Assembly: GCF_947489565.1 (NCBI RefSeq) | Contig: NZ_CANLEA010000004.1 | Coordinates: forward strand, 1-64,000 | DNA length: 64,000 nucleotides | From: an uncultured Kordia sp. | Lineage (GTDB): Bacteria; Bacteroidota; Bacteroidia; Flavobacteriales; Flavobacteriaceae | Direction: 5' to 3' | In this document: positions 1 to 64,000 of the stretch, one piece after another | Layout of the letters: every line of letters begins with the position of its first letter | Position numbering within the stretch: position 1 is the stretch's first letter | Notes under the pieces: model-generated | The model's input: the letters and a program-made list of their open reading frames with translations, nothing else | Told to the model about the DNA's origin: nothing | Database searches by the model: none | Translations under genes and position numbers: made by a program

Positions 1-3000
1 TGATCGTGCGTTAAAGTGCTCGAAGTAAGTAACGGCGCTAAATCTTCCAGAATTGGATAGCGAAGAATATCACCTACGCGAAGTCCATAACCTTGTTGTT
101 TTAAGCGTGAAACCACTTGAATCGACTTGATAGAATCACCTCCTAAATGATAAAAATCACTGTGTTTTCCTATTTGAGAAATGCCTAACACAGCAGTCCA
201 AATTTCAGATAGTATTTTTTCCTGATTCGTTTCTGGTGCAACATAACTTTGTTTTGTGGCAACTTCTTGGTCTATACTTGGTAGATTCGTTTTGTCAATC
301 TTTCCATTAGATGTTAGTGGAAAAGATTCCATCGTAATGAAATGACCTGGCAACATATAACTTGGTAACACGCTTGCTAAATACGTTCGCAAAGCTGCTA
401 CTTCATTTCCTTCAGATAAAACGACATAACATACCAAACTTGAATGTGATGTATCTAAGACAACTAGAGCTTTTTCGACACCTTCATAGGATAGAACTTG
501 GTGTTGAATCTCGCCTAATTCAATACGATATCCGTTGAGCTTGATTTGTGAATCTTTTCTTCCGATAAACTCAATACTGCCATCACTGCGCCAACGAGCT
601 AAATCGCCCGTGACATATAAGCGTTCTCCTTTTTCATAAGGATTGTCAATGAATTTTGAAGCTGTCAATTCTGGACGACCTAAATAACCGCGTGCCAAAC
701 CAGAACCTGAAATACACAATTCTCCAATAACGCCGATAGGTTGTACTGATAAATGATCGCTTAGGATATAACAACTTACATTCGGGATTGGGCGGCCAAT
801 CGTATCTGCCACAATATCGCCTTTTGAGTATTGTTGATACGTACTCCAAACCGTTCCTTCCGTTGGTCCATATTCGTTGAATACCCTGAGTTTGTCATGC
901 GTATCTTTCGCCAATAAGCTTTCAATAAAACTCGTTTCAGATTTTTCTCCTGCCACAATAATATCTCGTACAGCAACTGGAAATGATGGAAAAAGTTCTG
1001 TAATTAATCGCACATAAGAAGGAATTCCTAAAAAGCGATCTATCTTATTTTCTTCAATATATGTCGCTACATAGTTGATATTTTTTATCGCTTCCTTGTC
1101 TAGTATATGTAACGTTCCTCCAAAACAAATTGTTCCGTAAAGTCCTGCTACAGAGCTATCAAAACCAACCGATGATAAGAGCAAAAATGCTTTACACGGA
1201 CCGTATACTTCATTACGTGCTGTGGTCGAATGGTATAATCCGCCATGCGTTATCAATACTCCTTTTGGCTTTCCTGTGGATCCCGATGTATAGATAATAT
1301 ACGAGATGTCTTCGGAAGTAATTTCTATTTCTAGACTTGTAGCCGAATATTCTTTTTGCTGAAAATCAAGCAACAATTCTTCATCGATAGTTATTTTACA
1401 TTGACTATCGGAAATAATGTATTCTTTTCGAGATGTTGGATACGTTATATCAATAGGAACATAAGCTGCTCCTGCTTTTAGTATCGCTATCATGGAAATG
1501 ATAATCCATTCGCTTTGCGGAAGTAAAATAGCTATAAAATCACCTTTTTGAACTTGTTGTGTTTCTGATAGATAATGTGCTAATTGATTGGACAATGCAT
1601 CCAATTCTTCATAACTAATCTGTCTATCACCATACACCAAAGCGTTCGCGTTTGGATTTTTTGCTACTTGCTGCTGAAATAGCGTTCGTATATTTCCTGT
1701 ACCAAACGTTATTGATTTTCCTTTTGAATATTCATTTAGGATACAATCTTCTTCTTCTTTAGCGAGAAATGGTATGTTGCCTAATTTTTGAGTAGGATTT
1801 GCCAATCCAGCTTTGATAAAACGTTGGAAGTTAGCAACAAGAGTATCTACAAATTTTTGTTCATAGATATCTTTGTTATACTCTACCGTTAAGAGTATGG
1901 CATTTTCTATTTCTTGGAATGAAAATGTCATATCAAACTGACTTACATCTCTAACATTTTTCTCATACGGAAGCATCTCTAATTCCGTTGTTGTTGTTGC
2001 TGCTGAATCTGCTTGTTGTTCTTGATTTTGCAACACAACCATGATGTCAAATAGTGGCGAACGTGATGCATCTCTAGTAAATTGAACTTTTTCTAAAATG
2101 CTATCAAATGGATATTCTTGATTGGCATACGCACCAACAAGTTGGTCTTTTTCTAGTGCTAAAATTTCTTCAAAAGACATTTCTCCTTGCAATTGTGTAC
2201 GTATTGCTAAGGTATTTATGAACAGTCCGATTTGATTTTGCACTTCGGGATGTTCTCTTCCTGCAATCGGAATTCCCAGCGTAATGTCTGTATTTCCTGT
2301 ATATCTGTGAAATAGTCCTTTTAAGCCAGACATTAACACCATAAATAAGGTATATCCTGATGTTTTTGTGAAGCTTTGCAAGCTTTTATGGAGTTCTTCC
2401 GAAAATATATATTCATGCGTAGCACCTTCAAAGGTTTTTACCAACGGTCTTACTTTAGAAGATGGCAATTGCAATACCGAAGGTTCTTCTGCAAATTGAC
2501 GCAACCAATAGGATTCCTGATCTGCTAGTTGTTTTTGTTTTTTCTCACTTAAGGTCCAAGCAACATAGTCTTTGTATTGAATTTTTAATTCTGGAAGCGT
2601 TGCAGATTCATGAGTATTTAGTTGATTGTACAACTGCATAATTTCATTGGTCATTACTTGCATGGACCAGCCATCACCAATAATGTGGTGAATTTTAAAT
2701 AGCAAGATGTATTGCTTTTCTGCGGTTTGAATCAGTTTTGCATTCAGTAAAGGTGCTTGCGCTAGATTGAATGATGTTTGAAAGAAACTTGCAACTGCTT
2801 TATCTTCTTCCGCTTCCGTATTTGTTTTTACTTTTTCGAATTGAAAGTCTATCTTTTCAAAAGGTACAATGTATTGATATACATTTCCATCAAGGTCACT
2901 TTTAAAGTAAGAACGTAAACTTTCATATCGTTTCAACAATGTATTGAAAGCAGTTTCTAAATGTTCTGTATTCAACGTTCCTTCTAAGCGTAAAGCATTA

Positions 3001-3296
3001 GAGATTGTATATGCATCATTAGCGCCTTCAAATTGACTCACCACCCAAAATCTATGTTGAGAAGAGGTAACGGGATACTTGTCTTTTTCGGGAGTTTTTT
3101 CAATACTATCAAAACCAGTATTTGTAATACTTTTTAGATAGTTGATGATTTCTCCTTTATACTTTTTGAGTGTATTGATAGTGTCCGCATCTAAATCTAC
3201 ATGATCTGGTAATGAAAGCTCCAAATCATTCTCTTTTAGCTGCAATCCGATTTCTTGTTCGCGAAGCTGCTTTATTAAAAGATGTATCTGCGTCAT
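1..3296 (-). CDS. NRPS, C-A-T module, 3' end beyond window
   Basis: Non-ribosomal peptide synthetase open from ATG at 3296 to the left edge; spot translations at several points stay in one frame. Order: a TubC_N-like docking domain (about residues 1-55, acidic, lacking the KAPKG motif of its siblings), a condensation domain with HHIIGDGWS, an adenylation domain (YTSGSTGKPKG, NEYGPTEGTVW, GKIDK), and a carrier protein with LGGDSI. Hand-read specificity code DSALIAEVWK, which I cannot assign. GGDS rather than GGHS/GGNS is typical of carriers that precede an epimerization domain, so an E domain may follow outside the window. The start is only 2 bp after the stop of the preceding NRPS, so the two are almost surely co-translated. 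The missing part should hold the chain-releasing domain or lead to it. Confidence 0.93.
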   Translation of the reverse strand, partial: MTQIHLLIKQLREQEIGLQLKENDLELSLPDHVDLDADTINTLKKYKGEIINYLKSITNTGFDSIEKTPEKDKYPVTSSQHRFWVVSQFEGANDAYTISNALRLEGTLNTEHLETAFNTLLKRYESLRSYFKSDLDGNVYQYIVPFEKIDFQFEKVKTNTEAEEDKAVASFFQTSFNLAQAPLLNAKLIQTAEKQYILLFKIHHIIGDGWSMQVMTNEIMQLYNQLNTHESATLPELKIQYKDYVAWTLSEKKQKQLADQESYWLRQFAEEPSVLQLPSSKVRPLVKTFEGATHEYIFSEELHKSLQSFTKTSGYTLFMVLMSGLKGLFHRYTGNTDITLGIPIAGREHPEVQNQIGLFINTLAIRTQLQGEMSFEEILALEKDQLVGAYANQEYPFDSILEKVQFTRDASRSPLFDIMVVLQNQEQQADSAATTTTELEMLPYEKNVRDVSQFDMTFSFQEIENAILLTVEYNKDIYEQKFVDTLVANFQRFIKAGLANPTQKLGNIPFLAKEEEDCILNEYSKGKSITFGTGNIRTLFQQQVAKNPNANALVYGDRQISYEELDALSNQLAHYLSETQQVQKGDFIAILLPQSEWIIISMIAILKAGAAYVPIDITYPTSRKEYIISDSQCKITIDEELLLDFQQKEYSATSLEIEITSEDISYIIYTSGSTGKPKGVLITHGGLYHSTTARNEVYGPCKAFLLLSSVGFDSSVAGLYGTICFGGTLHILDKEAIKNINYVATYIEENKIDRFLGIPSYVRLITELFPSFPVAVRDIIVAGEKSETSFIESLLAKDTHDKLRVFNEYGPTEGTVWSTYQQYSKGDIVADTIGRPIPNVSCYILSDHLSVQPIGVIGELCISGSGLARGYLGRPELTASKFIDNPYEKGERLYVTGDLARWRSDGSIEFIGRKDSQIKLNGYRIELGEIQHQVLSYEGVEKALVVLDTSHSSLVCYVVLSEGNEVAALRTYLASVLPSYMLPGHFITMESFPLTSNGKIDKTNLPSIDQEVATKQSYVAPETNQEKILSEIWTAVLGISQIGKHSDFYHLGGDSIKSIQVVSRLKQQGYGLRVGDILRYPILEDLAPLLTSSTLTHD

Positions 3297-3298
3297 GA

Positions 3299-6200
3299 TT
3301 ATATCGTAATTTTTTTAGTGTTCTTGTTGTGATCGTAATTTTTCTGCCAGATCACATTATCTATTTCTAGCGCAATGACTGCAATTGTAGGTTTTTCGAA
3401 TACCTTTCCTAAATCTACTTGGACATCAAATTCTTGGTGAATTAATCCGAGTAATTGCATCGCTTGCAAGCTATTTCCGCCTAGTTCAAAAAAGCTGTCT
3501 TCAATTCCAACAGTATTTACTCCAAGGAGTTCTTGCCACATTTGCACTAGTTGCTTCTCTGTTTCAGTGGTAGGTTCTTTGTAGTTTGTAGATTGTACAT
3601 CTTCCGCTGTTATATTTGGCAATTGCTTTCTATCTAACTTACCGTTTGTATTGAGTGGTAATTCGTCCAACGTCACAAATCGTGATGGAATCATATATTC
3701 TGGTAACTTTCCAGCTATATACGATCTAATTTCAGTAGTATTTATATCATGTTCACTGACAAGATACGCCACCATAACAGCTTCCTCATTGACCGTTTTG
3801 ATAGCTACAGCTACTTCCTCAATTGTGGTATGATTGCGTAATACTTGCTCAATTTCGCCTAATTCAATTCGATGACCTCTCAGTTTCACCTGATTGTCAA
3901 TACGTCCGATAAACTCTAGGTTTCCGTCTGGCAATCTTCGTCCTAAATCGCCTGTTTTGTATAGAATGGTATCAGGTTTGAATGGATGCTTGATAAAACT
4001 TTTTTTCGTGCGTTCTTCTTGATTCAGATATCCTTTTGTGGTTCCTGCGCCTGAGATACATATTTCACCTGCAACACCAATTGTTTGTAATTGATTGAAC
4101 TCATTTACAATATATACTTCGTAATTGTACAACGGTTTTCCAATATGAACATGCTCGCTTTCGTGTAGTTTACTATACGTACTCCAAACCGTAGTTTCGG
4201 TAGGTCCATACACATTGACCATAGGAATTCCGATGGTTTCTTTTTGTTTGAATATATGTTCAGGGAATGCTTCTCCTCCTATAATTAGCAATTGTAATGC
4301 ACTGAATTCTTGCTGTAATAATGGTTTTTCTAATAATTTTAAACGTGAAGGTGTTAGTTGCAAAACCTCAACTTCATACTTTTTTAAATTTTCGATGAAT
4401 TTTGTAGGATGCGAAACCGTTTCATAGTCAAATACAACTGCTTTTTTACCATAACAAATCGTAGCAAAAATTTCTAAGACCGATACATCAAACACAATGT
4501 TAGAGGAAATAGCTACAGCCGTAGCGTTTTCATAGCCCAATTGTTTGTCCATATCATGAATGGAAGCAATTACATTTTGGTGCGTAACCATGACACCTTT
4601 TGGTTTCCCTGTAGATCCTGAGGTAAAAATTATATAGATTAAATCGTTCGGTTTTACTGCCAGAGAAATCGCTTCATCTGTATATTCTTCTTTTGAGAAT
4701 TCGTTTAATAACGATTCATTAACGGTTAACTTACAATTACAATCGCTTGTGATAAATGCAACACGTTCTGCTGGATAGTTGATATCTAAAGGTACATACG
4801 TAGCGCCTAGTTTTAAGATGCCTAACAACGAAATAATCGTCTCGTCATTTCTGTCTAATTGTACACCAATACAGTCTTTATAGGCTACATCTTTGGAACG
4901 TAAAAAATGTGCAAATTGATTCGCTTTTTTGTTGAGTTCCTCATAAGTAAGCTCCGTATTTTTGTATACCAACGCTATTTCCGAAGGCGATTTTTGCACT
5001 TGCTTTTCAAACAAAGAAATTACCGTTTCCGTTTCTGGATACGCACTTTCTGTATTGTTGAATTCATTTAGAATTTTATGTGCAATTTTTGGATCATGTA
5101 GTGTAGAGAATCTTGCTTTTTCTTCCGCATCTACTGCTACTAAATCTTTGACTGCTTGTACATATATATCGACAAGATCTGCGTTTGTCAATCCAGATGT
5201 TATCGTTCTAAATCGATTCCACTCTAAGAACAATCCGTTTTCTATTGGACTTACAATCAGATCTAAATAGGTATTATTCTGTTCAAATCTTTCTATCCCT
5301 AATCCTTGTTGCTGTTGTTCTTGACTTGAAAATTGTGCTTTTTCATACACATGAAAATCTACATAGTTAAATATCGTATCAAAAAATGGATTTCCTTCAG
5401 ATTCTTCTGCATAGCGATTTGATAGTTCGGAAAGACTTATTTTATCGTATTGCTTGATTTCTTTCAAGTAGTTATCAATCTCTTTTACAAATGCTACTAG
5501 CGAATTGTTTTTTGACTGCAATCGCACAGGAACTGAATTCAGGAAGCATCCTATTATTTTATCACCATCTTTGGTAAGTGGTCTGGCACTTGTGACTATT
5601 CCTGCTAAAATATCTGTATGATATGTTAGTTTTTGTAATGTATATCCATACAATGCAAAACTTATGCTACGTAAGGTAATATTGTGTTTTTCTGAAAACT
5701 GTACCAATTGCGCATACAAATCTCCTTCCACAAAAAATGACGTGTTTTCAACCTCATTTTCTTGTGTAAAACATTCCAAACGTTTGTAATCTGCCAATTG
5801 TTCTTTCCAGAATTCATGTACGGAATTGTTTAATTTTAATGTTTCTTGTTCTAAAACATATTCTTTGTACGTGTCTGAAAGTAATTCTGGTGCATATGCT
5901 GTATTTTCAAGCAGTTCAAAGTAAGTGTTATTTAGCTCTGTAATTAAAGATGCTCTACTCCAACCATCTAAAATGGCATGATGAAATTGAAATACTAGGA
6001 AGTGTTCGTCTTTGTCAATTTTGAAGATATCCATTTTCCAAATTCCAGGAATGGTGATATCAAAGAAAGAGTTTTCGCGATCTGTTTCCATAAAGGATTC
6101 AATATGCGCTTCTTGTTCGTTTCTGGATATTTCACTGATATCCGTAAACTGAAGTGTTGGAGTGATTTCTTTATGAATTAATCGCATTGGCTTAGCAAAG

Positions 6201-9200
6201 GATTGAATGTCATATGAAGTTCGCAACACATCGTGCTTTTGAATCATTAAATCCAACGCATTTTTGAAAATAGCTTGATCAAAGTTTGAAATAAATATTG
6301 GGTATACAAATTGATCGTGGTATACGCCTTCTCCTTTGTGCATTTCGTATGCATAGCTCATTCCTATTTCAATATCACTCATCGGATACATATCCTCTAA
6401 GTGTGCTGCTGTTGGATGTTCTTGTACTAACTTTTCAAAGTTTTCAAGGACTGCTTGAGAGATTCTCGGAGTTTTTGTTGCTGCCGTAGAAATGTTCGCC
6501 AATAGCTTTTGGATGGTTGCATGTACGAACAAATCCGCTACTCCAAAATTCGATTTTAGTTGTGCGTTGATTTTACTTAATACTCTTATGGCTAAGATAG
6601 AATCGCCTCCAAGACTAAAAAAGTCATCCTGAACACCAACATTTTCATATTGTAATTCTTCCTGCCATATTGCGGCAACTATTTTTTCAGCTTCCGTTTC
6701 TGGAGCCAAATAGGTCGTGGTTTTGATGCTTTGTGTATCTGACGCATCTAATAAAGCGGTTTTGTCAATTTTTCCATTTCTAGTTAATGGCAGTGTTTCT
6801 AATTGAAAGAAACGACTTGGCACCATATATTCAGGAAGCTTTTGAAGTAAATACGAACGTAAGTCTTCTAGATTTTCTTTGATGTCAGATACTACAAAAC
6901 CAAAGATTACTTTTTGATCGTTTTTCTTTACAACTATTAGTTTTACTGCTGAAACAGAAGGTTTTTCGAGCAATTGCTTTTCAATTTCTCCAAGTTCTAC
7001 ACGGTAACCTCTTATTTTAACTTGATCGTCTTCTCTTCCAAGATATGTGATTGTACCCTCGGTTGTCCATTTTGCAATATCTCCCGTTTTGTATACACGT
7101 TCATCTGCATTGAAAGGATTCTTAATGAATTTTTCTTTTTGCTGTTCTGAGTCATTTTTATATCCTAAAGCCAATCCAGAACCAGCGATATACAATTCTC
7201 CAGCAACATTGACAGGCTGTAGTTGTTTGTGATCGTTGAGTATGTATACTTTTGTATTGTCAATAGGTTTTCCAATTGAAATATGATTCGTATTGAGCGC
7301 TACTTTGTCCACAATACATCCAACAGTAGCTTCTGTAGGACCATATTCATTGTAGACAGTCAACTGCGAATTAATTTTTTGTAAAATTTGAATATGATAG
7401 GTTTCTAAAGCATCTCCACCAACAATAACATGTTGTAATGAATCAGATTGCACATTCATATCTTGCAATAATAATATGTGTGCTGGTGTTAATTTGATGT
7501 ATGAAATATCACTTTCAAAATAACGTTTCAGCGTTGTTGCAACTGGATTTTTCGTATCAAAAAATGTCACGGTTCCGCCAGTAAGTATTGGTAAAAACAA
7601 ACTCGTAATGGTAAGATCAAAAGCTAAAGTTGTAAATACTCCAAAGTTTTTGGCTTCATCATCTCCATAATATCTTTTTGCCCATTGCAAATAGTTGATA
7701 AATGCTGTTTGACCAATTTCTACTCCTTTCGGCGTTCCTGTAGAACCTGATGTGTAAATTAAATAAGCAGTATCTGCACTTGCTGTTGTGAGCTTTGTTT
7801 TGTTTTCAAAAGCATCTATTTCTACATCTATCGCCAAAATGGTTTCAGAGAAGAAATCACAATCAAACATATAGTTCATTTCTGAAATTAGCAATACAGG
7901 CGCTGCACTATTGATAATGAATTCTTTTCGTGATTCTGGCAATTCCGGATCTATACATATGAACGTAGCGCCAGCTTTTAAAATTCCTAGCAATGCTACA
8001 GAAACCCAATGATTGTGATCTAAATGAATCGCAATGACATCGTTTTGTTGAATGTTACATTCTGCTATTAAATGATTTGCCAATGCATTGGAAAGTTCAT
8101 CTAATTCTGTGTAGCTAAGTGTTGCATCTTCAAATTTTACCGCAGTGTTTGTCGGGGTTTGATTGACTTGTGTTTGAAAGGCACTCATCACATCCGTTGG
8201 AATCTCTACAGTCGTTTTTTCTCCAGCAAATTCTTCTAAAAGCAACTGTTTTTCTTTCGTAGTCACAATATCGATCGTTCCAATTTTGGTCTGTATATGT
8301 GTTGAAAGATGCTTTACAAAGTGTTCAAAATGATCTAAGAATTGTTGGATGCTATTTTCTTCATAGATATCTGTATTGTAACTCGTATGAATGATGATGT
8401 TTTTCGGCGTTTCTACAAAATGAAATTCCAAATCGTATTTTATATACTGCTGTCCTGAGATTCCTTGTTCGTTCAATACATCCGTTTGGTATAATTCTGT
8501 ACTGTGAAAATCAATTAAAATATCAAAGATTGGACTTCGACTGATATCTCTGTTATACTCAATATCATTTACAATATCATCAAATGGATACGATTGATGT
8601 TTGTAAGCCGTAAAAGCATTGTTTTTTACGGTAGCAGCAAATTCTTGAAACGTAGCTTCTGGAGCAACTTGTGTGCGTAAAGCCAGGGCATTTAAATAAA
8701 AACCTATTTGATTTTCCAGTGATTTGTGTATTCTTCCAGATGTTGGAATTCCTACTAAGATATCTTCCTGTTTCGTATATCGGTAAAACAATAGTTTCCA
8801 AACAGATAGCAATCCCACAAATAAAGTACTTCCATTCCCTTCAACAAACCGTTTTAATTGCGTTGTGCTTTCTTCCGAGAGCATTTTGCCAATGGATCTT
8901 CCATGATAGGTTTTTAATTTTGGACGTGTTTTCCCATTGATAAAGTTCAATACAGGCAAAGTTCCTGATAGAATTTCTTTCCAATAAGCCTGATCTGCTT
9001 TATAGGTTTCCGTTAATTTCTGCTGTTGCTGCCAAGCTGCAAAATCTTTGTATTGAATTCCAAGTGCTGAAACATTGGGCGTTCTATTTTCTTGCAATGC
9101 AGCATAATATTCCATGATTTCGCTCACTAATATTTCTTTCGAAATGTCATCACTAATGATATGATGCATGTTGACATATAACGCATACGCATCGTCTTGC

Positions 9201-9769
9201 AAGCGGAATAATTTTATTCGTAATAATGGCCCTTCTGATAAATTAAAAGGCGTAATTATATCTTTATTGATGAATGTATCAATGATCGTTGAAGCATCTT
9301 CTTTTTCGCGCATATCTTCACATACGATCGAAAATTGCAAAGCTTCTCTATCTAAAATCCATTGTCGTGCTTCTCCTGCTTCATTTTCTTTGATAATGGT
9401 TCGCAAAATTTCATGTCTATCTACCACTTGATAGATTGCTTGTATCAACACATCAACTTCATATTGTTGCTCTAAAGCAATATATGCAGGCATGTTATAT
9501 GCTATGGATGCTTCTTCAAAATGACTCACTACCCAAAGTCTGTATTGAGATGATGATAGTGCGTATCCGTCGGAGGATACTGGTATTATTGAGATTTCTT
9601 GATTTCCCTGATTATTTTTTAAATATGCAATTAGTTCACTTTTATGTGCTTTAAGACGTGCTACAAGCTCCGGAGGTAAACTAGGCGTATTGAAACGTAC
9701 TTTTAGATTTTCATTTTCTAATGATACATCAATTTCATTTTCTTTTAATTCTTGTAAGAACTCTTTCAT
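3299..9769 (-). CDS. NRPS, two modules (C-A-T-C-A-T)
   Basis: 2156 aa. Approximate layout: TubC_N-type docking domain 1-52; C1 67-500; A1 510-1005; T1 1025-1095 (LGGDSI); C2 1120-1560 (HHAILDGWS); A2 1570-2045; T2 with Ser about 2100 (LGGNSL). C1 carries HHIISDD instead of the usual HHxxxDG. The A1 code reads DLTKIGEVGK by hand alignment, nearly the published Asn code (DLTKLGEVGK). The A2 code DVLQIGVVWK is uncertain, perhaps a small residue. C2 begins with a YPMSDIEIGM-like segment and follows a GGDS carrier, so the stereochemistry at Asn may differ from the other modules. The C-terminal tail is basic (KNTKKITI), unlike the acidic tails of the upstream synthetases, and may dock to the acidic N-terminus of the next NRPS. 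Gap of 33 bp from the upstream gene. Confidence 0.95.
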   Translation of the reverse strand: MKEFLQELKENEIDVSLENENLKVRFNTPSLPPELVARLKAHKSELIAYLKNNQGNQEISIIPVSSDGYALSSSQYRLWVVSHFEEASIAYNMPAYIALEQQYEVDVLIQAIYQVVDRHEILRTIIKENEAGEARQWILDREALQFSIVCEDMREKEDASTIIDTFINKDIITPFNLSEGPLLRIKLFRLQDDAYALYVNMHHIISDDISKEILVSEIMEYYAALQENRTPNVSALGIQYKDFAAWQQQQKLTETYKADQAYWKEILSGTLPVLNFINGKTRPKLKTYHGRSIGKMLSEESTTQLKRFVEGNGSTLFVGLLSVWKLLFYRYTKQEDILVGIPTSGRIHKSLENQIGFYLNALALRTQVAPEATFQEFAATVKNNAFTAYKHQSYPFDDIVNDIEYNRDISRSPIFDILIDFHSTELYQTDVLNEQGISGQQYIKYDLEFHFVETPKNIIIHTSYNTDIYEENSIQQFLDHFEHFVKHLSTHIQTKIGTIDIVTTKEKQLLLEEFAGEKTTVEIPTDVMSAFQTQVNQTPTNTAVKFEDATLSYTELDELSNALANHLIAECNIQQNDVIAIHLDHNHWVSVALLGILKAGATFICIDPELPESRKEFIINSAAPVLLISEMNYMFDCDFFSETILAIDVEIDAFENKTKLTTASADTAYLIYTSGSTGTPKGVEIGQTAFINYLQWAKRYYGDDEAKNFGVFTTLAFDLTITSLFLPILTGGTVTFFDTKNPVATTLKRYFESDISYIKLTPAHILLLQDMNVQSDSLQHVIVGGDALETYHIQILQKINSQLTVYNEYGPTEATVGCIVDKVALNTNHISIGKPIDNTKVYILNDHKQLQPVNVAGELYIAGSGLALGYKNDSEQQKEKFIKNPFNADERVYKTGDIAKWTTEGTITYLGREDDQVKIRGYRVELGEIEKQLLEKPSVSAVKLIVVKKNDQKVIFGFVVSDIKENLEDLRSYLLQKLPEYMVPSRFFQLETLPLTRNGKIDKTALLDASDTQSIKTTTYLAPETEAEKIVAAIWQEELQYENVGVQDDFFSLGGDSILAIRVLSKINAQLKSNFGVADLFVHATIQKLLANISTAATKTPRISQAVLENFEKLVQEHPTAAHLEDMYPMSDIEIGMSYAYEMHKGEGVYHDQFVYPIFISNFDQAIFKNALDLMIQKHDVLRTSYDIQSFAKPMRLIHKEITPTLQFTDISEISRNEQEAHIESFMETDRENSFFDITIPGIWKMDIFKIDKDEHFLVFQFHHAILDGWSRASLITELNNTYFELLENTAYAPELLSDTYKEYVLEQETLKLNNSVHEFWKEQLADYKRLECFTQENEVENTSFFVEGDLYAQLVQFSEKHNITLRSISFALYGYTLQKLTYHTDILAGIVTSARPLTKDGDKIIGCFLNSVPVRLQSKNNSLVAFVKEIDNYLKEIKQYDKISLSELSNRYAEESEGNPFFDTIFNYVDFHVYEKAQFSSQEQQQQGLGIERFEQNNTYLDLIVSPIENGLFLEWNRFRTITSGLTNADLVDIYVQAVKDLVAVDAEEKARFSTLHDPKIAHKILNEFNNTESAYPETETVISLFEKQVQKSPSEIALVYKNTELTYEELNKKANQFAHFLRSKDVAYKDCIGVQLDRNDETIISLLGILKLGATYVPLDINYPAERVAFITSDCNCKLTVNESLLNEFSKEEYTDEAISLAVKPNDLIYIIFTSGSTGKPKGVMVTHQNVIASIHDMDKQLGYENATAVAISSNIVFDVSVLEIFATICYGKKAVVFDYETVSHPTKFIENLKKYEVEVLQLTPSRLKLLEKPLLQQEFSALQLLIIGGEAFPEHIFKQKETIGIPMVNVYGPTETTVWSTYSKLHESEHVHIGKPLYNYEVYIVNEFNQLQTIGVAGEICISGAGTTKGYLNQEERTKKSFIKHPFKPDTILYKTGDLGRRLPDGNLEFIGRIDNQVKLRGHRIELGEIEQVLRNHTTIEEVAVAIKTVNEEAVMVAYLVSEHDINTTEIRSYIAGKLPEYMIPSRFVTLDELPLNTNGKLDRKQLPNITAEDVQSTNYKEPTTETEKQLVQMWQELLGVNTVGIEDSFFELGGNSLQAMQLLGLIHQEFDVQVDLGKVFEKPTIAVIALEIDNVIWQKNYDHNKNTKKITI

Positions 9770-9802
9770 GTTTTCAATTGTTATCGTAAATAATTGGGGG
9801 AA

Positions 9803-12800
9803 TTATATTATGATTTCATTGGTGTAGGTTTTTTGTATCGAGTCTAGTTGTTGCTGCACTAAATCGGATAGACTTTTGATTTGCGTATGCGAAAACATAT
9901 CTAAGAGATTTAATTCAATTCCAAATTGCTCGTTAATTTTGTTTATGAGAAACATTCCTTTGAGAGAGTTGCCGCCCAATTCAAAAAATTCTTGTGTGAT
10001 TCCTATTTGAGATAGGCTTAATATTTCTTCCCATATGGCTACAATTTGCGCATCCAAATCGTTTCTTGGAGCTTCATATTTTGTAGTGATATAAGTTGTG
10101 ATTTCACGTTCTGCCAAGACGTTTCTACGTATTTTTCCATTTTGATTCAATGGAAATTCTGTTACTTCATAGTAATGATTTGGCAGCATATAATTAGGCA
10201 ATTTTGCGCTCATATAATTGCGAAGCGTACTTTCATCATATATAGAATTCGCTAGCAAATACACTACTAAATCTTGAATCTTTTTATTGTATACGACTAC
10301 TGCTTGCGTAATGCCTGAAAATTGATTCAGGATATTTTCAATTTCTGCAGTTTCAATGCGATGTCCATTGATTTTTACCTGATCGTCAATTCTACCTAAA
10401 CATTCCAATTCGCCATTAGGCAACCATCTCGCCAAGTCTCCTGTTTTGTAGAGTGTAGGATATTGTTCGTTGGTTGGAAACGGATTGTTTATAAATTTCT
10501 TTGCATTTAAATCTTCGCGACCTAAATAGCCTAACGCTACGCCATCGCCACCAATACAGAGTTCGCCAACAACACCAATTGAGCAAAGTTGCTGCGTTTC
10601 ATTGAGTATATAAATACATGTATTTGCCAAAGGTTTTCCGATAGTTACCGCATCTACAGTGTCTATTTTTTTATAAGAAGACCAAATTGTAGTTTCTGTA
10701 GGACCGTACATATTGTACAGTGGTTTTTGTCGTAATTCTAGCAAGGTATTGACCAATTCTTTTGGCAATGCTTCTCCTCCAACCAATAGTGTTTTCAGTT
10801 GTTGCAACGCCGCTTTTCCTCCTTCTGATAATAAGATTTCTTGCATCAGCGAAGGTGTGGTTTGTAACTGATTTACACCATGCTTTTGTATAATTTCAGG
10901 AATACTCCATTTGGTTTCTAAGCGTTTTGCAAAGTAATTGGATTTGCGTTGTTGCTTTTGTATTGATTCGTTTAACTCTGAAACATATTTTAGATTCTCT
11001 AATACAATCGATTCTTCGATTCCATAGTCTATTAAACACGCTATTTCGTCAACTCCAATTGCTTTTATTTTTTTTATTTTATGAATACAAGAAGTAGGTG
11101 TTCCAAACAATCCGCTTGAATGATAGTAACGATCAAAAGCCATATTGATGATTGTATCCATATCATTTTCGATATCCAAATTCGCAGCTTCTGCCAACGG
11201 TTTTATTAAGTTTACAGAATGTCTTAGGTAGTTTTTAAATGGTTCTTCTACCGTATTTCGAACGTATTCATCATCATGACTCACAAACGTATGTAGCATT
11301 AACGCTATTTTTTTCGTTGTAGGATCATAACCATGAGTTTCCAAAGCCTTGCGATATGCTGTTATTTTTTCTTCTAATTCTTCTATGTTTTGTCCTAATA
11401 AGTGCGTTAAAATGTTGGCACCAATTTCTCCAGCATATTCAAATGTTTCAATGCTTCCTGCTGCCGTAATCCATATTTCAAGTGCATCTTGTACTGGTTT
11501 TGGATGCAATTGAATGTCTATCTCTTTGCCAAGACCATTCGTTCTTTTGATCGATTCTCCTTTCCACAGTTTGGTTAAGGTTTGAATGTGATCTCTCATG
11601 ATTTTATGACGATCTTCGTAGTTGTTTGGAGCCAATACAAAATCATTCGGATTCCATCCTGAAGCAATTGATAATTCAACGCGTCCATTGGACAAATTAT
11701 CTACCATAGACCATTCTTCTGCCACTCTAATTGGGTCGTGTAATGGCAAAACCACACTTCCTGAGCGTATGGTTACTTTTTCTGTTTTTACAGCTACAGC
11801 CGCCGCTGCAATTGACGGATTTGGATATGGATCACCAAACGTATGGAAATGTCGTTCTGGCACCCAAATTCCTGCAAAGTTGTACGCATCTGCAATTTCG
11901 GCTCCTTGTAATAATAAATTGTATTTATTTTGATTAGATTCCGCTTCTTGTGCTGCAAAGTAGAATAAACTAAAGTCCATCTCTTCAATCGTTTCTGTGA
12001 CCATCGGACGATCTGGTTGAATGACAACCGTATTGCTTCGTGTTAGTGTCCACAACAATTCAAGAATAGAAATATCAAAACTAATATTGGTCACTGCGAG
12101 CCATGTATCTTCTGGAAGCGCTTCGCCAAATTCATTATTTAATGCGATAAAAAAGTTGACTAAATTTTGATGCGATATGGCAACACCTTTAGGTTTTCCT
12201 GTTGTACCAGACGTATAAATTACGTACGCATTTTTAGTCGTGATTGTTGTTGGATTTTCATCAGAGTTTGAATTCCAAGTTTCAGAAGCATCTAAAAATA
12301 CCAATGTGCATTCTTTGTTGAAATCTATGAATGTAGTAATATCCTTTTTGGTCAATATCAACTGTGTATGACTATCTTTTAAGATGTATTGAATACGCTC
12401 TTCTGGATGCGAACTATCAATAGGTAAATATTGGTTTCCGCTTTTTAAAATTCCCAAAATCCCAATGATCATTTCTACAGAACGATCAACGCATAAGGCA
12501 ATGACTTGTGCTTTGTTTTTGGAAAGCGTGTTTATATGATTGGCTAGTTGATTTGATTTTTTATGTAATTCGGCATACGTCAATTCAGTATCTCCACTTA
12601 CCAATGCTATTTTTTCGGGAGTTTTTGTGACGGCATCTTCAAATAGATTTATAATTGTTTGGTTTGTATCGTATGAAAATGCTGTATCGTTAAACTCGTA
12701 TAACAGCTTAGAAGTTTCACTTTCAGACAAATAGCTAATATCTTTTATTTTTTGTGAAGGATCAGCCAACATTTCACCTAAAATATTTTCTAAATGCAAC

Positions 12801-14227
12801 ATTATGCGTTGTCCTTGAGACGCTTCATAAATGTCTGAATTATAGGTTAGTTGTAATTGTAAGTTTCCAACATTAAAAAAGTCAAAAGTATAATCTAGTT
12901 GACTTGTTTTTTTATCTGAAATTTGAAATGAGTTTACCGTAATGTCCTCTATTTGTTGTGATGATTGAGCTCGTAATTCTTCTTGATTGTGTAAAGTTAC
13001 CATCACATCAAACAGTGGAGAACGAGATATATCGCGTGCAAGCATTAGTTCATCTACTAACTCATCAAAAGGATATGCTTTGTGCGTATGTGCTTCGAGT
13101 AATTTGTTTTTTTGAATTGCCAATAATTCCTGAACCGTTTGGTCTTCTTCAAATTTAGTTCGTAACGCTAAAGTGTTTAAATAAAGTCCTATTTGCGCTT
13201 CTAACAAAGAATTGTCCCTATTTACCATAGGTGTTCCCAATATGATATCAGTTGCATTTGTGTACTTATAACATAATATGTTGACGCTCGCTAATAATAA
13301 CATAAAGAAGGAAATCTCTTCTTTTTTGGCAAATTCTTCTAGGGCTACGGTCAATTCAGGAGAAAAATCATGCTTTATCGTTCCTCCATTATAGGTTTTA
13401 ATACTTGGTCTAGTCACAAAACTAGGCATTTCAAGTTTTGGCAATTCTCCAGAAAATGTAGTCATCCAATATTCCGCAGCTTCTTTATATGAAGCATCTA
13501 AACGTTGTTTTTCATTCCAAACAGCATAATCTTTGTATTGAATCATCAATTCTGGCAAATTGATAGCTTGTCCATTTTTTAGACTTGTATATATTTGAAA
13601 GACTTCTTTGATAAAGATTTCTATGGACCAACCATCACTTATTATATGATGCATTATAAGCGAAACCACATGGCATTCTTCTGTCAATTGAAAAACGTTC
13701 ACTTTCCACAAAGGAGTTTCCGGTAGCGAGAAAGAATGATTATATACATCTGAAATTATCTGCTTGGCTCCTACTTCGTCCGTTTGTATGACTTCTAGAG
13801 AAAAGTTAATGAAATCTACAGGTACAATATATTGTCGAATTTCACGATCAGTTTCAGCTTCAAAATAGGTGCGCAAACTTTCATGACGCACCATCATTTG
13901 TTGAAACGCTTCTTCTAATAAGCTTAGCTCTAAAGGTCCCAAAATTTCAAATGATCTAGGAATCGTATATGCGGCGCTACTTCCTTGTAGTTGATGTAAA
14001 ATCCACATGCGATTTTGTGCAGATGTCAAAGGATATGACTTTTGTTCTTCTGCTTTTGGAATCATCATATCTGAACTTGAGAGCAACGTTATTAAATCAC
14101 TTTTATGCGCTTTAATTTCAGTAATAATAGGAGCTGTTAACACTCCTTTTGGAGCTTTGATTTTTAGCTCTCCATTTTCAACATTAAGTTGAACTCCTAA
14201 ATCATTAAGCTTTATAAATAATTTCAT
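9803..14227 (-). CDS. NRPS, one module with embedded luciferase-like monooxygenase (C-A[MOx]-T)
   Basis: 1474 aa. TubC_N docking domain 1-52 (KAPKG); C domain about 62-500 with HHIISDG at 193-199; A domain 510-1390; carrier Ser about 1421; tail TYTNEIII. A flavin-dependent luciferase-like monooxygenase domain (about 750-1095, nucleotides 10943-11980) is inserted between core motifs A4 (FDISILELL, 717-725) and A5 (NMYGPTE, 1172-1178). It starts DFSLFYFAA and contains GIWVPERHFH and SVVLPLHDPIRVAEEW, typical of the natural-product LLM family. The split A domain retains all motifs; its code DILQLGMIWK is close to the known Gly code DILQLGLIWK. MtaG/MelG-type modules in myxothiazol/melithiazol lines have a monooxygenase in a Gly A domain and yield a terminal amide by alpha-hydroxylation of Gly. 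A similar role here is inference, because the module sits mid-operon and has no release domain. Confidence 0.93.
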   Translation of the reverse strand: MKLFIKLNDLGVQLNVENGELKIKAPKGVLTAPIITEIKAHKSDLITLLSSSDMMIPKAEEQKSYPLTSAQNRMWILHQLQGSSAAYTIPRSFEILGPLELSLLEEAFQQMMVRHESLRTYFEAETDREIRQYIVPVDFINFSLEVIQTDEVGAKQIISDVYNHSFSLPETPLWKVNVFQLTEECHVVSLIMHHIISDGWSIEIFIKEVFQIYTSLKNGQAINLPELMIQYKDYAVWNEKQRLDASYKEAAEYWMTTFSGELPKLEMPSFVTRPSIKTYNGGTIKHDFSPELTVALEEFAKKEEISFFMLLLASVNILCYKYTNATDIILGTPMVNRDNSLLEAQIGLYLNTLALRTKFEEDQTVQELLAIQKNKLLEAHTHKAYPFDELVDELMLARDISRSPLFDVMVTLHNQEELRAQSSQQIEDITVNSFQISDKKTSQLDYTFDFFNVGNLQLQLTYNSDIYEASQGQRIMLHLENILGEMLADPSQKIKDISYLSESETSKLLYEFNDTAFSYDTNQTIINLFEDAVTKTPEKIALVSGDTELTYAELHKKSNQLANHINTLSKNKAQVIALCVDRSVEMIIGILGILKSGNQYLPIDSSHPEERIQYILKDSHTQLILTKKDITTFIDFNKECTLVFLDASETWNSNSDENPTTITTKNAYVIYTSGTTGKPKGVAISHQNLVNFFIALNNEFGEALPEDTWLAVTNISFDISILELLWTLTRSNTVVIQPDRPMVTETIEEMDFSLFYFAAQEAESNQNKYNLLLQGAEIADAYNFAGIWVPERHFHTFGDPYPNPSIAAAAVAVKTEKVTIRSGSVVLPLHDPIRVAEEWSMVDNLSNGRVELSIASGWNPNDFVLAPNNYEDRHKIMRDHIQTLTKLWKGESIKRTNGLGKEIDIQLHPKPVQDALEIWITAAGSIETFEYAGEIGANILTHLLGQNIEELEEKITAYRKALETHGYDPTTKKIALMLHTFVSHDDEYVRNTVEEPFKNYLRHSVNLIKPLAEAANLDIENDMDTIINMAFDRYYHSSGLFGTPTSCIHKIKKIKAIGVDEIACLIDYGIEESIVLENLKYVSELNESIQKQQRKSNYFAKRLETKWSIPEIIQKHGVNQLQTTPSLMQEILLSEGGKAALQQLKTLLVGGEALPKELVNTLLELRQKPLYNMYGPTETTIWSSYKKIDTVDAVTIGKPLANTCIYILNETQQLCSIGVVGELCIGGDGVALGYLGREDLNAKKFINNPFPTNEQYPTLYKTGDLARWLPNGELECLGRIDDQVKINGHRIETAEIENILNQFSGITQAVVVYNKKIQDLVVYLLANSIYDESTLRNYMSAKLPNYMLPNHYYEVTEFPLNQNGKIRRNVLAEREITTYITTKYEAPRNDLDAQIVAIWEEILSLSQIGITQEFFELGGNSLKGMFLINKINEQFGIELNLLDMFSHTQIKSLSDLVQQQLDSIQKTYTNEIII

Positions 14228-14246
14228 TTTTTCAATTATTTCTTCA

Positions 14247-17200
14247 TTATATCACAAATTCTTCAAAATCACCTTCTATTGCTACATCATCTCCTCCAGT
14301 AACTGTAATGAGTTGTGCCATACTTTCGATGGTATTACTGGCAAATAGATTTTTCATTTGTAATGAAATTGCTTCAAACTCTTTGTTAATTTCATTTATG
14401 AGCGTTATTGCCAATAAACTATGACCTCCTAATTCAAAGAAACTATTCGTTACTCCTATTTTTTCTACTCCTAGTATTTGCTTCCATATGTTGACTAATT
14501 TTTCTTCAACATCATTTCTAGGTGCTATATATTCAGTAGCTATCAAACCTTCTGCTACCTTGAAATCTGGCAGTAATTTTCTATCTATTTTTCCGTGAAC
14601 ATTTATAGGCAGTTTTTCCAATTCCACATAGTACGAAGGCAACATGTATGAAGGCAATTTTTCTGCTAAAATTGTTCGGATTTGCGTTTTGGAAGGACTA
14701 TTTTCAGTGTGTAACCAATATAAAACAATGGCAGCTTCATTATTTACTTCTTGTATAGAAGCTACTGCTTGGGTAATTCCTTCGAGTTCTTGCGCCGTAT
14801 TTTCAATTTCCCCAAGTTCTATTCTGTATCCTCTGAGTTTTACTTGCGTATCTTTTCTACCTTCAAAAACCAAATTCCCGTCAGGAAGCCATTTTGCCAA
14901 GTCACCCGTTCGGTATAACATTTCTCCTTCTTTAAAAGGATGCGGAATGAATTTTTCTTTCGTCAGTGTTTCATTGCCCAAATATCCTTGCGTCAATCCT
15001 GCTCCAGAAATACATAATTCACCAATAAAACCAACTGGAAGCAGCTCCGTTGTTTCCGTATCGAGTACATATACTTGTCTGTTTTTAATTGGCTTTCCAA
15101 TAGGAATTACAGGTTCATTTCCTACTACTTTATAATAGGTGGCACATACTGTGCTTTCTGTGGGTCCGTAAGTATTGTACACAGGAATTTTGCTGTACAA
15201 TTCATCTATATAATCAACTTGTAAAGCATCGCCTCCACTGATCAATACTCTGAGCTTTAGATTAAAGTCTTGATGATGTTGATTCAGGTATTGCAACGCA
15301 TAAGGATTTGTACTTAATAATGTAATTCCATGCTTTTCACAAGCGTTAAACATGGCTTGAAAGTCTGCTTTTTCTTCATGAAAAACCAATGTTCCGCCAC
15401 TTATTAAAATTGGATATATTTCTTCAATAGACGTATCAAAGGCAATGCTTGCTTGTTGTAAAACGCTGTCCGATTCGTTGACTTCAAAGTACGTAGCAAA
15501 GGTGCTTACATAATCGATAAGCGATGCATGTGTAATTGGAATTCCTTTTGGTTTCCCTGTAGAACCTGAAGTAAATATTATATAAGCAGCACCATTTTGT
15601 GTTGCTTTTGAAACATATTCACCACTGTAGTTTACGATGTTTTCTTGAACCATTTGTAGCATGGTTTCATCAATGACAACGGTACAATTGCTTGCGTTTT
15701 CTATGTGTTTTTTTCTTGCTTCCGGATAATTTGGATCTATCGGAATATAGGTTGCGCCCAATTTCATCACTCCCAAAATGGTAAGAATTGACCAACTGTT
15801 TCCATCCATTGCAATTCCGACAAAATCACCTTTTTTAAGATGCAGTACTTCTTCTAAATACTGTGCTATTTGATTGCTTATGATATCAACCTCTGCATAA
15901 CTTTTTTGTGTTCCAGTATTTACTAATGCTAGTTTTTCTGGAAATTTCACTGCATTCTCTGTAATAAAATCTACAACTGTTTTTTCGTGTTGTAAAGGTT
16001 CATTTTTATGATTGAATTGCTCACAAATCATTTCTTTTTCTGTCGCATCAACCAATGAAATGGAATGAAGCGGCGTATTTGGATTGGCAATTCCTGCAGC
16101 TACAAATTTTTCAAAAGAATGCAATAATTGCTGTATGAATTCGGCTTTGTAAATATCTGTGTTGTATTCTACACTGAGTGTTAATTGATCATTTCGTTCA
16201 ATAAACACAAAACTCATGTCCAATTGACTTACTCCTTTTTCGACCTCATCATATTCAGATATTTTCAGGTTGTGCAATTCATCCTGAGTATCTAAATGCA
16301 TGGTTTGATGATTTTGCAACAATACCATGATGTCAAACAATGGAGATCTACTAGCGTCATTTGGTAATACGAGCTGATTCAATAGTTTATTGAACGGATA
16401 TTCTTTATGCTCGTATGTTTTGAGTAATGTTTCCTTTTGATTTTTCAGAAAATCTATGAAAGATTGTGTTTTTTCAAACTGTGTTCTAATGGCTAATGCA
16501 TTGGAATACAAACCTATTTGATCTTCTAAATCGGGATGTTCTCTTCCTGCAACGGTAGTTCCTAGCGTGATGTCGTACTGATTGGTATATTTGGAAAACG
16601 TACCATTCAATCCGCCCAAAATCACCATAAATAATGTAAGTTGGTGTTTTTTGGTAAATGAATTTAGTTGTTGTGTAAATTCTGGAGAAAAATCATGATG
16701 CAATAATGTTCCTGCATAGGTACGAACTTTTGGTCGCGGATTGTCACTTAAGTTCAATACGGGCGAAAGCGTCTCAAATTGTTCTTTCCAAAAAGCTAAC
16801 TTTTTATCGTACGCTTCACCATTCAATTCCTTGTTCAACCATTCGCTGTAATCTTTGTATTGCAGTGGCAAGTTTTTCTTAACAGACTCTTTTCCAGATA
16901 ATAGCTGCTGATATTCTTCAATAACTTCTTTCGTAAAAATCTGCAACGACCAACCATCACTGATAATATGATGCATGACAAACAATAGTATATGAACTTT
17001 CGTTTCTAGTTTAAATACATTTGCTCTCACTAAAAGATCTTTTTCTAGATGAAAAGGAGTTTGGTATTTTTCATCTAATTTTTGATGCAATGCGTCTTTC
17101 GATAACTGGCTACAATCTTCACTTTCTAATTCAAAATTAATAGCTTCATTTTCTAGAATTCGCTGTCGTACATTCCCGTCTTCTTTGATGACAAATTGTG

Positions 17201-17561
17201 TACGGAGCGATTCATGTTTTTGAATCACATTTTTAAAAGCACTTTGTAAAATAGTGGTGTCTAAATCTCCTTCTATCTTAAGTGTAGCCGTTAAATTATA
17301 TGCTGTATCGCCGCCCAAATGCTCGTGAATAAACCATAAGGAATATTGTGTTGGACTTACGCTGTAATCTTCTGCAAAAGGCGCTTTGGGTATTTTTATA
17401 TTGCTTGATAACAACTTTAAAAGATACGCTTTGTGCTCATTAATTTCTGCAATCAATTCTTTGGTCAACGTTCCTTTGGGAGCATTGACTTTTAGACCTC
17501 CATTTTCATTGCGAAGGTGAATATTTAACGCTAAAAGTTTTTCTAATAAATCGTTTTTCAA
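14247..17561 (-). CDS. NRPS, one module (C-A-T)
   Basis: 1104 aa. TubC_N-type docking domain 1-52 (KVNAPKG), condensation domain about 65-500 (HHIISDGWSLQ near 195), adenylation domain about 515-1000 (FTSGSTGKPKG, NTYGPTESTVC), carrier Ser about 1048 (LGGHSL), then an acidic tail ending DFEEFVI. The hand-read A-domain code is DTESIGTVCK, identical to that of the second A domain of the first synthetase (26499-35189). The surrounding sequence is also very close (both carry FDTSIEE and LSTNPYALQ), which suggests domain duplication and the same substrate used twice. D-x-E codes often belong to polar or basic residues, but I cannot name the amino acid. Flanking gaps are 12 and 19 bp. Confidence 0.95.
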   Translation of the reverse strand: MKNDLLEKLLALNIHLRNENGGLKVNAPKGTLTKELIAEINEHKAYLLKLLSSNIKIPKAPFAEDYSVSPTQYSLWFIHEHLGGDTAYNLTATLKIEGDLDTTILQSAFKNVIQKHESLRTQFVIKEDGNVRQRILENEAINFELESEDCSQLSKDALHQKLDEKYQTPFHLEKDLLVRANVFKLETKVHILLFVMHHIISDGWSLQIFTKEVIEEYQQLLSGKESVKKNLPLQYKDYSEWLNKELNGEAYDKKLAFWKEQFETLSPVLNLSDNPRPKVRTYAGTLLHHDFSPEFTQQLNSFTKKHQLTLFMVILGGLNGTFSKYTNQYDITLGTTVAGREHPDLEDQIGLYSNALAIRTQFEKTQSFIDFLKNQKETLLKTYEHKEYPFNKLLNQLVLPNDASRSPLFDIMVLLQNHQTMHLDTQDELHNLKISEYDEVEKGVSQLDMSFVFIERNDQLTLSVEYNTDIYKAEFIQQLLHSFEKFVAAGIANPNTPLHSISLVDATEKEMICEQFNHKNEPLQHEKTVVDFITENAVKFPEKLALVNTGTQKSYAEVDIISNQIAQYLEEVLHLKKGDFVGIAMDGNSWSILTILGVMKLGATYIPIDPNYPEARKKHIENASNCTVVIDETMLQMVQENIVNYSGEYVSKATQNGAAYIIFTSGSTGKPKGIPITHASLIDYVSTFATYFEVNESDSVLQQASIAFDTSIEEIYPILISGGTLVFHEEKADFQAMFNACEKHGITLLSTNPYALQYLNQHHQDFNLKLRVLISGGDALQVDYIDELYSKIPVYNTYGPTESTVCATYYKVVGNEPVIPIGKPIKNRQVYVLDTETTELLPVGFIGELCISGAGLTQGYLGNETLTKEKFIPHPFKEGEMLYRTGDLAKWLPDGNLVFEGRKDTQVKLRGYRIELGEIENTAQELEGITQAVASIQEVNNEAAIVLYWLHTENSPSKTQIRTILAEKLPSYMLPSYYVELEKLPINVHGKIDRKLLPDFKVAEGLIATEYIAPRNDVEEKLVNIWKQILGVEKIGVTNSFFELGGHSLLAITLINEINKEFEAISLQMKNLFASNTIESMAQLITVTGGDDVAIEGDFEEFVI

Positions 17562-17573
17562 AATTGTTGTCTT

Positions 17574-20500
17574 TTATAAAATAATTTCATCCATATCTTC
17601 AGAGATATCTTCACTTTGTTGTTGCTGTAATGTTGAAAAGTGAATTACTTTTGATAAATCTTGTATGGTAAGGGATTCGTATAAGTTTTCGATTGATAAT
17701 GCAATATCAAATGTTCTATTAATAGTATTCATAATGGTTACAGCTTGTAAACTGTTTCCTCCGATTTCAAAGAAATTGTCTAAAATTCCTAGTTTTTTAG
17801 AAGCAACGTTTAATTGTGTTGACCAAATATTCACCAGACTTTGTTGTATTTCATTTTCAGGAGCTTTGTACGCTTCTGTTTTTACAACATCTTCGGTAAG
17901 TGCAGGCAATGCTTTACGATCAATTTTTCCAGTTCTGGTTAAGGGAAAAGAAGTAAGTTGTACATATACTGATGGTATCATATACGCTGGCAAACGATCT
18001 TTTAAAGCTATTTTGAAAACAGGTGTTTCTTTTTGTTGACCTGTGTAATAACAGGTAATATATTCTTTATTTTCCCATGTTTGCACTAGCACTTCTGCTT
18101 TGGTAATGTCTTCCAATTCCGAGACTTGAAGAGCAATTTCAGAAAGTTCAATACGATATCCATTTATTTTTACCTGCGTATCTTTTCTTCCTAAATAAAC
18201 AATAGTACCATCAGGAAAACGTTTTCCGATATCTCCAGAACGGTAACTAAACAACTCTGGATTTTCAGCATCTTGTGTAAATACTGCTTTGGTTTTTTCT
18301 GCTAGATTTAAATATCCTTTGGAGATATATTTGCTCTTAAAAACAATTTCTCCTTCTTCATACATCGCCGCTTCTTTTCCTGTGGCATCTACAATAAATA
18401 CTTCTGTTTCTGCAACAGTACTTCCTAAATGCAAACTGCTTTTATGCATTTGGGAGCTATGTTGCAAAAAGTGCTGCGATACAATTGTGGCTTCCGTAGG
18501 TCCATAATCGTTGACTAAGAAAGCATCTTTTGGAAAGTGTTTTTTGAAGGTTTCAAAATCTGATGCATACGACGCTTCTCCTCCTAAATCGATCAAACGT
18601 ACCGTTTCTAACACTTTATTTTCTGGCAATGTAGCTATAAAATAACGGTAGATTGTTGGCACCATGTGAATGATAGATACTTTTTCCTGAGTAAGCCAAT
18701 CTCCCAAAGTTGCCAATCCTTTTTCTGGAATCGCATAAAAACTTACGGTAGCTCCATTTAAAATTGCTCCATAAATATCTTTTACAGAAGCATCAAAACT
18801 ATAGGTAGAAAATACACTTAGGTTGTCTGTATTGGAGATCGCTACATTGTTCGTGTAAATACGAATGTAATGCAGCATATTTCGTTGCGTTTGCACAACT
18901 CCTTTTGGATTTCCAGTGGATCCAGAAGTGTATAATACATACGCTTCATCCGTTGGGTTACTTGTATTTATTGGGTTTGCAACAGTGCGATCATTTTGTA
19001 TGGTATCTGACAATTTGATCAAGATTAATGCTGGAAGTATCGCTTTTAGCTGTAAAACTTTAGCTTCTATAGCAGCATCATAAACAATGACATTACACTG
19101 TGCATCTTCAAGGATGAACTGAATCCGTTGTATTGGATTTTCTAAATCAATGGGCACATACGCGTGTCCTGATTTTAAAACACCTAACATTCCTATTACT
19201 GTATTCTCGTTATGAGAAACTAGCAAGGCAATTCTTTCTGTATGCTGCGCATGCGCTGTAATTTTTTCAGCTAGTTGATTCGCATAGTTGTTAATTGTTT
19301 GATAGGTAAATTTTTGATCGTTCGCAGTTACAGCAATAGCATCTGCGTATAATGCTGCTTGTTTTTCAAAGCGTTGTGCAACTGTTTGCTCAATTTCTTC
19401 AGCTTCAAAACGTGTAAAAGCACGTTGTGGCAATTCTTGTGTGAATTGTGGGACATTTTCAAAAGCGGTTACTGCTGCGATCGTTTTTGAAGTTTCGCTC
19501 ACCATTTGCGTTAGAATATCAACATAAGTATGCATCCACAATGCAATGGTTTCTTTTGAAAAAAGCTGATCGTTATATACACAATCAACTGTATAACCAT
19601 TGGTAAAGCTTTTTACATAACATTCTAAGTCAAACTTTGGCGGAAGCTCAGTAGTTTCAAACTCCATTTCTGTAATGTCCAAGGTTTCATTCGCTGCTCC
19701 AAAGTCTACCATATTCAGAAATACGGGACTTATAGGAAATTTATCTTTTTGCGTGATTCCTAAGTTTTCCAAGATATTTTCAAACGGATAACTTTGATGT
19801 GTCAATCCTTCCGTAAGTGTTGCATGTACTTGTTGCATCCATTCTTTGAGAGACAATTGTTCGTCAATAGTATCTCTCAACATCAACGTATTTAAAAAAC
19901 AACCTGCGACATCATTGATTTGATAATGATTGCGATTCGCCACAGGAATTCCTACAATGCTATCATTTTCATACGTAAGCTTATAAACTAAAATTTTAAA
20001 CGCTGCCAGAAACATGGTAAATGTACTGATATTTTGCTGAGCAGCATTTTCTATAATCTTTTGTTGTATTTCTTTTTCAATAACAATTTTACATACGGAT
20101 GCTTTGGATTGTATCGTTTCTGGAAAATCTGTTGGCAATTGTAGGTATGCGCGCGGTTCTTTTAATTGCTCTTCCCAATATTGCTTTTGATAGATAAACT
20201 CTTCCGTATTTTCGCGTTCATTTTGCCATGCTGCATATTCTTTATATTGAATAGACAATGATGGAAGGTTTGAGACGGTTTGCGTAGCTTCTTGCTCGTA
20301 TAGTTTCATTAAATCTCGATACAAGATGTGAACTGACCAACCATCGCAAATGCTATGATGAATATTGAAATATAGTTTTGTGTCTGTACTAGAAACTTTA
20401 AACAAAGGATACTGCGTAAGATCAAAAATATGATCAAAAGCATAATCTATAGCCTCAGCTTCCGAAGCAGAACGATGCAATTTTACATGATTTGGTTCAT

Positions 20501-23500
20501 GAATTTGCTGTTTGGGAATTCCAGAAACGTCTATAAAAGTGGTACGAAGTGTTTCATGTCTTTCCACAAGTTTTGACAATGCTTTTTCTAACAGAATTCC
20601 ATCTATATTCTCGGGCAGTGTAAAGGTATTTGTAATATTAAATTCCTTTGACTTTCCTTTGACTTTGTCTATCAACCAATAACGTAATTGCGTAGCAGAC
20701 ACATCGTAATAAGTTTGTTCTTCTAATTGCGGAATTGTGATGTTTTGTTGCTTTTGCAGACTCAACAACGCTGCATGTTTTACAAGTTGTGTATGTTCAT
20801 ACAGACTTGAAAGATTTAGTGAAACTTGAAATACTTCTTGGTATTTCGCAAGCAGTTTCATGAGTTGTAAGCTATGTCCGCCAAGTTCAAAGAAATCGTC
20901 TTCAGCACTTACTTCTGCTACATTGAGTAACTCTTTCCAAATGCTTACAAGTTCTTTTTCGGTAGCTGTTTTTGCTTCCACTAAGGGTTTATTTTGTGTG
21001 CTCGCTATTGAAAGTTGTTGCAAATACGTTCTATCAACCTTTCCATTTGGAGTTAAAGGCAGCGTTTCTAAACACATAAAATAACTTGGCACCATATACG
21101 CTGGCAACGCTTTTTGCAAGGTCTTTTTGATAATTTCAGTATCAAGTTCATCTTCACTTGTAAAATATGCTGCTAATTGTCCTTGTTTTTCTAATACGGT
21201 GACTTGCTGAATTTGTTTGAACGAAGTTGCTATTGCGGTTTCCACTTCTCCAAGTTCTACACGATAGCCTCGCAATTGTATTTGATTGTCTTTTCTTCCT
21301 AAAAATAGAATTTTACCATCGGGCAACCATTTTCCTAAATCGCCCGTAGCATATATTTTTTCTCCATTTTGAAACGGATTTTCAATAAATCGTTCTTTGG
21401 TCAATTCTGGACGATTCCAATATCCTTTGGAAACACCTTTTCCTGCAATGTATATTTCTCCTGGAATGCCGATAGGCACTAAGTTTTTTTGTGCATTCAG
21501 AATATAAATTTGTGCATTGCGAATTGGTTTCCCGATCGTGTTTCTATCGCCATTGCTTACATCTGCTATGGTAGAAACAATAGTACATTCAGAAGGACCA
21601 TAATTGTCATACAGTAAAAAGTTTGGATCTTTGGTGAGTTTCAAACTATCGCCACCCGAAAGTACTTTTGTGTTTGGCAATTCTTTTTCTTGCACAGCCA
21701 ATTCTTTACAAATTGCCGTAGGGAAAAAACTGTGCGTAATTTTATGATCTTGTAAAAAATGATGAATCTTATTGATATCTAAACGAAGATTTTCATCTTC
21801 AATAGGAAAAAATGTCGCGCCTGCTAATAAGTTAGAGCTGATTTCCATCACAGAAGCATCAAAGGTAATTCCGGCATAAATACTCACATTACTTTTTGGC
21901 GATACTTCATAATAATCCATATACCAAGACGAGAAATTGAGTATGTTTTCATGAGAAACCATGACCGCTTTTGGAGTTCCCGTAGAACCCGAAGTGTATA
22001 TCATATACGCCAAATCTTGGGTATTTACTTCTGGCACAATTTCTTCCAAATTATCACTTCCTGTTGCCAAGAATTCATCCACTAAATTGTTATCTATAAT
22101 ACATTTAGCCTGACTGTCCGAAATAATAAAATCGGTACGTTCTTTTGGATAATTTGGGTCTATTGGCACGTATACAGCACCTAATTTTTGAATTGCCAAA
22201 AATGCTGATAATAATGCTTTGCTTTTTGGAAGCTGAACACCAACAAAGTCTTTTGCTGCTACGTTATAGTTTGCATGCAAATAATGCGCTAGTTTCGTAG
22301 CTTCTTCATTGAGTTCTGCATATGTACATGTAATGTTATTATCAATAATGGCAGTTTCTTGCGCAAAATTTTGCAATTGTTTGTGAAAAGCAGTGATATA
22401 CGTATCGTTCGTAACAGTTTCCTGAATTGAAGAATTGAATTCAAAACGAATTTTATCGATTTCTTTTGGCGATAGATATTGTAATGCTTGCAAACTCGCA
22501 TTGGAATTCAGTACTACTTGTTGTACTAATGTTTCTAAATGCCCAAGCATTTGATGTATAAAATCTGCTGTATATAAATCTGTATTGTACGTGAGTCGAA
22601 TTTCGGTGGTTGCTTCGTTGACAATCCACACAAACTCCAAATCAAACTTACTCGTTACATCTCCAAGCGAGATTTCAGCAATGTTTAGTTCTTGATTTTT
22701 TTGTAATGTTTGTGTTTCTGGTGTTACTATAGAAATGATGACATCAAATAGCGGATTGCGCGATCTGTCAGAAATTGCCAAATCATTGATCAAAGCATCA
22801 AACGGATACTCTTGATGTTCAAAAGCTTCTAGCGTTTTCAGTTTTACATGTTCTAACAATTCTACAAAAGTATCTTCTTCCGCAAAATTTGTGTGTACGC
22901 CAAAAGTATTTACAAAGAAACCTACTTGAGTTTCCAATTCAGCTTCTGTCCTACTGCTTATAGGACTTCCTATCGTTGCCTGCGTACTTCCTGTGTATTT
23001 ATAAAATAACGTATTTAGCAAGGCTGTAATTCCCATAAAAAGTGTAGCTCCTTGTGCTTTGCATATGTTTTCAAAGCTTTGGATGTCTATATTTTTAGAG
23101 AGACAATTTCCGTTGTACGTTTTTATAGAAGGTCTTGGAAAACTCGTTGGCAATTCAACAGCCGTTGTATTGTTTTTAAATATGGACGTCCAATACATTT
23201 TGTGTGCTTCCATTGCTGGAGTTTGCAACTGTTGTTGTTGCCATTCTGCATAATCTTTGTATTGAATTTCTAGCGCTGGCTGCACTATTTCTTTTTTCGC
23301 AACCAATGCACGATAGAATTCAAATACATCATTCATTATAATTGCAGATGAACCTCCATCACTGATGATATGATGTACTACAAATACTAAAACATATGTA
23401 TTTGCAGCAGTTTTGAGTAATGTAACACGCAATAAAGGATCATTTTCAAGATCAAAATTGTATGCGACTTCAGCTTGTATTTTTTGTGTTATAATGGATT

Positions 23501-23978
23501 CGTTGGAAACTTCATGGGCAATATCTGCGTACGTGTATGAAAATCGTTGCGCTGTGGCATCGTTTACAATTTGTAAAGGCGCGTTTAGTTCTGAACTCCA
23601 TGTAAAATTGGTTCTCAAAATTTCGTATCGCTCGACTAACAATCCAAATGCCTTTCCTAAAAGCGTTGCATCAAGATTTCCTTCTATAGAAAAAGCACTC
23701 GGCATATTGTACGCCGTGTTGTTTTTTTCCAATTCTTGCAATAACCAAATTCGGTATTGCGAAGATGATAACACATATGCTTCCTTTTTTGCTGCTTTCG
23801 GAATTGAATGTGTAACCTGATACGTTTTTAGAAACGCAATAAGCGCTTCTTTATGCTCTTTAAGTTCCATCAATAAAGCCTTGGTCATGGCTCCTTTCGG
23901 CGCCTTGATATCAAGTGTGTCTCCATTGAGTGTGACCACTATTTGAAGTGCATTTAATTTTTGCAGTAATTCCTTCAT
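17574..23978 (-). CDS. NRPS, two modules (C-A-T-C-A-T)
   Basis: 2134 aa. TubC_N docking domain 1-52 (DIKAPKG); C1 about 65-495 (HHIISDGGSS); A1 505-990 (YTSGSTGTPKA, DNYGPSECTIV); T1 about 1000-1075 (LGGHSL); C2 1090-1520 (HHSICDGWSVH); A2 1530-2020 (YTSGSTGNPKG, NDYGPTEATIV); T2 Ser about 2076 (IGGNSL); acidic tail EDISEDMDEIIL. Hand-read codes: A1 DAMFLGNIVK, close to the Leu code DAWFLGNVVK; A2 DAKHDGDIVK, unlike any code I know. This is the first NRPS after the embedded outer-membrane receptor (32 bp gap) and presumably receives its chain from the 26499-35189 synthetase. No tailoring domain is visible. Confidence 0.95.
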   Translation of the reverse strand: MKELLQKLNALQIVVTLNGDTLDIKAPKGAMTKALLMELKEHKEALIAFLKTYQVTHSIPKAAKKEAYVLSSSQYRIWLLQELEKNNTAYNMPSAFSIEGNLDATLLGKAFGLLVERYEILRTNFTWSSELNAPLQIVNDATAQRFSYTYADIAHEVSNESIITQKIQAEVAYNFDLENDPLLRVTLLKTAANTYVLVFVVHHIISDGGSSAIIMNDVFEFYRALVAKKEIVQPALEIQYKDYAEWQQQQLQTPAMEAHKMYWTSIFKNNTTAVELPTSFPRPSIKTYNGNCLSKNIDIQSFENICKAQGATLFMGITALLNTLFYKYTGSTQATIGSPISSRTEAELETQVGFFVNTFGVHTNFAEEDTFVELLEHVKLKTLEAFEHQEYPFDALINDLAISDRSRNPLFDVIISIVTPETQTLQKNQELNIAEISLGDVTSKFDLEFVWIVNEATTEIRLTYNTDLYTADFIHQMLGHLETLVQQVVLNSNASLQALQYLSPKEIDKIRFEFNSSIQETVTNDTYITAFHKQLQNFAQETAIIDNNITCTYAELNEEATKLAHYLHANYNVAAKDFVGVQLPKSKALLSAFLAIQKLGAVYVPIDPNYPKERTDFIISDSQAKCIIDNNLVDEFLATGSDNLEEIVPEVNTQDLAYMIYTSGSTGTPKAVMVSHENILNFSSWYMDYYEVSPKSNVSIYAGITFDASVMEISSNLLAGATFFPIEDENLRLDINKIHHFLQDHKITHSFFPTAICKELAVQEKELPNTKVLSGGDSLKLTKDPNFLLYDNYGPSECTIVSTIADVSNGDRNTIGKPIRNAQIYILNAQKNLVPIGIPGEIYIAGKGVSKGYWNRPELTKERFIENPFQNGEKIYATGDLGKWLPDGKILFLGRKDNQIQLRGYRVELGEVETAIATSFKQIQQVTVLEKQGQLAAYFTSEDELDTEIIKKTLQKALPAYMVPSYFMCLETLPLTPNGKVDRTYLQQLSIASTQNKPLVEAKTATEKELVSIWKELLNVAEVSAEDDFFELGGHSLQLMKLLAKYQEVFQVSLNLSSLYEHTQLVKHAALLSLQKQQNITIPQLEEQTYYDVSATQLRYWLIDKVKGKSKEFNITNTFTLPENIDGILLEKALSKLVERHETLRTTFIDVSGIPKQQIHEPNHVKLHRSASEAEAIDYAFDHIFDLTQYPLFKVSSTDTKLYFNIHHSICDGWSVHILYRDLMKLYEQEATQTVSNLPSLSIQYKEYAAWQNERENTEEFIYQKQYWEEQLKEPRAYLQLPTDFPETIQSKASVCKIVIEKEIQQKIIENAAQQNISTFTMFLAAFKILVYKLTYENDSIVGIPVANRNHYQINDVAGCFLNTLMLRDTIDEQLSLKEWMQQVHATLTEGLTHQSYPFENILENLGITQKDKFPISPVFLNMVDFGAANETLDITEMEFETTELPPKFDLECYVKSFTNGYTVDCVYNDQLFSKETIALWMHTYVDILTQMVSETSKTIAAVTAFENVPQFTQELPQRAFTRFEAEEIEQTVAQRFEKQAALYADAIAVTANDQKFTYQTINNYANQLAEKITAHAQHTERIALLVSHNENTVIGMLGVLKSGHAYVPIDLENPIQRIQFILEDAQCNVIVYDAAIEAKVLQLKAILPALILIKLSDTIQNDRTVANPINTSNPTDEAYVLYTSGSTGNPKGVVQTQRNMLHYIRIYTNNVAISNTDNLSVFSTYSFDASVKDIYGAILNGATVSFYAIPEKGLATLGDWLTQEKVSIIHMVPTIYRYFIATLPENKVLETVRLIDLGGEASYASDFETFKKHFPKDAFLVNDYGPTEATIVSQHFLQHSSQMHKSSLHLGSTVAETEVFIVDATGKEAAMYEEGEIVFKSKYISKGYLNLAEKTKAVFTQDAENPELFSYRSGDIGKRFPDGTIVYLGRKDTQVKINGYRIELSEIALQVSELEDITKAEVLVQTWENKEYITCYYTGQQKETPVFKIALKDRLPAYMIPSVYVQLTSFPLTRTGKIDRKALPALTEDVVKTEAYKAPENEIQQSLVNIWSTQLNVASKKLGILDNFFEIGGNSLQAVTIMNTINRTFDIALSIENLYESLTIQDLSKVIHFSTLQQQQSEDISEDMDEIIL

Positions 23979-24010
23979 GAATTAAAAGCGTATTAATAAA
24001 TAATCTCTTT

Positions 24011-26464
24011 TTAATTTCCTGTTCTTCCTCTTTCGTCTTCGTTACCTGTTGCATGACGTTTTGCACTGATATCTTTGTTACCAAATTTGTAACTTACAGA
24101 TAACTGAATAGATCTATTGTCATAGTAATAGCGTGCTGTTTGTAATACATTGTTGATGACTGCTTCTGTTCTATCTGCTGATGTTTTAAAAATATCATTG
24201 GCACGTAACGTAATGTTCATGTCTTTATTTAACAGTAAATACTGTATTGATAATGATAATGCACTGGCTGATTTTGTTTCAAAAATTCCATTCACACCTG
24301 GAAATGCATACCAATAGTTTGCACTAGCAAAGAGTGTTTTTTCTGAATTCAAGGTAAAGTCATTATACGTAGAAACCGTAGCGTTGAATCCTTTTTGATC
24401 TTCTTCTTCTTGTACTAAATCAAACTTTGAAATGGTATAGTTCACTACAAAGTTGTTATTACTAGACCACCAAGAATATTTGTTGAAATAGTAATTTTCA
24501 TAGATTCCGAATCGCTGTGTATCTATATAGTTTTCATTTGTAAAACGAATGATATTTGTGTTTGCATCTGGCAACGGAACTTGTGCAAATGACTCATCAA
24601 TACTTAAAAAGAAGAACGTCGATGTTAAGTTTTTATAACTGTGTACCAATCGAATATTATCTACAAATGAAGGTTGTAAAAAGGCATTTCCTTCAATGGT
24701 TTGAAATGGATTTAAGAAATAAATATTTGGATTTAGCTGAAAGAAATTTGGACGTTGAATTCGTTTGCTGTAATCCATTGAAAAGCTAGAGTTTTCTGTT
24801 GCTTTATAGGATAAATAGAATGTTGGAAATAGTTTTGTGTAATCGTTATCTACATTCAATCCTAAATTGTTTGAGGTCGAATTGGTTTGTGTTGCCTCTA
24901 AACGAAGTCCAATTTTTGTACTCCATTTTTCTCCTAAATCTTTACTTGCTGATACGTATAATGCTTGTATATCTTCATCATATTCAAAATCATTTTGTGA
25001 GATTGGTAAATTGGTTACTGGTGTATTTACCAAACCACTGTTGAAGAAAAAGATATCATTTTGAGATGTTGATTTTGTGAATTTCCCTCCAAAATCAATG
25101 CTTGCCCATTTTGTAGGCATTTCTACATCTACTTTTGCTGAAAAACTTTTTACATCTTGATTGTTGGTATTGATTCCTCTGTAAAATTGTTCTGAAAAAG
25201 GATTTTGAACGGTAGAAACTCCATTGTATCTTTTCGTATCAGGATTATCGTAGGCAAAATAATCTAAATTGATACTAACATTTCTTCCTAAGGTATCAAG
25301 TTCAATTTCATTATTATAATTCATAGAATGAAGTATAGGTGTTAAATCCATTCTTCCTTCAGATTGTAACGATCTAATCACTTCATTCGTAGTATTATCA
25401 AACACTGGTGTAAAAGGCGCATCTGTAACATTATAGTCTATTCTGTTGTATAAATATTGCGCTCCCATAGACCATTTTGGAGTAACTTGATAGTTTAAAT
25501 CTATTCTTGCGTTAACTCCGTCTGTTTTAGATCGAAATGGTGAAGATGTATACCATATTCCATCTGGGAAAAAAGCATAATCATCTTGTTCTTGATAGAA
25601 ATCTCCTTTTCTGTAATTCCCAGAAGCAGCTATACTAAATTTATTTTTATTGTAATTAAAGTTTCCTCCAAATGAACTGTTGGCATATCGTTGTTGACGA
25701 TAGTACGAGCGTATTTGAGCATTCCATGAATCTTTCTTTGCTTTCTTTAGCTTGATGTTTACCAAACCACTATTTCCAGCAGCTTCGTACTTTGCTGGCG
25801 GTGTCGTAATTACTTCAATAGATTCTACATCTTCAGAAGCAATAGATTTTAAAAAGTTACTCAATTCATCGTTTGCTAGTTGAATTATTTTATCATTAAT
25901 CATTACTGCAACTTGTGCCTTTCCGATCATTGAGATATTGTTGTTTTGTACTCGAAGTCCGGGAGCAACTTTTAATAATTCCAAAGCATCTCCTTGTGAA
26001 GCTTGCGTGGAGTTTGCTACATTGAATACAACACGATCAATTTTTCGTTCAATTACTTTCTTTTTTGCTTCTACCGTTACGGCATCTAATTCTTCATTAT
26101 TGGTCACCGAAATGGTTCCTAAATCAATGCTCTTAGTTAATGAGAGTTCTTTTGTGTACAATGAATTTCCCAAGAAAACAACTTGAAACTTATAATCTCC
26201 ATTTTCTGCTTTTAACAAAAAGGCACCTTCAAGATTGGTAATGGCTCCTATTATTTTCTGCGTTTTCGTATTTGTCAAAATAACCTCCGCAAAATCTATG
26301 GGTTTTTGTGTTTCCTGATCTATTACTTTTCCTGTAACTTCTATTTGTCCGTAAGCGGTAAATCCAACTAGAAAAAGGCATAAAAAGACGGTAAAACGCA
26401 TCTTTTTTTGCATGGTTATTTTATTTTTCATGATTTGCATTTTTGTTTTATAATCTATTGTCAT
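24011..26464 (-). CDS. TonB-dependent outer-membrane receptor-like beta-barrel (OMP_b-brl_3 type) inside NRPS operon
   Basis: 817 aa. A basic n-region and hydrophobic stretch (about 20-38) end at AYG-Q, a type I signal peptide. An N-terminal carboxypeptidase-regulatory-like beta-sandwich follows (about 42-125, VTGKVIDQETQKPI), then a plug (about 150-250, with DALELLKVAPGL and VESIEVITTPPAKYEAAGNSG) and a long beta-barrel rich in aromatic strands ending near the C-terminus. Five in-frame Met codons precede the signal peptide; the start at 26464 is only the longest, and Met12 or Met18 would give a more usual signal peptide. It lies between two NRPS genes with 34 and 32 bp gaps, so it is almost certainly co-transcribed. 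Export, uptake or sensing of the peptide product is a reasonable inference; no siderophore-making enzyme is seen. Confidence 0.85.
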   Translation of the reverse strand: MTIDYKTKMQIMKNKITMQKKMRFTVFLCLFLVGFTAYGQIEVTGKVIDQETQKPIDFAEVILTNTKTQKIIGAITNLEGAFLLKAENGDYKFQVVFLGNSLYTKELSLTKSIDLGTISVTNNEELDAVTVEAKKKVIERKIDRVVFNVANSTQASQGDALELLKVAPGLRVQNNNISMIGKAQVAVMINDKIIQLANDELSNFLKSIASEDVESIEVITTPPAKYEAAGNSGLVNIKLKKAKKDSWNAQIRSYYRQQRYANSSFGGNFNYNKNKFSIAASGNYRKGDFYQEQDDYAFFPDGIWYTSSPFRSKTDGVNARIDLNYQVTPKWSMGAQYLYNRIDYNVTDAPFTPVFDNTTNEVIRSLQSEGRMDLTPILHSMNYNNEIELDTLGRNVSINLDYFAYDNPDTKRYNGVSTVQNPFSEQFYRGINTNNQDVKSFSAKVDVEMPTKWASIDFGGKFTKSTSQNDIFFFNSGLVNTPVTNLPISQNDFEYDEDIQALYVSASKDLGEKWSTKIGLRLEATQTNSTSNNLGLNVDNDYTKLFPTFYLSYKATENSSFSMDYSKRIQRPNFFQLNPNIYFLNPFQTIEGNAFLQPSFVDNIRLVHSYKNLTSTFFFLSIDESFAQVPLPDANTNIIRFTNENYIDTQRFGIYENYYFNKYSWWSSNNNFVVNYTISKFDLVQEEEDQKGFNATVSTYNDFTLNSEKTLFASANYWYAFPGVNGIFETKSASALSLSIQYLLLNKDMNITLRANDIFKTSADRTEAVINNVLQTARYYYDNRSIQLSVSYKFGNKDISAKRHATGNEDERGRTGN

Positions 26465-26498
26465 TTAATTAGGTTCTAGGTTCTTATTATTGGTTATT

Positions 26499-29400
26499 TT
26501 AGATTGAAAAATTTTCAAATTCGGTTTCAATATCCTCTTGATTTTGATTCAACTGAATTAATACTATGTTATCGATATGATTTGCCATACTCTCCAAATC
26601 TGGATATTCAAATATTTTATTGATGGTAAGTTTTACCGAAAATTCATTTTGAATTAAACTGACTAGTTTGGCTGAACTCAAACTGTGTCCTCCCAAGTCA
26701 AAAAAGTTAGCTGTTCTTCCTATTTTTTCTTGCGATAGTAATGTGCTCCATAGTTCCGCCAGTTTTGATTCTGTCTCCGTTTGTGGTGCTACATATACTG
26801 CTTCTTGTACCTGTAATGCATCGTTGCGACTCAATAAAGCTTTGCGATCTACTTTTTTGTTTGGCGTCAATGGAAAGTCATTAATTTCAACAAAAACAGC
26901 AGGAATCATGTACGCTGGCAATGCTTCTTTGAGCAAGTTTTTGATCTTAGTAATTTCTACAGTAGTGCTAGCTACATAATAAGCAACTAGTATTGACTGA
27001 TCTGCCTTGTCTTTTTTCACCAATACAACTGCTTGCTGTATTGCTTCTATTGCATTGATATGTGTTTCTATATCGCCCAATTCTATACGGTAGCCTCTCA
27101 CTTTTACCTGATAGTCATTTCTTCCATAAAAAGAAAGTTCTCCATTAGGATTCCAAGCAACACAATCGCCTGTATTGTATATGAGACCATCTCCAAAAGG
27201 ATTTTTAATAAATCGTTCTGACGTAAGTGTTTCGTTTTTGTAATATCCTAACGCCAATCCTTTTCCTCCAATGTATAAGTCTCCCTGCGCGCCTTCTGGA
27301 AGCAACTGCAAGTTTTTATCTAATACATAACATTGTGTGTTTGCAATCGGTTTTCCAATAGAACTGGATATATTTCCTTGTGTGACTTTTTTAGTGGTAG
27401 ACCAAATTGTGGTTTCTGTAGGACCGTACATATTCCAGACTTCCTGACAAGTGTTTACCAATTGTTGCGCTAAAGATTCGTTTAAAGCATCTCCACCACA
27501 CAATACTTTTAGCGCTGAATTTCCTTCCCAACCTGCATTGAAAAGTAATTGATAAAAACTAGGCGTTGCTTGTATTACTGTAGGTTGTACAGTTGTCAAT
27601 TCTTCCATGATTTCTTCAACATCCATCAAAGTATCATTGCTTGCGATATAGGTCGTTCCACCAGAAATTAGTGGTAAAAAGAATTCTAAAATTGAAATGT
27701 CAAACGCATAGGTTGTTACAGCGTATAGCGTATCTTCCGAGGAAAATCCTGGTGCTTGTTGCATGCTCAACAAAAAGTTGCTTAATGAAGCATGTCCTAC
27801 CGCAACTCCTTTCGGATTTCCTGTTGAACCTGACGTATAAATAATATAGGCTCCATGAGCTGCTGTTACGACTGGTAATTGAGTTTCGGCAACTTTTTTA
27901 CTTTCAACAAGTATATTTTCTATGGTCAGCCATTGAATATTATCGTCTTGAATTGCTGTAAAGGCTTGATTTCCAACAACCGTTTCAATACCACTATGCT
28001 GTACAATATATTTTAATCGTTCTAACGGAAATGTTGGATCAAGTGGAATGTATGATTTTCCTGATTTTAAGATTCCAAGCAATAATACAATCGTGTTTAC
28101 AGAACGATCTAATACAACTCCTACAGGATGTGTATTGGTTCCTAACGTCTGTATTAAATAGTTGGCTATACCGTTAGAAAGTTGATCCAAGGTTTCATAT
28201 GATAGTGTATGATGCGCATCTTTTAATGCACTATTTTCTGGATGTTTTTCAACTTGATGCTGAATATAATCTAAGACCGTTTTTTCTTCATCCAAATCTG
28301 TTTGAGTATCATTGAATGTCAATAATAACTGCTGTTCTTGTTGTGGCGTTAAGATTGGTAAAGAAGCAATATTTTTAGTTACATCTTCAATAATACCATC
28401 TGTAAGTGTTACAAATTGATTTGTTAATGCCGTAATAAAAGTTTCTGAAAAGAGATCTGTATTGTAGACTAAAGCGAATTCTAAACCATTTTTTGTTTCT
28501 TCAAACATAAAGTCCAAATCAAACTTTGCCGCAATTGCATCTGTGTACGAATAGCGTTCTACCTGTACATTCGCGATTTTATTTTCTTGAAGCTTTTCTT
28601 CATCCGTGTTTTGCAAGGTTACCATGATATCAAACAGTGGATTTCTACTTAAATCACGCGCAATTGATAAGTCGTCTATAAGAATATCAAATGGATACGC
28701 TTGGTGTTTGTAAGCCTTTAACGTGGTAGTTTTTATCCTTGCTAAAATATCTTGAAAAGAATCCGTTTCTTGAATTTGTGTGCGTATTGGCAACGTATTA
28801 ATGTATACACCTATTTGATGTTGTACATCGGCATGTGTTCTTCCCGCAATCGGCGTTCCGATAATGATATCTTTTTGGCGCGTATATCGATGCAGTAATA
28901 CATTTACAATTCCCATTAAGCCCATAAATAGCGTGGCTTGATTCCCTGTACATTTTGATTGTAATGCTACAAGCTTCTCTTTTGATATCGTAATTTCTTT
29001 TTTAGCGCCAGCATACGTTTTTTGTTGTGGACGTCGTGTTTTATAAGGCAAATCAATTACAGGAAGTTCACCTGAAAATTGTGATATCCAATATGCTTTT
29101 GATGCTTCTAGTTTTGGAGAAGTCAGTTGATTGCGTTCCCAAACTGCATAGTCTTTGTATTGAATGCGCAATGCTGGCAATCCTTCTTGCGCAGATTCCT
29201 TTTGATTGTATAGATAGAATAATTCATTTTTTAGGATGTCAATAGACCAACCGTCACTCACGATGTGATGAATTACAAAAACAAAGAGATAATTTCCTTC
29301 CGCTGTTTTTATAAGTTTTGTACGAATTAATGGCGCTTTTTCAAGATGAAAAGCATGCGAAACCAATTCGTTAATCGCTTGCCGTTGTTGCGATTCATCT

Positions 29401-32400
29401 TCAATGGTTTCCTGTATCAATTTAAAATGACAGTCCGTTTCAGACAGAATGTGTTGTTGAATAGCGCCGGAAGCATCTAATACAAATTGTGTTCGTAATG
29501 ATTCGTGTCTTTTCAACAATTGCTCAAAAGCATTTTCCAATTTAGCAGCATCAATAGCTCCTGTCAGTTGAAAAACGCCTGGCATATTGTAAGCTTCATT
29601 ACTTCCTTCAAACTGACTTAAAATCCAGATTCGTTGTTGTGCCGAAGACAATTCATAATATGCTTGCGGTGCAACTTTTGGTATTTCTTGATAGCTTTCT
29701 TTTTCTTCCGTTAGGATATGATTTGCTTGTGCTGAAATCGTTGTTTTGAGAAATAGATCGCTAAAACTCATAGAAATATTGAATGCTTGTTCAATACTGT
29801 TTTTGAGTTTTGTAATTTTTAAACTGTGTCCTCCAAGTTCAAAGAAATCATCCTGAGTTCCTATGGTTTCTATTTCGAGAAGTTGTTTCCAAATGGATAC
29901 CAATTCTTCTTCGGTTTGGTTTTTAGGAGCGATGTATGGATTTTTGATAATGTCTTCTTCAGCAATATCAGGCAGCTTCCTTTTGTCAATTTTCCCGTTG
30001 AGTGTTAAAGGAATGTTTTTTAATTGCACAAAAAAGCTCGGAACCATATAATCTGGCAGCTTTTCGGATAAAAAGTTTTTGAGTTTCGTTTTTTCTATTT
30101 CAGAAGCAGACGCATAATACGCCACCAACATTTTTTCGTCGTTCACTTGTTTTACAAGCACCGTAATGTGTGTAAAATCTTTAGAGAATTCATGTAATGT
30201 ACTTTCTATTTCTCCAAGTTCTATACGATATCCTCTGATTTTTACCTGATCGTCATTTCTTCCAAGAAATTCTATATTTCCATCAGGAAGCCATCTGGCA
30301 ACATCTCCAGAAGTATACATTTTGGAATCTTCGGATAAAATACTGTTGACAAATTTTTCATCAGTCAAATCGCTTTTGTTAAGATATCCTAACGACAATC
30401 CTTTTCCAAGAATGCAAAGCTCACCTTTGACTCCAATAGGTTGTATTTGATTTTTGTTATTGGCATCTACAATTAAAACCGTTCTGTTGGCAATAGGTTT
30501 CCCAATAGGAATGGTTTCACTTAGCGTTTTGACTTCGTAATACGTTGAACATACCGTACTTTCCGTAGGTCCGTATGTGTTGAACACCTGATAATCCAGG
30601 TATAACTTGTCTATATATTCAGGTTTTAATATATCTCCTCCACTGATGAGTATGCGAAAGCTAAAGTTGTAGTTTTTATAGCTTTGATTTAAGAATTGCA
30701 GTGCATACGGATTTGTGCTTAAAATAGTCACACGATGTTGTTCGCATATGTTTGCCAAAAGATCAAATTCACTGTGTTCTTTTAGCATGATCAATGTTCC
30801 TCCACTGATGAGTATTGGAAATATTTCTTCTATGGACGTATCAAAAGAAAGACTAGCTTGTTGCAAGGATCTATCTTTTTCAGTGACTCCAAAATAATTT
30901 TTGAATGTTAAGGTATAATCTAAAAGACTGGCATTCGAAATCATGGCTCCTTTCGGATTTCCTGTGGTTCCAGAAGTATAAATGATGTACGCCAAATTAT
31001 TGGGAGCAGCTTTGACAGCCGTATTTTTGATACTATACGCTTCTTTTTCGTTTTCAAATGTTTCAAAGAACAATGAATCAATAACTACTTTGGCGTTGCT
31101 ATCATTTTCTATGTATTCAATTCGCTGTTGCGGATAGTTTGTATCAATTGGTACATATGCAGCTCCTGATTTCAAAATTCCCAAGATCGCTACTAACAAG
31201 TTTTCACTTCTGTCTAATTTTATCGCAACTAAATCGTCTAGCTGGATATTTTGATTTTTTTGTAAATAATCTGCTAATTGGTTCGCTTTCTTGTTTAATT
31301 GGGCATAGGTTAATTCGCTATCTTCAAATACGATCGCAGTGTTTTCAGGTGTTTTCTCTACTTGTTCTTCAAATACATGCAAGATTGTTTTTTCTTTTGG
31401 ATACGCAACCGAAGTATCGTTAAACTCCTCCACTATTTGTTTGGATTCTTGTTCTGTTAGATACTCCAAGGTCAAAAGTTTTTCTTTTGGTGCGTCTATC
31501 GCGTGATTCAGTATGTTTTCAAAATGACTGAACATTCGCGTTATCAAAAACGCATCGTAGATATCTGTATTGTATTCTATTTCTAAGTAAAGTGCGTCAT
31601 TCTTTTCAACAAAAGTAAAACTCACATCTACTTGAGCAGTGTTTCTTTCTAGTTCATACGGCAGGACTTCAACACCTTCAAGCGCTTTATTTTCCGATGA
31701 TATGGAAGCAATTTGATGTTGATTCTGCAATACTACGATGACATCAAATAGTGCTGAACGAGAAGTATCACGTTTTAAATCTAACTTAGAAACCAATTCA
31801 TCAAACGGATAACGTTGGTGTTTGTATGCTTGTAATAAAACTTGCTTTTGTTGCTGTAAAAGCTCTTCAAAATTAAAAGTATCTTCAAGTTGTGTGCGAA
31901 CAGCTAAAGTATTGAGATATAATCCTATTTGATCTTCTAAATCAGGATGTTCTCTCCCTGCAATTGGCGTTCCAATGATAATATCTTCTTGATTGGTGTA
32001 GCGATAAAGCAATGTGTTGATTCCGACCATTAAAGTCATGAATAAAGTGGCTTCATTTTCTTTTGAAAATTGCTTTATTCTTCCTAAAAACTCTTTAGAG
32101 AATGCATGATTGACCGTTTTACCGTGATATGTTTGTATTGCTGGACGCTTTTTGAAACTAGGCAATTCTAATACTGGAATTTCTCCTTGAAATTGTTCAA
32201 GCCAATAGCGTTGAGCTGTTTGATATTCTTCTTGAGATTTTTGTGCATCAAACCATGCGACATAATCTTTAAATTGCAATGGCAATTCTTCTGGTGTGAA
32301 TTGATCATTTAGTAGCAATTGATTGTAATTGCTGATGACTTCAGAAATTAATAATTCCATAGACCAACCATCGCCAATAATATGATGTTTTACAAATGAA

Positions 32401-35189
32401 AACACATAAACATCAGACGCTTGCTTTAGTAAACTTGCTTTGAGCAATGGTGCTTTGGTAAGATCGAATGGCGATTCTTGAGCTGTTTCTAAATACGCTG
32501 CTAGTTCTTGTTTTTTATCTTCAAAATCTAAAATTGCAATCTCAAATTGTATTTCTTCTTTAGGAACTATTGCTTGATAGATAGTTCCGTTTTCATGTGT
32601 TGTAAAATACGTTCGAAGTATTTCGTGTCTGTATACTAATTGTTGAAATGCTTTTTCAAGTTTTTCAATGTCCAATTTCCCTTTTAACACAACAGCTCCA
32701 TGCATATTGTACGCTATGTTTCCACCTTCTAACTGACTTAAGATCCATATACGATGCTGAGAAGCTGTTAATTCATAGTTTGGTTGCGGCGTGATTTTAG
32801 CAATGGATTCGAATTTCTTTTCTATCAGCAAATTGCTAATGGCACGAATTGTTGGATTTTCTGAGAATTTCTCAAAACTAATTGTTTTATCAAGCTCTTT
32901 GTAAATGGTATTGATAATTTGGATGATCAATAAACTTTGTCCGCCTAATTCGAAAAAGTTGTCCTGTACTCCAATTTTTTGAATGTTGAGAACTTCTTGC
33001 CATATTCGCACCAACTCCTCTTCTATACTATTTTCGGGAGCTATATATTCGTTTTGAGATTTATAAGTATCTACAAGTTCTAAAAGTTGCTTTCGATCTG
33101 TTTTCCCATTGGGTGTTAAAGGAATTTTTGAAAGACGCATCCATAGATTCGGCTGCATATACACTGGCAGTTTCTTTTTCAAAAAAGCTATCAACTCAGC
33201 ACGTTCTACCATCGCTTTTTCTTCATAAAAAGCAATCAGGCTTTGATTTTTAACTATCGTAACTGCTTCTACTATGTTGTCAGAAAAAGTACGAATCGTA
33301 TTTTCTATCTCGCCTAATTCTATACGATAACCACGTAACTTTACTTGATAATCTTTTCGTCCTAAAAATTCAATAATACCTTCCGAAGTCCATTTAGCAA
33401 TATCGCCTGTATCATACATTTTTGCATTCGTCACAAATGGGTTTTCGATGAATTTTTGATCAGTTAACGCTGGTTTGTTTAGATAACCTTTTGCCAATCC
33501 TTCTCCCGAAAGGTATAATTTCCCTGAAACTCCCACAGGAACTAACTGCAAGGCATCATCTAAAATATACGCTTGTGTATTGGCAATTGGTTTTCCAACA
33601 GGAATGGAGTTTTGATATGTTTTTTGAGATTGAATTTTATAGAAAGTACTATACGTAGTATCTTCCGACGGTCCATATAGATTTCTAACTTCAATAGAAG
33701 TCGTTTTGAGTGTATTTGCAATGTCTACAGGAAAGGGTTCTCCTGCAAGATTGATCATACTTGTATTTTTTAAGAACGTGCTATTGTCCAACAAACTACG
33801 TATGCTTGATGGTACCGTATTGATCAACACATTTGTATCGTTTGCAATCGTTTTCTCTATGTGTAAAGCGTTCTTTAAAATGCGGATTTTTTTCCCTGTG
33901 GCCAATGGAAAAAATAGTTCATAAATGGACAAATCAAAACAATGCGATGTTACTGCATATACAACATCAAACTTCGCTTGATCGAATTCTTTTTTTGCCC
34001 AATAGATCAGTGCAACTGCATTTTTATGCGAAATCATCACACCTTTAGGATTTCCAGTAGTTCCGGAAGTATAAATGATATATGCGGTATTGTTTGACGA
34101 AAACTTTTGATACTTATTTTGTATCTCTAATGTTGTGCTTTCCTTAGCGAATTCACCATACATAACAGCATCAACAATACAGATACATCCACTGTCTTTT
34201 TCTATATAATTGATACGATCTTCAGGATAATTGACATCTATAGGAACATACGTTGCTCCTACTTTTAATGTTCCTAAAATGGCGATGAGTAAGTGCTGAT
34301 TTCTCTCCAGTTTTATCCCAACATAATCGCCACTAGCAACCTTTTTTACTGTAATAAGATAATTGGCAAATTGACTCGCTTTTTCATTCAACTCAGCGTA
34401 TGTCAAGGATACGTCATTATGGACAACAGCAATAGACTCAGGTGTTTTCTCGACTTGTTGTTCAAACAAATCAATCAATGTTTCATGCTGTGGAAAAGCC
34501 AATGCTGTTGCATTGAAGTCATGAAGTAATTGTTTTTCTTCTGCTTCGGTTACTATCGATAGTGTTGTAATTTTTGTATTGAGTATTGCATCTAGTGTGA
34601 TCAACCATCTTTTAAAGGTTTCTAAAAAATGTCCTGCAATCGTTTCATTCACAAAATTTGCATCAAAAGAAATGCTCAGTTTTATTCCTTGATCATTTTT
34701 ATCAACACACAAACAAAAAGGTGTCGCTATTTCTGTTTCAGAAGCATTATATAAAAAGCCATACGTAGCATATGCTTCAAGAGGATGTGCTAATCCGAGT
34801 TGATTATCATGATCGGCGAATTTATATACTTCTTGAACTTCCTTTTTAAGGATTTGAAGATATTCTTTGAACGTATTCTCTTCTGTAGCGTAATTGTACA
34901 GTAACAAAGTTCCGTTTCCGTCTGTTATTTTTGGAGTATATATTAACGTATCCGCTTCAAAATAACGATTTAAAAGCGCACTATAAATGCTTAGCAAAAT
35001 TGTATATTCTGCTATTGGATTCGCCTTTGTAAGCTGTTCAAAATATGATAATTCCCTTCCTTCAATATATACGTTTGCAATCTGACTTCTTTCAAGAGAG
35101 TTCGCATATACTGTTGCGGTATTCTTGATTTTCTTAAACCAATAATCTGACGCTATTTTCTGTTTAATATTATTCAATGTAAAAAACAT
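26499..35189 (-). CDS. NRPS, starter plus two modules (C*-A-T-C-A-T-C-A-T)
   Basis: 2896 aa and first gene of the operon. Residues 1-230 align only with the C-terminal half of condensation domains and lack HHxxxDG, so this is a degenerate starter C; no docking domain is present. Then A1 about 235-730, T1 (LGGQSL), C2 about 830-1265 (HHIIGDGWS), A2 1275-1780, T2 (LGGHSL), C3 1875-2310 (HHIVSDGWS), A3 2320-2790, T3 Ser about 2836 (LGGHSL), and acidic tail ETEFENFSI. Hand-read codes: A1 DLYTNALTYK (resembles Ala-type codes I recall), A2 DTESIGTVCK (unassigned, shared with 14247-17561), A3 DILQLGMIWK (Gly-like). The missing docking domain and the half C domain both argue that this protein begins the assembly line. 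Confidence 0.95.
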   Translation of the reverse strand: MFFTLNNIKQKIASDYWFKKIKNTATVYANSLERSQIANVYIEGRELSYFEQLTKANPIAEYTILLSIYSALLNRYFEADTLIYTPKITDGNGTLLLYNYATEENTFKEYLQILKKEVQEVYKFADHDNQLGLAHPLEAYATYGFLYNASETEIATPFCLCVDKNDQGIKLSISFDANFVNETIAGHFLETFKRWLITLDAILNTKITTLSIVTEAEEKQLLHDFNATALAFPQHETLIDLFEQQVEKTPESIAVVHNDVSLTYAELNEKASQFANYLITVKKVASGDYVGIKLERNQHLLIAILGTLKVGATYVPIDVNYPEDRINYIEKDSGCICIVDAVMYGEFAKESTTLEIQNKYQKFSSNNTAYIIYTSGTTGNPKGVMISHKNAVALIYWAKKEFDQAKFDVVYAVTSHCFDLSIYELFFPLATGKKIRILKNALHIEKTIANDTNVLINTVPSSIRSLLDNSTFLKNTSMINLAGEPFPVDIANTLKTTSIEVRNLYGPSEDTTYSTFYKIQSQKTYQNSIPVGKPIANTQAYILDDALQLVPVGVSGKLYLSGEGLAKGYLNKPALTDQKFIENPFVTNAKMYDTGDIAKWTSEGIIEFLGRKDYQVKLRGYRIELGEIENTIRTFSDNIVEAVTIVKNQSLIAFYEEKAMVERAELIAFLKKKLPVYMQPNLWMRLSKIPLTPNGKTDRKQLLELVDTYKSQNEYIAPENSIEEELVRIWQEVLNIQKIGVQDNFFELGGQSLLIIQIINTIYKELDKTISFEKFSENPTIRAISNLLIEKKFESIAKITPQPNYELTASQHRIWILSQLEGGNIAYNMHGAVVLKGKLDIEKLEKAFQQLVYRHEILRTYFTTHENGTIYQAIVPKEEIQFEIAILDFEDKKQELAAYLETAQESPFDLTKAPLLKASLLKQASDVYVFSFVKHHIIGDGWSMELLISEVISNYNQLLLNDQFTPEELPLQFKDYVAWFDAQKSQEEYQTAQRYWLEQFQGEIPVLELPSFKKRPAIQTYHGKTVNHAFSKEFLGRIKQFSKENEATLFMTLMVGINTLLYRYTNQEDIIIGTPIAGREHPDLEDQIGLYLNTLAVRTQLEDTFNFEELLQQQKQVLLQAYKHQRYPFDELVSKLDLKRDTSRSALFDVIVVLQNQHQIASISSENKALEGVEVLPYELERNTAQVDVSFTFVEKNDALYLEIEYNTDIYDAFLITRMFSHFENILNHAIDAPKEKLLTLEYLTEQESKQIVEEFNDTSVAYPKEKTILHVFEEQVEKTPENTAIVFEDSELTYAQLNKKANQLADYLQKNQNIQLDDLVAIKLDRSENLLVAILGILKSGAAYVPIDTNYPQQRIEYIENDSNAKVVIDSLFFETFENEKEAYSIKNTAVKAAPNNLAYIIYTSGTTGNPKGAMISNASLLDYTLTFKNYFGVTEKDRSLQQASLSFDTSIEEIFPILISGGTLIMLKEHSEFDLLANICEQHRVTILSTNPYALQFLNQSYKNYNFSFRILISGGDILKPEYIDKLYLDYQVFNTYGPTESTVCSTYYEVKTLSETIPIGKPIANRTVLIVDANNKNQIQPIGVKGELCILGKGLSLGYLNKSDLTDEKFVNSILSEDSKMYTSGDVARWLPDGNIEFLGRNDDQVKIRGYRIELGEIESTLHEFSKDFTHITVLVKQVNDEKMLVAYYASASEIEKTKLKNFLSEKLPDYMVPSFFVQLKNIPLTLNGKIDKRKLPDIAEEDIIKNPYIAPKNQTEEELVSIWKQLLEIETIGTQDDFFELGGHSLKITKLKNSIEQAFNISMSFSDLFLKTTISAQANHILTEEKESYQEIPKVAPQAYYELSSAQQRIWILSQFEGSNEAYNMPGVFQLTGAIDAAKLENAFEQLLKRHESLRTQFVLDASGAIQQHILSETDCHFKLIQETIEDESQQRQAINELVSHAFHLEKAPLIRTKLIKTAEGNYLFVFVIHHIVSDGWSIDILKNELFYLYNQKESAQEGLPALRIQYKDYAVWERNQLTSPKLEASKAYWISQFSGELPVIDLPYKTRRPQQKTYAGAKKEITISKEKLVALQSKCTGNQATLFMGLMGIVNVLLHRYTRQKDIIIGTPIAGRTHADVQHQIGVYINTLPIRTQIQETDSFQDILARIKTTTLKAYKHQAYPFDILIDDLSIARDLSRNPLFDIMVTLQNTDEEKLQENKIANVQVERYSYTDAIAAKFDLDFMFEETKNGLEFALVYNTDLFSETFITALTNQFVTLTDGIIEDVTKNIASLPILTPQQEQQLLLTFNDTQTDLDEEKTVLDYIQHQVEKHPENSALKDAHHTLSYETLDQLSNGIANYLIQTLGTNTHPVGVVLDRSVNTIVLLLGILKSGKSYIPLDPTFPLERLKYIVQHSGIETVVGNQAFTAIQDDNIQWLTIENILVESKKVAETQLPVVTAAHGAYIIYTSGSTGNPKGVAVGHASLSNFLLSMQQAPGFSSEDTLYAVTTYAFDISILEFFLPLISGGTTYIASNDTLMDVEEIMEELTTVQPTVIQATPSFYQLLFNAGWEGNSALKVLCGGDALNESLAQQLVNTCQEVWNMYGPTETTIWSTTKKVTQGNISSSIGKPIANTQCYVLDKNLQLLPEGAQGDLYIGGKGLALGYYKNETLTSERFIKNPFGDGLIYNTGDCVAWNPNGELSFYGRNDYQVKVRGYRIELGDIETHINAIEAIQQAVVLVKKDKADQSILVAYYVASTTVEITKIKNLLKEALPAYMIPAVFVEINDFPLTPNKKVDRKALLSRNDALQVQEAVYVAPQTETESKLAELWSTLLSQEKIGRTANFFDLGGHSLSSAKLVSLIQNEFSVKLTINKIFEYPDLESMANHIDNIVLIQLNQNQEDIETEFENFSI

Positions 35190-35889
35190 TTTTGATGCTT
35201 TACCTAATATTAAGAAGAACGATAGAAATTTATTGTATACAACAATAGCGACTATGACAATTCATAATCTTCTTTCGAGATCTCTTGATATTTAATAAAG
35301 CAAGACTTTCTATTTACATACATATTTGAGATAGATACTCTCAAATATTAATTATTTCTAAGGGGGAGAAATATTTTTGAAATAATCTTTTTGTTTTACA
35401 ATACAATTATAACGCTTTTTCTTTTGTTTTACTATTTTTAAATTCTAAAAACAATTGTAAAAAAAAATCAAGCCAAGTACCCAAAACATAAAAAAACCTA
35501 AAATTCAATTGTTTACAGATAACTTTGTATGAAGTTACTATCGTATTTTTTGGTCATTAACGCACTAGAAAACCACTCAAGCAACTAGCAATCAAATGTT
35601 TAAAAAACACTAAAATAGGGAAGTAAAAATTTATTGTTTTTATTCATAAAAAAGAGTCCTTCTGATACTGAAATGATCTTTTTTTGATATTTGAAGCTGT
35701 AAAATTCCTTAAGATTATCTACACTACACTAGTATTGATCATAGATAAAGATGCTATGTTGTAGTTGCTATTCTTCAATTTGATCTGCGCTAAAATTTAT
35801 AGAGCTTCCAAAGTGAGTAAATATGTTTTTATATTTTTAATTATAGAAAGATATATTTAGGGAGACACATGCGTATGATTATTTACTTT
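35190..35889. other. Intergenic region upstream of NRPS operon, no gene
   Basis: 700 bp of AT-rich DNA between the NRPS operon start and the end of the glycerate kinase gene. No open frame of interest and no exact TAnnTTTG box on the minus strand were found. It contains the inverted repeat at 35322-35348 and a poly-A run near 35460. It must hold the NRPS promoter and probably the end of the catabolic transcript, but I cannot place either. Confidence 0.6.
35322..35348. promoter_or_regulatory. Inverted repeat upstream of NRPS operon, possible operator
   Basis: Perfect 10-bp arms ATATTTGAGA / TCTCAAATAT around a 7-bp spacer (TAGATAC), 133-159 bp upstream of the first NRPS start. There is no T-tract after it on the minus strand, so it looks more like a protein-binding site than a terminator. 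The AT-rich context raises the chance of coincidence. Confidence 0.35.
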
Positions 35890-37017
35890 TCAACACATTA
35901 GTGACCTCACAAAATTATAGACAGCATATTCTAAATTTTCATAACTGTGTGCCATTGCTTGTTGAAGATTGCAAGGAGATTTTGTAATGGCATTTACATA
36001 TTGAACGCCTAATTTTTCTTGTGCTGCAATACTCAAATCTGTAGCGCCACAAAATACGGCCACTGGAATTTTTTGTTTTTGAGCGGAATCTATGACTCCT
36101 ACAATGGTTTTTCCTGAAAATGTCTGATCATCTAATTTTCCTTCTCCAGTAATAATCCAATCGGCATTTTTTATATGTGCATCAAAATCTATTAATTCTT
36201 TGACCAGCTCAATTCCTGAAGTAAGTTTTCCGTTTAGAAATACTGTTGTTCCTGCTCCCATTCCGCCCGCTGCACCACTTCCTTCGATATCTTGAACATC
36301 TATATTGAATTGTTTTTGAATGATGTTAGCAATGTTTCTCAGACCTTTATCTAAAAGTTCCACATCACTTTTTGAAGCTCCTTTTTGTGGTCCATATACA
36401 TACGCTGCTCCGTGCAAACCATACAATGGATTGGTAACATCACAAGCAATTTGAATATTAATAGACGCTAATTTTGGATGCACATTTGAGGTATCTATTT
36501 GATGAATTTGTGTTAGATTTTCTCCAATAGGCTGAATTTCTTGTCCTTTTTTATCTAAAAAACGATATCCTAAAGCAGTTGCCATTCCAATACCGCAATC
36601 GTTGGTAGCACTACCTCCAATGCCTAAAATAATGGTTTCTGCTCCTTTTTCAATAGCTCTTGTAATGAATTCGCCAGTTCCGTAGGTGGTCGTTTTGCGA
36701 CAGTTTTGTTCTTCAGCATTCAATAATTTCATTCCTGATGCTTCTGCCATTTCAATGAAAGCCGTTTTTTTTGCTTCCAACCATAAATACGATGCTTGTA
36801 TTGGCCTAAATAAAGGACCATTTACTGTGACTTGAATAAGTTCACCTTCTAAGTGATTTGCCAAAATTTCAATAGTTCCATCACCTCCATCTGCCAAAGG
36901 CAAACGAATGATTTCTGCCAAAGGCATTGCATTTTTGATGCCTTCGGTAGCGGCATTACAAAATTCATTTCCTGTTAAAGCGCCTTTAAATTTGTCTGGA
37001 GCTAATACTATTTTCAC
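35890..37017 (-). CDS. Glycerate kinase (GarK/GlxK family)
   Basis: 375 aa, usual family length. It phosphorylates glycerate with ATP; GarK-type enzymes give 2-phosphoglycerate, which enters glycolysis. Family landmarks: N-terminal APDKFKGALT, PLADGGDGT (about 40-48), GIGGSATNDCGIGM (about 142-155), ACDVTNPLYG, and near the C-terminus TGEGKLDDQTFSGK. Cytoplasmic. Last gene of the minus-strand set receptor / GH63 / symporter / kinase, 219 bp after the symporter stop. A glycerate kinase next to a glycosylglycerate-hydrolase-like enzyme supports glycerate as the released product. Start at 37017 gives the family N-terminus MKIVLAPDKFKG. Confidence 0.93.
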   Translation of the reverse strand: MKIVLAPDKFKGALTGNEFCNAATEGIKNAMPLAEIIRLPLADGGDGTIEILANHLEGELIQVTVNGPLFRPIQASYLWLEAKKTAFIEMAEASGMKLLNAEEQNCRKTTTYGTGEFITRAIEKGAETIILGIGGSATNDCGIGMATALGYRFLDKKGQEIQPIGENLTQIHQIDTSNVHPKLASINIQIACDVTNPLYGLHGAAYVYGPQKGASKSDVELLDKGLRNIANIIQKQFNIDVQDIEGSGAAGGMGAGTTVFLNGKLTSGIELVKELIDFDAHIKNADWIITGEGKLDDQTFSGKTIVGVIDSAQKQKIPVAVFCGATDLSIAAQEKLGVQYVNAITKSPCNLQQAMAHSYENLEYAVYNFVRSLMC

Positions 37018-37088
37018 AAGGTTTGATTTGTAGTTAAAGTTACGATTTAGAATTCGTTCTTACCTGTTTTTTTAATAAGATTCATAAT

Positions 37089-37230
37089 AAGTGCATGACA
37101 AATAATCACCATCCTTTTTTAGAATTAACACTTAAGAATAAAAGTTTACTCTGTATATTTTATAAAATACCTTCTCACAATATTTACAAAATCAATACAT
37201 TAAATAACTTTTGGTGTTTGTCATGCACTT
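37089..37230. repeat. 142-bp segment bounded by 14-bp inverted repeats
   Basis: AAGTGCATGACAAA at 37089-37102 is exactly inverted as TTTGTCATGCACTT at 37217-37230. Both lie between the symporter stop (37237) and the kinase start (37017). CACC follows the first arm after a 4-nt gap, and its complement GGTG abuts the second, extending the similarity. The inner 114 bp is AT-rich with no frame. It could be a MITE-like remnant or a long RNA hairpin; no target-site duplication is evident. Confidence 0.45.
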
Positions 37231-37236
37231 GCTGAA

Positions 37237-38889
37237 TTAAAAACTATTTAAAATAGTAGGCATAAAATAACTGATGATTAAAATCAAGAAAAAGAATGCT
37301 ACTAGTATGTAGACTTCTTTGGTTAAAAAGTCTGCTTTTTTCACAGAAATATCAAAGTTTTCCACTGTTTTGATTTTTGTGTTTTTTGTAAAATAACTTA
37401 CTCCGTATGCAACTACTAAAGCGATAATTACTCCGGTAACATTCAACCAAATCCAGAAAATTTCAAAACCTAAATCGATTCCGAAGATTTCTTGCATGGT
37501 TTTTGAAAATATGAGATTGATTAATACTGCCGAAATGATTCCTGCATTCATCCCAATATGATTGACTTTTTTAGAGAAAAATGCTAGCAAAAATGTTACC
37601 AATACTGGACCATAAAATACAGAACCGATTGCATTGATAATTTCTATAACAGCACTTTTGCTTCCTCCAAATAGAAATGCAGCTGCAATACACACAATTC
37701 CCCAAAAGACTACTGAGAGTTTAGAAATTGACATGTATTTTTTATTGCTTAATTTCTTTTCGCCTCTGTTAAAAAAATCTTCTACTGTTACTGCAGAAAG
37801 CGAATTGATGGTGGAACTCAACGTTGACATTGCCGCAGATAAAATTCCTACCATCAAAATTCCTATCAAACCGTGTGGCAAATATTTCATGATAAAAACT
37901 GGTAACATTAAATCTGTTTTGATTCCGTTTTTCGCAAATTCTTCTGGAAAATGTTGTTGCGTAGTTGATGAGATATCTTGCAAAAAATCGGGTGCAATTG
38001 TAATAAGTCCGCCAATGATGAGTCCCATCAAACAATAGACTAATACGACTGGAAAACGAAATAATCCATTGACTAATAGCAAGCTTCTGACCGTTTTTTC
38101 ATTTTTTCCAGACAGTAACCGTTGTGCTTGTGTTTGATCGCATCCGTAATACGATACATATAGGAAGAATCCGCCTAAAATCATTGGTAAAATACCGTAT
38201 TCATTATCTTCTCCAATTCCTAAATTGAAATCAATAACTTGTGTCCGTGCTGGATCAAATCCGTTAGCCAATCCGCCACTTTCATTCAATAAGTTCCATC
38301 CGTAAATTAGACAAATTATCAATCCGCCAAACAGAATTATCATTTGTATGGCATCGCCCCAAACAACCGCTTTCATTCCGCCTTGCCATGAATAAATAAT
38401 AGTTATAAAACTGATAATCAATATTGTATAAGTAAAATCTATATTTAATACTGCTTGAAGAATGATAGCAATGGTATAGACCATAACGCCTGTTCCTAAA
38501 GCACGACTTATTTGAAATACAATACTTAGTGTGAGTCGTGTTGATGTACTGAAACGTTTTTCGACAAATTCATAAATACTGACAACTCCCGATCGAAATA
38601 ATGGTGGCACAATCACAATCATAATAAAAATCATTGCCAATGGCACTGCAAATTCAAACGTAAGCCACTTCATGCCGCCATTGAGCTTTAAGCCCACAAA
38701 AGCTGGTGCCGAAATAAAGCTAATGGCAGATAATTGTGTTGCCATTGTGGATAGACTCAATGGAAACCAGCCTAGACTTTTTCCGCCAAGGAAGTAATCT
38801 TTAGAATCTTTATTTTCTTTGAAGAAATACCCCATTCCCAAAAAGAAAATAATGTATCCGATGATGATTGTATAGTCGAGCCAGTTCAT
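37237..38889 (-). CDS. Sodium:solute symporter (SSS family)
   Basis: 550 aa with about 13-14 hydrophobic segments, the usual size for SSS (SLC5-like) inner-membrane transporters that couple Na+ to sugar or organic-acid uptake. Family-like features: N-terminal DYTIIIGYIIFFLGMGYFF, SLGWFPLSLSTMATQLSAISFISAPAF (unwound TM1 region), and WQGGMKAVVWGDAIQ in the middle. Starts 12 bp after the GH63 gene, hence co-translated. Substrate cannot be read from sequence; context suggests an intact glycosylglycerate, since the hydrolase has no signal peptide and acts in the cytoplasm. Confidence 0.93.
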   Translation of the reverse strand: MNWLDYTIIIGYIIFFLGMGYFFKENKDSKDYFLGGKSLGWFPLSLSTMATQLSAISFISAPAFVGLKLNGGMKWLTFEFAVPLAMIFIMIVIVPPLFRSGVVSIYEFVEKRFSTSTRLTLSIVFQISRALGTGVMVYTIAIILQAVLNIDFTYTILIISFITIIYSWQGGMKAVVWGDAIQMIILFGGLIICLIYGWNLLNESGGLANGFDPARTQVIDFNLGIGEDNEYGILPMILGGFFLYVSYYGCDQTQAQRLLSGKNEKTVRSLLLVNGLFRFPVVLVYCLMGLIIGGLITIAPDFLQDISSTTQQHFPEEFAKNGIKTDLMLPVFIMKYLPHGLIGILMVGILSAAMSTLSSTINSLSAVTVEDFFNRGEKKLSNKKYMSISKLSVVFWGIVCIAAAFLFGGSKSAVIEIINAIGSVFYGPVLVTFLLAFFSKKVNHIGMNAGIISAVLINLIFSKTMQEIFGIDLGFEIFWIWLNVTGVIIALVVAYGVSYFTKNTKIKTVENFDISVKKADFLTKEVYILVAFFFLILIISYFMPTILNSF

Positions 38890-38901
38890 GCGTTTTGGGT
38901 G

Positions 38902-40200
38902 TTAGTTGTCGTTAAGCATATCTATTATTAAAGCAGCTGTCCACGAAAAATTATTTCCTCCGTAGCCAGTTTCACCTTTATCTTTACGCGCATCAAAATA
39001 CTCATAGAATCCATATTTTTCAACTAATGTTATGGAATCATTTTTGATTCTTTCTGCGATTTCTGTGAATCTATATTTTTTTAGACCGTTGTAAAGAATC
39101 CAATTCACATTGATCCAAACGGGACCACGCCAGTATTTTCGTGGGTTGTAGCGTTCACTTGTAGGATCGAAAGAGGCGCATAAATATTGATGATCGTTTC
39201 CGAATTTGTCTAACATCGTTTTTACCAAAATTTCAGCATTTTCTTTGGTAGGAATGCCCGCGTATAATGGTGAAAACGAAGATGACGATACATAATTTAA
39301 TGGCGTGTCATTTCGCAAATCGTAATGAATATATGCGCCTAATTCTTTGTTGAATAGTTTCTCGTTGAACGATTGGATACTTTTTTGTTGCCAAGCTTCT
39401 AATTGTTGTATTTTTTCTTCGTTATTTCCAATGAGTTGGAATAAAGCAATTAAACTTTCATTCGATTTAATTAACATCGTATTGAATAATGGATCTTGCA
39501 CTAAAAAAGGCGATAATTCTGCAATTTTTTGATCGTTGTAATTGTGTGTTTTTGCAATTTCAATAATGTTCAAATAATGATCATATTCCTTTTTTGATGG
39601 ACGTTGTGAGGCGTCTACATGAGTAGTATCTCTTCGTTCAAAAGTAAATTCTGGCGACCGCATCTTATTAAATATATCATCCCACAAAGGAGAATTATCT
39701 GTACCCGATTCCCAATTATGGTAGATATAAACCAACCCTTCATTATGAAGGTCACGATTGCTATAGAAGTATTCGTGATTTTTGTAGACTTTATTGAGCA
39801 TAGGTGCAATTTTCGCCAGAATACTTTGTTTGTTTTTGCTTTTTTTATAGAGTTCATGAAGCGCAAAACCTGCTACTGGTGGCTGCGTCATTCCTGTAGA
39901 TTTGTATTTTTTGGAAGCTGATGGATGTAAGTGCGAACAATGAAAATCGGCGCCTGGAAAATACGTATCGCTTTCTGTATGAAAGATGATATGTGGTATA
40001 AAGCCATTTTCCCATTGCGCATCGAGTAAGGTTTCCATTTCCTTTACTGCTTTTTCCATGTCAAAATGTGCCAGTCCGATAGCAATAAAGCCCGAATCCC
40101 AATTCCATTGAAACGGATATAATGCTTCGCATGGAATACTGAAACCGTCTTTCCAGTTATTTTCCAGCACTTTCATAGCTTGTTTTTGTAATTCTTTCAA
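38902..40200 (-). CDS. GH63-family glycosylglycerate hydrolase-like (MGH1-like) enzyme
   Basis: 432 aa, matching bacterial mannosylglycerate and glucosylglycerate hydrolases (about 410-450 aa) and much shorter than eukaryotic glucosidase I. An (alpha/alpha)6-barrel of this family splits mannosyl- or glucosylglycerate into sugar and glycerate. Visible landmarks: FQWNWDSGF (about 30-38), HNWESGTDNSP with Asp168 in the position of the family's catalytic acid, YWRGPVWINVNW (about 356-367), and GETGYGGNNFSWTAAL with Glu410 as likely second catalytic residue. No signal peptide, so cytoplasmic. Neighbouring receptor, Na+ symporter and glycerate kinase fit a glycosylglycerate pathway. Trehalase-like or other alpha-glycosidase activity remains possible; mannosyl versus glucosyl preference cannot be told here. 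Confidence 0.75.
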   Translation of the reverse strand: MKELQKQAMKVLENNWKDGFSIPCEALYPFQWNWDSGFIAIGLAHFDMEKAVKEMETLLDAQWENGFIPHIIFHTESDTYFPGADFHCSHLHPSASKKYKSTGMTQPPVAGFALHELYKKSKNKQSILAKIAPMLNKVYKNHEYFYSNRDLHNEGLVYIYHNWESGTDNSPLWDDIFNKMRSPEFTFERRDTTHVDASQRPSKKEYDHYLNIIEIAKTHNYNDQKIAELSPFLVQDPLFNTMLIKSNESLIALFQLIGNNEEKIQQLEAWQQKSIQSFNEKLFNKELGAYIHYDLRNDTPLNYVSSSSFSPLYAGIPTKENAEILVKTMLDKFGNDHQYLCASFDPTSERYNPRKYWRGPVWINVNWILYNGLKKYRFTEIAERIKNDSITLVEKYGFYEYFDARKDKGETGYGGNNFSWTAALIIDMLNDN

Positions 40201-40263
40201 ACGTAATGATGTTTAGTGTGATTATAATGATTGCGACTCTATTTTGTTCAACTTTTATCATTC

Positions 40264-40320
40264 AATACCTGAAAAACTCACCACAAAACGAATATGAAAA
40301 AATGTGGTGAGTTCGGTATT
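40264..40320 (-). terminator. Intercistronic hairpin after the TonB receptor gene
   Basis: Arms AACTCACCACA (40275-40285) and TGTGGTGAGTT (40303-40313) pair perfectly around a 17-nt loop, and outer AATACC / GGTATT (40264-40269, 40315-40320) extend the stem past a bulge. It begins 26 bp after the receptor stop and 64 bp before the hydrolase start. No strong U-tract follows, so it may be a partial terminator or an mRNA-stabilising stem that sets receptor expression above the enzymes. Confidence 0.5.
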
Positions 40321-40345
40321 AAATAAAGCTAATCAACGTTTTCTT

Positions 40346-42940
40346 TTAGAAGTTGAATGTTGCATTAAAGAAAACTCTTGTTGGTAATACGGGTCTCCCT
40401 ACAAAGAATTCTTCTTCTGTTTGATTGTTGTTCAATCTAGGAGAACCTTCAGTTATTCCATCAGAATTGAATAGGTTGAATACCTGCGATCCTATACGCA
40501 TTGTTTCTCCTTCTTCACCTAATTCAAATGTGTATCCTAAGTTTAAACTCGCTAGTCCAATAGCATCTAATTCAATTGAGTTTGCATCGTTAGAGAATTT
40601 TTTTCCTGTGTAGTTGTATATAATTCCTGCGTCAAACTTTGCATCGTCATAGTTTACAGAAAGTGTACTTAAAATGTTTGGTTGTCTTCTTAATTCGTTT
40701 CCTTCAAATTCTGGATTACTCTCTGATTTTGTGATTTCATGACTTTGATAAGTTAATGATCCTGCAAAGTCAAAATTATCGGCAAATGCCCAATTCCACG
40801 TTCCTTCAAATCCAAAAGTACTTGTATCTTGTGTATCTACTTCTTCTATAAATCCTCCACCTGCGGCATTTACAAAACTTACAGCACGTCTGTCTTTTAA
40901 GCTTACAGAATACAATGCTGCAGTCCCTGAAAATTTGTTTTTAGAATATTTGACACCTAATTCTCCTTGCGTGATTTTCTCTGTTTCATAAGAAGATGGA
41001 TTTCCAAATCCGTCAAATCGTGTTCCTCTCAATTCTGGGAAGAAATATCCTCTAGAAAAGTTTCCGTAGGCGCTTAAATCGTCCGTTACTTTATACAAAG
41101 CTGCTAATGCTACGGCAAAATCATCGGCAGATACATTTCCTCTGGTAAAACTACCATTTCCCCAAACTACATTGTCAAGATTGGCAATTCCTGTGTTGTC
41201 AACTTGGAATGAATCTGTTCCTTCTACTTCAATATCTCCTGATGCTCTTTCGTAACGTACACCAATATCTAAGTTCCAACGATCTAATTTGATTTCATCT
41301 GTTAGGAATACTGCGATTTTATTACTTGAAATATTTCTGTTGGTATACGCGGTTCCTCTGTTAGAAACACCATTTATTGTATATCCAGAAACGTTTACCA
41401 AACGAGGTCTGTTATTGAATTCTCCCAAGTAATTGGTAATAACATTGAAATCTCCTGCTTGCGATCTGGACATAAATGTTCCTAACGTAATGCTATGATC
41501 GCCTGCTTTTTTTGTGAATTTAATGTCAGCCATTAATTCTTCTAACGGTCTACTTCTGTCCAAAATTCTATTTTCAAATAACAGTGCATTTGCTGCTAAT
41601 GGTTGTCCGTTTAAATAGGTAAAATCTCCAGCTGTTAGTCCACGTGCATCTAAGTATTCTTGTTGAGTTTCTACTACTTTTGCTCCACTTACGCCGCTTC
41701 CATCAAGGAATAAGTTAAACTGATGCTTGTAGCGAGAGTATCTTAATTTTGCCTCTAATTTTAAATCATCTGAAAAACGGTGTTTAAAATTGGTTAAGAA
41801 ATATCCACCTTTGGTAGCGACTCCATCTTCAATTGGAGAACGGTAAATTCCATCTGGAGTTGCATAAGAGATATCTGCTGCTTCTGCGGTTTGTAGTGTT
41901 TTAATTTCTTCACCATCATTTCCTGTTGGACGATTACGCGATCCGCCTTCTAATGGATAAGGTAAAAAGAATTGTACGCTATCATCAATCCATTGACCAG
42001 AAAATGTAATAGAACCATTGTCTGTTAAGTGCTTGATATTTCCTCGTAACTGAAAACCTTCTGTATTTAATCCTGTTTTTAAAGGTCCTTCATCATAACG
42101 ATAAAATCCTGATAACGCATAGAATGTTTTTGAATCTTCTCCTCCAAGTGGTCCGCTAGTTACAAAATCTGCCTTATAACGCGAGTTGGAAGCTACTTCT
42201 GTACGAAGTGTTGTTTTTTGTTGGCTTCCGCCTGTAATACTTGTGTAGTTGATAATACCTGCAACCGAACCAACTCCATATAAAATGGAAGAACCTCCAC
42301 GTACAAATTCTAAGTTTTTCATACCGATGTCGTTTCTAAAATATACATCATGTGCTGAAGAATTGAGTCCGAATGTACTCAACACAGGCATTCCGTCTAT
42401 TTGCAATGGGTTAAACTGATACTGTCCTCCAGAAGGCAAACCTCTTACAAAAATGTTAGACGCTACTTCTCCACCACCACCTTCAGCAGTAATACCTGGA
42501 ACACTTCTTAACACATCTGCCTGACTACTGGTATTGAGTTTTGAAAGTTCTTTTACTCCAAAAGAAGTAATGGACAAAGGAGTTTCTTTTTGCGAACGCG
42601 TTGTAGATGTTGCAGTTAATAACACGGCAGATAAAGCGTTTCCTCCTTGTTTTAGTACGATATTTAATTTTATTGCAGCTCCGTTTAATTCAATTGTTTT
42701 TTCAAATGTTTCATAACCTACATATGAAACTGAAACTGTTTGTGTTCCAGTAAGGTTAGAAGAGAATGAAAAATTACCATCAAAGTCTGTTGCTGCACCC
42801 GAAGTATCTCCTTTTAATGAAACATTAGCTCCTGGGATTGGAGTTCCTGTTTCGTCCTTCACAGTTCCGGAAATCTCCGTTTGTGCCATTCCTGTAAAGA
42901 AGGTAAATGCGCAAATAAGAGTGAAAATAGTTTTTCCCAT
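40346..42940 (-). CDS. TonB-dependent receptor of the catabolic locus
   Basis: 864 aa. Signal peptide 1-19 (ends GMAQ), carboxypeptidase-regulatory-like domain about 22-97 (ISGTVKDETGTPIPGANVSL), plug about 115-240 (RSVPGITAEGGGGEVASNIFVRGLPSGG, LQIDGMPV, LEFVRGGSSILYGVGSVAG) and a C-terminal 22-strand-type barrel ending VFFNATFNF. Outer membrane, energised by TonB. No SusD partner is present, so it is not a SusCD pair. It is the first gene of the LacI-controlled set and begins 91 bp from the 26-bp operator palindrome. Likely role: importing the small glycoside used by the downstream enzymes. Confidence 0.9.
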   Translation of the reverse strand: MGKTIFTLICAFTFFTGMAQTEISGTVKDETGTPIPGANVSLKGDTSGAATDFDGNFSFSSNLTGTQTVSVSYVGYETFEKTIELNGAAIKLNIVLKQGGNALSAVLLTATSTTRSQKETPLSITSFGVKELSKLNTSSQADVLRSVPGITAEGGGGEVASNIFVRGLPSGGQYQFNPLQIDGMPVLSTFGLNSSAHDVYFRNDIGMKNLEFVRGGSSILYGVGSVAGIINYTSITGGSQQKTTLRTEVASNSRYKADFVTSGPLGGEDSKTFYALSGFYRYDEGPLKTGLNTEGFQLRGNIKHLTDNGSITFSGQWIDDSVQFFLPYPLEGGSRNRPTGNDGEEIKTLQTAEAADISYATPDGIYRSPIEDGVATKGGYFLTNFKHRFSDDLKLEAKLRYSRYKHQFNLFLDGSGVSGAKVVETQQEYLDARGLTAGDFTYLNGQPLAANALLFENRILDRSRPLEELMADIKFTKKAGDHSITLGTFMSRSQAGDFNVITNYLGEFNNRPRLVNVSGYTINGVSNRGTAYTNRNISSNKIAVFLTDEIKLDRWNLDIGVRYERASGDIEVEGTDSFQVDNTGIANLDNVVWGNGSFTRGNVSADDFAVALAALYKVTDDLSAYGNFSRGYFFPELRGTRFDGFGNPSSYETEKITQGELGVKYSKNKFSGTAALYSVSLKDRRAVSFVNAAGGGFIEEVDTQDTSTFGFEGTWNWAFADNFDFAGSLTYQSHEITKSESNPEFEGNELRRQPNILSTLSVNYDDAKFDAGIIYNYTGKKFSNDANSIELDAIGLASLNLGYTFELGEEGETMRIGSQVFNLFNSDGITEGSPRLNNNQTEEEFFVGRPVLPTRVFFNATFNF

Positions 42941-43030
42941 ATTTTGTTGATTTAATAATTAATAGTTGATTACATTGCAATATTAGCATAGTTAATGTTA
43001 CATTTTTACGAAAATGTTAACGAAAAGTTA

Positions 43031-43056
43031 TGCAAACGTTCCCGGGAACGTTTGCA
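43031..43056. promoter_or_regulatory. LacI-family operator, 26-bp perfect palindrome
   Basis: Half-site TGCAAACGTTCCC is followed directly by its exact reverse complement, centred on CCC|GGG between 43043 and 43044. It lies between the divergent receptor and LacI genes, 54 bp before the LacI start and 90 bp upstream of the receptor start. An AACGTT core with a central CG is typical of LacI/PurR-family operators. It overlaps the -33 TTTG of the LacI promoter, so autorepression as well as control of the receptor is expected. Confidence 0.85.
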
Positions 43057-43082
43057 ATTTATAATTTAAAAATTTACATTTG
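43051..43082 (+). promoter_or_regulatory. Bacteroidota promoter for the LacI gene
   Basis: TTTG at 43051-43054 and TACATTTG at 43075-43082 match the -33 TTTG and -7 TAnnTTTG elements, with 20 bp between them. The ATG follows at 43111. The -33 element is inside the operator palindrome. Confidence 0.6.
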
Positions 43083-43110
43083 ATAACTAAATTCATTTTT
43101 ATCATTTTCA

Positions 43111-44130
43111 ATGAAGAAAAAAAGTAGTGCTACACTCAAAGACATTGCAAAACAATTAGGACTTTCTACTTCTACAGTTTCTCGTGCATTAAACAATCAC
43201 TCTGATATCAATCCTGAAACCAAGAAATTAGTAGAAAAGAAAGCTAAAGAATTGAATTATCAGCCAAATATCTTTGCTAAAGGTTTTCGTAGTCATCGTA
43301 CGCGAATTATTGGAGTTGTGGTACCTAAAATTTCACATTATTATACCTCAACCATTTTAGAAGGTATTTTAGAAACTGCGGAATCGAATGGCTATCGTGT
43401 CATTATTTCTGAATCAAAAAATAGCTTTGAAAAGCAGATTGAGATGTTGAATACCATGATTCAGTTTGGTGTAGAAGGTATTTTATTATGCTTGACGCGA
43501 AGAACCAAAAATGTAAAAGATATTTTAAGTGTATTGGATAGAATTCCGTTGGTTTTGTTTGATAAGGTTTCAAACAAAATTCCTTGTACACAAGTCATCA
43601 TTAATGATAAACAAGCCGCCTATAATGCCGTAGAACATTTGATTAACCTTGGAAGAAAACGCATTGCTATTTTTAAAGAAACTGAAAATTCATTCAATTC
43701 AGAGAAACGTTATGAAGGCTATTTAAAAGCACTAACAGATTATAATATTCCAATTGATGAAAAACTAATTTTGAGTACTGAAGATATCTCCGTGAAACAG
43801 GGAAAACGTTTGACCAATATTGTACTATCACTTAAAGAAAAGCCAGATGCAATTTTTGCCATTACTGACAGTTGTGCTATTGGAATCATTAAAAAATTAA
43901 AACAATATAACTTAAGAATTCCTGAAGATATTGCCGTTGTTGGTTTTAGTAATTCGTTCAACTCAACCATCATTGAACCCAATTTAACTACCATTGACCA
44001 GCCAGGCAATAAAATGGGGAAAACTGCGGTAAAATATCTTATTGAAGAAATTGAAAACGATAGTCTTTCGTATAAAACTATTGAAATACGCACGAGTTTG
44101 ATTGTTAGAGAATCTTCGTTTAAAGCTTAA
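43111..44130 (+). CDS. LacI/GalR-family transcriptional regulator
   Basis: 339 aa. N-terminal HTH about 7-30 (TLKDIAKQLGLSTSTVSRALNN) with hinge helix LNYQPNIFAKGFRSHRTRIIGVVVP, then a periplasmic-binding-protein-like effector domain about 63-335 including AVVGFSNS and a C-terminal LTTIDQPGNKMGKTA segment typical of the family. It binds a small-molecule effector and controls nearby sugar genes. It is divergent from the receptor/hydrolase/symporter/kinase set with a strong palindromic operator between, so it probably represses that set and itself; the ligand would be the glycoside or a breakdown product. Confidence 0.95.
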   Translation: MKKKSSATLKDIAKQLGLSTSTVSRALNNHSDINPETKKLVEKKAKELNYQPNIFAKGFRSHRTRIIGVVVPKISHYYTSTILEGILETAESNGYRVIISESKNSFEKQIEMLNTMIQFGVEGILLCLTRRTKNVKDILSVLDRIPLVLFDKVSNKIPCTQVIINDKQAAYNAVEHLINLGRKRIAIFKETENSFNSEKRYEGYLKALTDYNIPIDEKLILSTEDISVKQGKRLTNIVLSLKEKPDAIFAITDSCAIGIIKKLKQYNLRIPEDIAVVGFSNSFNSTIIEPNLTTIDQPGNKMGKTAVKYLIEEIENDSLSYKTIEIRTSLIVRESSFKA

Positions 44131-44275
44131 TTGATCGTTTTTAGAAATTAGATACGATATCATTTAATTAAATAAAAAACGGGATCGCTAAAAAGTAGCA
44201 TCTTCTCGTAAAAGAAAGAATTCAACAAACCAACATAAAGCATTCACGTTTTATATTTTTTAATACACTAATGCT

Positions 44276-44283
44276 TACTTTTG
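44276..44283 (+). promoter_or_regulatory. Possible -7 box TACTTTTG
   Basis: Exact TAnnTTTG match 19 bp before the ATG at 44303. No clear TTTG about 20 bp further upstream, so the -33 element is weak or absent. Confidence 0.4.
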
Positions 44284-44302
44284 ACTAACTTTTTAATCCT
44301 TA

Positions 44303-45538
44303 ATGTTTCAAAAAACCTTTTCCATATTCATCTTTTTTTGTGCAAGTATATTGTTACATGCACAAAGCTCCATTATTCCCAAATGGATTGATATAGAAAA
44401 AGGACTTTCACAAGGATATGTGTCTTCTTTATTACAAGACAAAGAAGGTTTTATTTGGATGGGAACAAAAAATGGATTGAATCGTTTTGATGGAGAACAT
44501 TTTGAAGTTTTTACAGAAGATATAGAAAATCCTTATTCTATTACTGGAAATAATATTTATACACTCTTAGACGATGATGAATTTATCTTAATTGGCACTG
44601 AGCAAGGACTGAATGTATATGATAAAACGACGAAATATTTTTATACAATTCCATTATATTCTGGAGAAAATAGCGGACAAACTTCCATTGTAAGTTATAT
44701 TTTAAAAGATGAATTCAATCAATATTGGGTAGTGGATTGGAATACACAGTTTTTGTTCAAATTGAAGTTTGATGATGATTTTATTCAGAAAATACGAAAA
44801 GGTGAACAAACAGCAAATGCAGTAGAGATAAAAAAGTGTAGCAATCTTCATAAAATTTATCCGCATAAACTAGCGCTTTTTAATAATGCTTTAGTAGTAG
44901 TGGATCAACAACAAAATGAACTTGGAGAATGGGAAAAAAGCTTCAAACAGATACCGCTAAATTCAGAGGAAGCACTAAACATGGATTCATTGCCGTTTGC
45001 TAGTAAAAGAGAACGTTTCAATTTTTTCACATCTAACAATCAGTTAGTTATTGCTTTTTGGGGAGAAAAACATATTCATATACTCGAAAAAGATACTTGG
45101 CTAAAAATTCCAACAGCTATTTCAATTCGAAAAATATCACATCTAAAAAAAGAAAAAAAAGTACTTCTCGAAAGTGATACAGGCTGTTTTGTTTTTAATG
45201 CAACTGTTCTATCTGAAAAAGATTTGATTAGCAAAAATTTGGCTATCAATTCTTTCAATCTGAAAACACATCATACAGATTGGATACAAGATACTTCTGG
45301 AAATAATTGGATTGCCACCAGTGGTTATGGTGTTGCTAAATTAGGATATCGACAATCAAAAATTAAAACATATTTCACTGGAAAATCTATTTATGCCAAA
45401 CCATTTATTATGGATGAAGGTAGCGTATATATAGCGAGTACAGCTTCTCCCGAAAGATTGGGGATTTTGAATTCTGAAAGTGAAAAAGTTACACTGGAAA
45501 CCTTTTTGGATAAAAAAAGATATATCCTTTATGCGTAA
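44303..45538 (+). CDS. Propeller/Y_Y_Y-type sensor regulator, N-terminal part (frameshifted gene)
   Basis: 411 aa. Signal peptide 1-20 (ends LHAQ) followed by two-component-regulator propeller repeats (GLSQGYVSSLLQDKEGFIWMGTKNGLNRFDG, later GTEQGLNVYD). The frame ends at 45538 just after an A-tract. Adding one base near 45511-45518 continues the protein without a stop as VTRDNENTIWGLFWE, a normal propeller blade, into the frame starting at 45652. The real product is therefore probably one protein of about 970 aa spanning 44303-47223, and this piece is its 5' part. Either the strain carries a frameshift or the base count in the A-tract is wrong. Confidence 0.85.
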   Translation: MFQKTFSIFIFFCASILLHAQSSIIPKWIDIEKGLSQGYVSSLLQDKEGFIWMGTKNGLNRFDGEHFEVFTEDIENPYSITGNNIYTLLDDDEFILIGTEQGLNVYDKTTKYFYTIPLYSGENSGQTSIVSYILKDEFNQYWVVDWNTQFLFKLKFDDDFIQKIRKGEQTANAVEIKKCSNLHKIYPHKLALFNNALVVVDQQQNELGEWEKSFKQIPLNSEEALNMDSLPFASKRERFNFFTSNNQLVIAFWGEKHIHILEKDTWLKIPTAISIRKISHLKKEKKVLLESDTGCFVFNATVLSEKDLISKNLAINSFNLKTHHTDWIQDTSGNNWIATSGYGVAKLGYRQSKIKTYFTGKSIYAKPFIMDEGSVYIASTASPERLGILNSESEKVTLETFLDKKRYILYA

Positions 45539-45651
45539 CTAGAGATAATGAAAATACTATTTGGGGATTATTTTGGGAGAATAGAAATTTTGAAGTATCA
45601 AAAATCATTGATAGTGAACGAGTAGATACTAAAGTCATTGCAACATCTAGT

Positions 45652-47223
45652 TTGGCTTTTACACCAATGATGCAGTACGATGCACATACAAATTCTTTAA
45701 TAACTGTATTTGGAACCTCACTTGTCACGTATCATCTCAAAGAAAATCAAGTTCGCGAATATAATTTTGGACATTTAGTAAATGGGTTGATCAACAGGTA
45801 CGATCTGACCATTACTCCAAACGGACACTATTGGCTGGGAACAAATCTAGGACTATTACAAGCCGTTTCAACTAATGATAAGATCGATTTTATTTTATTC
45901 AACAAAGAAAACAAGCTACTGAGTAATGAAGTCGCTTCTTTGCATCCTGATATTCACAACGAAAATATACTTTGGATAGGCACAAAAGGTGGCGGATTGC
46001 ATCGTTTGGATATGAACGACATGTCATTTTCGTATATCAACTCCAAAAATGGATTGCCAAACGATGTTATTTATGGTGTTTTAGAAGATGCAAATAACAA
46101 TCTTTGGATGAGTTCTAATTTAGGGTTGATTAGCTACAACAAAGACACGAAAGAAATACGAAATTTCAATAAATCTGACGGACTGCAAAGCAACGAATTC
46201 AATACCTATGCGTATGCAAAAGCTTTAAACGGGACTATGTATTTTGGAGGAATTAACGGATTGAATAGTTTTGATCCATCAGATTTTGATAAAAACAAAA
46301 ATCTTTCTAGTACTTGGGTCACAGGGTTGAAAGTGAATAATAAAGCTATAACATTTGGAGATGATTCAAAAATACTCTCTAATTCAGTAGAATACACTAA
46401 AAAAATCACACTTCCATATACCCAAAATAATATTACCTTAAACTTTGCTGCGCTAGAATATACCGCACCTGACAAAAATAAATTTAGTTACTATTTAGAA
46501 GGTGCCGAAACACCGTGGACACATACAACTACCGATAACAAAGCAAGTTATTTAAATCTTGCTCCTGGAAATTATGTTTTTAATCTTAAAACAGCGAACG
46601 GAGATAATATTTGGAATGAAACTCCAAAACAACTTAGCATTACCATACTAGCGCCTTGGTATCGAACCAATATTGCATACACCATATACGCTTTACTAGG
46701 AATTTCGATTTTAATCATCATCATCAAAGTACGCGAGGATAAAATCAAGAGTAAGCAACAAATAGAAAAATCGAAACTAGAAAATAAGCTCTTAAATCAA
46801 AAACTAGAAGGCAACAAGCTAGAATTAAAACGCTTCACAGATTTATTGGTTAAAAACAGTGAGGAAACCAAAGTTCTTAATGAAGAACTAGAAAAAATTA
46901 AAAATGAAACCTATCAGGCTTCGTTTAAAAATTTAGAAAACCTACTCAACACTCGTATTTTAACCAATGACCAATGGTTATTATTTAAAGAAAAATTTAC
47001 CAATGTGTATCCTAACTTTTTCTATGAACTAAGAAATACAAAATATACATTTTCTGAAGCAGAAGAAAGATTATTGGTTTTAGAAAAACTAAACTTAAAA
47101 CCGAAAGAAATCGCAGCCATTTTAGGTATTGCCGGACCAAGCGTTTCTCGTGCAAAACATAGGTTAAAAACGAAATTGGGTATCGATAAAACAGTGAATA
47201 TCATTGAGTTTTTAGAGTTATAA
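45652..47223 (+). CDS. Propeller/Y_Y_Y/HTH regulator, C-terminal part (frameshifted gene)
   Basis: 523 aa from the first Met, but the coding frame is open and propeller-like from about 45514. Propeller repeats (ILWIGTKGGGLHRLD, NLWMSSNLGLISYN, MYFGGINGLNSFDP), a Y_Y_Y immunoglobulin-like domain about 260-332, one membrane helix about 341-359, a coiled coil about 360-440, and a C-terminal LuxR/GerE-like helix-turn-helix about 467-515 (EERLLVLEKLNLKPKEIAAILGI, SVSRAKHRLKTKLGI). In intact relatives the periplasmic propeller senses a ligand and the cytoplasmic HTH regulates transcription directly. The ATG at 45652 probably is not a natural start. Its targets may be the two secreted-protein genes that follow. 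Confidence 0.85.
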   Translation: MAFTPMMQYDAHTNSLITVFGTSLVTYHLKENQVREYNFGHLVNGLINRYDLTITPNGHYWLGTNLGLLQAVSTNDKIDFILFNKENKLLSNEVASLHPDIHNENILWIGTKGGGLHRLDMNDMSFSYINSKNGLPNDVIYGVLEDANNNLWMSSNLGLISYNKDTKEIRNFNKSDGLQSNEFNTYAYAKALNGTMYFGGINGLNSFDPSDFDKNKNLSSTWVTGLKVNNKAITFGDDSKILSNSVEYTKKITLPYTQNNITLNFAALEYTAPDKNKFSYYLEGAETPWTHTTTDNKASYLNLAPGNYVFNLKTANGDNIWNETPKQLSITILAPWYRTNIAYTIYALLGISILIIIIKVREDKIKSKQQIEKSKLENKLLNQKLEGNKLELKRFTDLLVKNSEETKVLNEELEKIKNETYQASFKNLENLLNTRILTNDQWLLFKEKFTNVYPNFFYELRNTKYTFSEAEERLLVLEKLNLKPKEIAAILGIAGPSVSRAKHRLKTKLGIDKTVNIIEFLEL

Positions 47224-47324
47224 TTCACATAGCAAACATTCTTCATCAGCTTAAATAACAGCAACTTATACACTTGTCTGCTTTTTGTCTATATGTGTTT
47301 TTCAGTATGAATCGTTAGTTCCCA

Positions 47325-47332
47325 TAGATTTG
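47325..47332 (+). promoter_or_regulatory. Possible -7 box TAGATTTG
   Basis: Exact TAnnTTTG match 26 bp before the ATG at 47359. No convincing -33 TTTG at the right distance. Confidence 0.4.
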
Positions 47333-47358
47333 TCTCAACAAAACAACAATCTATTACA

Positions 47359-48762
47359 ATGCGATTTATTTACATGCTACTCTTTTGTCTTTTTTCGGCA
47401 ATGGGATTCTCTCAATCTTTCAATTATCAAGCAGTCGTTAGAGATGCTAGTAACAACTCTGTAACAAATCAATCTATAGGAGTCCAAATCGGTATCCGAG
47501 AAGGTGGACCAGTTGGAGAAACGCTTTATTTTGAAACTCACACAGTCACTTCTAATGCACAAGGAGTAATTTCTTTAGCTGTTGGAACAGGAACTTCAAG
47601 TGGCACTTTGAACGATGTTGATTGGAGCACACAAAACCAATGGTTGGAAATAAGTGTCGATATCACTGGAGGAACTACATATACGAATTTAGGAACGACC
47701 AAGTTACAGCAAGTACCGTATGCCTTATATGCAATAAAAAGTGGAAATACAGGACCTTTTTCAACGACTGCCAATGTAACAAGCAATGCTTCTGGTGATA
47801 CTACTACAGATGATTTTGTATTTGGCAGTTCGCAATTAGCAGATGATATCAATGTAGAAGAAGACAACAGACGATTATTTTTTGATAAGAGTAAAGGTGC
47901 TTTTAGAGCAGGAGCAACCAATGACAGTTCAAGGTGGGACGATACCAATATAGGATTCTATTCGGCAGCTTTTGGTTTTGAAAATATAGCTTCAGGATCG
48001 CAATCTTTTGCTTCTGGAGGATTCAATCAGGTAAATAGATTTTATGGAGCTGCCATAGGACACAATAATTTGGTAGACGGTATCAGTGCCTCAGCTATAG
48101 GACAAAGTCTCCTTTCAGAAAGTTATGCCCAAATTTCAATAGGAGCTTTTAATACTGGAGTATCAGGGACTCCAAATGCGCCTATTGCAGGAGATCGTCT
48201 ATTTGTAATTGGTAATGGAACCGCTGTTCACAATAGAAGTGATGCTTTGGTAATGCTTAAAAATGGTAATACTACACTCAACGGAGAATTGACTACCAAT
48301 GGTTTAAAAGTAAATAATCTGCCTTCATTTGCTGCCGATTTGACAAATTCTATTGTAATTACTAATGCTAATATCTGGGCAGAAATATCCAATTGGACCA
48401 CCACAAGTGCAACAGCTACTCAGCTACACGATGATGGAAATCATTTTAATGAATCTACTGGGAAATTTGTTGCTCCTGTAAATGGATTGTATCAGTTTAA
48501 TTCTCAGGTGAGGATTGACGCAGTAACTTCAGGTTTTGTCAGATTAACATTAGCTGTTAACGGAGTTCCAAATCTGGATGGAGGTTTTCATACGATTAAA
48601 GTAGTAACAGCAGATACGCTTTACCAGACCTTACATGTTGGTGGAGTCATGAAATTGACAGAAGGTGATACCGTTTCTTTATATGTACTTACAAGTGCAG
48701 ATACAAATTGGACGATACAGTCAGAATCTGGTTTTAATGGATACCTCATCAATAAGCTTTAA
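47359..48762 (+). CDS. Secreted protein with C-terminal C1q/TNF-like domain
   Basis: 467 aa. Signal peptide 1-19 (MGFSQ). An N-terminal domain about 20-125 (FNYQAVVRDASNNSVTNQSIG to QQVPYALYA) is common in Bacteroidota secreted proteins. A middle region about 195-290 has short YadA-head-like repeats (GFYSAAFGFENIASG, SQSFASGG, AAIGHNN, SAIGQS, ISIGA). The C-terminus about 325-467 reads as a C1q/TNF-like beta-sandwich (FNESTGKFVAPVNGLYQFNSQVRI, ending GYLINKL). Likely extracellular or surface-attached, possibly trimeric by analogy with both domain types. Function unknown. It sits 33 bp before the large secreted protein and is probably co-expressed with it. Confidence 0.8.
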   Translation: MRFIYMLLFCLFSAMGFSQSFNYQAVVRDASNNSVTNQSIGVQIGIREGGPVGETLYFETHTVTSNAQGVISLAVGTGTSSGTLNDVDWSTQNQWLEISVDITGGTTYTNLGTTKLQQVPYALYAIKSGNTGPFSTTANVTSNASGDTTTDDFVFGSSQLADDINVEEDNRRLFFDKSKGAFRAGATNDSSRWDDTNIGFYSAAFGFENIASGSQSFASGGFNQVNRFYGAAIGHNNLVDGISASAIGQSLLSESYAQISIGAFNTGVSGTPNAPIAGDRLFVIGNGTAVHNRSDALVMLKNGNTTLNGELTTNGLKVNNLPSFAADLTNSIVITNANIWAEISNWTTTSATATQLHDDGNHFNESTGKFVAPVNGLYQFNSQVRIDAVTSGFVRLTLAVNGVPNLDGGFHTIKVVTADTLYQTLHVGGVMKLTEGDTVSLYVLTSADTNWTIQSESGFNGYLINKL

Positions 48763-48795
48763 AAAAAATCCCAAAAAATTAATATTTATCTACCT

Positions 48796-51700
48796 ATGAA
48801 AAAAAATACGATAACCTACGTACTATTTTTTTGTTTACTAACAACACATCTCTTTTCACAAACCATTTACGTAAACCACGCAGCTACAGGAAGTAATAAT
48901 GGAAGTAGTTGGACAGATGCGTATACAACAATTGGAGCTGCCATAAGTGCTGCCGCTGCTAACGATCAAATATGGGTTGCGCAAGGAACCTACAAAGAAA
49001 CCTACAGTATCACTACGGCTGGTGTTTCTTTATACGGAGGTTTTGCTGGAACAGAAACCATGGAATCTGAAAGAAACTGGAATGCAAACCCAACTATTTT
49101 ATCAGGAGATATGGATAGCTCAGGTTCTGTAACTGCTGGTGATACTTCTAATATGATTACACTCAGTAGTGCCAATGCGCGTTTGGATGGTTTTATAGTT
49201 GAGTATACAAATAACAGAGCTGTCACCATTTCTAGTTTTGCCACGATTCAAAACTGTATTTTCAGACATTCAATTGGTCCAGGTGTTTATTTTTCAGACT
49301 CCGTAGGTTCCGTGATTAGCAACTCTCTTTTCTACGAACTTAGCACCTATTCAACTGGTATCACTACACAAAGTACCACTCTTGTCAATGTGACCATTCC
49401 GTATACTATTGGGATTATATCTGTTGGTGGAACTGTTAATTTTAACAATTCAATCATATTAACGGGCATACAAACGAGTGGTTTTGGAGGTGCAAATTAT
49501 AACAACTCAATTTCTTCTGGTACAGGAATCAACTTTTCGGATGCAAGCAATAATGATTTCACCATAGATACAAGTTCTACAGCATACCAAGCAGGAAACT
49601 TAGCCTACAATAGCGCTACTCTTGATCTTGCACACAATGCAAGAACTTCTGAAGGAAATACCGTAATCAATATTGGTGCTTATGAAGGTGCTTCAAAAGT
49701 AACTCCGACTTTTAATTTTACGCAACCAACGCTTACTTTTGGAGATGTACCTTCGGAATTAACTATTACTTCAAATTCAACAGGAACACGTACGTATGAA
49801 TTATTTACTGATATGGCAGGAACAATGCCTGATACTACCAATGGTAGAAGTGTAAGCAGCGCTAATGGAGATACTATAACACTAACTGTTGGAAATGCAG
49901 GAACTACCTATTTAAAAGTTTCTACTACCGAAACGACAACGCATGCAGCTGGCGAACAGATTTTTGAAATTACAATCGATAAGGCAGATCCTGTACTTTC
50001 ATGGAATGATCAATCTATTTTACTGTTTTCGACATTAACCGCTCAGCAACTGAATGCTACTGCTGATGTTTCAGGAACTTTTGCTTACTATGAAAATTAC
50101 GATGACACTACAGGAATGTTTAGTACACTCATTCTGCAAGACTTTCATCAACTTGTCACTGCAGGACCAACCATTTTATATGCTTCTTTTACACCTACAG
50201 ATACTGCAAACTACAATACAGGTTTTACCTCTAGTAACGTAAATGTAGTAAGTTCATTAATTATCCATGTAAATGAAGCTGCAACAGGTACAAATAATGG
50301 ATCTACTTGGACAGATGCTTATACAAGTTTGGAAACAGCATTCGCCAATTTTTCGCAAGGACAAGAAATATGGGTAGCGCAAGGAAGTTATAAAACTTCA
50401 CAGACAACAAACACCAATAATATGTTGTTACTAGGCGGATTCAACGGAACAGAAACTACAAAAACTGAAAGAAACTGGAATCAAAATCCTACCATCATCT
50501 CTGGTGATGTAAATAGTAACGGAATAGGTGATTTTGGAATAGACCTTCAAGATTTAGTCGTTATAGAAGGTTCTAATGCATTCGTTGACGGATTTATCTT
50601 TGAACACTCACTCGGAATAGCATTAGACCTAACTACAGAAGCCACCGTACAAAATTGTATTTTTAGAAACATTACAGGAAATTCGTCATTTGCTATTTCG
50701 TCTAGCGGAAGCTCTGTAACGATTTCTAATTGCTTATTTTATGATAATGCAACAGATGCTAGTGTGGGAACTGTAACTTCTAGTGCAACACCATTAACCG
50801 TAATCAATTCCACATTTAACAATACAACGTCTGGAAATGGTATCAAAATAACTTCTGGTCAGTTGGTGACGCACAATACTATTTTTGCGAACGGATCGGC
50901 AGCGCATATTAGTGTTAATGCTGGTATCAATAATTCTGCGACTAGCAATCATACATTATTTGACACTGCACTTCCTTCTGATGTGATTGATGGTACTGGA
51001 AATATTTTCAACGCAAATCCTTTATTTGTAGATGCTGCGACTAATGATTACAACTTGCAACCGAGTTCACCTGCGGTAAACATAGGAAACAATAGCATCA
51101 ATACAGCTAGTTTTGATCTGAATAAAAATGATCGTATCGTTCTTTCTACCATAGATTTAGGAGCGTATGAAAATACAGGTCTCAACAATCAAATCATTAC
51201 ATTCAATCCATTAGTAGCAGTAAATTTGGGTGATTCAGATTTCGATCTTACTGCAACGGCTAGTTCAGGTTTAGCCGTTAGTTATAGTAGTTCTGATACT
51301 TCGGTAGCAACCATTTCAGGAAATACCGTAACTCTTGTTGGCGCTGGAACCACAACAATCACAGCAAGTCAGGCAGGAGATGCTAATTTTGAAGCTGCTA
51401 TCAATGTAACACAAGTGCTAACTGTAAATCCTCCAATTACGACTGATCAAACAGTAACTGCAACTCCAACTTCAGGTATTTGCAGTGTAGACGCTACGGT
51501 ATCTTTGGCGTCTTCTCAATTAGGAATCGATTATTATTTAAGAGATGATACAACAAACGCTATTGTTGAAGGTCCTGTAAGTGGAACAAACGCAGCAATT
51601 TCATTTGCAAACGAAACACTTACAAACGATAAAACATACAATGTCTACGCTGTACATGCAGATGAACGCATCAATACCTTTCAGTTTGATGATGTTGATG

Positions 51701-53403
51701 GTTATGTAAGCATTCCGAGTACAATCAACGATGAGTTTACAAATAATAGAATCACTATTGAAACATGGGCGTATATTCCTTCTTCAGATGATACAGATCA
51801 ATTTACTACATTGGTTACAGGTGAATTTGATGGAGCAACCGTTCCTTATACCATTTACATTAATAGTGGCGCTATGGGAACTGGTTTCTACAATGCTGGT
51901 TGGACAGAAATCACAGGAGTTTCCTATCCAAAAGATCAATGGATTCATGTAGCTTCTACCTACGATCAAAACAATATCAAACTATATATCAACGGAACTG
52001 AAGTTGCCAGTCTGGCAGCAACAGCGGCAATTCCTGTAAACAGTTTTGGTTGGAGAATGGGAAGACGTTGGGATGGCCCGCAGAATTCTACTCGTCTTTT
52101 TGGTGGTGCTTTGGCAGAAACCCGCATTTGGAATACAGCTCGCTCTTCTTCAGAGATTACTACTAACATGAACACTATCATTACTAATGAAACGGGATTG
52201 GTTGCAAGTTATACCTATTCAGCTGAAGCTGGAACAACAATTACCGATCAAACGGGCAATGGATTTGACGGTTCATTAATTGCTTTAGCAGGAGATTCAA
52301 CTAACTGGATTGTTCCAAACGGTGCTTTAGAAATGTCTATGACACCAACCGTGACAATTACGCCCGTCGAAGATCAAATAGTTACTTTAGCACAAGCGGA
52401 TACACAATCAGCAACGGTTTCTATAGCAAATTCTCAAATAGGTGTTGATTATTATGTAAGAGATAATTCGGATGATGCTGTAATTGAAGGACCAATTGCC
52501 GGAACAGGAAACGCTATTGATTTTTCTACGGAAACAATAACAGCAGATAAAACTTATAATGTATTTGCAGAAGCAGGAAGTTGTAATTTACAATTGACCA
52601 ACACACCTACAGCAACATACAGTAGATTATTATTGTCTGCAAAAGCATATCTACAAGGAGCTGCTTTCAATCCGAATACAGGAGAAGAAACTTTAATGCG
52701 TGACGATTTACGTGTAGCAAGTTTATTACCTACCACTTCTCCGTATACAGATGGAATTACTTGCGATGCAAGTGTATTCAACATAACAGGATCAGATGCA
52801 ATTGTAGATTGGATTTGGGTAGAATTACGAGACAAAAGCGACAATACAATGGTTTTACATAGTACTTCTGCCCTATTGCAAAGAGATGGTGATATTGTTT
52901 CTGTAGATGGTACTTCTCCACTAGCTTTCTTCACATTTGCTGATGATTTTTTTATTACAATTAAACATCGAAATCATATGGGAATCTTGAGTTTGAATGC
53001 TATAACGCTCAGTTCTTCAAATACGACTGTTGTAGATTTTTCGGATACTACCAATCAAATCACTTTTGGAAGCAATGCGCAAACAACCTCTGAAATGCCC
53101 ACTAATATAGTTGCTATGTGGGCAGGAAATGTAAATGGAGACACACTTATTCAGTATTCCGGAACAGATCCAGATACACCAAATATTTTATCGCTCGTAC
53201 TAAATGATGCCGGAAACTTTCTCAATTTCCCAACATTCGTGGTAAGTGGCTATTTAACAAATGACATCAATATGGATGGAAGTACACAATATTCGGGGAC
53301 AACTCCAGATACGCCTTTCATCTTACAAAATATATTGGCGCATCCAGGCAACTTTTTAAACTTTAGCACCTATCAAATTTTAGAACAGTTACCAGAAAAC
53401 TAA
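48796..53403 (+). CDS. Large secreted beta-helix / Ig-like / LamG protein
   Basis: 1535 aa. Signal peptide 1-22 (THLFSQ). A right-handed beta-helix region about 23-300, a beta-rich linker about 305-490, a second beta-helix about 490-790 that repeats the first (both hold ATG-NNGS-WTDAY and ERNWN-NPTI-SGD), a bacterial Ig-like domain about 795-880, a LamG/concanavalin-like domain about 955-1140 (DGYVSIPSTINDEFTNNRITIETWAY, DQWIHVASTYDQNNIKLYINGTEVA), a repeated LGIDYYLRDDTTNAIVEGP-type module on either side of it, and two C-terminal dockerin-like repeats (GNVNGD-, NDINMDG-). Surface adhesion or polysaccharide binding is plausible. No catalytic motif and no standard type IX sorting domain were recognised. 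Confidence 0.85.
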   Translation: MKKNTITYVLFFCLLTTHLFSQTIYVNHAATGSNNGSSWTDAYTTIGAAISAAAANDQIWVAQGTYKETYSITTAGVSLYGGFAGTETMESERNWNANPTILSGDMDSSGSVTAGDTSNMITLSSANARLDGFIVEYTNNRAVTISSFATIQNCIFRHSIGPGVYFSDSVGSVISNSLFYELSTYSTGITTQSTTLVNVTIPYTIGIISVGGTVNFNNSIILTGIQTSGFGGANYNNSISSGTGINFSDASNNDFTIDTSSTAYQAGNLAYNSATLDLAHNARTSEGNTVINIGAYEGASKVTPTFNFTQPTLTFGDVPSELTITSNSTGTRTYELFTDMAGTMPDTTNGRSVSSANGDTITLTVGNAGTTYLKVSTTETTTHAAGEQIFEITIDKADPVLSWNDQSILLFSTLTAQQLNATADVSGTFAYYENYDDTTGMFSTLILQDFHQLVTAGPTILYASFTPTDTANYNTGFTSSNVNVVSSLIIHVNEAATGTNNGSTWTDAYTSLETAFANFSQGQEIWVAQGSYKTSQTTNTNNMLLLGGFNGTETTKTERNWNQNPTIISGDVNSNGIGDFGIDLQDLVVIEGSNAFVDGFIFEHSLGIALDLTTEATVQNCIFRNITGNSSFAISSSGSSVTISNCLFYDNATDASVGTVTSSATPLTVINSTFNNTTSGNGIKITSGQLVTHNTIFANGSAAHISVNAGINNSATSNHTLFDTALPSDVIDGTGNIFNANPLFVDAATNDYNLQPSSPAVNIGNNSINTASFDLNKNDRIVLSTIDLGAYENTGLNNQIITFNPLVAVNLGDSDFDLTATASSGLAVSYSSSDTSVATISGNTVTLVGAGTTTITASQAGDANFEAAINVTQVLTVNPPITTDQTVTATPTSGICSVDATVSLASSQLGIDYYLRDDTTNAIVEGPVSGTNAAISFANETLTNDKTYNVYAVHADERINTFQFDDVDGYVSIPSTINDEFTNNRITIETWAYIPSSDDTDQFTTLVTGEFDGATVPYTIYINSGAMGTGFYNAGWTEITGVSYPKDQWIHVASTYDQNNIKLYINGTEVASLAATAAIPVNSFGWRMGRRWDGPQNSTRLFGGALAETRIWNTARSSSEITTNMNTIITNETGLVASYTYSAEAGTTITDQTGNGFDGSLIALAGDSTNWIVPNGALEMSMTPTVTITPVEDQIVTLAQADTQSATVSIANSQIGVDYYVRDNSDDAVIEGPIAGTGNAIDFSTETITADKTYNVFAEAGSCNLQLTNTPTATYSRLLLSAKAYLQGAAFNPNTGEETLMRDDLRVASLLPTTSPYTDGITCDASVFNITGSDAIVDWIWVELRDKSDNTMVLHSTSALLQRDGDIVSVDGTSPLAFFTFADDFFITIKHRNHMGILSLNAITLSSSNTTVVDFSDTTNQITFGSNAQTTSEMPTNIVAMWAGNVNGDTLIQYSGTDPDTPNILSLVLNDAGNFLNFPTFVVSGYLTNDINMDGSTQYSGTTPDTPFILQNILAHPGNFLNFSTYQILEQLPEN

Positions 53404-53518
53404 CATGTATTAAAGCATATATAAAAAAGCAATAGAATGTAGAGTCACTTCTTAATGGGGTAAAACCTTTATGAATAGATTGTTGTTAGTCGCGATTCTC
53501 ATTCTTTGCTTTTACAAG

Positions 53519-53548
53519 AGGTTGTTTCCTTAGGGAAATGACCTTTTT
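53519..53548 (+). terminator. Rho-independent terminator candidate
   Basis: Stem AGGT-tg-TTTCC (53519-53529) pairs with GGAAA-tg-ACCT (53534-53544) around a 4-nt loop (TTAG) and is followed by TTTT. It lies 116 bp after the stop of the 1535-aa gene, between convergent transcripts. Confidence 0.45.
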
Positions 53549-53599
53549 GGTTTTGTTACTAACTATTTTAAGAGTTAATATATGTAAGACTGTAAATAA

Positions 53600-54550
53600 T
53601 CAATTCATAATATATTTTGATTCATTTTCTATAAAATCCATTATACTACTTTCAAACTTTTTTTTACTACTAAAATAATTATAGTGCATAAATCTTTTTA
53701 CTTTTGATTTTTTCATCCAATCTTCCCAGAATAATTCTATAATTTCTTGATCAGTAGGTCTAACTGTTGGATTACCTGTTTTTGTTAAAGATCTATCATA
53801 AAATTCTAAAGCAATTATCTCTAAATTTTTCAAGTTAGGGTTATTAACAGGAACAATCCCATATTCATTTTCGTCAAAGAAGTTTTTTAAAGAATTAGTT
53901 TTCGATTTTTTAAAAGCCTTCCGAAAATCTGAAATTACTTTTCTATTCAAAAAATAAGTTTTTTTTCCGTTTTTTTGATTTGAACCATATTCGATATAGC
54001 CATCAGTAAACAATAATAATATATTTCTATATTTATTTTCATCATTTGTTATTCCTCTAATTTTTGATTTTAGTAAACTATAAATGTCAGCTCCTTTTAT
54101 ATTCATACTTGCTGAATCATATAGCTTTTTTATTTCACCCTTAAATGCCTTTTTATCTTCTTTAAATCCTTTAATATTATTTGTTAGATATTTTATACGC
54201 TGCATGTTATTAAATTTAGATAGATCCAAATTTAGTTTTTCAGTATCTACCTTATAATTTTTAACATCCATCCCATTTAAAAACAATACTTCTATTTTAT
54301 CTTTTTGCCCATTATCTCTATTGGCAGATTTGTATATGTTTGGATAATAAAATTCTAAAAAATGAGCAATTAATGTACTATCTTCAAGTGTTTTTGGATA
54401 TTTTGTAAGCCGATTTGACAAATCTGAACAGATTAAGAATCGTAAATGCTTCTTTGAAGGAATCGTTTCTAATTTATTGATATTCTCATTGCATGATATC
54501 GAAAAAATTAATACCAAGATCAAGGCTGCTAAATTATTCGTTTTTATCAT
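53600..54550 (-). CDS. Lipoprotein with vWA-like domain
   Basis: 316 aa. Type II signal peptide with lipobox SIS-C20, so a membrane-anchored lipoprotein. The rest looks like a von Willebrand factor A fold: hydrophobic strand LRFLICSD followed by DLSNR (Asp43, Ser45; a partial MIDAS, with Arg where DxSxS has its last Ser) and a later strand ILLLFTDGYIEYG supplying another metal-ligand Asp. Many Lys and Asn. It is the last gene of the six-gene operon, 1 bp after the PLD-like membrane protein. Function unknown; vWA domains usually mediate metal-dependent protein contacts, so it may partner the membrane protein before it. Confidence 0.7.
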   Translation of the reverse strand: MIKTNNLAALILVLIFSISCNENINKLETIPSKKHLRFLICSDLSNRLTKYPKTLEDSTLIAHFLEFYYPNIYKSANRDNGQKDKIEVLFLNGMDVKNYKVDTEKLNLDLSKFNNMQRIKYLTNNIKGFKEDKKAFKGEIKKLYDSASMNIKGADIYSLLKSKIRGITNDENKYRNILLLFTDGYIEYGSNQKNGKKTYFLNRKVISDFRKAFKKSKTNSLKNFFDENEYGIVPVNNPNLKNLEIIALEFYDRSLTKTGNPTVRPTDQEIIELFWEDWMKKSKVKRFMHYNYFSSKKKFESSIMDFIENESKYIMN

Positions 54551-54551
54551 T

Positions 54552-56567
54552 TTACTTAGGGTTTATTACTTTAATAATATTTTTTTCAGGTAAGTTTATA
54601 TTGTCATTTGACCAAGAATCAACTATGCTATAGGCTTTATTATATAACTCTTTAGACTTTTCTTCCGCAAACTCTTTATATAACCAGGCAGCCCATCCTT
54701 GAAGAAATACACTTATTCTATCCTTAAAAGCTGCTAGAGGTAAATAGATCGTATTATTATCGATTCCATTCTTATAAATATCTGCTCGTTTTTTTATGTA
54801 CGTTATATATTCTTCTTTTTCAATTTCTAGTTCATTTATTCCTTCTTGACGTTCTACATCTAAATATGAAATATTGATTTTTATTTCATTTTGTAATTCT
54901 ATCATTTGAATTTTATTTTTCTTCAATTCTTCAACTTCTTCTGTATATTCAAATAATTCGCTTGAAAGTAGTAGAATTTCATCTGTCAATTGTTTTTTCT
55001 TTAATTTAGCTTGCTCTTCTTCTTCTCTAGGCAATCTATCCTTTATGTATTTTTTCAGCCTAGATACTGCATTCACAAACATTATTAGTGGTACAAATCC
55101 AAAAAAGAAAATAAAGAAAAATTCTAAACACCATTCTAAATTAATAGCCCTTTCAATACCATCATTAAGTTCTCTGATAGTATCAATTGAATTTTTAACT
55201 TTATAAGATATTAGACTATCTAAGGATATTATTGTTAAATAAGAAATCACTTTAGATAACTTGTTTTTTGTACGATCTGCATAGTGAGCTAATGAAAACG
55301 GAATTACACTAAAAACAAGAATATAAAAAATGGCCAAACCTTGTCTATTTATTGCTAGTTGAAAGAAATCTGAATTAAAAAAATTAGGCGTAAACCTATA
55401 ATTTTCATAATCTTGTTTGGCATACAATAATATATACGCACTAGAAGCATAAAATAAAAAGGAGATTACAAATAACCCTATTGGATATATTAAATACTTT
55501 ATTATTGCATATCGTTTTTTAGGTGGACGAGGAATTTTTTCAATATCCAACTTTAGTTTTTCTTCTTCAATTTTTTTAATCTCAATCTCTTTTTGAGGAA
55601 TTTTATTACTCTCCAGATCTTTTACTGATAAATTTATTTTCTCGATTTCAGTGTCCAAATGATTTAATTCTATTTGAAACTGTTTCTTTTTTGCAGTTAT
55701 TTCACTTTCTTTTGTTGCTATTTCTCCATTTGAATATTTAGAAAAACTATTGGTTAATTCTGCTACTTTTAAATTAATTTTTGTTTTTAAATCTTCTTTT
55801 TGCTTGATATTGTTATTTATACTACACAAAAAAATATTATAAAGTGAATCCATTATTTTTGATAGAGTATCTGGATTACCTCTGACTCTCTGTGCACTTT
55901 CAGCTCCAGCCAATAATAGTTCATTTTTGTTAAAGCTTTCTATATCTGTAATTACAATTGAGTCTAAGACTTCATCTATTGCAGTTATACCTTCAGAAAT
56001 TTTATCCGCTTTACGTTTAGAACTTTCTAACAGTGATTCTTTATCCTGTTCTTGTTCTAGCTCTTCTTCATCAATTCTCCTATATACACCTTTTAGCCAA
56101 CCAAATAATCCTCTTTTAGGTGTAGATGAAATATTTTTTGATATATTTCTCACAAAAAACACATTAAATTCATTTATGAATTTCTCAATAATATCTTTTC
56201 TATGAGAAATGGTTACACCTCCTGAATAATTATTTTTATTATGAAAAGACCAGTTTGTAGAGGCATAGATAGCAATCTCTCTGTCTATTAAGCAAAAATC
56301 TCGATTCCAACCTTGATCATTTATATTTTTAAAAATTGACACTTTAAAATTGTCATCAAAATCTAACAGTTTCACTTTTTGCTCCCAGCTATTTTCATCA
56401 ATAGATAATTTAATTAGTATCCCTTTTTTTGATTGCCTTATTAATAATTCTAAAATTTCATCATCCATACACCAACATGAACCTATTAATATTTGTTCTC
56501 TTGCCGTAAGCATTTTTTCTTTTATTGATCTTAATGCAATATGTTTGTTATGTAATTGTTCTTCCAT
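54552..56567 (-). CDS. Membrane protein with degenerate PLD-like N-domain and coiled coils
   Basis: 671 aa. N-terminal 20-140 resembles half of a phospholipase-D-type domain (REQILIGSCWCMDDEILELL, then NRDFCLIDREIAIYASTNWS, where intact enzymes have HxKxxxxD), but the His/Lys are absent, so nuclease or lipase activity is unlikely. Coiled coil about 260-345, a pair of membrane helices about 358-382 and 408-430, perhaps a third about 441-455, another about 478-501, then a second coiled coil about 505-600. It starts 86 bp after the TIR gene and ends 1 bp before the lipoprotein gene. A membrane-acting effector or scaffold is possible; no known family recognised beyond the PLD-like part. Confidence 0.7.
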   Translation of the reverse strand: MEEQLHNKHIALRSIKEKMLTAREQILIGSCWCMDDEILELLIRQSKKGILIKLSIDENSWEQKVKLLDFDDNFKVSIFKNINDQGWNRDFCLIDREIAIYASTNWSFHNKNNYSGGVTISHRKDIIEKFINEFNVFFVRNISKNISSTPKRGLFGWLKGVYRRIDEEELEQEQDKESLLESSKRKADKISEGITAIDEVLDSIVITDIESFNKNELLLAGAESAQRVRGNPDTLSKIMDSLYNIFLCSINNNIKQKEDLKTKINLKVAELTNSFSKYSNGEIATKESEITAKKKQFQIELNHLDTEIEKINLSVKDLESNKIPQKEIEIKKIEEEKLKLDIEKIPRPPKKRYAIIKYLIYPIGLFVISFLFYASSAYILLYAKQDYENYRFTPNFFNSDFFQLAINRQGLAIFYILVFSVIPFSLAHYADRTKNKLSKVISYLTIISLDSLISYKVKNSIDTIRELNDGIERAINLEWCLEFFFIFFFGFVPLIMFVNAVSRLKKYIKDRLPREEEEQAKLKKKQLTDEILLLSSELFEYTEEVEELKKNKIQMIELQNEIKINISYLDVERQEGINELEIEKEEYITYIKKRADIYKNGIDNNTIYLPLAAFKDRISVFLQGWAAWLYKEFAEEKSKELYNKAYSIVDSWSNDNINLPEKNIIKVINPK

Positions 56568-56653
56568 AAAAGAATTGATATTAAATTATTATTGCTTTTT
56601 GTAATAAATATTCGCTTTTTATATTCTAAATTTTAAGAGTAAACATTTGATTA

Positions 56654-57205
56654 TCAATACTCAAAATCAAACAACTCCAATAACCAATGTGAATTATTCT
56701 TCATTTTATTTCTAGTGTTATTTATGAGAGAAGTATTTTTTCTCATACGGTTCGCTATTACTAGTTTCCTAATTAGATTTTTAGTATCGAGAACACTGTT
56801 CCAATCCATTTTTACGACATATCCTGAGTCAATATTATCCTGAAGGCGCTTTGGTATACTATGTTTTTTTATTCCTGGAAGAAAGATGGCTAAAATTCCA
56901 CTAGGTCTGAATCCTTCTCTAAACCGAACATTCTTATTACGATATCCTTCTAAAGAAGCCCATATTTCCCAATCTACCCATTTTCTCCTTCCTGTATTCT
57001 TTCCTATCAAAACAATCGTTACAGAACAATGATTCATTCTATATTTAATTCTATCGTAAATTTGTTCTTCATCTCTATAACTAATATCTCTATCAAGTCC
57101 ATAATCAGAGACTTTTATAAGTTGATATATTTCTCTTATTTTTTTTACATATTTGAAATCATCTTTATGATAATAACTTATAAAACAATTGAGTCTTTTA
57201 TTCAT
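56654..57205 (-). CDS. ThsB-like TIR-domain protein 2
   Basis: 183 aa, single domain of the ThsB/DUF1863 TIR-like family. It opens with a FISYYHKDD strand and loop, and carries SVTIVLIGKNTGRRKWVDWEI with Glu80 in the position of the catalytic glutamate of NAD-consuming TIR enzymes. In Thoeris systems ThsB senses phage and makes a cyclic-ADP-ribose-type signal from NAD+ that switches on an effector. It begins 1 bp after the other TIR gene. The two share the N-terminus, the VDWEI motif and Glu80 at the same residue number, so they are paralogues, though they diverge in the C-terminal half. Expected cytoplasmic. Confidence 0.8.
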   Translation of the reverse strand: MNKRLNCFISYYHKDDFKYVKKIREIYQLIKVSDYGLDRDISYRDEEQIYDRIKYRMNHCSVTIVLIGKNTGRRKWVDWEIWASLEGYRNKNVRFREGFRPSGILAIFLPGIKKHSIPKRLQDNIDSGYVVKMDWNSVLDTKNLIRKLVIANRMRKNTSLINNTRNKMKNNSHWLLELFDFEY

Positions 57206-57206
57206 T

Positions 57207-57740
57207 TCAATTACATAAATTTTTATCCATCTGTTTTTTACTATTCACTCGCTCATCTTCATGAGATGTACGTCTGTAAAAGGCATTATTGATAATGTCC
57301 TTCATTTCCTCGATATCTTCCGTCCAATCATGAATTGAAGCATATCCTTCTCCATTTTTTTTGAGATTATCAGCTAAACGATCAGGTATATTATTAGGAT
57401 TATAGTTTTCTTCCAATCCATAATCGGAATGTGATGGCAATCGGATACCTACCAATCCCGCATAAATACCTCCTACTTTATGATTTAACGCCGCAGCTAT
57501 TTCCCAATCGACATGCTTTCGACATCTCGTTTTTTGACTTATTAATACAACTAAAACTGTGACATCTTTCAAGTAGTCTTTTTGAATTAATTCTTTTGTA
57601 TATTGATCATGATTATTAACATCGATATCTTCAGCACGTACAGATTTATTGACAATGATATCTTCAAATAATTCTTCAAATTTGTTTTTATAATCTTCGT
57701 CTTTATGGTAATAACTGATAAATGTTTTACGCTTTTTCAT
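57207..57740 (-). CDS. ThsB-like TIR-domain protein 1
   Basis: 177 aa. TFISYYHKDED at the start, LKDVTVLVVLISQKTRCRKHVDWEI with putative catalytic Glu80, and a C-terminal half with IPDRLADNL and IHDWT, all as in ThsB-like TIR proteins. It lies 3 bp after the caspase-family gene and 1 bp before the second TIR gene. Caspase-type (type IV) Thoeris pairs a TIR protein with a caspase-like protease, so this gene is the natural signal-maker for its neighbour. Two TIR genes for one effector is also known in Thoeris loci and may widen the range of triggers. Confidence 0.82.
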   Translation of the reverse strand: MKKRKTFISYYHKDEDYKNKFEELFEDIIVNKSVRAEDIDVNNHDQYTKELIQKDYLKDVTVLVVLISQKTRCRKHVDWEIAAALNHKVGGIYAGLVGIRLPSHSDYGLEENYNPNNIPDRLADNLKKNGEGYASIHDWTEDIEEMKDIINNAFYRRTSHEDERVNSKKQMDKNLCN

Positions 57741-57743
57741 CTT

Positions 57744-58739
57744 TTAGATTTTATTCTTATCAACCATTTTCCAATAATAACGGCCTAGTCTACTAAGCTT
57801 ACACGAAGTGTTATTTTTAGCTGCATTGTACAAGTACTTTTCTCCAACAGGAACTAAAAGTCCAAGTGCGTAATATTCACGTAGATGTTTCATTTTTTTG
57901 ATATTTTTTCTATCTGTAGATCCCAAATCTTCCTCATAAGATCGGTCTAATGGAAAATTATACTTGGCATTTGGAAAATATTCTGTAATCTTACGTAGTG
58001 TCTTTAGTCTAATTTTCGGATACGCTTTTCGAAGTGAAACCATTTTTGAAACATGCGATTTAAATATTGGTCGTTGTTCCCAGGTATTTAACAATTGATC
58101 AACGTAATTATAAACTCCCGAAACATTGATGTTTCCTAAAATATCTGCAGCACCTCCTTTTAAAGCATTGCACAAAATAGACGTAAATAGTCCTTGGTTA
58201 TTTAGTTTTTCAATAGAATACTGCGTGTCCCTACTAGATGTTAATATAGAGACGCCTTCACGCAATATTACTTTGCGCCCGCCAAGCTCTTTTGAGTTCC
58301 CCAAATGTCCACTATGACAACAATCTAAAATTAAAATAACTTCACGGACTTTTGATGAGTTCGCCATCGTAATGATTTCGTCAAGTGAAACACCTTCTTG
58401 ATACTTTTCAGCATCTTGAGTTACCAAATAGCTCCCAATGTCATTAGTATTACCATGACCTGAAAAGTACAACACCGCAATCTCTGCTTCTTGATATAGT
58501 AAATTGTATATCTGTTTCTTTAATCTTCTGGTTGTAATCTGTGTTTTAGGATTGTGTGTATCTTTTGAAATCATTAATCTGCAATCAAAATTTACATTAT
58601 TATCTTCATGACGATTTAAGACCTTAAACATATTTTTCGCATCATTAATGCATCCGTCTAACGGACCTCTTTCGTAATGATTAATTCCCACTATTAATGC
58701 TCTTCTCATGGCGCCGTTTTTTATAATTGATTTACTCAT
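57744..58739 (-). CDS. Caspase-family (C14, metacaspase-like) protease
   Basis: 331 aa. p20-like domain about 11-220: RALIVGINHY, YFSGHG with catalytic His95, and LILDCCHSG with catalytic Cys141 (the Cys before HSG). The C-terminal 90 residues (about 240-331; TEYFPNAKYNFPLDRSYEED to LGRYYWKMV) form a separate small module, perhaps the sensor or substrate-binding part. Its ATG overlaps the stop of the upstream gene as ATGA (58736-58739), so the two are translationally coupled, and the TIR gene follows 3 bp later. It may be switched on by the TIR product and cut the coupled upstream protein. Met11 is an alternative start. Confidence 0.88.
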   Translation of the reverse strand: MSKSIIKNGAMRRALIVGINHYERGPLDGCINDAKNMFKVLNRHEDNNVNFDCRLMISKDTHNPKTQITTRRLKKQIYNLLYQEAEIAVLYFSGHGNTNDIGSYLVTQDAEKYQEGVSLDEIITMANSSKVREVILILDCCHSGHLGNSKELGGRKVILREGVSILTSSRDTQYSIEKLNNQGLFTSILCNALKGGAADILGNINVSGVYNYVDQLLNTWEQRPIFKSHVSKMVSLRKAYPKIRLKTLRKITEYFPNAKYNFPLDRSYEEDLGSTDRKNIKKMKHLREYYALGLLVPVGEKYLYNAAKNNTSCKLSRLGRYYWKMVDKNKI

Positions 58740-59524
58740 TTTAGGTATTGTTTTAAATCTACAGACTCTAATTTCAATTTATAGGAATCATCATTGTCTA
58801 GTAGTAAAGAATCGTTATCAAAAAGGCCATCTTTTTGGAAAAATTTCTTTTTGAAACGCATCACATCTACAAAAACTGTAACATCATCAGACCATTCTTT
58901 GATAAAAGCACTTCCTTTTTTCTTGGTGATGTTAATATTTGCAGCTACGTCTAATCCCAACGCTCCAGACTTAATGTTTTTGATATCTCCGCCAAGTTCT
59001 AATTGAAAGTCTTTTGAAGTAGATTGTACGACCATAGCTTTTTTTGCTACGGTTACAGCTGTAACCAGATACGTATCATCCCAAACTAACTGTTTACCGT
59101 TATCATTGATTTCACTCTCTAGATTATGAATATTATTTAAGGATTGCTTTGTACATTCAAGTGCATGAAAAAATATAGATCCTTTTTTTGAAAATGATAA
59201 TTGTAGTTTTCCACTTCCCTTAGGTGTTTTTTTCAGTGTTGTATCTATAGTTCCTCCTAAATTTGTGTCTATCTCAACAACATTTTTACTTGTAAACTGA
59301 TATGAATCTGCGCTTTCTGAATCAGAAGTTATATCACAAGTTATATCTAAACTTTTCAAGTCGGTAATTTTTTTGAAGCTCCCAAAAGGAGCTATTTTGA
59401 AGATTCCTTTTCCGTGTGGGAATTGGACAATATCGCCAACTTGAATTTTTTCTCCGGGAAGATAAACAGCTACTTTACCAAGCTCTTTTGCGATTGTTTT
59501 TGAATATTGTATTTGTAGTGACAT
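58736..59524 (-). CDS. Caspase-coupled protein, possibly divergent gasdermin-like pore former
   Basis: 262 aa, no signal peptide or membrane helix, beta-rich. From family memory the order of segments resembles bacterial gasdermins (about 250-280 aa): VAVYLPGEKIQVGDIVQF, IAPFGSFKKI, a Gly-rich strand pair (NLGGTIDTTLKK, KLQLSFSKKGSIFFHALE), and late WDDTYLVTAVTVAKKAMVV followed by ELGGDI and VTVFVDVMRFKKKFF. The last 30 residues (acidic, DGLFDNDSLLLDNDDSYKL) could be a releasable inhibitory tail. Bacterial gasdermins usually sit beside a caspase-like or trypsin-like protease, as here. Against it: no Cys near the N-terminus for acylation, and the match is by eye. Coupled to the protease by a 4-bp overlap. 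If not a gasdermin, it is still the likely protease partner or substrate. Confidence 0.45.
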   Translation of the reverse strand: MSLQIQYSKTIAKELGKVAVYLPGEKIQVGDIVQFPHGKGIFKIAPFGSFKKITDLKSLDITCDITSDSESADSYQFTSKNVVEIDTNLGGTIDTTLKKTPKGSGKLQLSFSKKGSIFFHALECTKQSLNNIHNLESEINDNGKQLVWDDTYLVTAVTVAKKAMVVQSTSKDFQLELGGDIKNIKSGALGLDVAANINITKKKGSAFIKEWSDDVTVFVDVMRFKKKFFQKDGLFDNDSLLLDNDDSYKLKLESVDLKQYLK

Positions 59525-59554
59525 AAGCGTAGTTGTTTTTTAAATTGTACACTA

Positions 59555-59562
59555 CAAATCTC
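59555..59562 (-). promoter_or_regulatory. -7-like box GAGATTTG of the caspase/TIR operon
   Basis: Minus-strand GAGATTTGTA, one mismatch from TAnnTTTG, 30 bp before the ATG at 59524. The same GAGATTTGTA occurs 26 bp before the start at 62771. Confidence 0.45.
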
Positions 59563-59617
59563 CTACAATAGTAACTAGAAGAAAACATCATTAATGTTGA
59601 TTTTCTCAGATACTTTT

Positions 59618-59637
59618 TATCCTCAATTCTGAGGATA
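59618..59637. promoter_or_regulatory. Palindromic activator site candidate, copy 1
   Basis: TATCCTCA-ATTC-TGAGGATA, perfect 8-bp arms, 94 bp upstream of the caspase/TIR operon. A second copy (62852-62867) lies upstream of the kinase/regulator operon. Centre is about 69 bp above the -7-like box, a normal place for a class I activator. Confidence 0.6.
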
Positions 59638-59657
59638 TAATATATGCATAAACTATA

Positions 59658-59685
59658 AAAATCCATCGAAGTTTCGATGGATTTT
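59658..59685 (-). terminator. Terminator after the response-regulator gene
   Basis: AAAATCCATCGAA (59658-59670) and TTCGATGGATTTT (59673-59685) pair perfectly over 13 bp, 28 bp after the response-regulator stop on the minus strand; reading that strand the stem ends in TTTTT. It separates the two-component operon from the caspase/TIR operon. Confidence 0.75.
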
Positions 59686-59712
59686 ATATTCCTTCACATA
59701 CCCAAATTTATA

Positions 59713-60351
59713 TCACATATATCCTTTTTCAAAAGCATAACGAACCAATCCTTTAGAACCTCCATCGACACCTGTCTTTTCAATCAAGTTTCTTCTATGG
59801 GTTTCTACTGTACTGTGTGCAATACAAAGTTCTTCCGAAATTATTGGTGTAGTTTTCCCCAATGCGATGAGTTTTAAAACTTCAATTTCTCTTTTAGTAA
59901 GTTTTACATTTTTTAATTCGTTATCTTTTTTGCGTTGACTTGATCTGAATGTTTTTTCTACTTCCCTACCAAAAAACTCTTCGCCATCAATGATATATTT
60001 TATTGCCAACACAAGTTCTTCTTTTCCTTTGTTTTTGAGGATATAACCATCAGCTCCAATCTCAATAACACTCCGAACAAATTTCTCTGTATTGTACATT
60101 GATAAAATAAGTACTTTAACATTTGGATGTTTTTCTTTAATCTTTTTTGTTGTTTCAATCCCCGATAACAAAGGCATTTCGATATCGAGTACAACTAAAT
60201 CGACTTCCGTTTTTTCAAGAATTTCTAAGACTTCATTACCGTTCAACGCTTCGCCTACGATTTCAATACTTTCTTCTTGATTTAATAATGATTTTAATCC
60301 ATCAATAACTATTTGATGGTCGTCAGCAATGACTACTTTAACTTTTTTCAT
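59713..60351 (-). CDS. NarL/FixJ-type response regulator
   Basis: 212 aa. Receiver domain 1-120: acidic pair Asp10-Asp11, phosphorylatable Asp56 (VVLDIEMPLLSG) and the conserved Lys near 107 (GYILKNKG). LuxR-type HTH about 147-205 (LTKREIEVLKLIALGKTTPIISEELCIAHSTVETHRRNL). Cytoplasmic DNA-binding partner of the kinase encoded 29 bp upstream. It is followed by a strong terminator and then by the caspase/TIR operon, whose upstream palindrome it may bind. Normal family length. Confidence 0.95.
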   Translation of the reverse strand: MKKVKVVIADDHQIVIDGLKSLLNQEESIEIVGEALNGNEVLEILEKTEVDLVVLDIEMPLLSGIETTKKIKEKHPNVKVLILSMYNTEKFVRSVIEIGADGYILKNKGKEELVLAIKYIIDGEEFFGREVEKTFRSSQRKKDNELKNVKLTKREIEVLKLIALGKTTPIISEELCIAHSTVETHRRNLIEKTGVDGGSKGLVRYAFEKGYM

Positions 60352-60380
60352 GTGTTTTTTTAATTGATGATAAAATTTAT

Positions 60381-62444
60381 TTAGATGGGAATATCTATAT
60401 TAATAGTAGTCCCGTTTCCTTTATTTGAATCAATATGAAAGATGCCTTTCAAAGCATCTACCCGAGATTCAATCCCTTTTAGTCCCATACCTGTTGATGC
60501 ATTATTTTTAGAATTTTCAAAGCCAATTCCGTCATCAGTTACGGTCAAATTAATTTCGCTTGTTCTCTTTACCAGTTGCACAATTACTTCTTTAGCTTTT
60601 GCATGTTTTATAACATTATGAATGAGTTCTTGCGTAATTCCATAAAGTTCCATTTCAAGATTATTTTCAAGTCTATCGTCAAGTCCGTGTGTAATGACTT
60701 CAATTTGAAATGTATTGGTTCCTTGTATTGTATTTTTAAGATCTTCTAAGGCTGCAACCAAACCAAACTTTGTCAATACGCCAGAAACCATATTATGTGC
60801 AATTTCCCTTACTGCATTACAAGCTTCGTCCAATAACGCATTTGCTTGTGTATATTGTTTTCTATTTTCTTCTTTTAGCTTATCTAAATTATCTTCTATC
60901 GATTTATAATTGAGTTTCACCATAGAAAGCATACTTCCCAAACGATCGTGTAAATCTTGAGCAATTCGTTTGCGTTCACTTTCTTGTCCGCTAATCATTG
61001 CTTTGATAGATTTCAGTTCCTGCTTTTTTAGCAATTCAATATTTTTCTGAATTTCAGATTCTTTTTCTTTTTTAGATCGATACGCATAAAAAACAGCAAA
61101 AAATAATAAAGCCAATAAAACGATTCCTCCTATTAGCGCAAACATCTGTGTGTCTTTTCGCCTACTTTTTTGTTCTTCTACTTCTTTCTCCTTAAGTAAA
61201 AAATCATTTTTCTCTTTTTCTTTTTCATACAGCTCTGCATTCCTAAATTTTATATCAATACTATCTCTCAATTCAATATGTCGCTCATTAAACAAAGAGG
61301 CATTTTTATAATCGCCTAAATGCTCATAGGTTTCTGCAATTCCCATTAGAATATTCAATCGATCTAAATCTTTATTATACTTTTTTGCCAATGCATAACT
61401 TTGATTGTAAAATTTTAGAGCTTCTTGATTTTTATTTTGTTTTCTATTAATAATTCCTAAGTTTAGATATGTATCTAAAAGTTGAATTTCATTATCATTT
61501 TCTTTAGCAGTTTCAATGCTTTTTAGAAAAAACTCTTCTGCTAACTCAAATTCTTCTTTTTCCTGATGCACTACACCTATGTTGTTATAAATAGCTTCTT
61601 TACTATTTAAATTCAAGGAATCTTTGATAGATAAACTTTTGTGATAAAAAATAAGAGCACTGTCAAGTTTTTTCTCCTCCGCAAAATTTACACCCATACT
61701 CAAATAAATACTAGCCAACGATGAATAGTCTTTTAATTTCTTATTTAAAAACTCGCTTTTATTTAAGTATTCTCTAGCTTGATGTTTCTTTTTTAAGGTA
61801 GTATATAATTTTCCTATGCTTAAATATAAATCTGCTAAGCTAGCTTCATCTCCCATTTTTTCATGGATTTTTATACTATTATGATATGCTCTTAAAGATG
61901 CTGAATAGTCATTTACATCTTCATAAATAGTAGCCAAGACATGATACGTTAATGCGAGAACTTCTTCATCATTAATTAGCAAACAAGTTTCTAAAGCTCC
62001 TTTTCCATGTTGTATAGCCTTCTCATACACTCTCATTTCTTGATAAACTTGACTTAATTGAATGTTTGTAAAAACGATTCCTCTTAAATTTTTATTCTTC
62101 TCTCTAATGTTTAGAGAAGCGAGATAATAGGTTTCGGCCTCTTGATAGTTCTCTTTCCTTTTTTCTAAAGAACCTAACCTGTAGAGACTTTTTGACAAAC
62201 CTTTACTGTATGAAATTTTTTCACTAATTCGTTTTGCTTCACTAGCATAAAAACGTGCGATAGAGTCTGTATATTTATATTTAGATGCAAGCCCATTTAG
62301 ATAATTAACCTTAGTGGTATCATCTTTCTTATTTTTCAATTCTTCAAATATATCAGTATGTTGACCAAAGCTTATTTGTACAACAAAAAACATAGCAGTA
62401 ATCAAAAAAATAGTGTGCAGGCTTTGATTTATTTTAAAATACAT
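60381..62444 (-). CDS. TPR-containing histidine kinase (HisKA_3 type)
   Basis: The frame runs from 62510 (709 aa), but the start at 62444 (residue 23) is preferred because it gives a clean signal peptide (MYFKINQSLHTIFLITAMFFVVQISFGQ). Numbering from 62510: tetratricopeptide repeats about 60-420 in the periplasm, one membrane helix about 456-477, coiled coil, HisKA_3 with His521 (ERKRIAQDLHDRLGSM), and a C-terminal HATPase with Asn632 (QELIHNVIKHA), DDGIGF and GMGLKGI. NarL-class sensor that phosphorylates the response regulator encoded just downstream. TPR ectodomains usually sense proteins or peptides, but the signal is unknown. Confidence 0.93.
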   Translation of the reverse strand: MYFKINQSLHTIFLITAMFFVVQISFGQHTDIFEELKNKKDDTTKVNYLNGLASKYKYTDSIARFYASEAKRISEKISYSKGLSKSLYRLGSLEKRKENYQEAETYYLASLNIREKNKNLRGIVFTNIQLSQVYQEMRVYEKAIQHGKGALETCLLINDEEVLALTYHVLATIYEDVNDYSASLRAYHNSIKIHEKMGDEASLADLYLSIGKLYTTLKKKHQAREYLNKSEFLNKKLKDYSSLASIYLSMGVNFAEEKKLDSALIFYHKSLSIKDSLNLNSKEAIYNNIGVVHQEKEEFELAEEFFLKSIETAKENDNEIQLLDTYLNLGIINRKQNKNQEALKFYNQSYALAKKYNKDLDRLNILMGIAETYEHLGDYKNASLFNERHIELRDSIDIKFRNAELYEKEKEKNDFLLKEKEVEEQKSRRKDTQMFALIGGIVLLALLFFAVFYAYRSKKEKESEIQKNIELLKKQELKSIKAMISGQESERKRIAQDLHDRLGSMLSMVKLNYKSIEDNLDKLKEENRKQYTQANALLDEACNAVREIAHNMVSGVLTKFGLVAALEDLKNTIQGTNTFQIEVITHGLDDRLENNLEMELYGITQELIHNVIKHAKAKEVIVQLVKRTSEINLTVTDDGIGFENSKNNASTGMGLKGIESRVDALKGIFHIDSNKGNGTTINIDIPI

Positions 62445-62567
62445 ATTTTGATATCTAGGTATTAAAGTAATGGTGTTTAAGCATTTTTTTTCAAAAAAAT
62501 AAACGTACATCTTTCTACTAAGGTAAGAAAAATCTACGTTTACATCATCTAATGTTCTTTTGTAACA

Positions 62568-62771
62568 TTAATCTCCGTCGACAACTACTCTTTTAGGAGG
62601 ATCTTGTGAGTTTTTAGTTGGTGGGTCTGGTCTTGTTTTACCACCTCCATCATTACCCGTATTGTCGATAAGATCTATTTGTCCCGTTTCATTTTCATCA
62701 ACAAAAGTCATTTCTTGTGGTTCCTTTTGTTGCTTTTTAGTTTTGTTTTTACTCTTGTAATTTTGTTTCAT
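62568..62771 (-). CDS. Small polar protein, unknown
   Basis: 67 aa: a basic N-terminus (QNYKSKNKTKKQQK) then an acidic, Pro/Gly-rich tail (DNTGNDGGGKTRPDPP, VVVDGD). No signal peptide or known domain. It precedes the kinase gene in the same direction, 123 bp before the preferred kinase start, and has a promoter-like box and palindrome upstream at spacings matching those of the caspase/TIR operon, which makes it a more credible gene. Probably disordered; function unknown. Confidence 0.5.
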   Translation of the reverse strand: MKQNYKSKNKTKKQQKEPQEMTFVDENETGQIDLIDNTGNDGGGKTRPDPPTKNSQDPPKRVVVDGD

Positions 62772-62797
62772 ATTGCATTACGTTTAGAAATTCTTTA

Positions 62798-62805
62798 CAA
62801 ATCTC
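62798..62805 (-). promoter_or_regulatory. -7-like box GAGATTTG of the small-protein/kinase operon
   Basis: Minus-strand GAGATTTGTA, identical to the box at 59555-59562, 26 bp before the ATG at 62771; a TTG lies about 20 bp upstream as a weak -33 element. Confidence 0.45.
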
Positions 62806-62851
62806 TTCTCTTTTTAGCTATCATACAATCGTCAAAACATAGGTATTTCTC

Positions 62852-62867
62852 TCCTCATTTCTGAGGA
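62852..62867. promoter_or_regulatory. Palindromic activator site candidate, copy 2
   Basis: TCCTCA-TTTC-TGAGGA followed by TATAA. Over TCCTCA to TATAA it differs from copy 1 (59618-59637) at a single position. It is 46 bp from the -7-like box, against 57 bp for copy 1, a difference of one helical turn. Confidence 0.6.
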
Positions 62868-63286
62868 TATAAATACAGCATTTCCAATGATTGACCAGAG
62901 TTATCATTTACTACATCTTTGTATAAATTATTAAGACTATATGAAGTGAGAATGCTTTATATCATTTAAGACTGAAGATATTTAATCAAAGAATAAATCT
63001 GGTAGTATCACTAGTACATTGACTAGAGAAATAGGAGATTTTAAATATGATAATTTGACGACTACACCTTGACTGCACTATATCAAATACAATGTCTTAT
63101 TAGATGATAATGAGTTCATTTATTTAGGTTTTAAGGACTTGATGGAAAGTCAGGTTCATTCTTCAAGAGATATGACCCAGTCTAAAAATAAAGAATTGCT
63201 TTATAAAATGGGTTCAAAGCCAGCTAAAAGAGAGGTTAAAGTTGAGCATTACAAATAGAATATAAATATTGTAATAATAGATTTCT
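62868..63286. other. Intergenic region with possible decayed gene fragment
   Basis: On the plus strand a frame is open from 62986 to the stop at 63258 except for one TGA at 63070-63072. The part after the TGA includes a short ORF from ATG 63142 (38 aa, MESQVHSSRDMTQSKNKELL...). No family recognised. It may be the end of a broken gene or chance. Nothing else was seen here apart from sequence upstream of the edge gene. Confidence 0.25.
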
Positions 63287-64000
63287 ATGAAAAAATCAAT
63301 CTTTGAATCACAATTTGGTAGCGGAAAAATAGGGTTCTTAATACGTAAATTCGAAAATCGTCCAGACCGGAATCAGTTAGTCGAGTTAGTAAAAGACTGT
63401 TTTTTAGAAAAAGGCCTAAAAATTGTCGATGCATTGGAGTACACTTTCCATATACAACTATGGGAAAACATAAAAACATATATGGAGCATTGTAGTTTTG
63501 GAGTCGTAATTATTGACAATTTAACACCCAAAACAGATAATAATTTTAATCCTAATACCTTCTTAGAAATAGGTTACTTATTAGCATTAGGAAAGCCGAT
63601 TTTGATATTATTACAAAATAGCTTGGAACAAAAAATTCCAACCAATATCAAAGCCTTTATATATACAACATTTGACTCACAAGATGTTCATAATGAAAAT
63701 ATTAAGAACATTGTGTTTGAATGGATTGATAAATCACAAGCAAGTCCAGGTTATTTATCAATTTATTTTGAAAAAGATAATGCCGATTTGGATATGATAA
63801 AAAATCTTAAGGTTTTTCTCTCTGAAGTTAAATGTTCTACCATAAGTGATCGAACAACCGAACCTTCTAAAAAAGAAACTAAAGGCTTAAAATCTGCTTC
63901 TGGATTTTTAAAAATTGAATTTAAAGTGAATGATTACAAAAAAGCATTTAAGTTCATGGAAGATTTTAATGCGGGTTATTATAAGCATGCAATAGAAGTT
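63287..64000 (+). CDS. TIR-like / nucleoside 2-deoxyribosyltransferase-like protein, 3' end beyond window
   Basis: 238 residues visible, still open at the right edge. N-terminal 1-125 shows a Rossmann-like fold: GKIGFLIRKF, CSFGVVIIDN, and NTFLEIGYLLALGKPILILLQ, where the Glu in N-x-x-x-E-x-G is placed like the catalytic glutamate of nucleoside-deoxyribosyltransferase-like and TIR-type NAD-cleaving domains. After residue 155 comes a different, Lys-rich region that is cut by the edge. It is on the opposite strand to the kinase/caspase genes and not in their operon. A NAD- or nucleotide-consuming immune effector is plausible. The start at 63287 is the first Met of the frame with good coding character. 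Confidence 0.6.
   Translation, partial: MKKSIFESQFGSGKIGFLIRKFENRPDRNQLVELVKDCFLEKGLKIVDALEYTFHIQLWENIKTYMEHCSFGVVIIDNLTPKTDNNFNPNTFLEIGYLLALGKPILILLQNSLEQKIPTNIKAFIYTTFDSQDVHNENIKNIVFEWIDKSQASPGYLSIYFEKDNADLDMIKNLKVFLSEVKCSTISDRTTEPSKKETKGLKSASGFLKIEFKVNDYKKAFKFMEDFNAGYYKHAIEV

Follow-up and report, generated by a model that had tools for sequence, protein, structure and literature searches.

The 64,000-nucleotide stretch of Kordia DNA analysed here (the window) appears to carry a flavobacterial self-destruct circuit that joins a membrane sensor, TIR proteins, a caspase and a gasdermin-like pore protein. The constant set of this cassette is a sensor histidine kinase, a response regulator, the gasdermin-like protein and the caspase. 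A pattern-based scan of genome contigs returned 11 related loci (12 with the window), and in 12/12 the kinase and a NarL-type regulator precede the gasdermin-like gene and the caspase on the same strand, the gasdermin-like gene lying between regulator and caspase (such locus counts are not independent, because the loci are related). A sequence-only reading had taken six minus-strand genes between 53600 and 59524 as one system. An ORF check returned the same coordinates, order and spacings (-4, 3, 1, 86 and 1 bp), but the borders of that system were misplaced, as the kinase (60381-62510) and regulator (59713-60351), which lie on the same strand and accompany the module in 11/11 relatives, had been omitted. 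When joint conservation of the six genes was checked across genomes the exact set failed, and the six are not the unit because none of the 11 relatives has them all; the linkage of gasdermin-like gene and caspase, which overlap by 4 bp in the window, does recur in other genomes. The features of the locus are:

53600-54550, minus strand: predicted lipoprotein, 316 aa (N-terminal hydrophobic segment ending in Cys)
54552-56567, minus strand: locus-specific protein, 671 aa, with PLD-like N-terminus and three hydrophobic segments (Pfam, hydropathy)
56654-57205, minus strand: ThsB-family TIR protein, 183 aa, Glu80 (Pfam, residue position, weak PDB match)
57207-57740, minus strand: ThsB-family TIR protein, 177 aa, Glu80 (Pfam, residue position)
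57744-58739, minus strand: type IV Thoeris-like caspase, 331 aa, conserved C-terminal domain about 245-331 (Pfam, model and Foldseek, relatives)
58736-59524, minus strand: gasdermin-like protein, 262 aa (AlphaFold2 model, Foldseek, alignment)
59555-59558, minus strand: TTTG of a candidate flavobacterial -7 box; distance to the operator centre 69.5 bp
59618-59637, minus strand: palindrome TATCCTCA-N4-TGAGGATA, candidate operator for the response regulator (top-ranking site of the 6.4-Mb genome)
59658-59685, minus strand: hairpin with a T-run behind the regulator gene, a predicted terminator
59713-60351, minus strand: response regulator, receiver with Asp56 and LuxR-family HTH (Pfam; 12/12 loci)
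60381-62510, minus strand: sensor histidine kinase (Pfam, hydropathy, His motif; 12/12 loci)
62850-62869, unstranded: second copy of the predicted operator, one mismatch, between kinase and divergent gene
63287-64000, plus strand: first part of a divergent 411-aa gene that continues beyond the window (TIR match of CAP12/PCTIR type, E 0.0011, under the cut-off)

A chance origin of the gene order was rejected, since the order is the same in 12/12 loci, and a common chromosomal address was rejected by eye, the outer flanking genes differing among loci. Pairwise identities of the four core proteins correlate across 11 loci (Spearman 0.45-0.81, Mantel p <= 0.003; L026 was left out of this test). 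Three further loci (L052-L054) have kinase, regulator and caspase without a gasdermin, and the caspase may therefore act without one. Outside the window the divergent 411-aa gene is followed by a gene for a TPR-S protein, and these two are possible further members of the island.

The kinase and regulator have the parts that define a two-component system, namely HisKA/HATPase domains with His521 in the one and a receiver-HTH arrangement with Asp56, the likely phospho-acceptor, in the other (Pfam, positions). The kinase runs from a hydrophobic segment (31-49) through TPR repeats to a second hydrophobic segment (456-474), HisKA_3 (with His521) and HATPase_c, and the TPR region is probably periplasmic because it is flanked by the two hydrophobic segments; under the same hydropathy rule 12 other kinases show the second segment in 12/12 and the N-terminal one in only 2/12. 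The idea that kinase and regulator are unrelated neighbours was judged less likely, as a branch with support 1.000 parts the caspase-linked kinases from five others. The loci behind these five number four: only L056-L058 could be read past the regulator (no caspase), and L055 runs off its contig. One of the underlying scans scored only three candidates per genome.

The caspase (Peptidase_C14, E 1.5e-21) has its His95/Cys141 dyad exactly where the sequence-only reading put it. The dyad is intact and is invariant in 27/27 aligned caspases, and the protein is active-looking; several residues of the C-terminal domain are equally invariant, TIR-caspase pairs included. Full-length homologues are found in plasmid two-gene TIR-caspase pairs (35.6-46.1% identity among the best 40 of 64 records), and judged by its sequence the caspase is a member of the family of these pairs, that is, type IV Thoeris-like, the pairs themselves being putative type IV Thoeris by their gene content. 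All four plasmid loci opened are TIR-caspase pairs without an annotated gasdermin or kinase (they are from PLSDB, where annotation is incomplete, and L048 begins at its record's end); the same is true of 4/4 phylum loci outside the cassette's own genome and of L067 and L068. Viral contigs yielded three caspase relatives; two span the full length and have, by eye, a short TIR-like ORF immediately upstream. In a tree of the 27 caspases, the kinase-linked ones are mixed with unlinked ones and fall in two parts split by a branch with support 1.000; a single ancestral caspase for all kinase-linked loci is therefore not supported, the caspase having been swapped or acquired more than once.

That the 262-aa protein might be a gasdermin had been suggested from the letters alone; structure prediction gave it a gasdermin-like fold, and the sequence evidence is weak. 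Foldseek ranks 1-16 in PDB are gasdermins only (best E 1.8e-5), with moderate TM-scores of 0.24-0.47, and the AlphaFold2 model is itself of moderate confidence (pLDDT 67). We consider the gasdermin-like predicted fold well supported at the level of a model. The model has a disordered linker at about 230-246 (pLDDT <50) and beyond it a strand (248-254) and a helix (257-260), and the caspase gene adjoins. Proof of gasdermin identity by sequence failed: the NCBIfam model prok_gasdermin gave E 0.018 and 14.8 bits, under its cut-off of 100; a profile search placed 7n50 (E 0.023) under four unrelated repeat proteins; and hhalign against two accepted gasdermins reached E 0.13-0.4, a range that a caspase control (0.25) matched. 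Of ten gasdermin-like proteins scanned, four matched the NCBIfam model at E <= 1, none reached its cut-off, and the close relatives L025 and L035 had no match. Most, not all, bacterial gasdermins have a palmitoylated N-terminal Cys (described in part of PMC9079055); the 262-aa protein has none, its only Cys residues being at 63 and 124. Searches found two distant gasdermin-like matches in plasmids, no gasdermin match in phages and no gasdermin relative in viral contigs. Some related proteins lie beside other protease-like genes, such as the CHAT-annotated gene of L008 and an ORF of L021 that looks caspase-like by eye. The gasdermin of L026 has an in-frame stop, and its row was dropped from A4.

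Both TIR proteins are ThsB-like with Glu80 (ThsB_TIR, E 1.6e-17 and 1.4e-18), just as had been read from the sequence, and their genes stand in the operon of the caspase with gaps of 3 and 1 bp. PDB phmmer gave the 183-aa protein a weak match to ThsB1 (E 0.0014) and the 177-aa protein no match. TIR-family genes occur in 11/12 islands, and the TIRs vary between loci and are exchangeable; Dokdonia L025 has no adjoining TIR, with two TIR_2 ORFs elsewhere in its genome. The partner genes as a whole are highly exchangeable, like those of defence islands. The 671-aa protein, supposed to be a degenerate-PLD membrane protein, does have three hydrophobic segments, but its PLDc_2 match (E 6.1e-5) is below the curated cut-off; it had no phmmer match in any of the 11 relatives and only a PLD-domain match in plasmids. 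For the 316-aa protein the lipoprotein signal stands, and the label 'vWA-like' is not established because Pfam VWA gives only E 0.15; its relatives are in L029 (the sole phmmer match among the 11) and L054, with no match in plasmids.

The predicted terminator lies behind the regulator gene, and the next operon would therefore need its own promoter. Binding of the regulator to the palindrome upstream of the effector operon is predicted only. In the 6.4-Mb genome just two sites match the palindrome with 0-1 mismatch, both flanking the kinase-regulator pair, and none with 2 mismatches; the second island of this genome lacks it within 3 mismatches. With <=4 mismatches the palindrome is found behind the regulator in 15/15 regulator-to-effector gaps (shuffles: mean 0.33, maximum 3/15), although in L053 and L054 (4 mismatches) it continues into a run of Ts and could be a terminator. 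It is directly 5' of the gasdermin-like gene in 11/12 gasdermin loci, and in L026 it is upstream of an inserted TIR gene. The flavobacterial promoter consensus is given as TAnnTTTG in the section seen of PMC9723704, and TTTG lies 56.5-60.5 bp from the palindrome centre in 11 loci and 68.5-69.5 bp, about one helical turn further, in 3 (14/15 in all; shuffles mean 1.0, maximum 6). Palindrome and spacing were noticed in these same loci and counted afterwards.

We think it probable that the cassette is a two-component-armed TIR-caspase-gasdermin abortive-infection system with two layers of control. What has been computed is which genes there are, their domain identities and linkage, the predicted gasdermin-like fold, and the palindrome with its spacing to a candidate -7 box; we infer phage defence, the nature of the sensed signal, which way the regulation runs, signalling by an NAD-derived molecule, cleavage and the making of pores. 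In the first layer the membrane kinase, through its TPR region, would sense an envelope signal and phosphorylate the NarL-type regulator, which on TATCCTCA-N4-TGAGGATA would switch on the gasdermin-caspase-TIR operon. In the second, infection would be detected by the TIR proteins, whose NAD-derived product would act on the C-terminal domain of the caspase and activate it, as in type IV Thoeris, where the TIR product is N7-cADPR. The activated protease would then cut the short C-terminal tail off the gasdermin-like protein, whose pores would kill the cell. The TIR-protease-pore pathway originally proposed survives as an idea and gains a two-component layer, having lost its six-gene unit. To the stricter form, a two-key pyroptosis circuit in which two-component arming of a silent operon is followed by TIR nucleotide, caspase and a new gasdermin branch, we give a little short of an even chance; if it is true, a cell would kill itself only after two separate detections of infection, one at the envelope and one in the cytoplasm.

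The locus might instead be ordinary type IV Thoeris, in which the TIR-caspase pair acts unaided through general proteolysis, the gasdermin-like and two-component genes being separate components of a defence island. The plasmid, phylum, L067 and L068 pairs fit this, as do the loci without a gasdermin (L052-L054), but we hold it unlikely given the constant place of the gasdermin-like gene between regulator and caspase, the 4-bp overlap in the window, and the palindrome directly upstream of that gene in 11/12. It would also be conceivable that the envelope kinase induces a stress-triggered lysis by caspase and gasdermin, phage defence playing no part and the TIRs being side modules. The kinase-regulator pair is indeed more constant than the TIRs, L025 having none adjacent; against this are the TIR-family genes of the other 11 islands, the association of the caspase family with TIR genes on plasmids and, by eye, in two viral contigs, and the defence-island-like exchange of partners, and such a lysis seems to us quite improbable. 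That the 262-aa protein is a caspase scaffold or inhibitor with a gasdermin-like fold and no pore former is very doubtful: the weak sequence link and the pLDDT of 67 leave room for it, but the best fold matches are gasdermins only, and related proteins adjoin other protease-like genes (L021, L008).

Compared with the accessible sections of published reports, the abortive-infection cassette that we favour has several partial counterparts. Type IV Thoeris (Rousset et al. 2025) consists of a TIR and a caspase-like protease (PMC12847820, PMC13373217). The cassette shares its caspase family and C-terminal domain, with adjoining ThsB-family TIRs; beyond these, the cassette has a gasdermin-like protein and a two-component system for which an operator is predicted, and its TIR, TPR-S and membrane partners are exchangeable. 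It resembles the bacterial gasdermin-protease systems (Johnson 2022, PMC9079055) in what the model shows of its protein (gasdermin-like fold, disordered linker, short C-terminal tail) and in the adjoining caspase, and differs in a sequence far from the NCBIfam gasdermin model, the missing N-terminal Cys, a TIR-linked type of protease and the two-component genes. CapK/CapS, a kinase of anti-sigma-like type with a repressor, respond to single-stranded DNA and control immune operons that include 12 type IV Thoeris loci (PMC13373217); kinase-based transcriptional control upstream of defence operons is common to both, whereas in the cassette the kinase is a membrane protein with TPR repeats and the regulator is of LuxR/NarL type. 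In Canu (caspase-nuclease; PMC12799240) a caspase activates a co-encoded death effector, as is proposed for the cassette, but that effector is a nuclease, and the part of the report available names no TIR or two-component genes. In the literature as far as it was accessible, no gasdermin with TIR, caspase and two-component pair was found; Rousset 2025 and Wein 2025 may contain such loci.

The locus supplies a predicted operator, a protease with its candidate substrate and 12 loci for comparison. It also indicates a branch of gasdermin-like proteins whose scores with the NCBIfam gasdermin model fall under the cut-off. The cassette may be a bacterial counterpart of the pyroptosis seen in animal immune cells. 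If so, TIR, caspase and gasdermin, immune modules common to animals, would stand in one operon in the order signal, protease, pore, with an inducible membrane sensor added, and two-component systems could licence abortive infection, a control problem that is important for lethal defences.

All six of the minus-strand ORFs proposed in the sequence-only reading are present, with successive gaps of -4, 3, 1, 86 and 1 bp, and two further genes on the same strand, encoding a histidine kinase and a receiver-LuxR regulator, lie upstream of them:

62850-62869, second copy of the predicted operator pattern, upstream of the kinase gene and next to a divergent gene
60381-62510, minus strand, sensor histidine kinase (TPR repeats, HisKA_3, HATPase_c)
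59713-60351, minus strand, receiver-LuxR regulator
59658-59685, hairpin with T-run, after the regulator gene
59618-59637, palindrome TATCCTCAGAATTGAGGATA, after the hairpin
58736-59524, minus strand, gasdermin-like protein (262 aa)
57744-58739, minus strand, caspase (331 aa)
57207-57740 and 56654-57205, minus strand, two TIR proteins
54552-56567, minus strand, PLD-like protein (671 aa)
53600-54550, minus strand, predicted lipoprotein (316 aa)

The G+C content is 0.26-0.33 across 54-64 kb, compared with 0.336-0.376 in 24 of the 32 steps of two kilobases that make up the window. Beside the island is a plus strand 1535-aa ORF with a leader-like N-terminal start (48796-53403). Divergent genes upstream of the kinase (window 63287-64000 and L059:9529-10782) encode a possible PCTIR-type TIR protein and a TPR-S protein; island L032 also holds a TPR-S protein internally.

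Relatives were collected in one pattern-based scan of genome contigs with two peptide patterns, so only close relatives were to be expected. Eleven related loci were found, in Dokdonia, three Aquimarina, Flavivirga, Mesoflavibacter, Polaribacter, Tenacibaculum, Kordia, Chryseobacterium and one MAG. All eleven have the kinase and regulator genes upstream and the caspase gene downstream, on the same strand as the gasdermin-like gene, so the proposed linkage of gasdermin and caspase recurs in other genomes. The expectation that all six genes would be conserved together is not borne out, as the 671-aa gene has no match in any of the eleven and the lipoprotein is matched only in Aquimarina L029 (and in L054, which has no gasdermin). 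Two genes are inserted between regulator and gasdermin in Aquimarina litoralis L026, an opposite-strand TIR gene lies there in L030 and L033, and TIR, TPR-S or other genes separate gasdermin and caspase in six loci. With the window counted, 11 of the 12 islands have one or more TIR-family genes, and these belong to at least five types; the exception, Dokdonia L025, has none adjacent to the module, and its genome has two TIR_2 ORFs elsewhere and no ThsB_TIR match. Kinase, regulator, gasdermin and caspase protein identities correlate over 11 loci, with L026 set aside (Spearman 0.45-0.81, uncorrected for species kinship). Two Aquimarina islands encode RCK-domain channel-like proteins (L027:10301-11722 and L029:15621-17045, the latter next to the relative of the window lipoprotein), which are perhaps alternative membrane effectors. 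Island L030 (14243-19367) lies beside a coupling-ATPase-like gene (Pfam), a gene that by eye resembles serine recombinases, and a short ORF that by eye resembles dprA, an arrangement that would fit insertion of a mobile element into dprA.

Sequence tools give no more than a hint that the 262-aa protein is a gasdermin, and its predicted structure speaks more clearly for this. NCBIfam prok_gasdermin matches it collinearly over residues 16-195 with E 0.018; three of nine further family members match at E <= 1 (L006, 2.7e-4; L021, 9.1e-4; L019, 0.12), six do not, including the close relatives L025 and L035, and none of the ten passes the model's cut-off. A PDB profile search placed Bradyrhizobium gasdermin 7n50 (E 0.023) under four unrelated repeat proteins, and comparing profiles with those of two accepted gasdermins revealed no link, the scores being no better than that of a caspase control. 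An AlphaFold2 model built from 11 sequences (pLDDT 67, pTM 0.68) was compared with the PDB by Foldseek, and its best 16 matches are gasdermins of bacteria, fungi, Trichoplax and mammals (E down to 1.8e-5 and no higher than 1e-3 in eleven, with TM-scores of only 0.24-0.47), so a gasdermin-like fold, previously suggested as possible, is now predicted. Residues 230-246 are poorly predicted, and a strand and a short helix come after them; among the aligned sequences this linker is variable and the hydrophobic pattern of the tail is kept, a layout like that of the cleavable C-terminal tail described for bacterial gasdermins (PMC9079055). Unlike most known bacterial gasdermins, the window protein has no N-terminal cysteine. 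In L026 the gasdermin-like gene (5311-6090) is broken by an in-frame stop, and the caspase ORF is intact. Distant gasdermin-like proteins from further Bacteroidota and from a plasmid of an actinomycete form a wider, unnamed branch; the one in L008 adjoins a CHAT-annotated gene, and by eye the neighbours are a CHAT-like ORF in L019, SIR2-like and STAND-like ORFs in L020 and caspase-like ORFs in L021.

The caspase assignment holds well: Pfam C14 matches at E 1.5e-21, and the catalytic pair is invariant in an alignment of 27 caspases that includes plasmid ones. The model (pLDDT 85) has MALT1, metacaspases and caspases as the 50 Foldseek matches listed. An extra domain at about 245-331 contains L294, P297, A306, C313, L315 and G319, invariant in the same alignment. 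A tblastn search of plasmids (E <= 1e-8) gave 64 records, of which 41 cover at least 80% of the query (35.6-46.1% identity among the 40 matches listed). In all four plasmid loci opened, the end of a TIR gene overlaps the caspase start or lies no more than 12 bp from it. The annotation of these stretches, which is incomplete and in one case (L048) begins at the end of the record, shows neither a gasdermin nor a kinase. TIR-paired gene content and homology lead us to place the caspase in the type IV Thoeris family.

The palindrome between regulator and first effector gene is a predicted operator. In the window's own 6.4-Mb genome just two sites, 59618-59637 and 62850-62869, fit it with 0 or 1 mismatch, and none has 2; at up to 3 mismatches there are 17 places, against 36 for a reversed control, so the 3-mismatch hits are chance. 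With up to 4 mismatches the palindrome occupies this gap in all 15 loci (shuffled sequences give 0.33 on average and 3 at most), at 65 times its density in the rest of the loci (kinase upstream stretches excluded); because the motif had already been noticed in these loci when it was counted, the count was not a blind one, and the genome-wide result is the more independent. L053, the second island of the window's genome, has only a 4-mismatch copy; there and in L054 the palindrome continues into a run of Ts and may serve as terminator of the regulator gene. Seventeen loci without the module have no site with fewer than 4 mismatches, and L056 and L057, kinase-regulator relatives without caspase, carry a sister palindrome, AATCCCCA-N4-TGGGGATT. 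The core motif TTTG of the flavobacterial -7 box (TAnnTTTG; PMC9723704) is found 56.5-60.5 bp away from the centre of the palindrome in 11 loci. In the window, L025 and L026 the distance is 68.5-69.5 bp, longer by about one helical turn, and L028 has no TTTG at either spacing (shuffles: mean 1.0 of 15, maximum 6, with distance windows chosen after the distances were seen). Palindrome and spacing together are what looks like an activator site. Extra copies that lie close to the end of an island or ahead of the kinase gene (L027:11892, 2 mismatches; L029:17273 and L034:5392, none) suggest that the regulator may control further units.

A caspase search of 299 family genomes gave seven loci in five genomes, five with the kinase-regulator pair upstream (the window, Mesoflavibacter, L053, and L052 and L054 of a same-genus genome) and two without it (L067, L068). 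L052, L053 and L054 have kinase, regulator and caspase without gasdermin; L053 (G000:C3:326500-341000) also holds an L027-type TIR gene. Among 395 phylum genomes, the four caspase loci outside the window's own genome lack the pair and the gasdermin in the stretches read, and in all four the gene immediately upstream is a TIR or TIR-like ORF (identified by phmmer in two loci and by eye in two). The kinase tree separates five kinases of L055-L058 from the rest with support 1.000 (L056-L058 have no caspase, and L055 is readable only as far as its regulator). The gasdermin-less kinases are nested among the gasdermin-linked ones, L052 beside L033 (0.983) and L053 and L054 grouped with the window (0.983); this placement suggests that gasdermin was lost or exchanged. 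The caspases that accompany the kinase occupy two separate parts of their own tree, so caspases have been exchanged too.

The individual parts are each of a known kind, and a literature search, which was not exhaustive, found no report of their combination, of the predicted operator or of the sequence-divergent gasdermin branch. The TPR region of the window kinase is probably periplasmic, because it lies between two hydrophobic segments (31-49 and 456-474); by the same hydropathy rule the first segment is found in only 2 of 12 further kinases and the second in all of them. Most likely, an envelope signal would pass through kinase and regulator to induce the module, as domain order, palindrome and spacing suggest. 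To judge from the homology with type IV Thoeris and with bacterial gasdermins, infection would most likely be sensed by a TIR protein, whose NAD-derived signal would activate the caspase to cleave the gasdermin, giving a pore and death of the cell.
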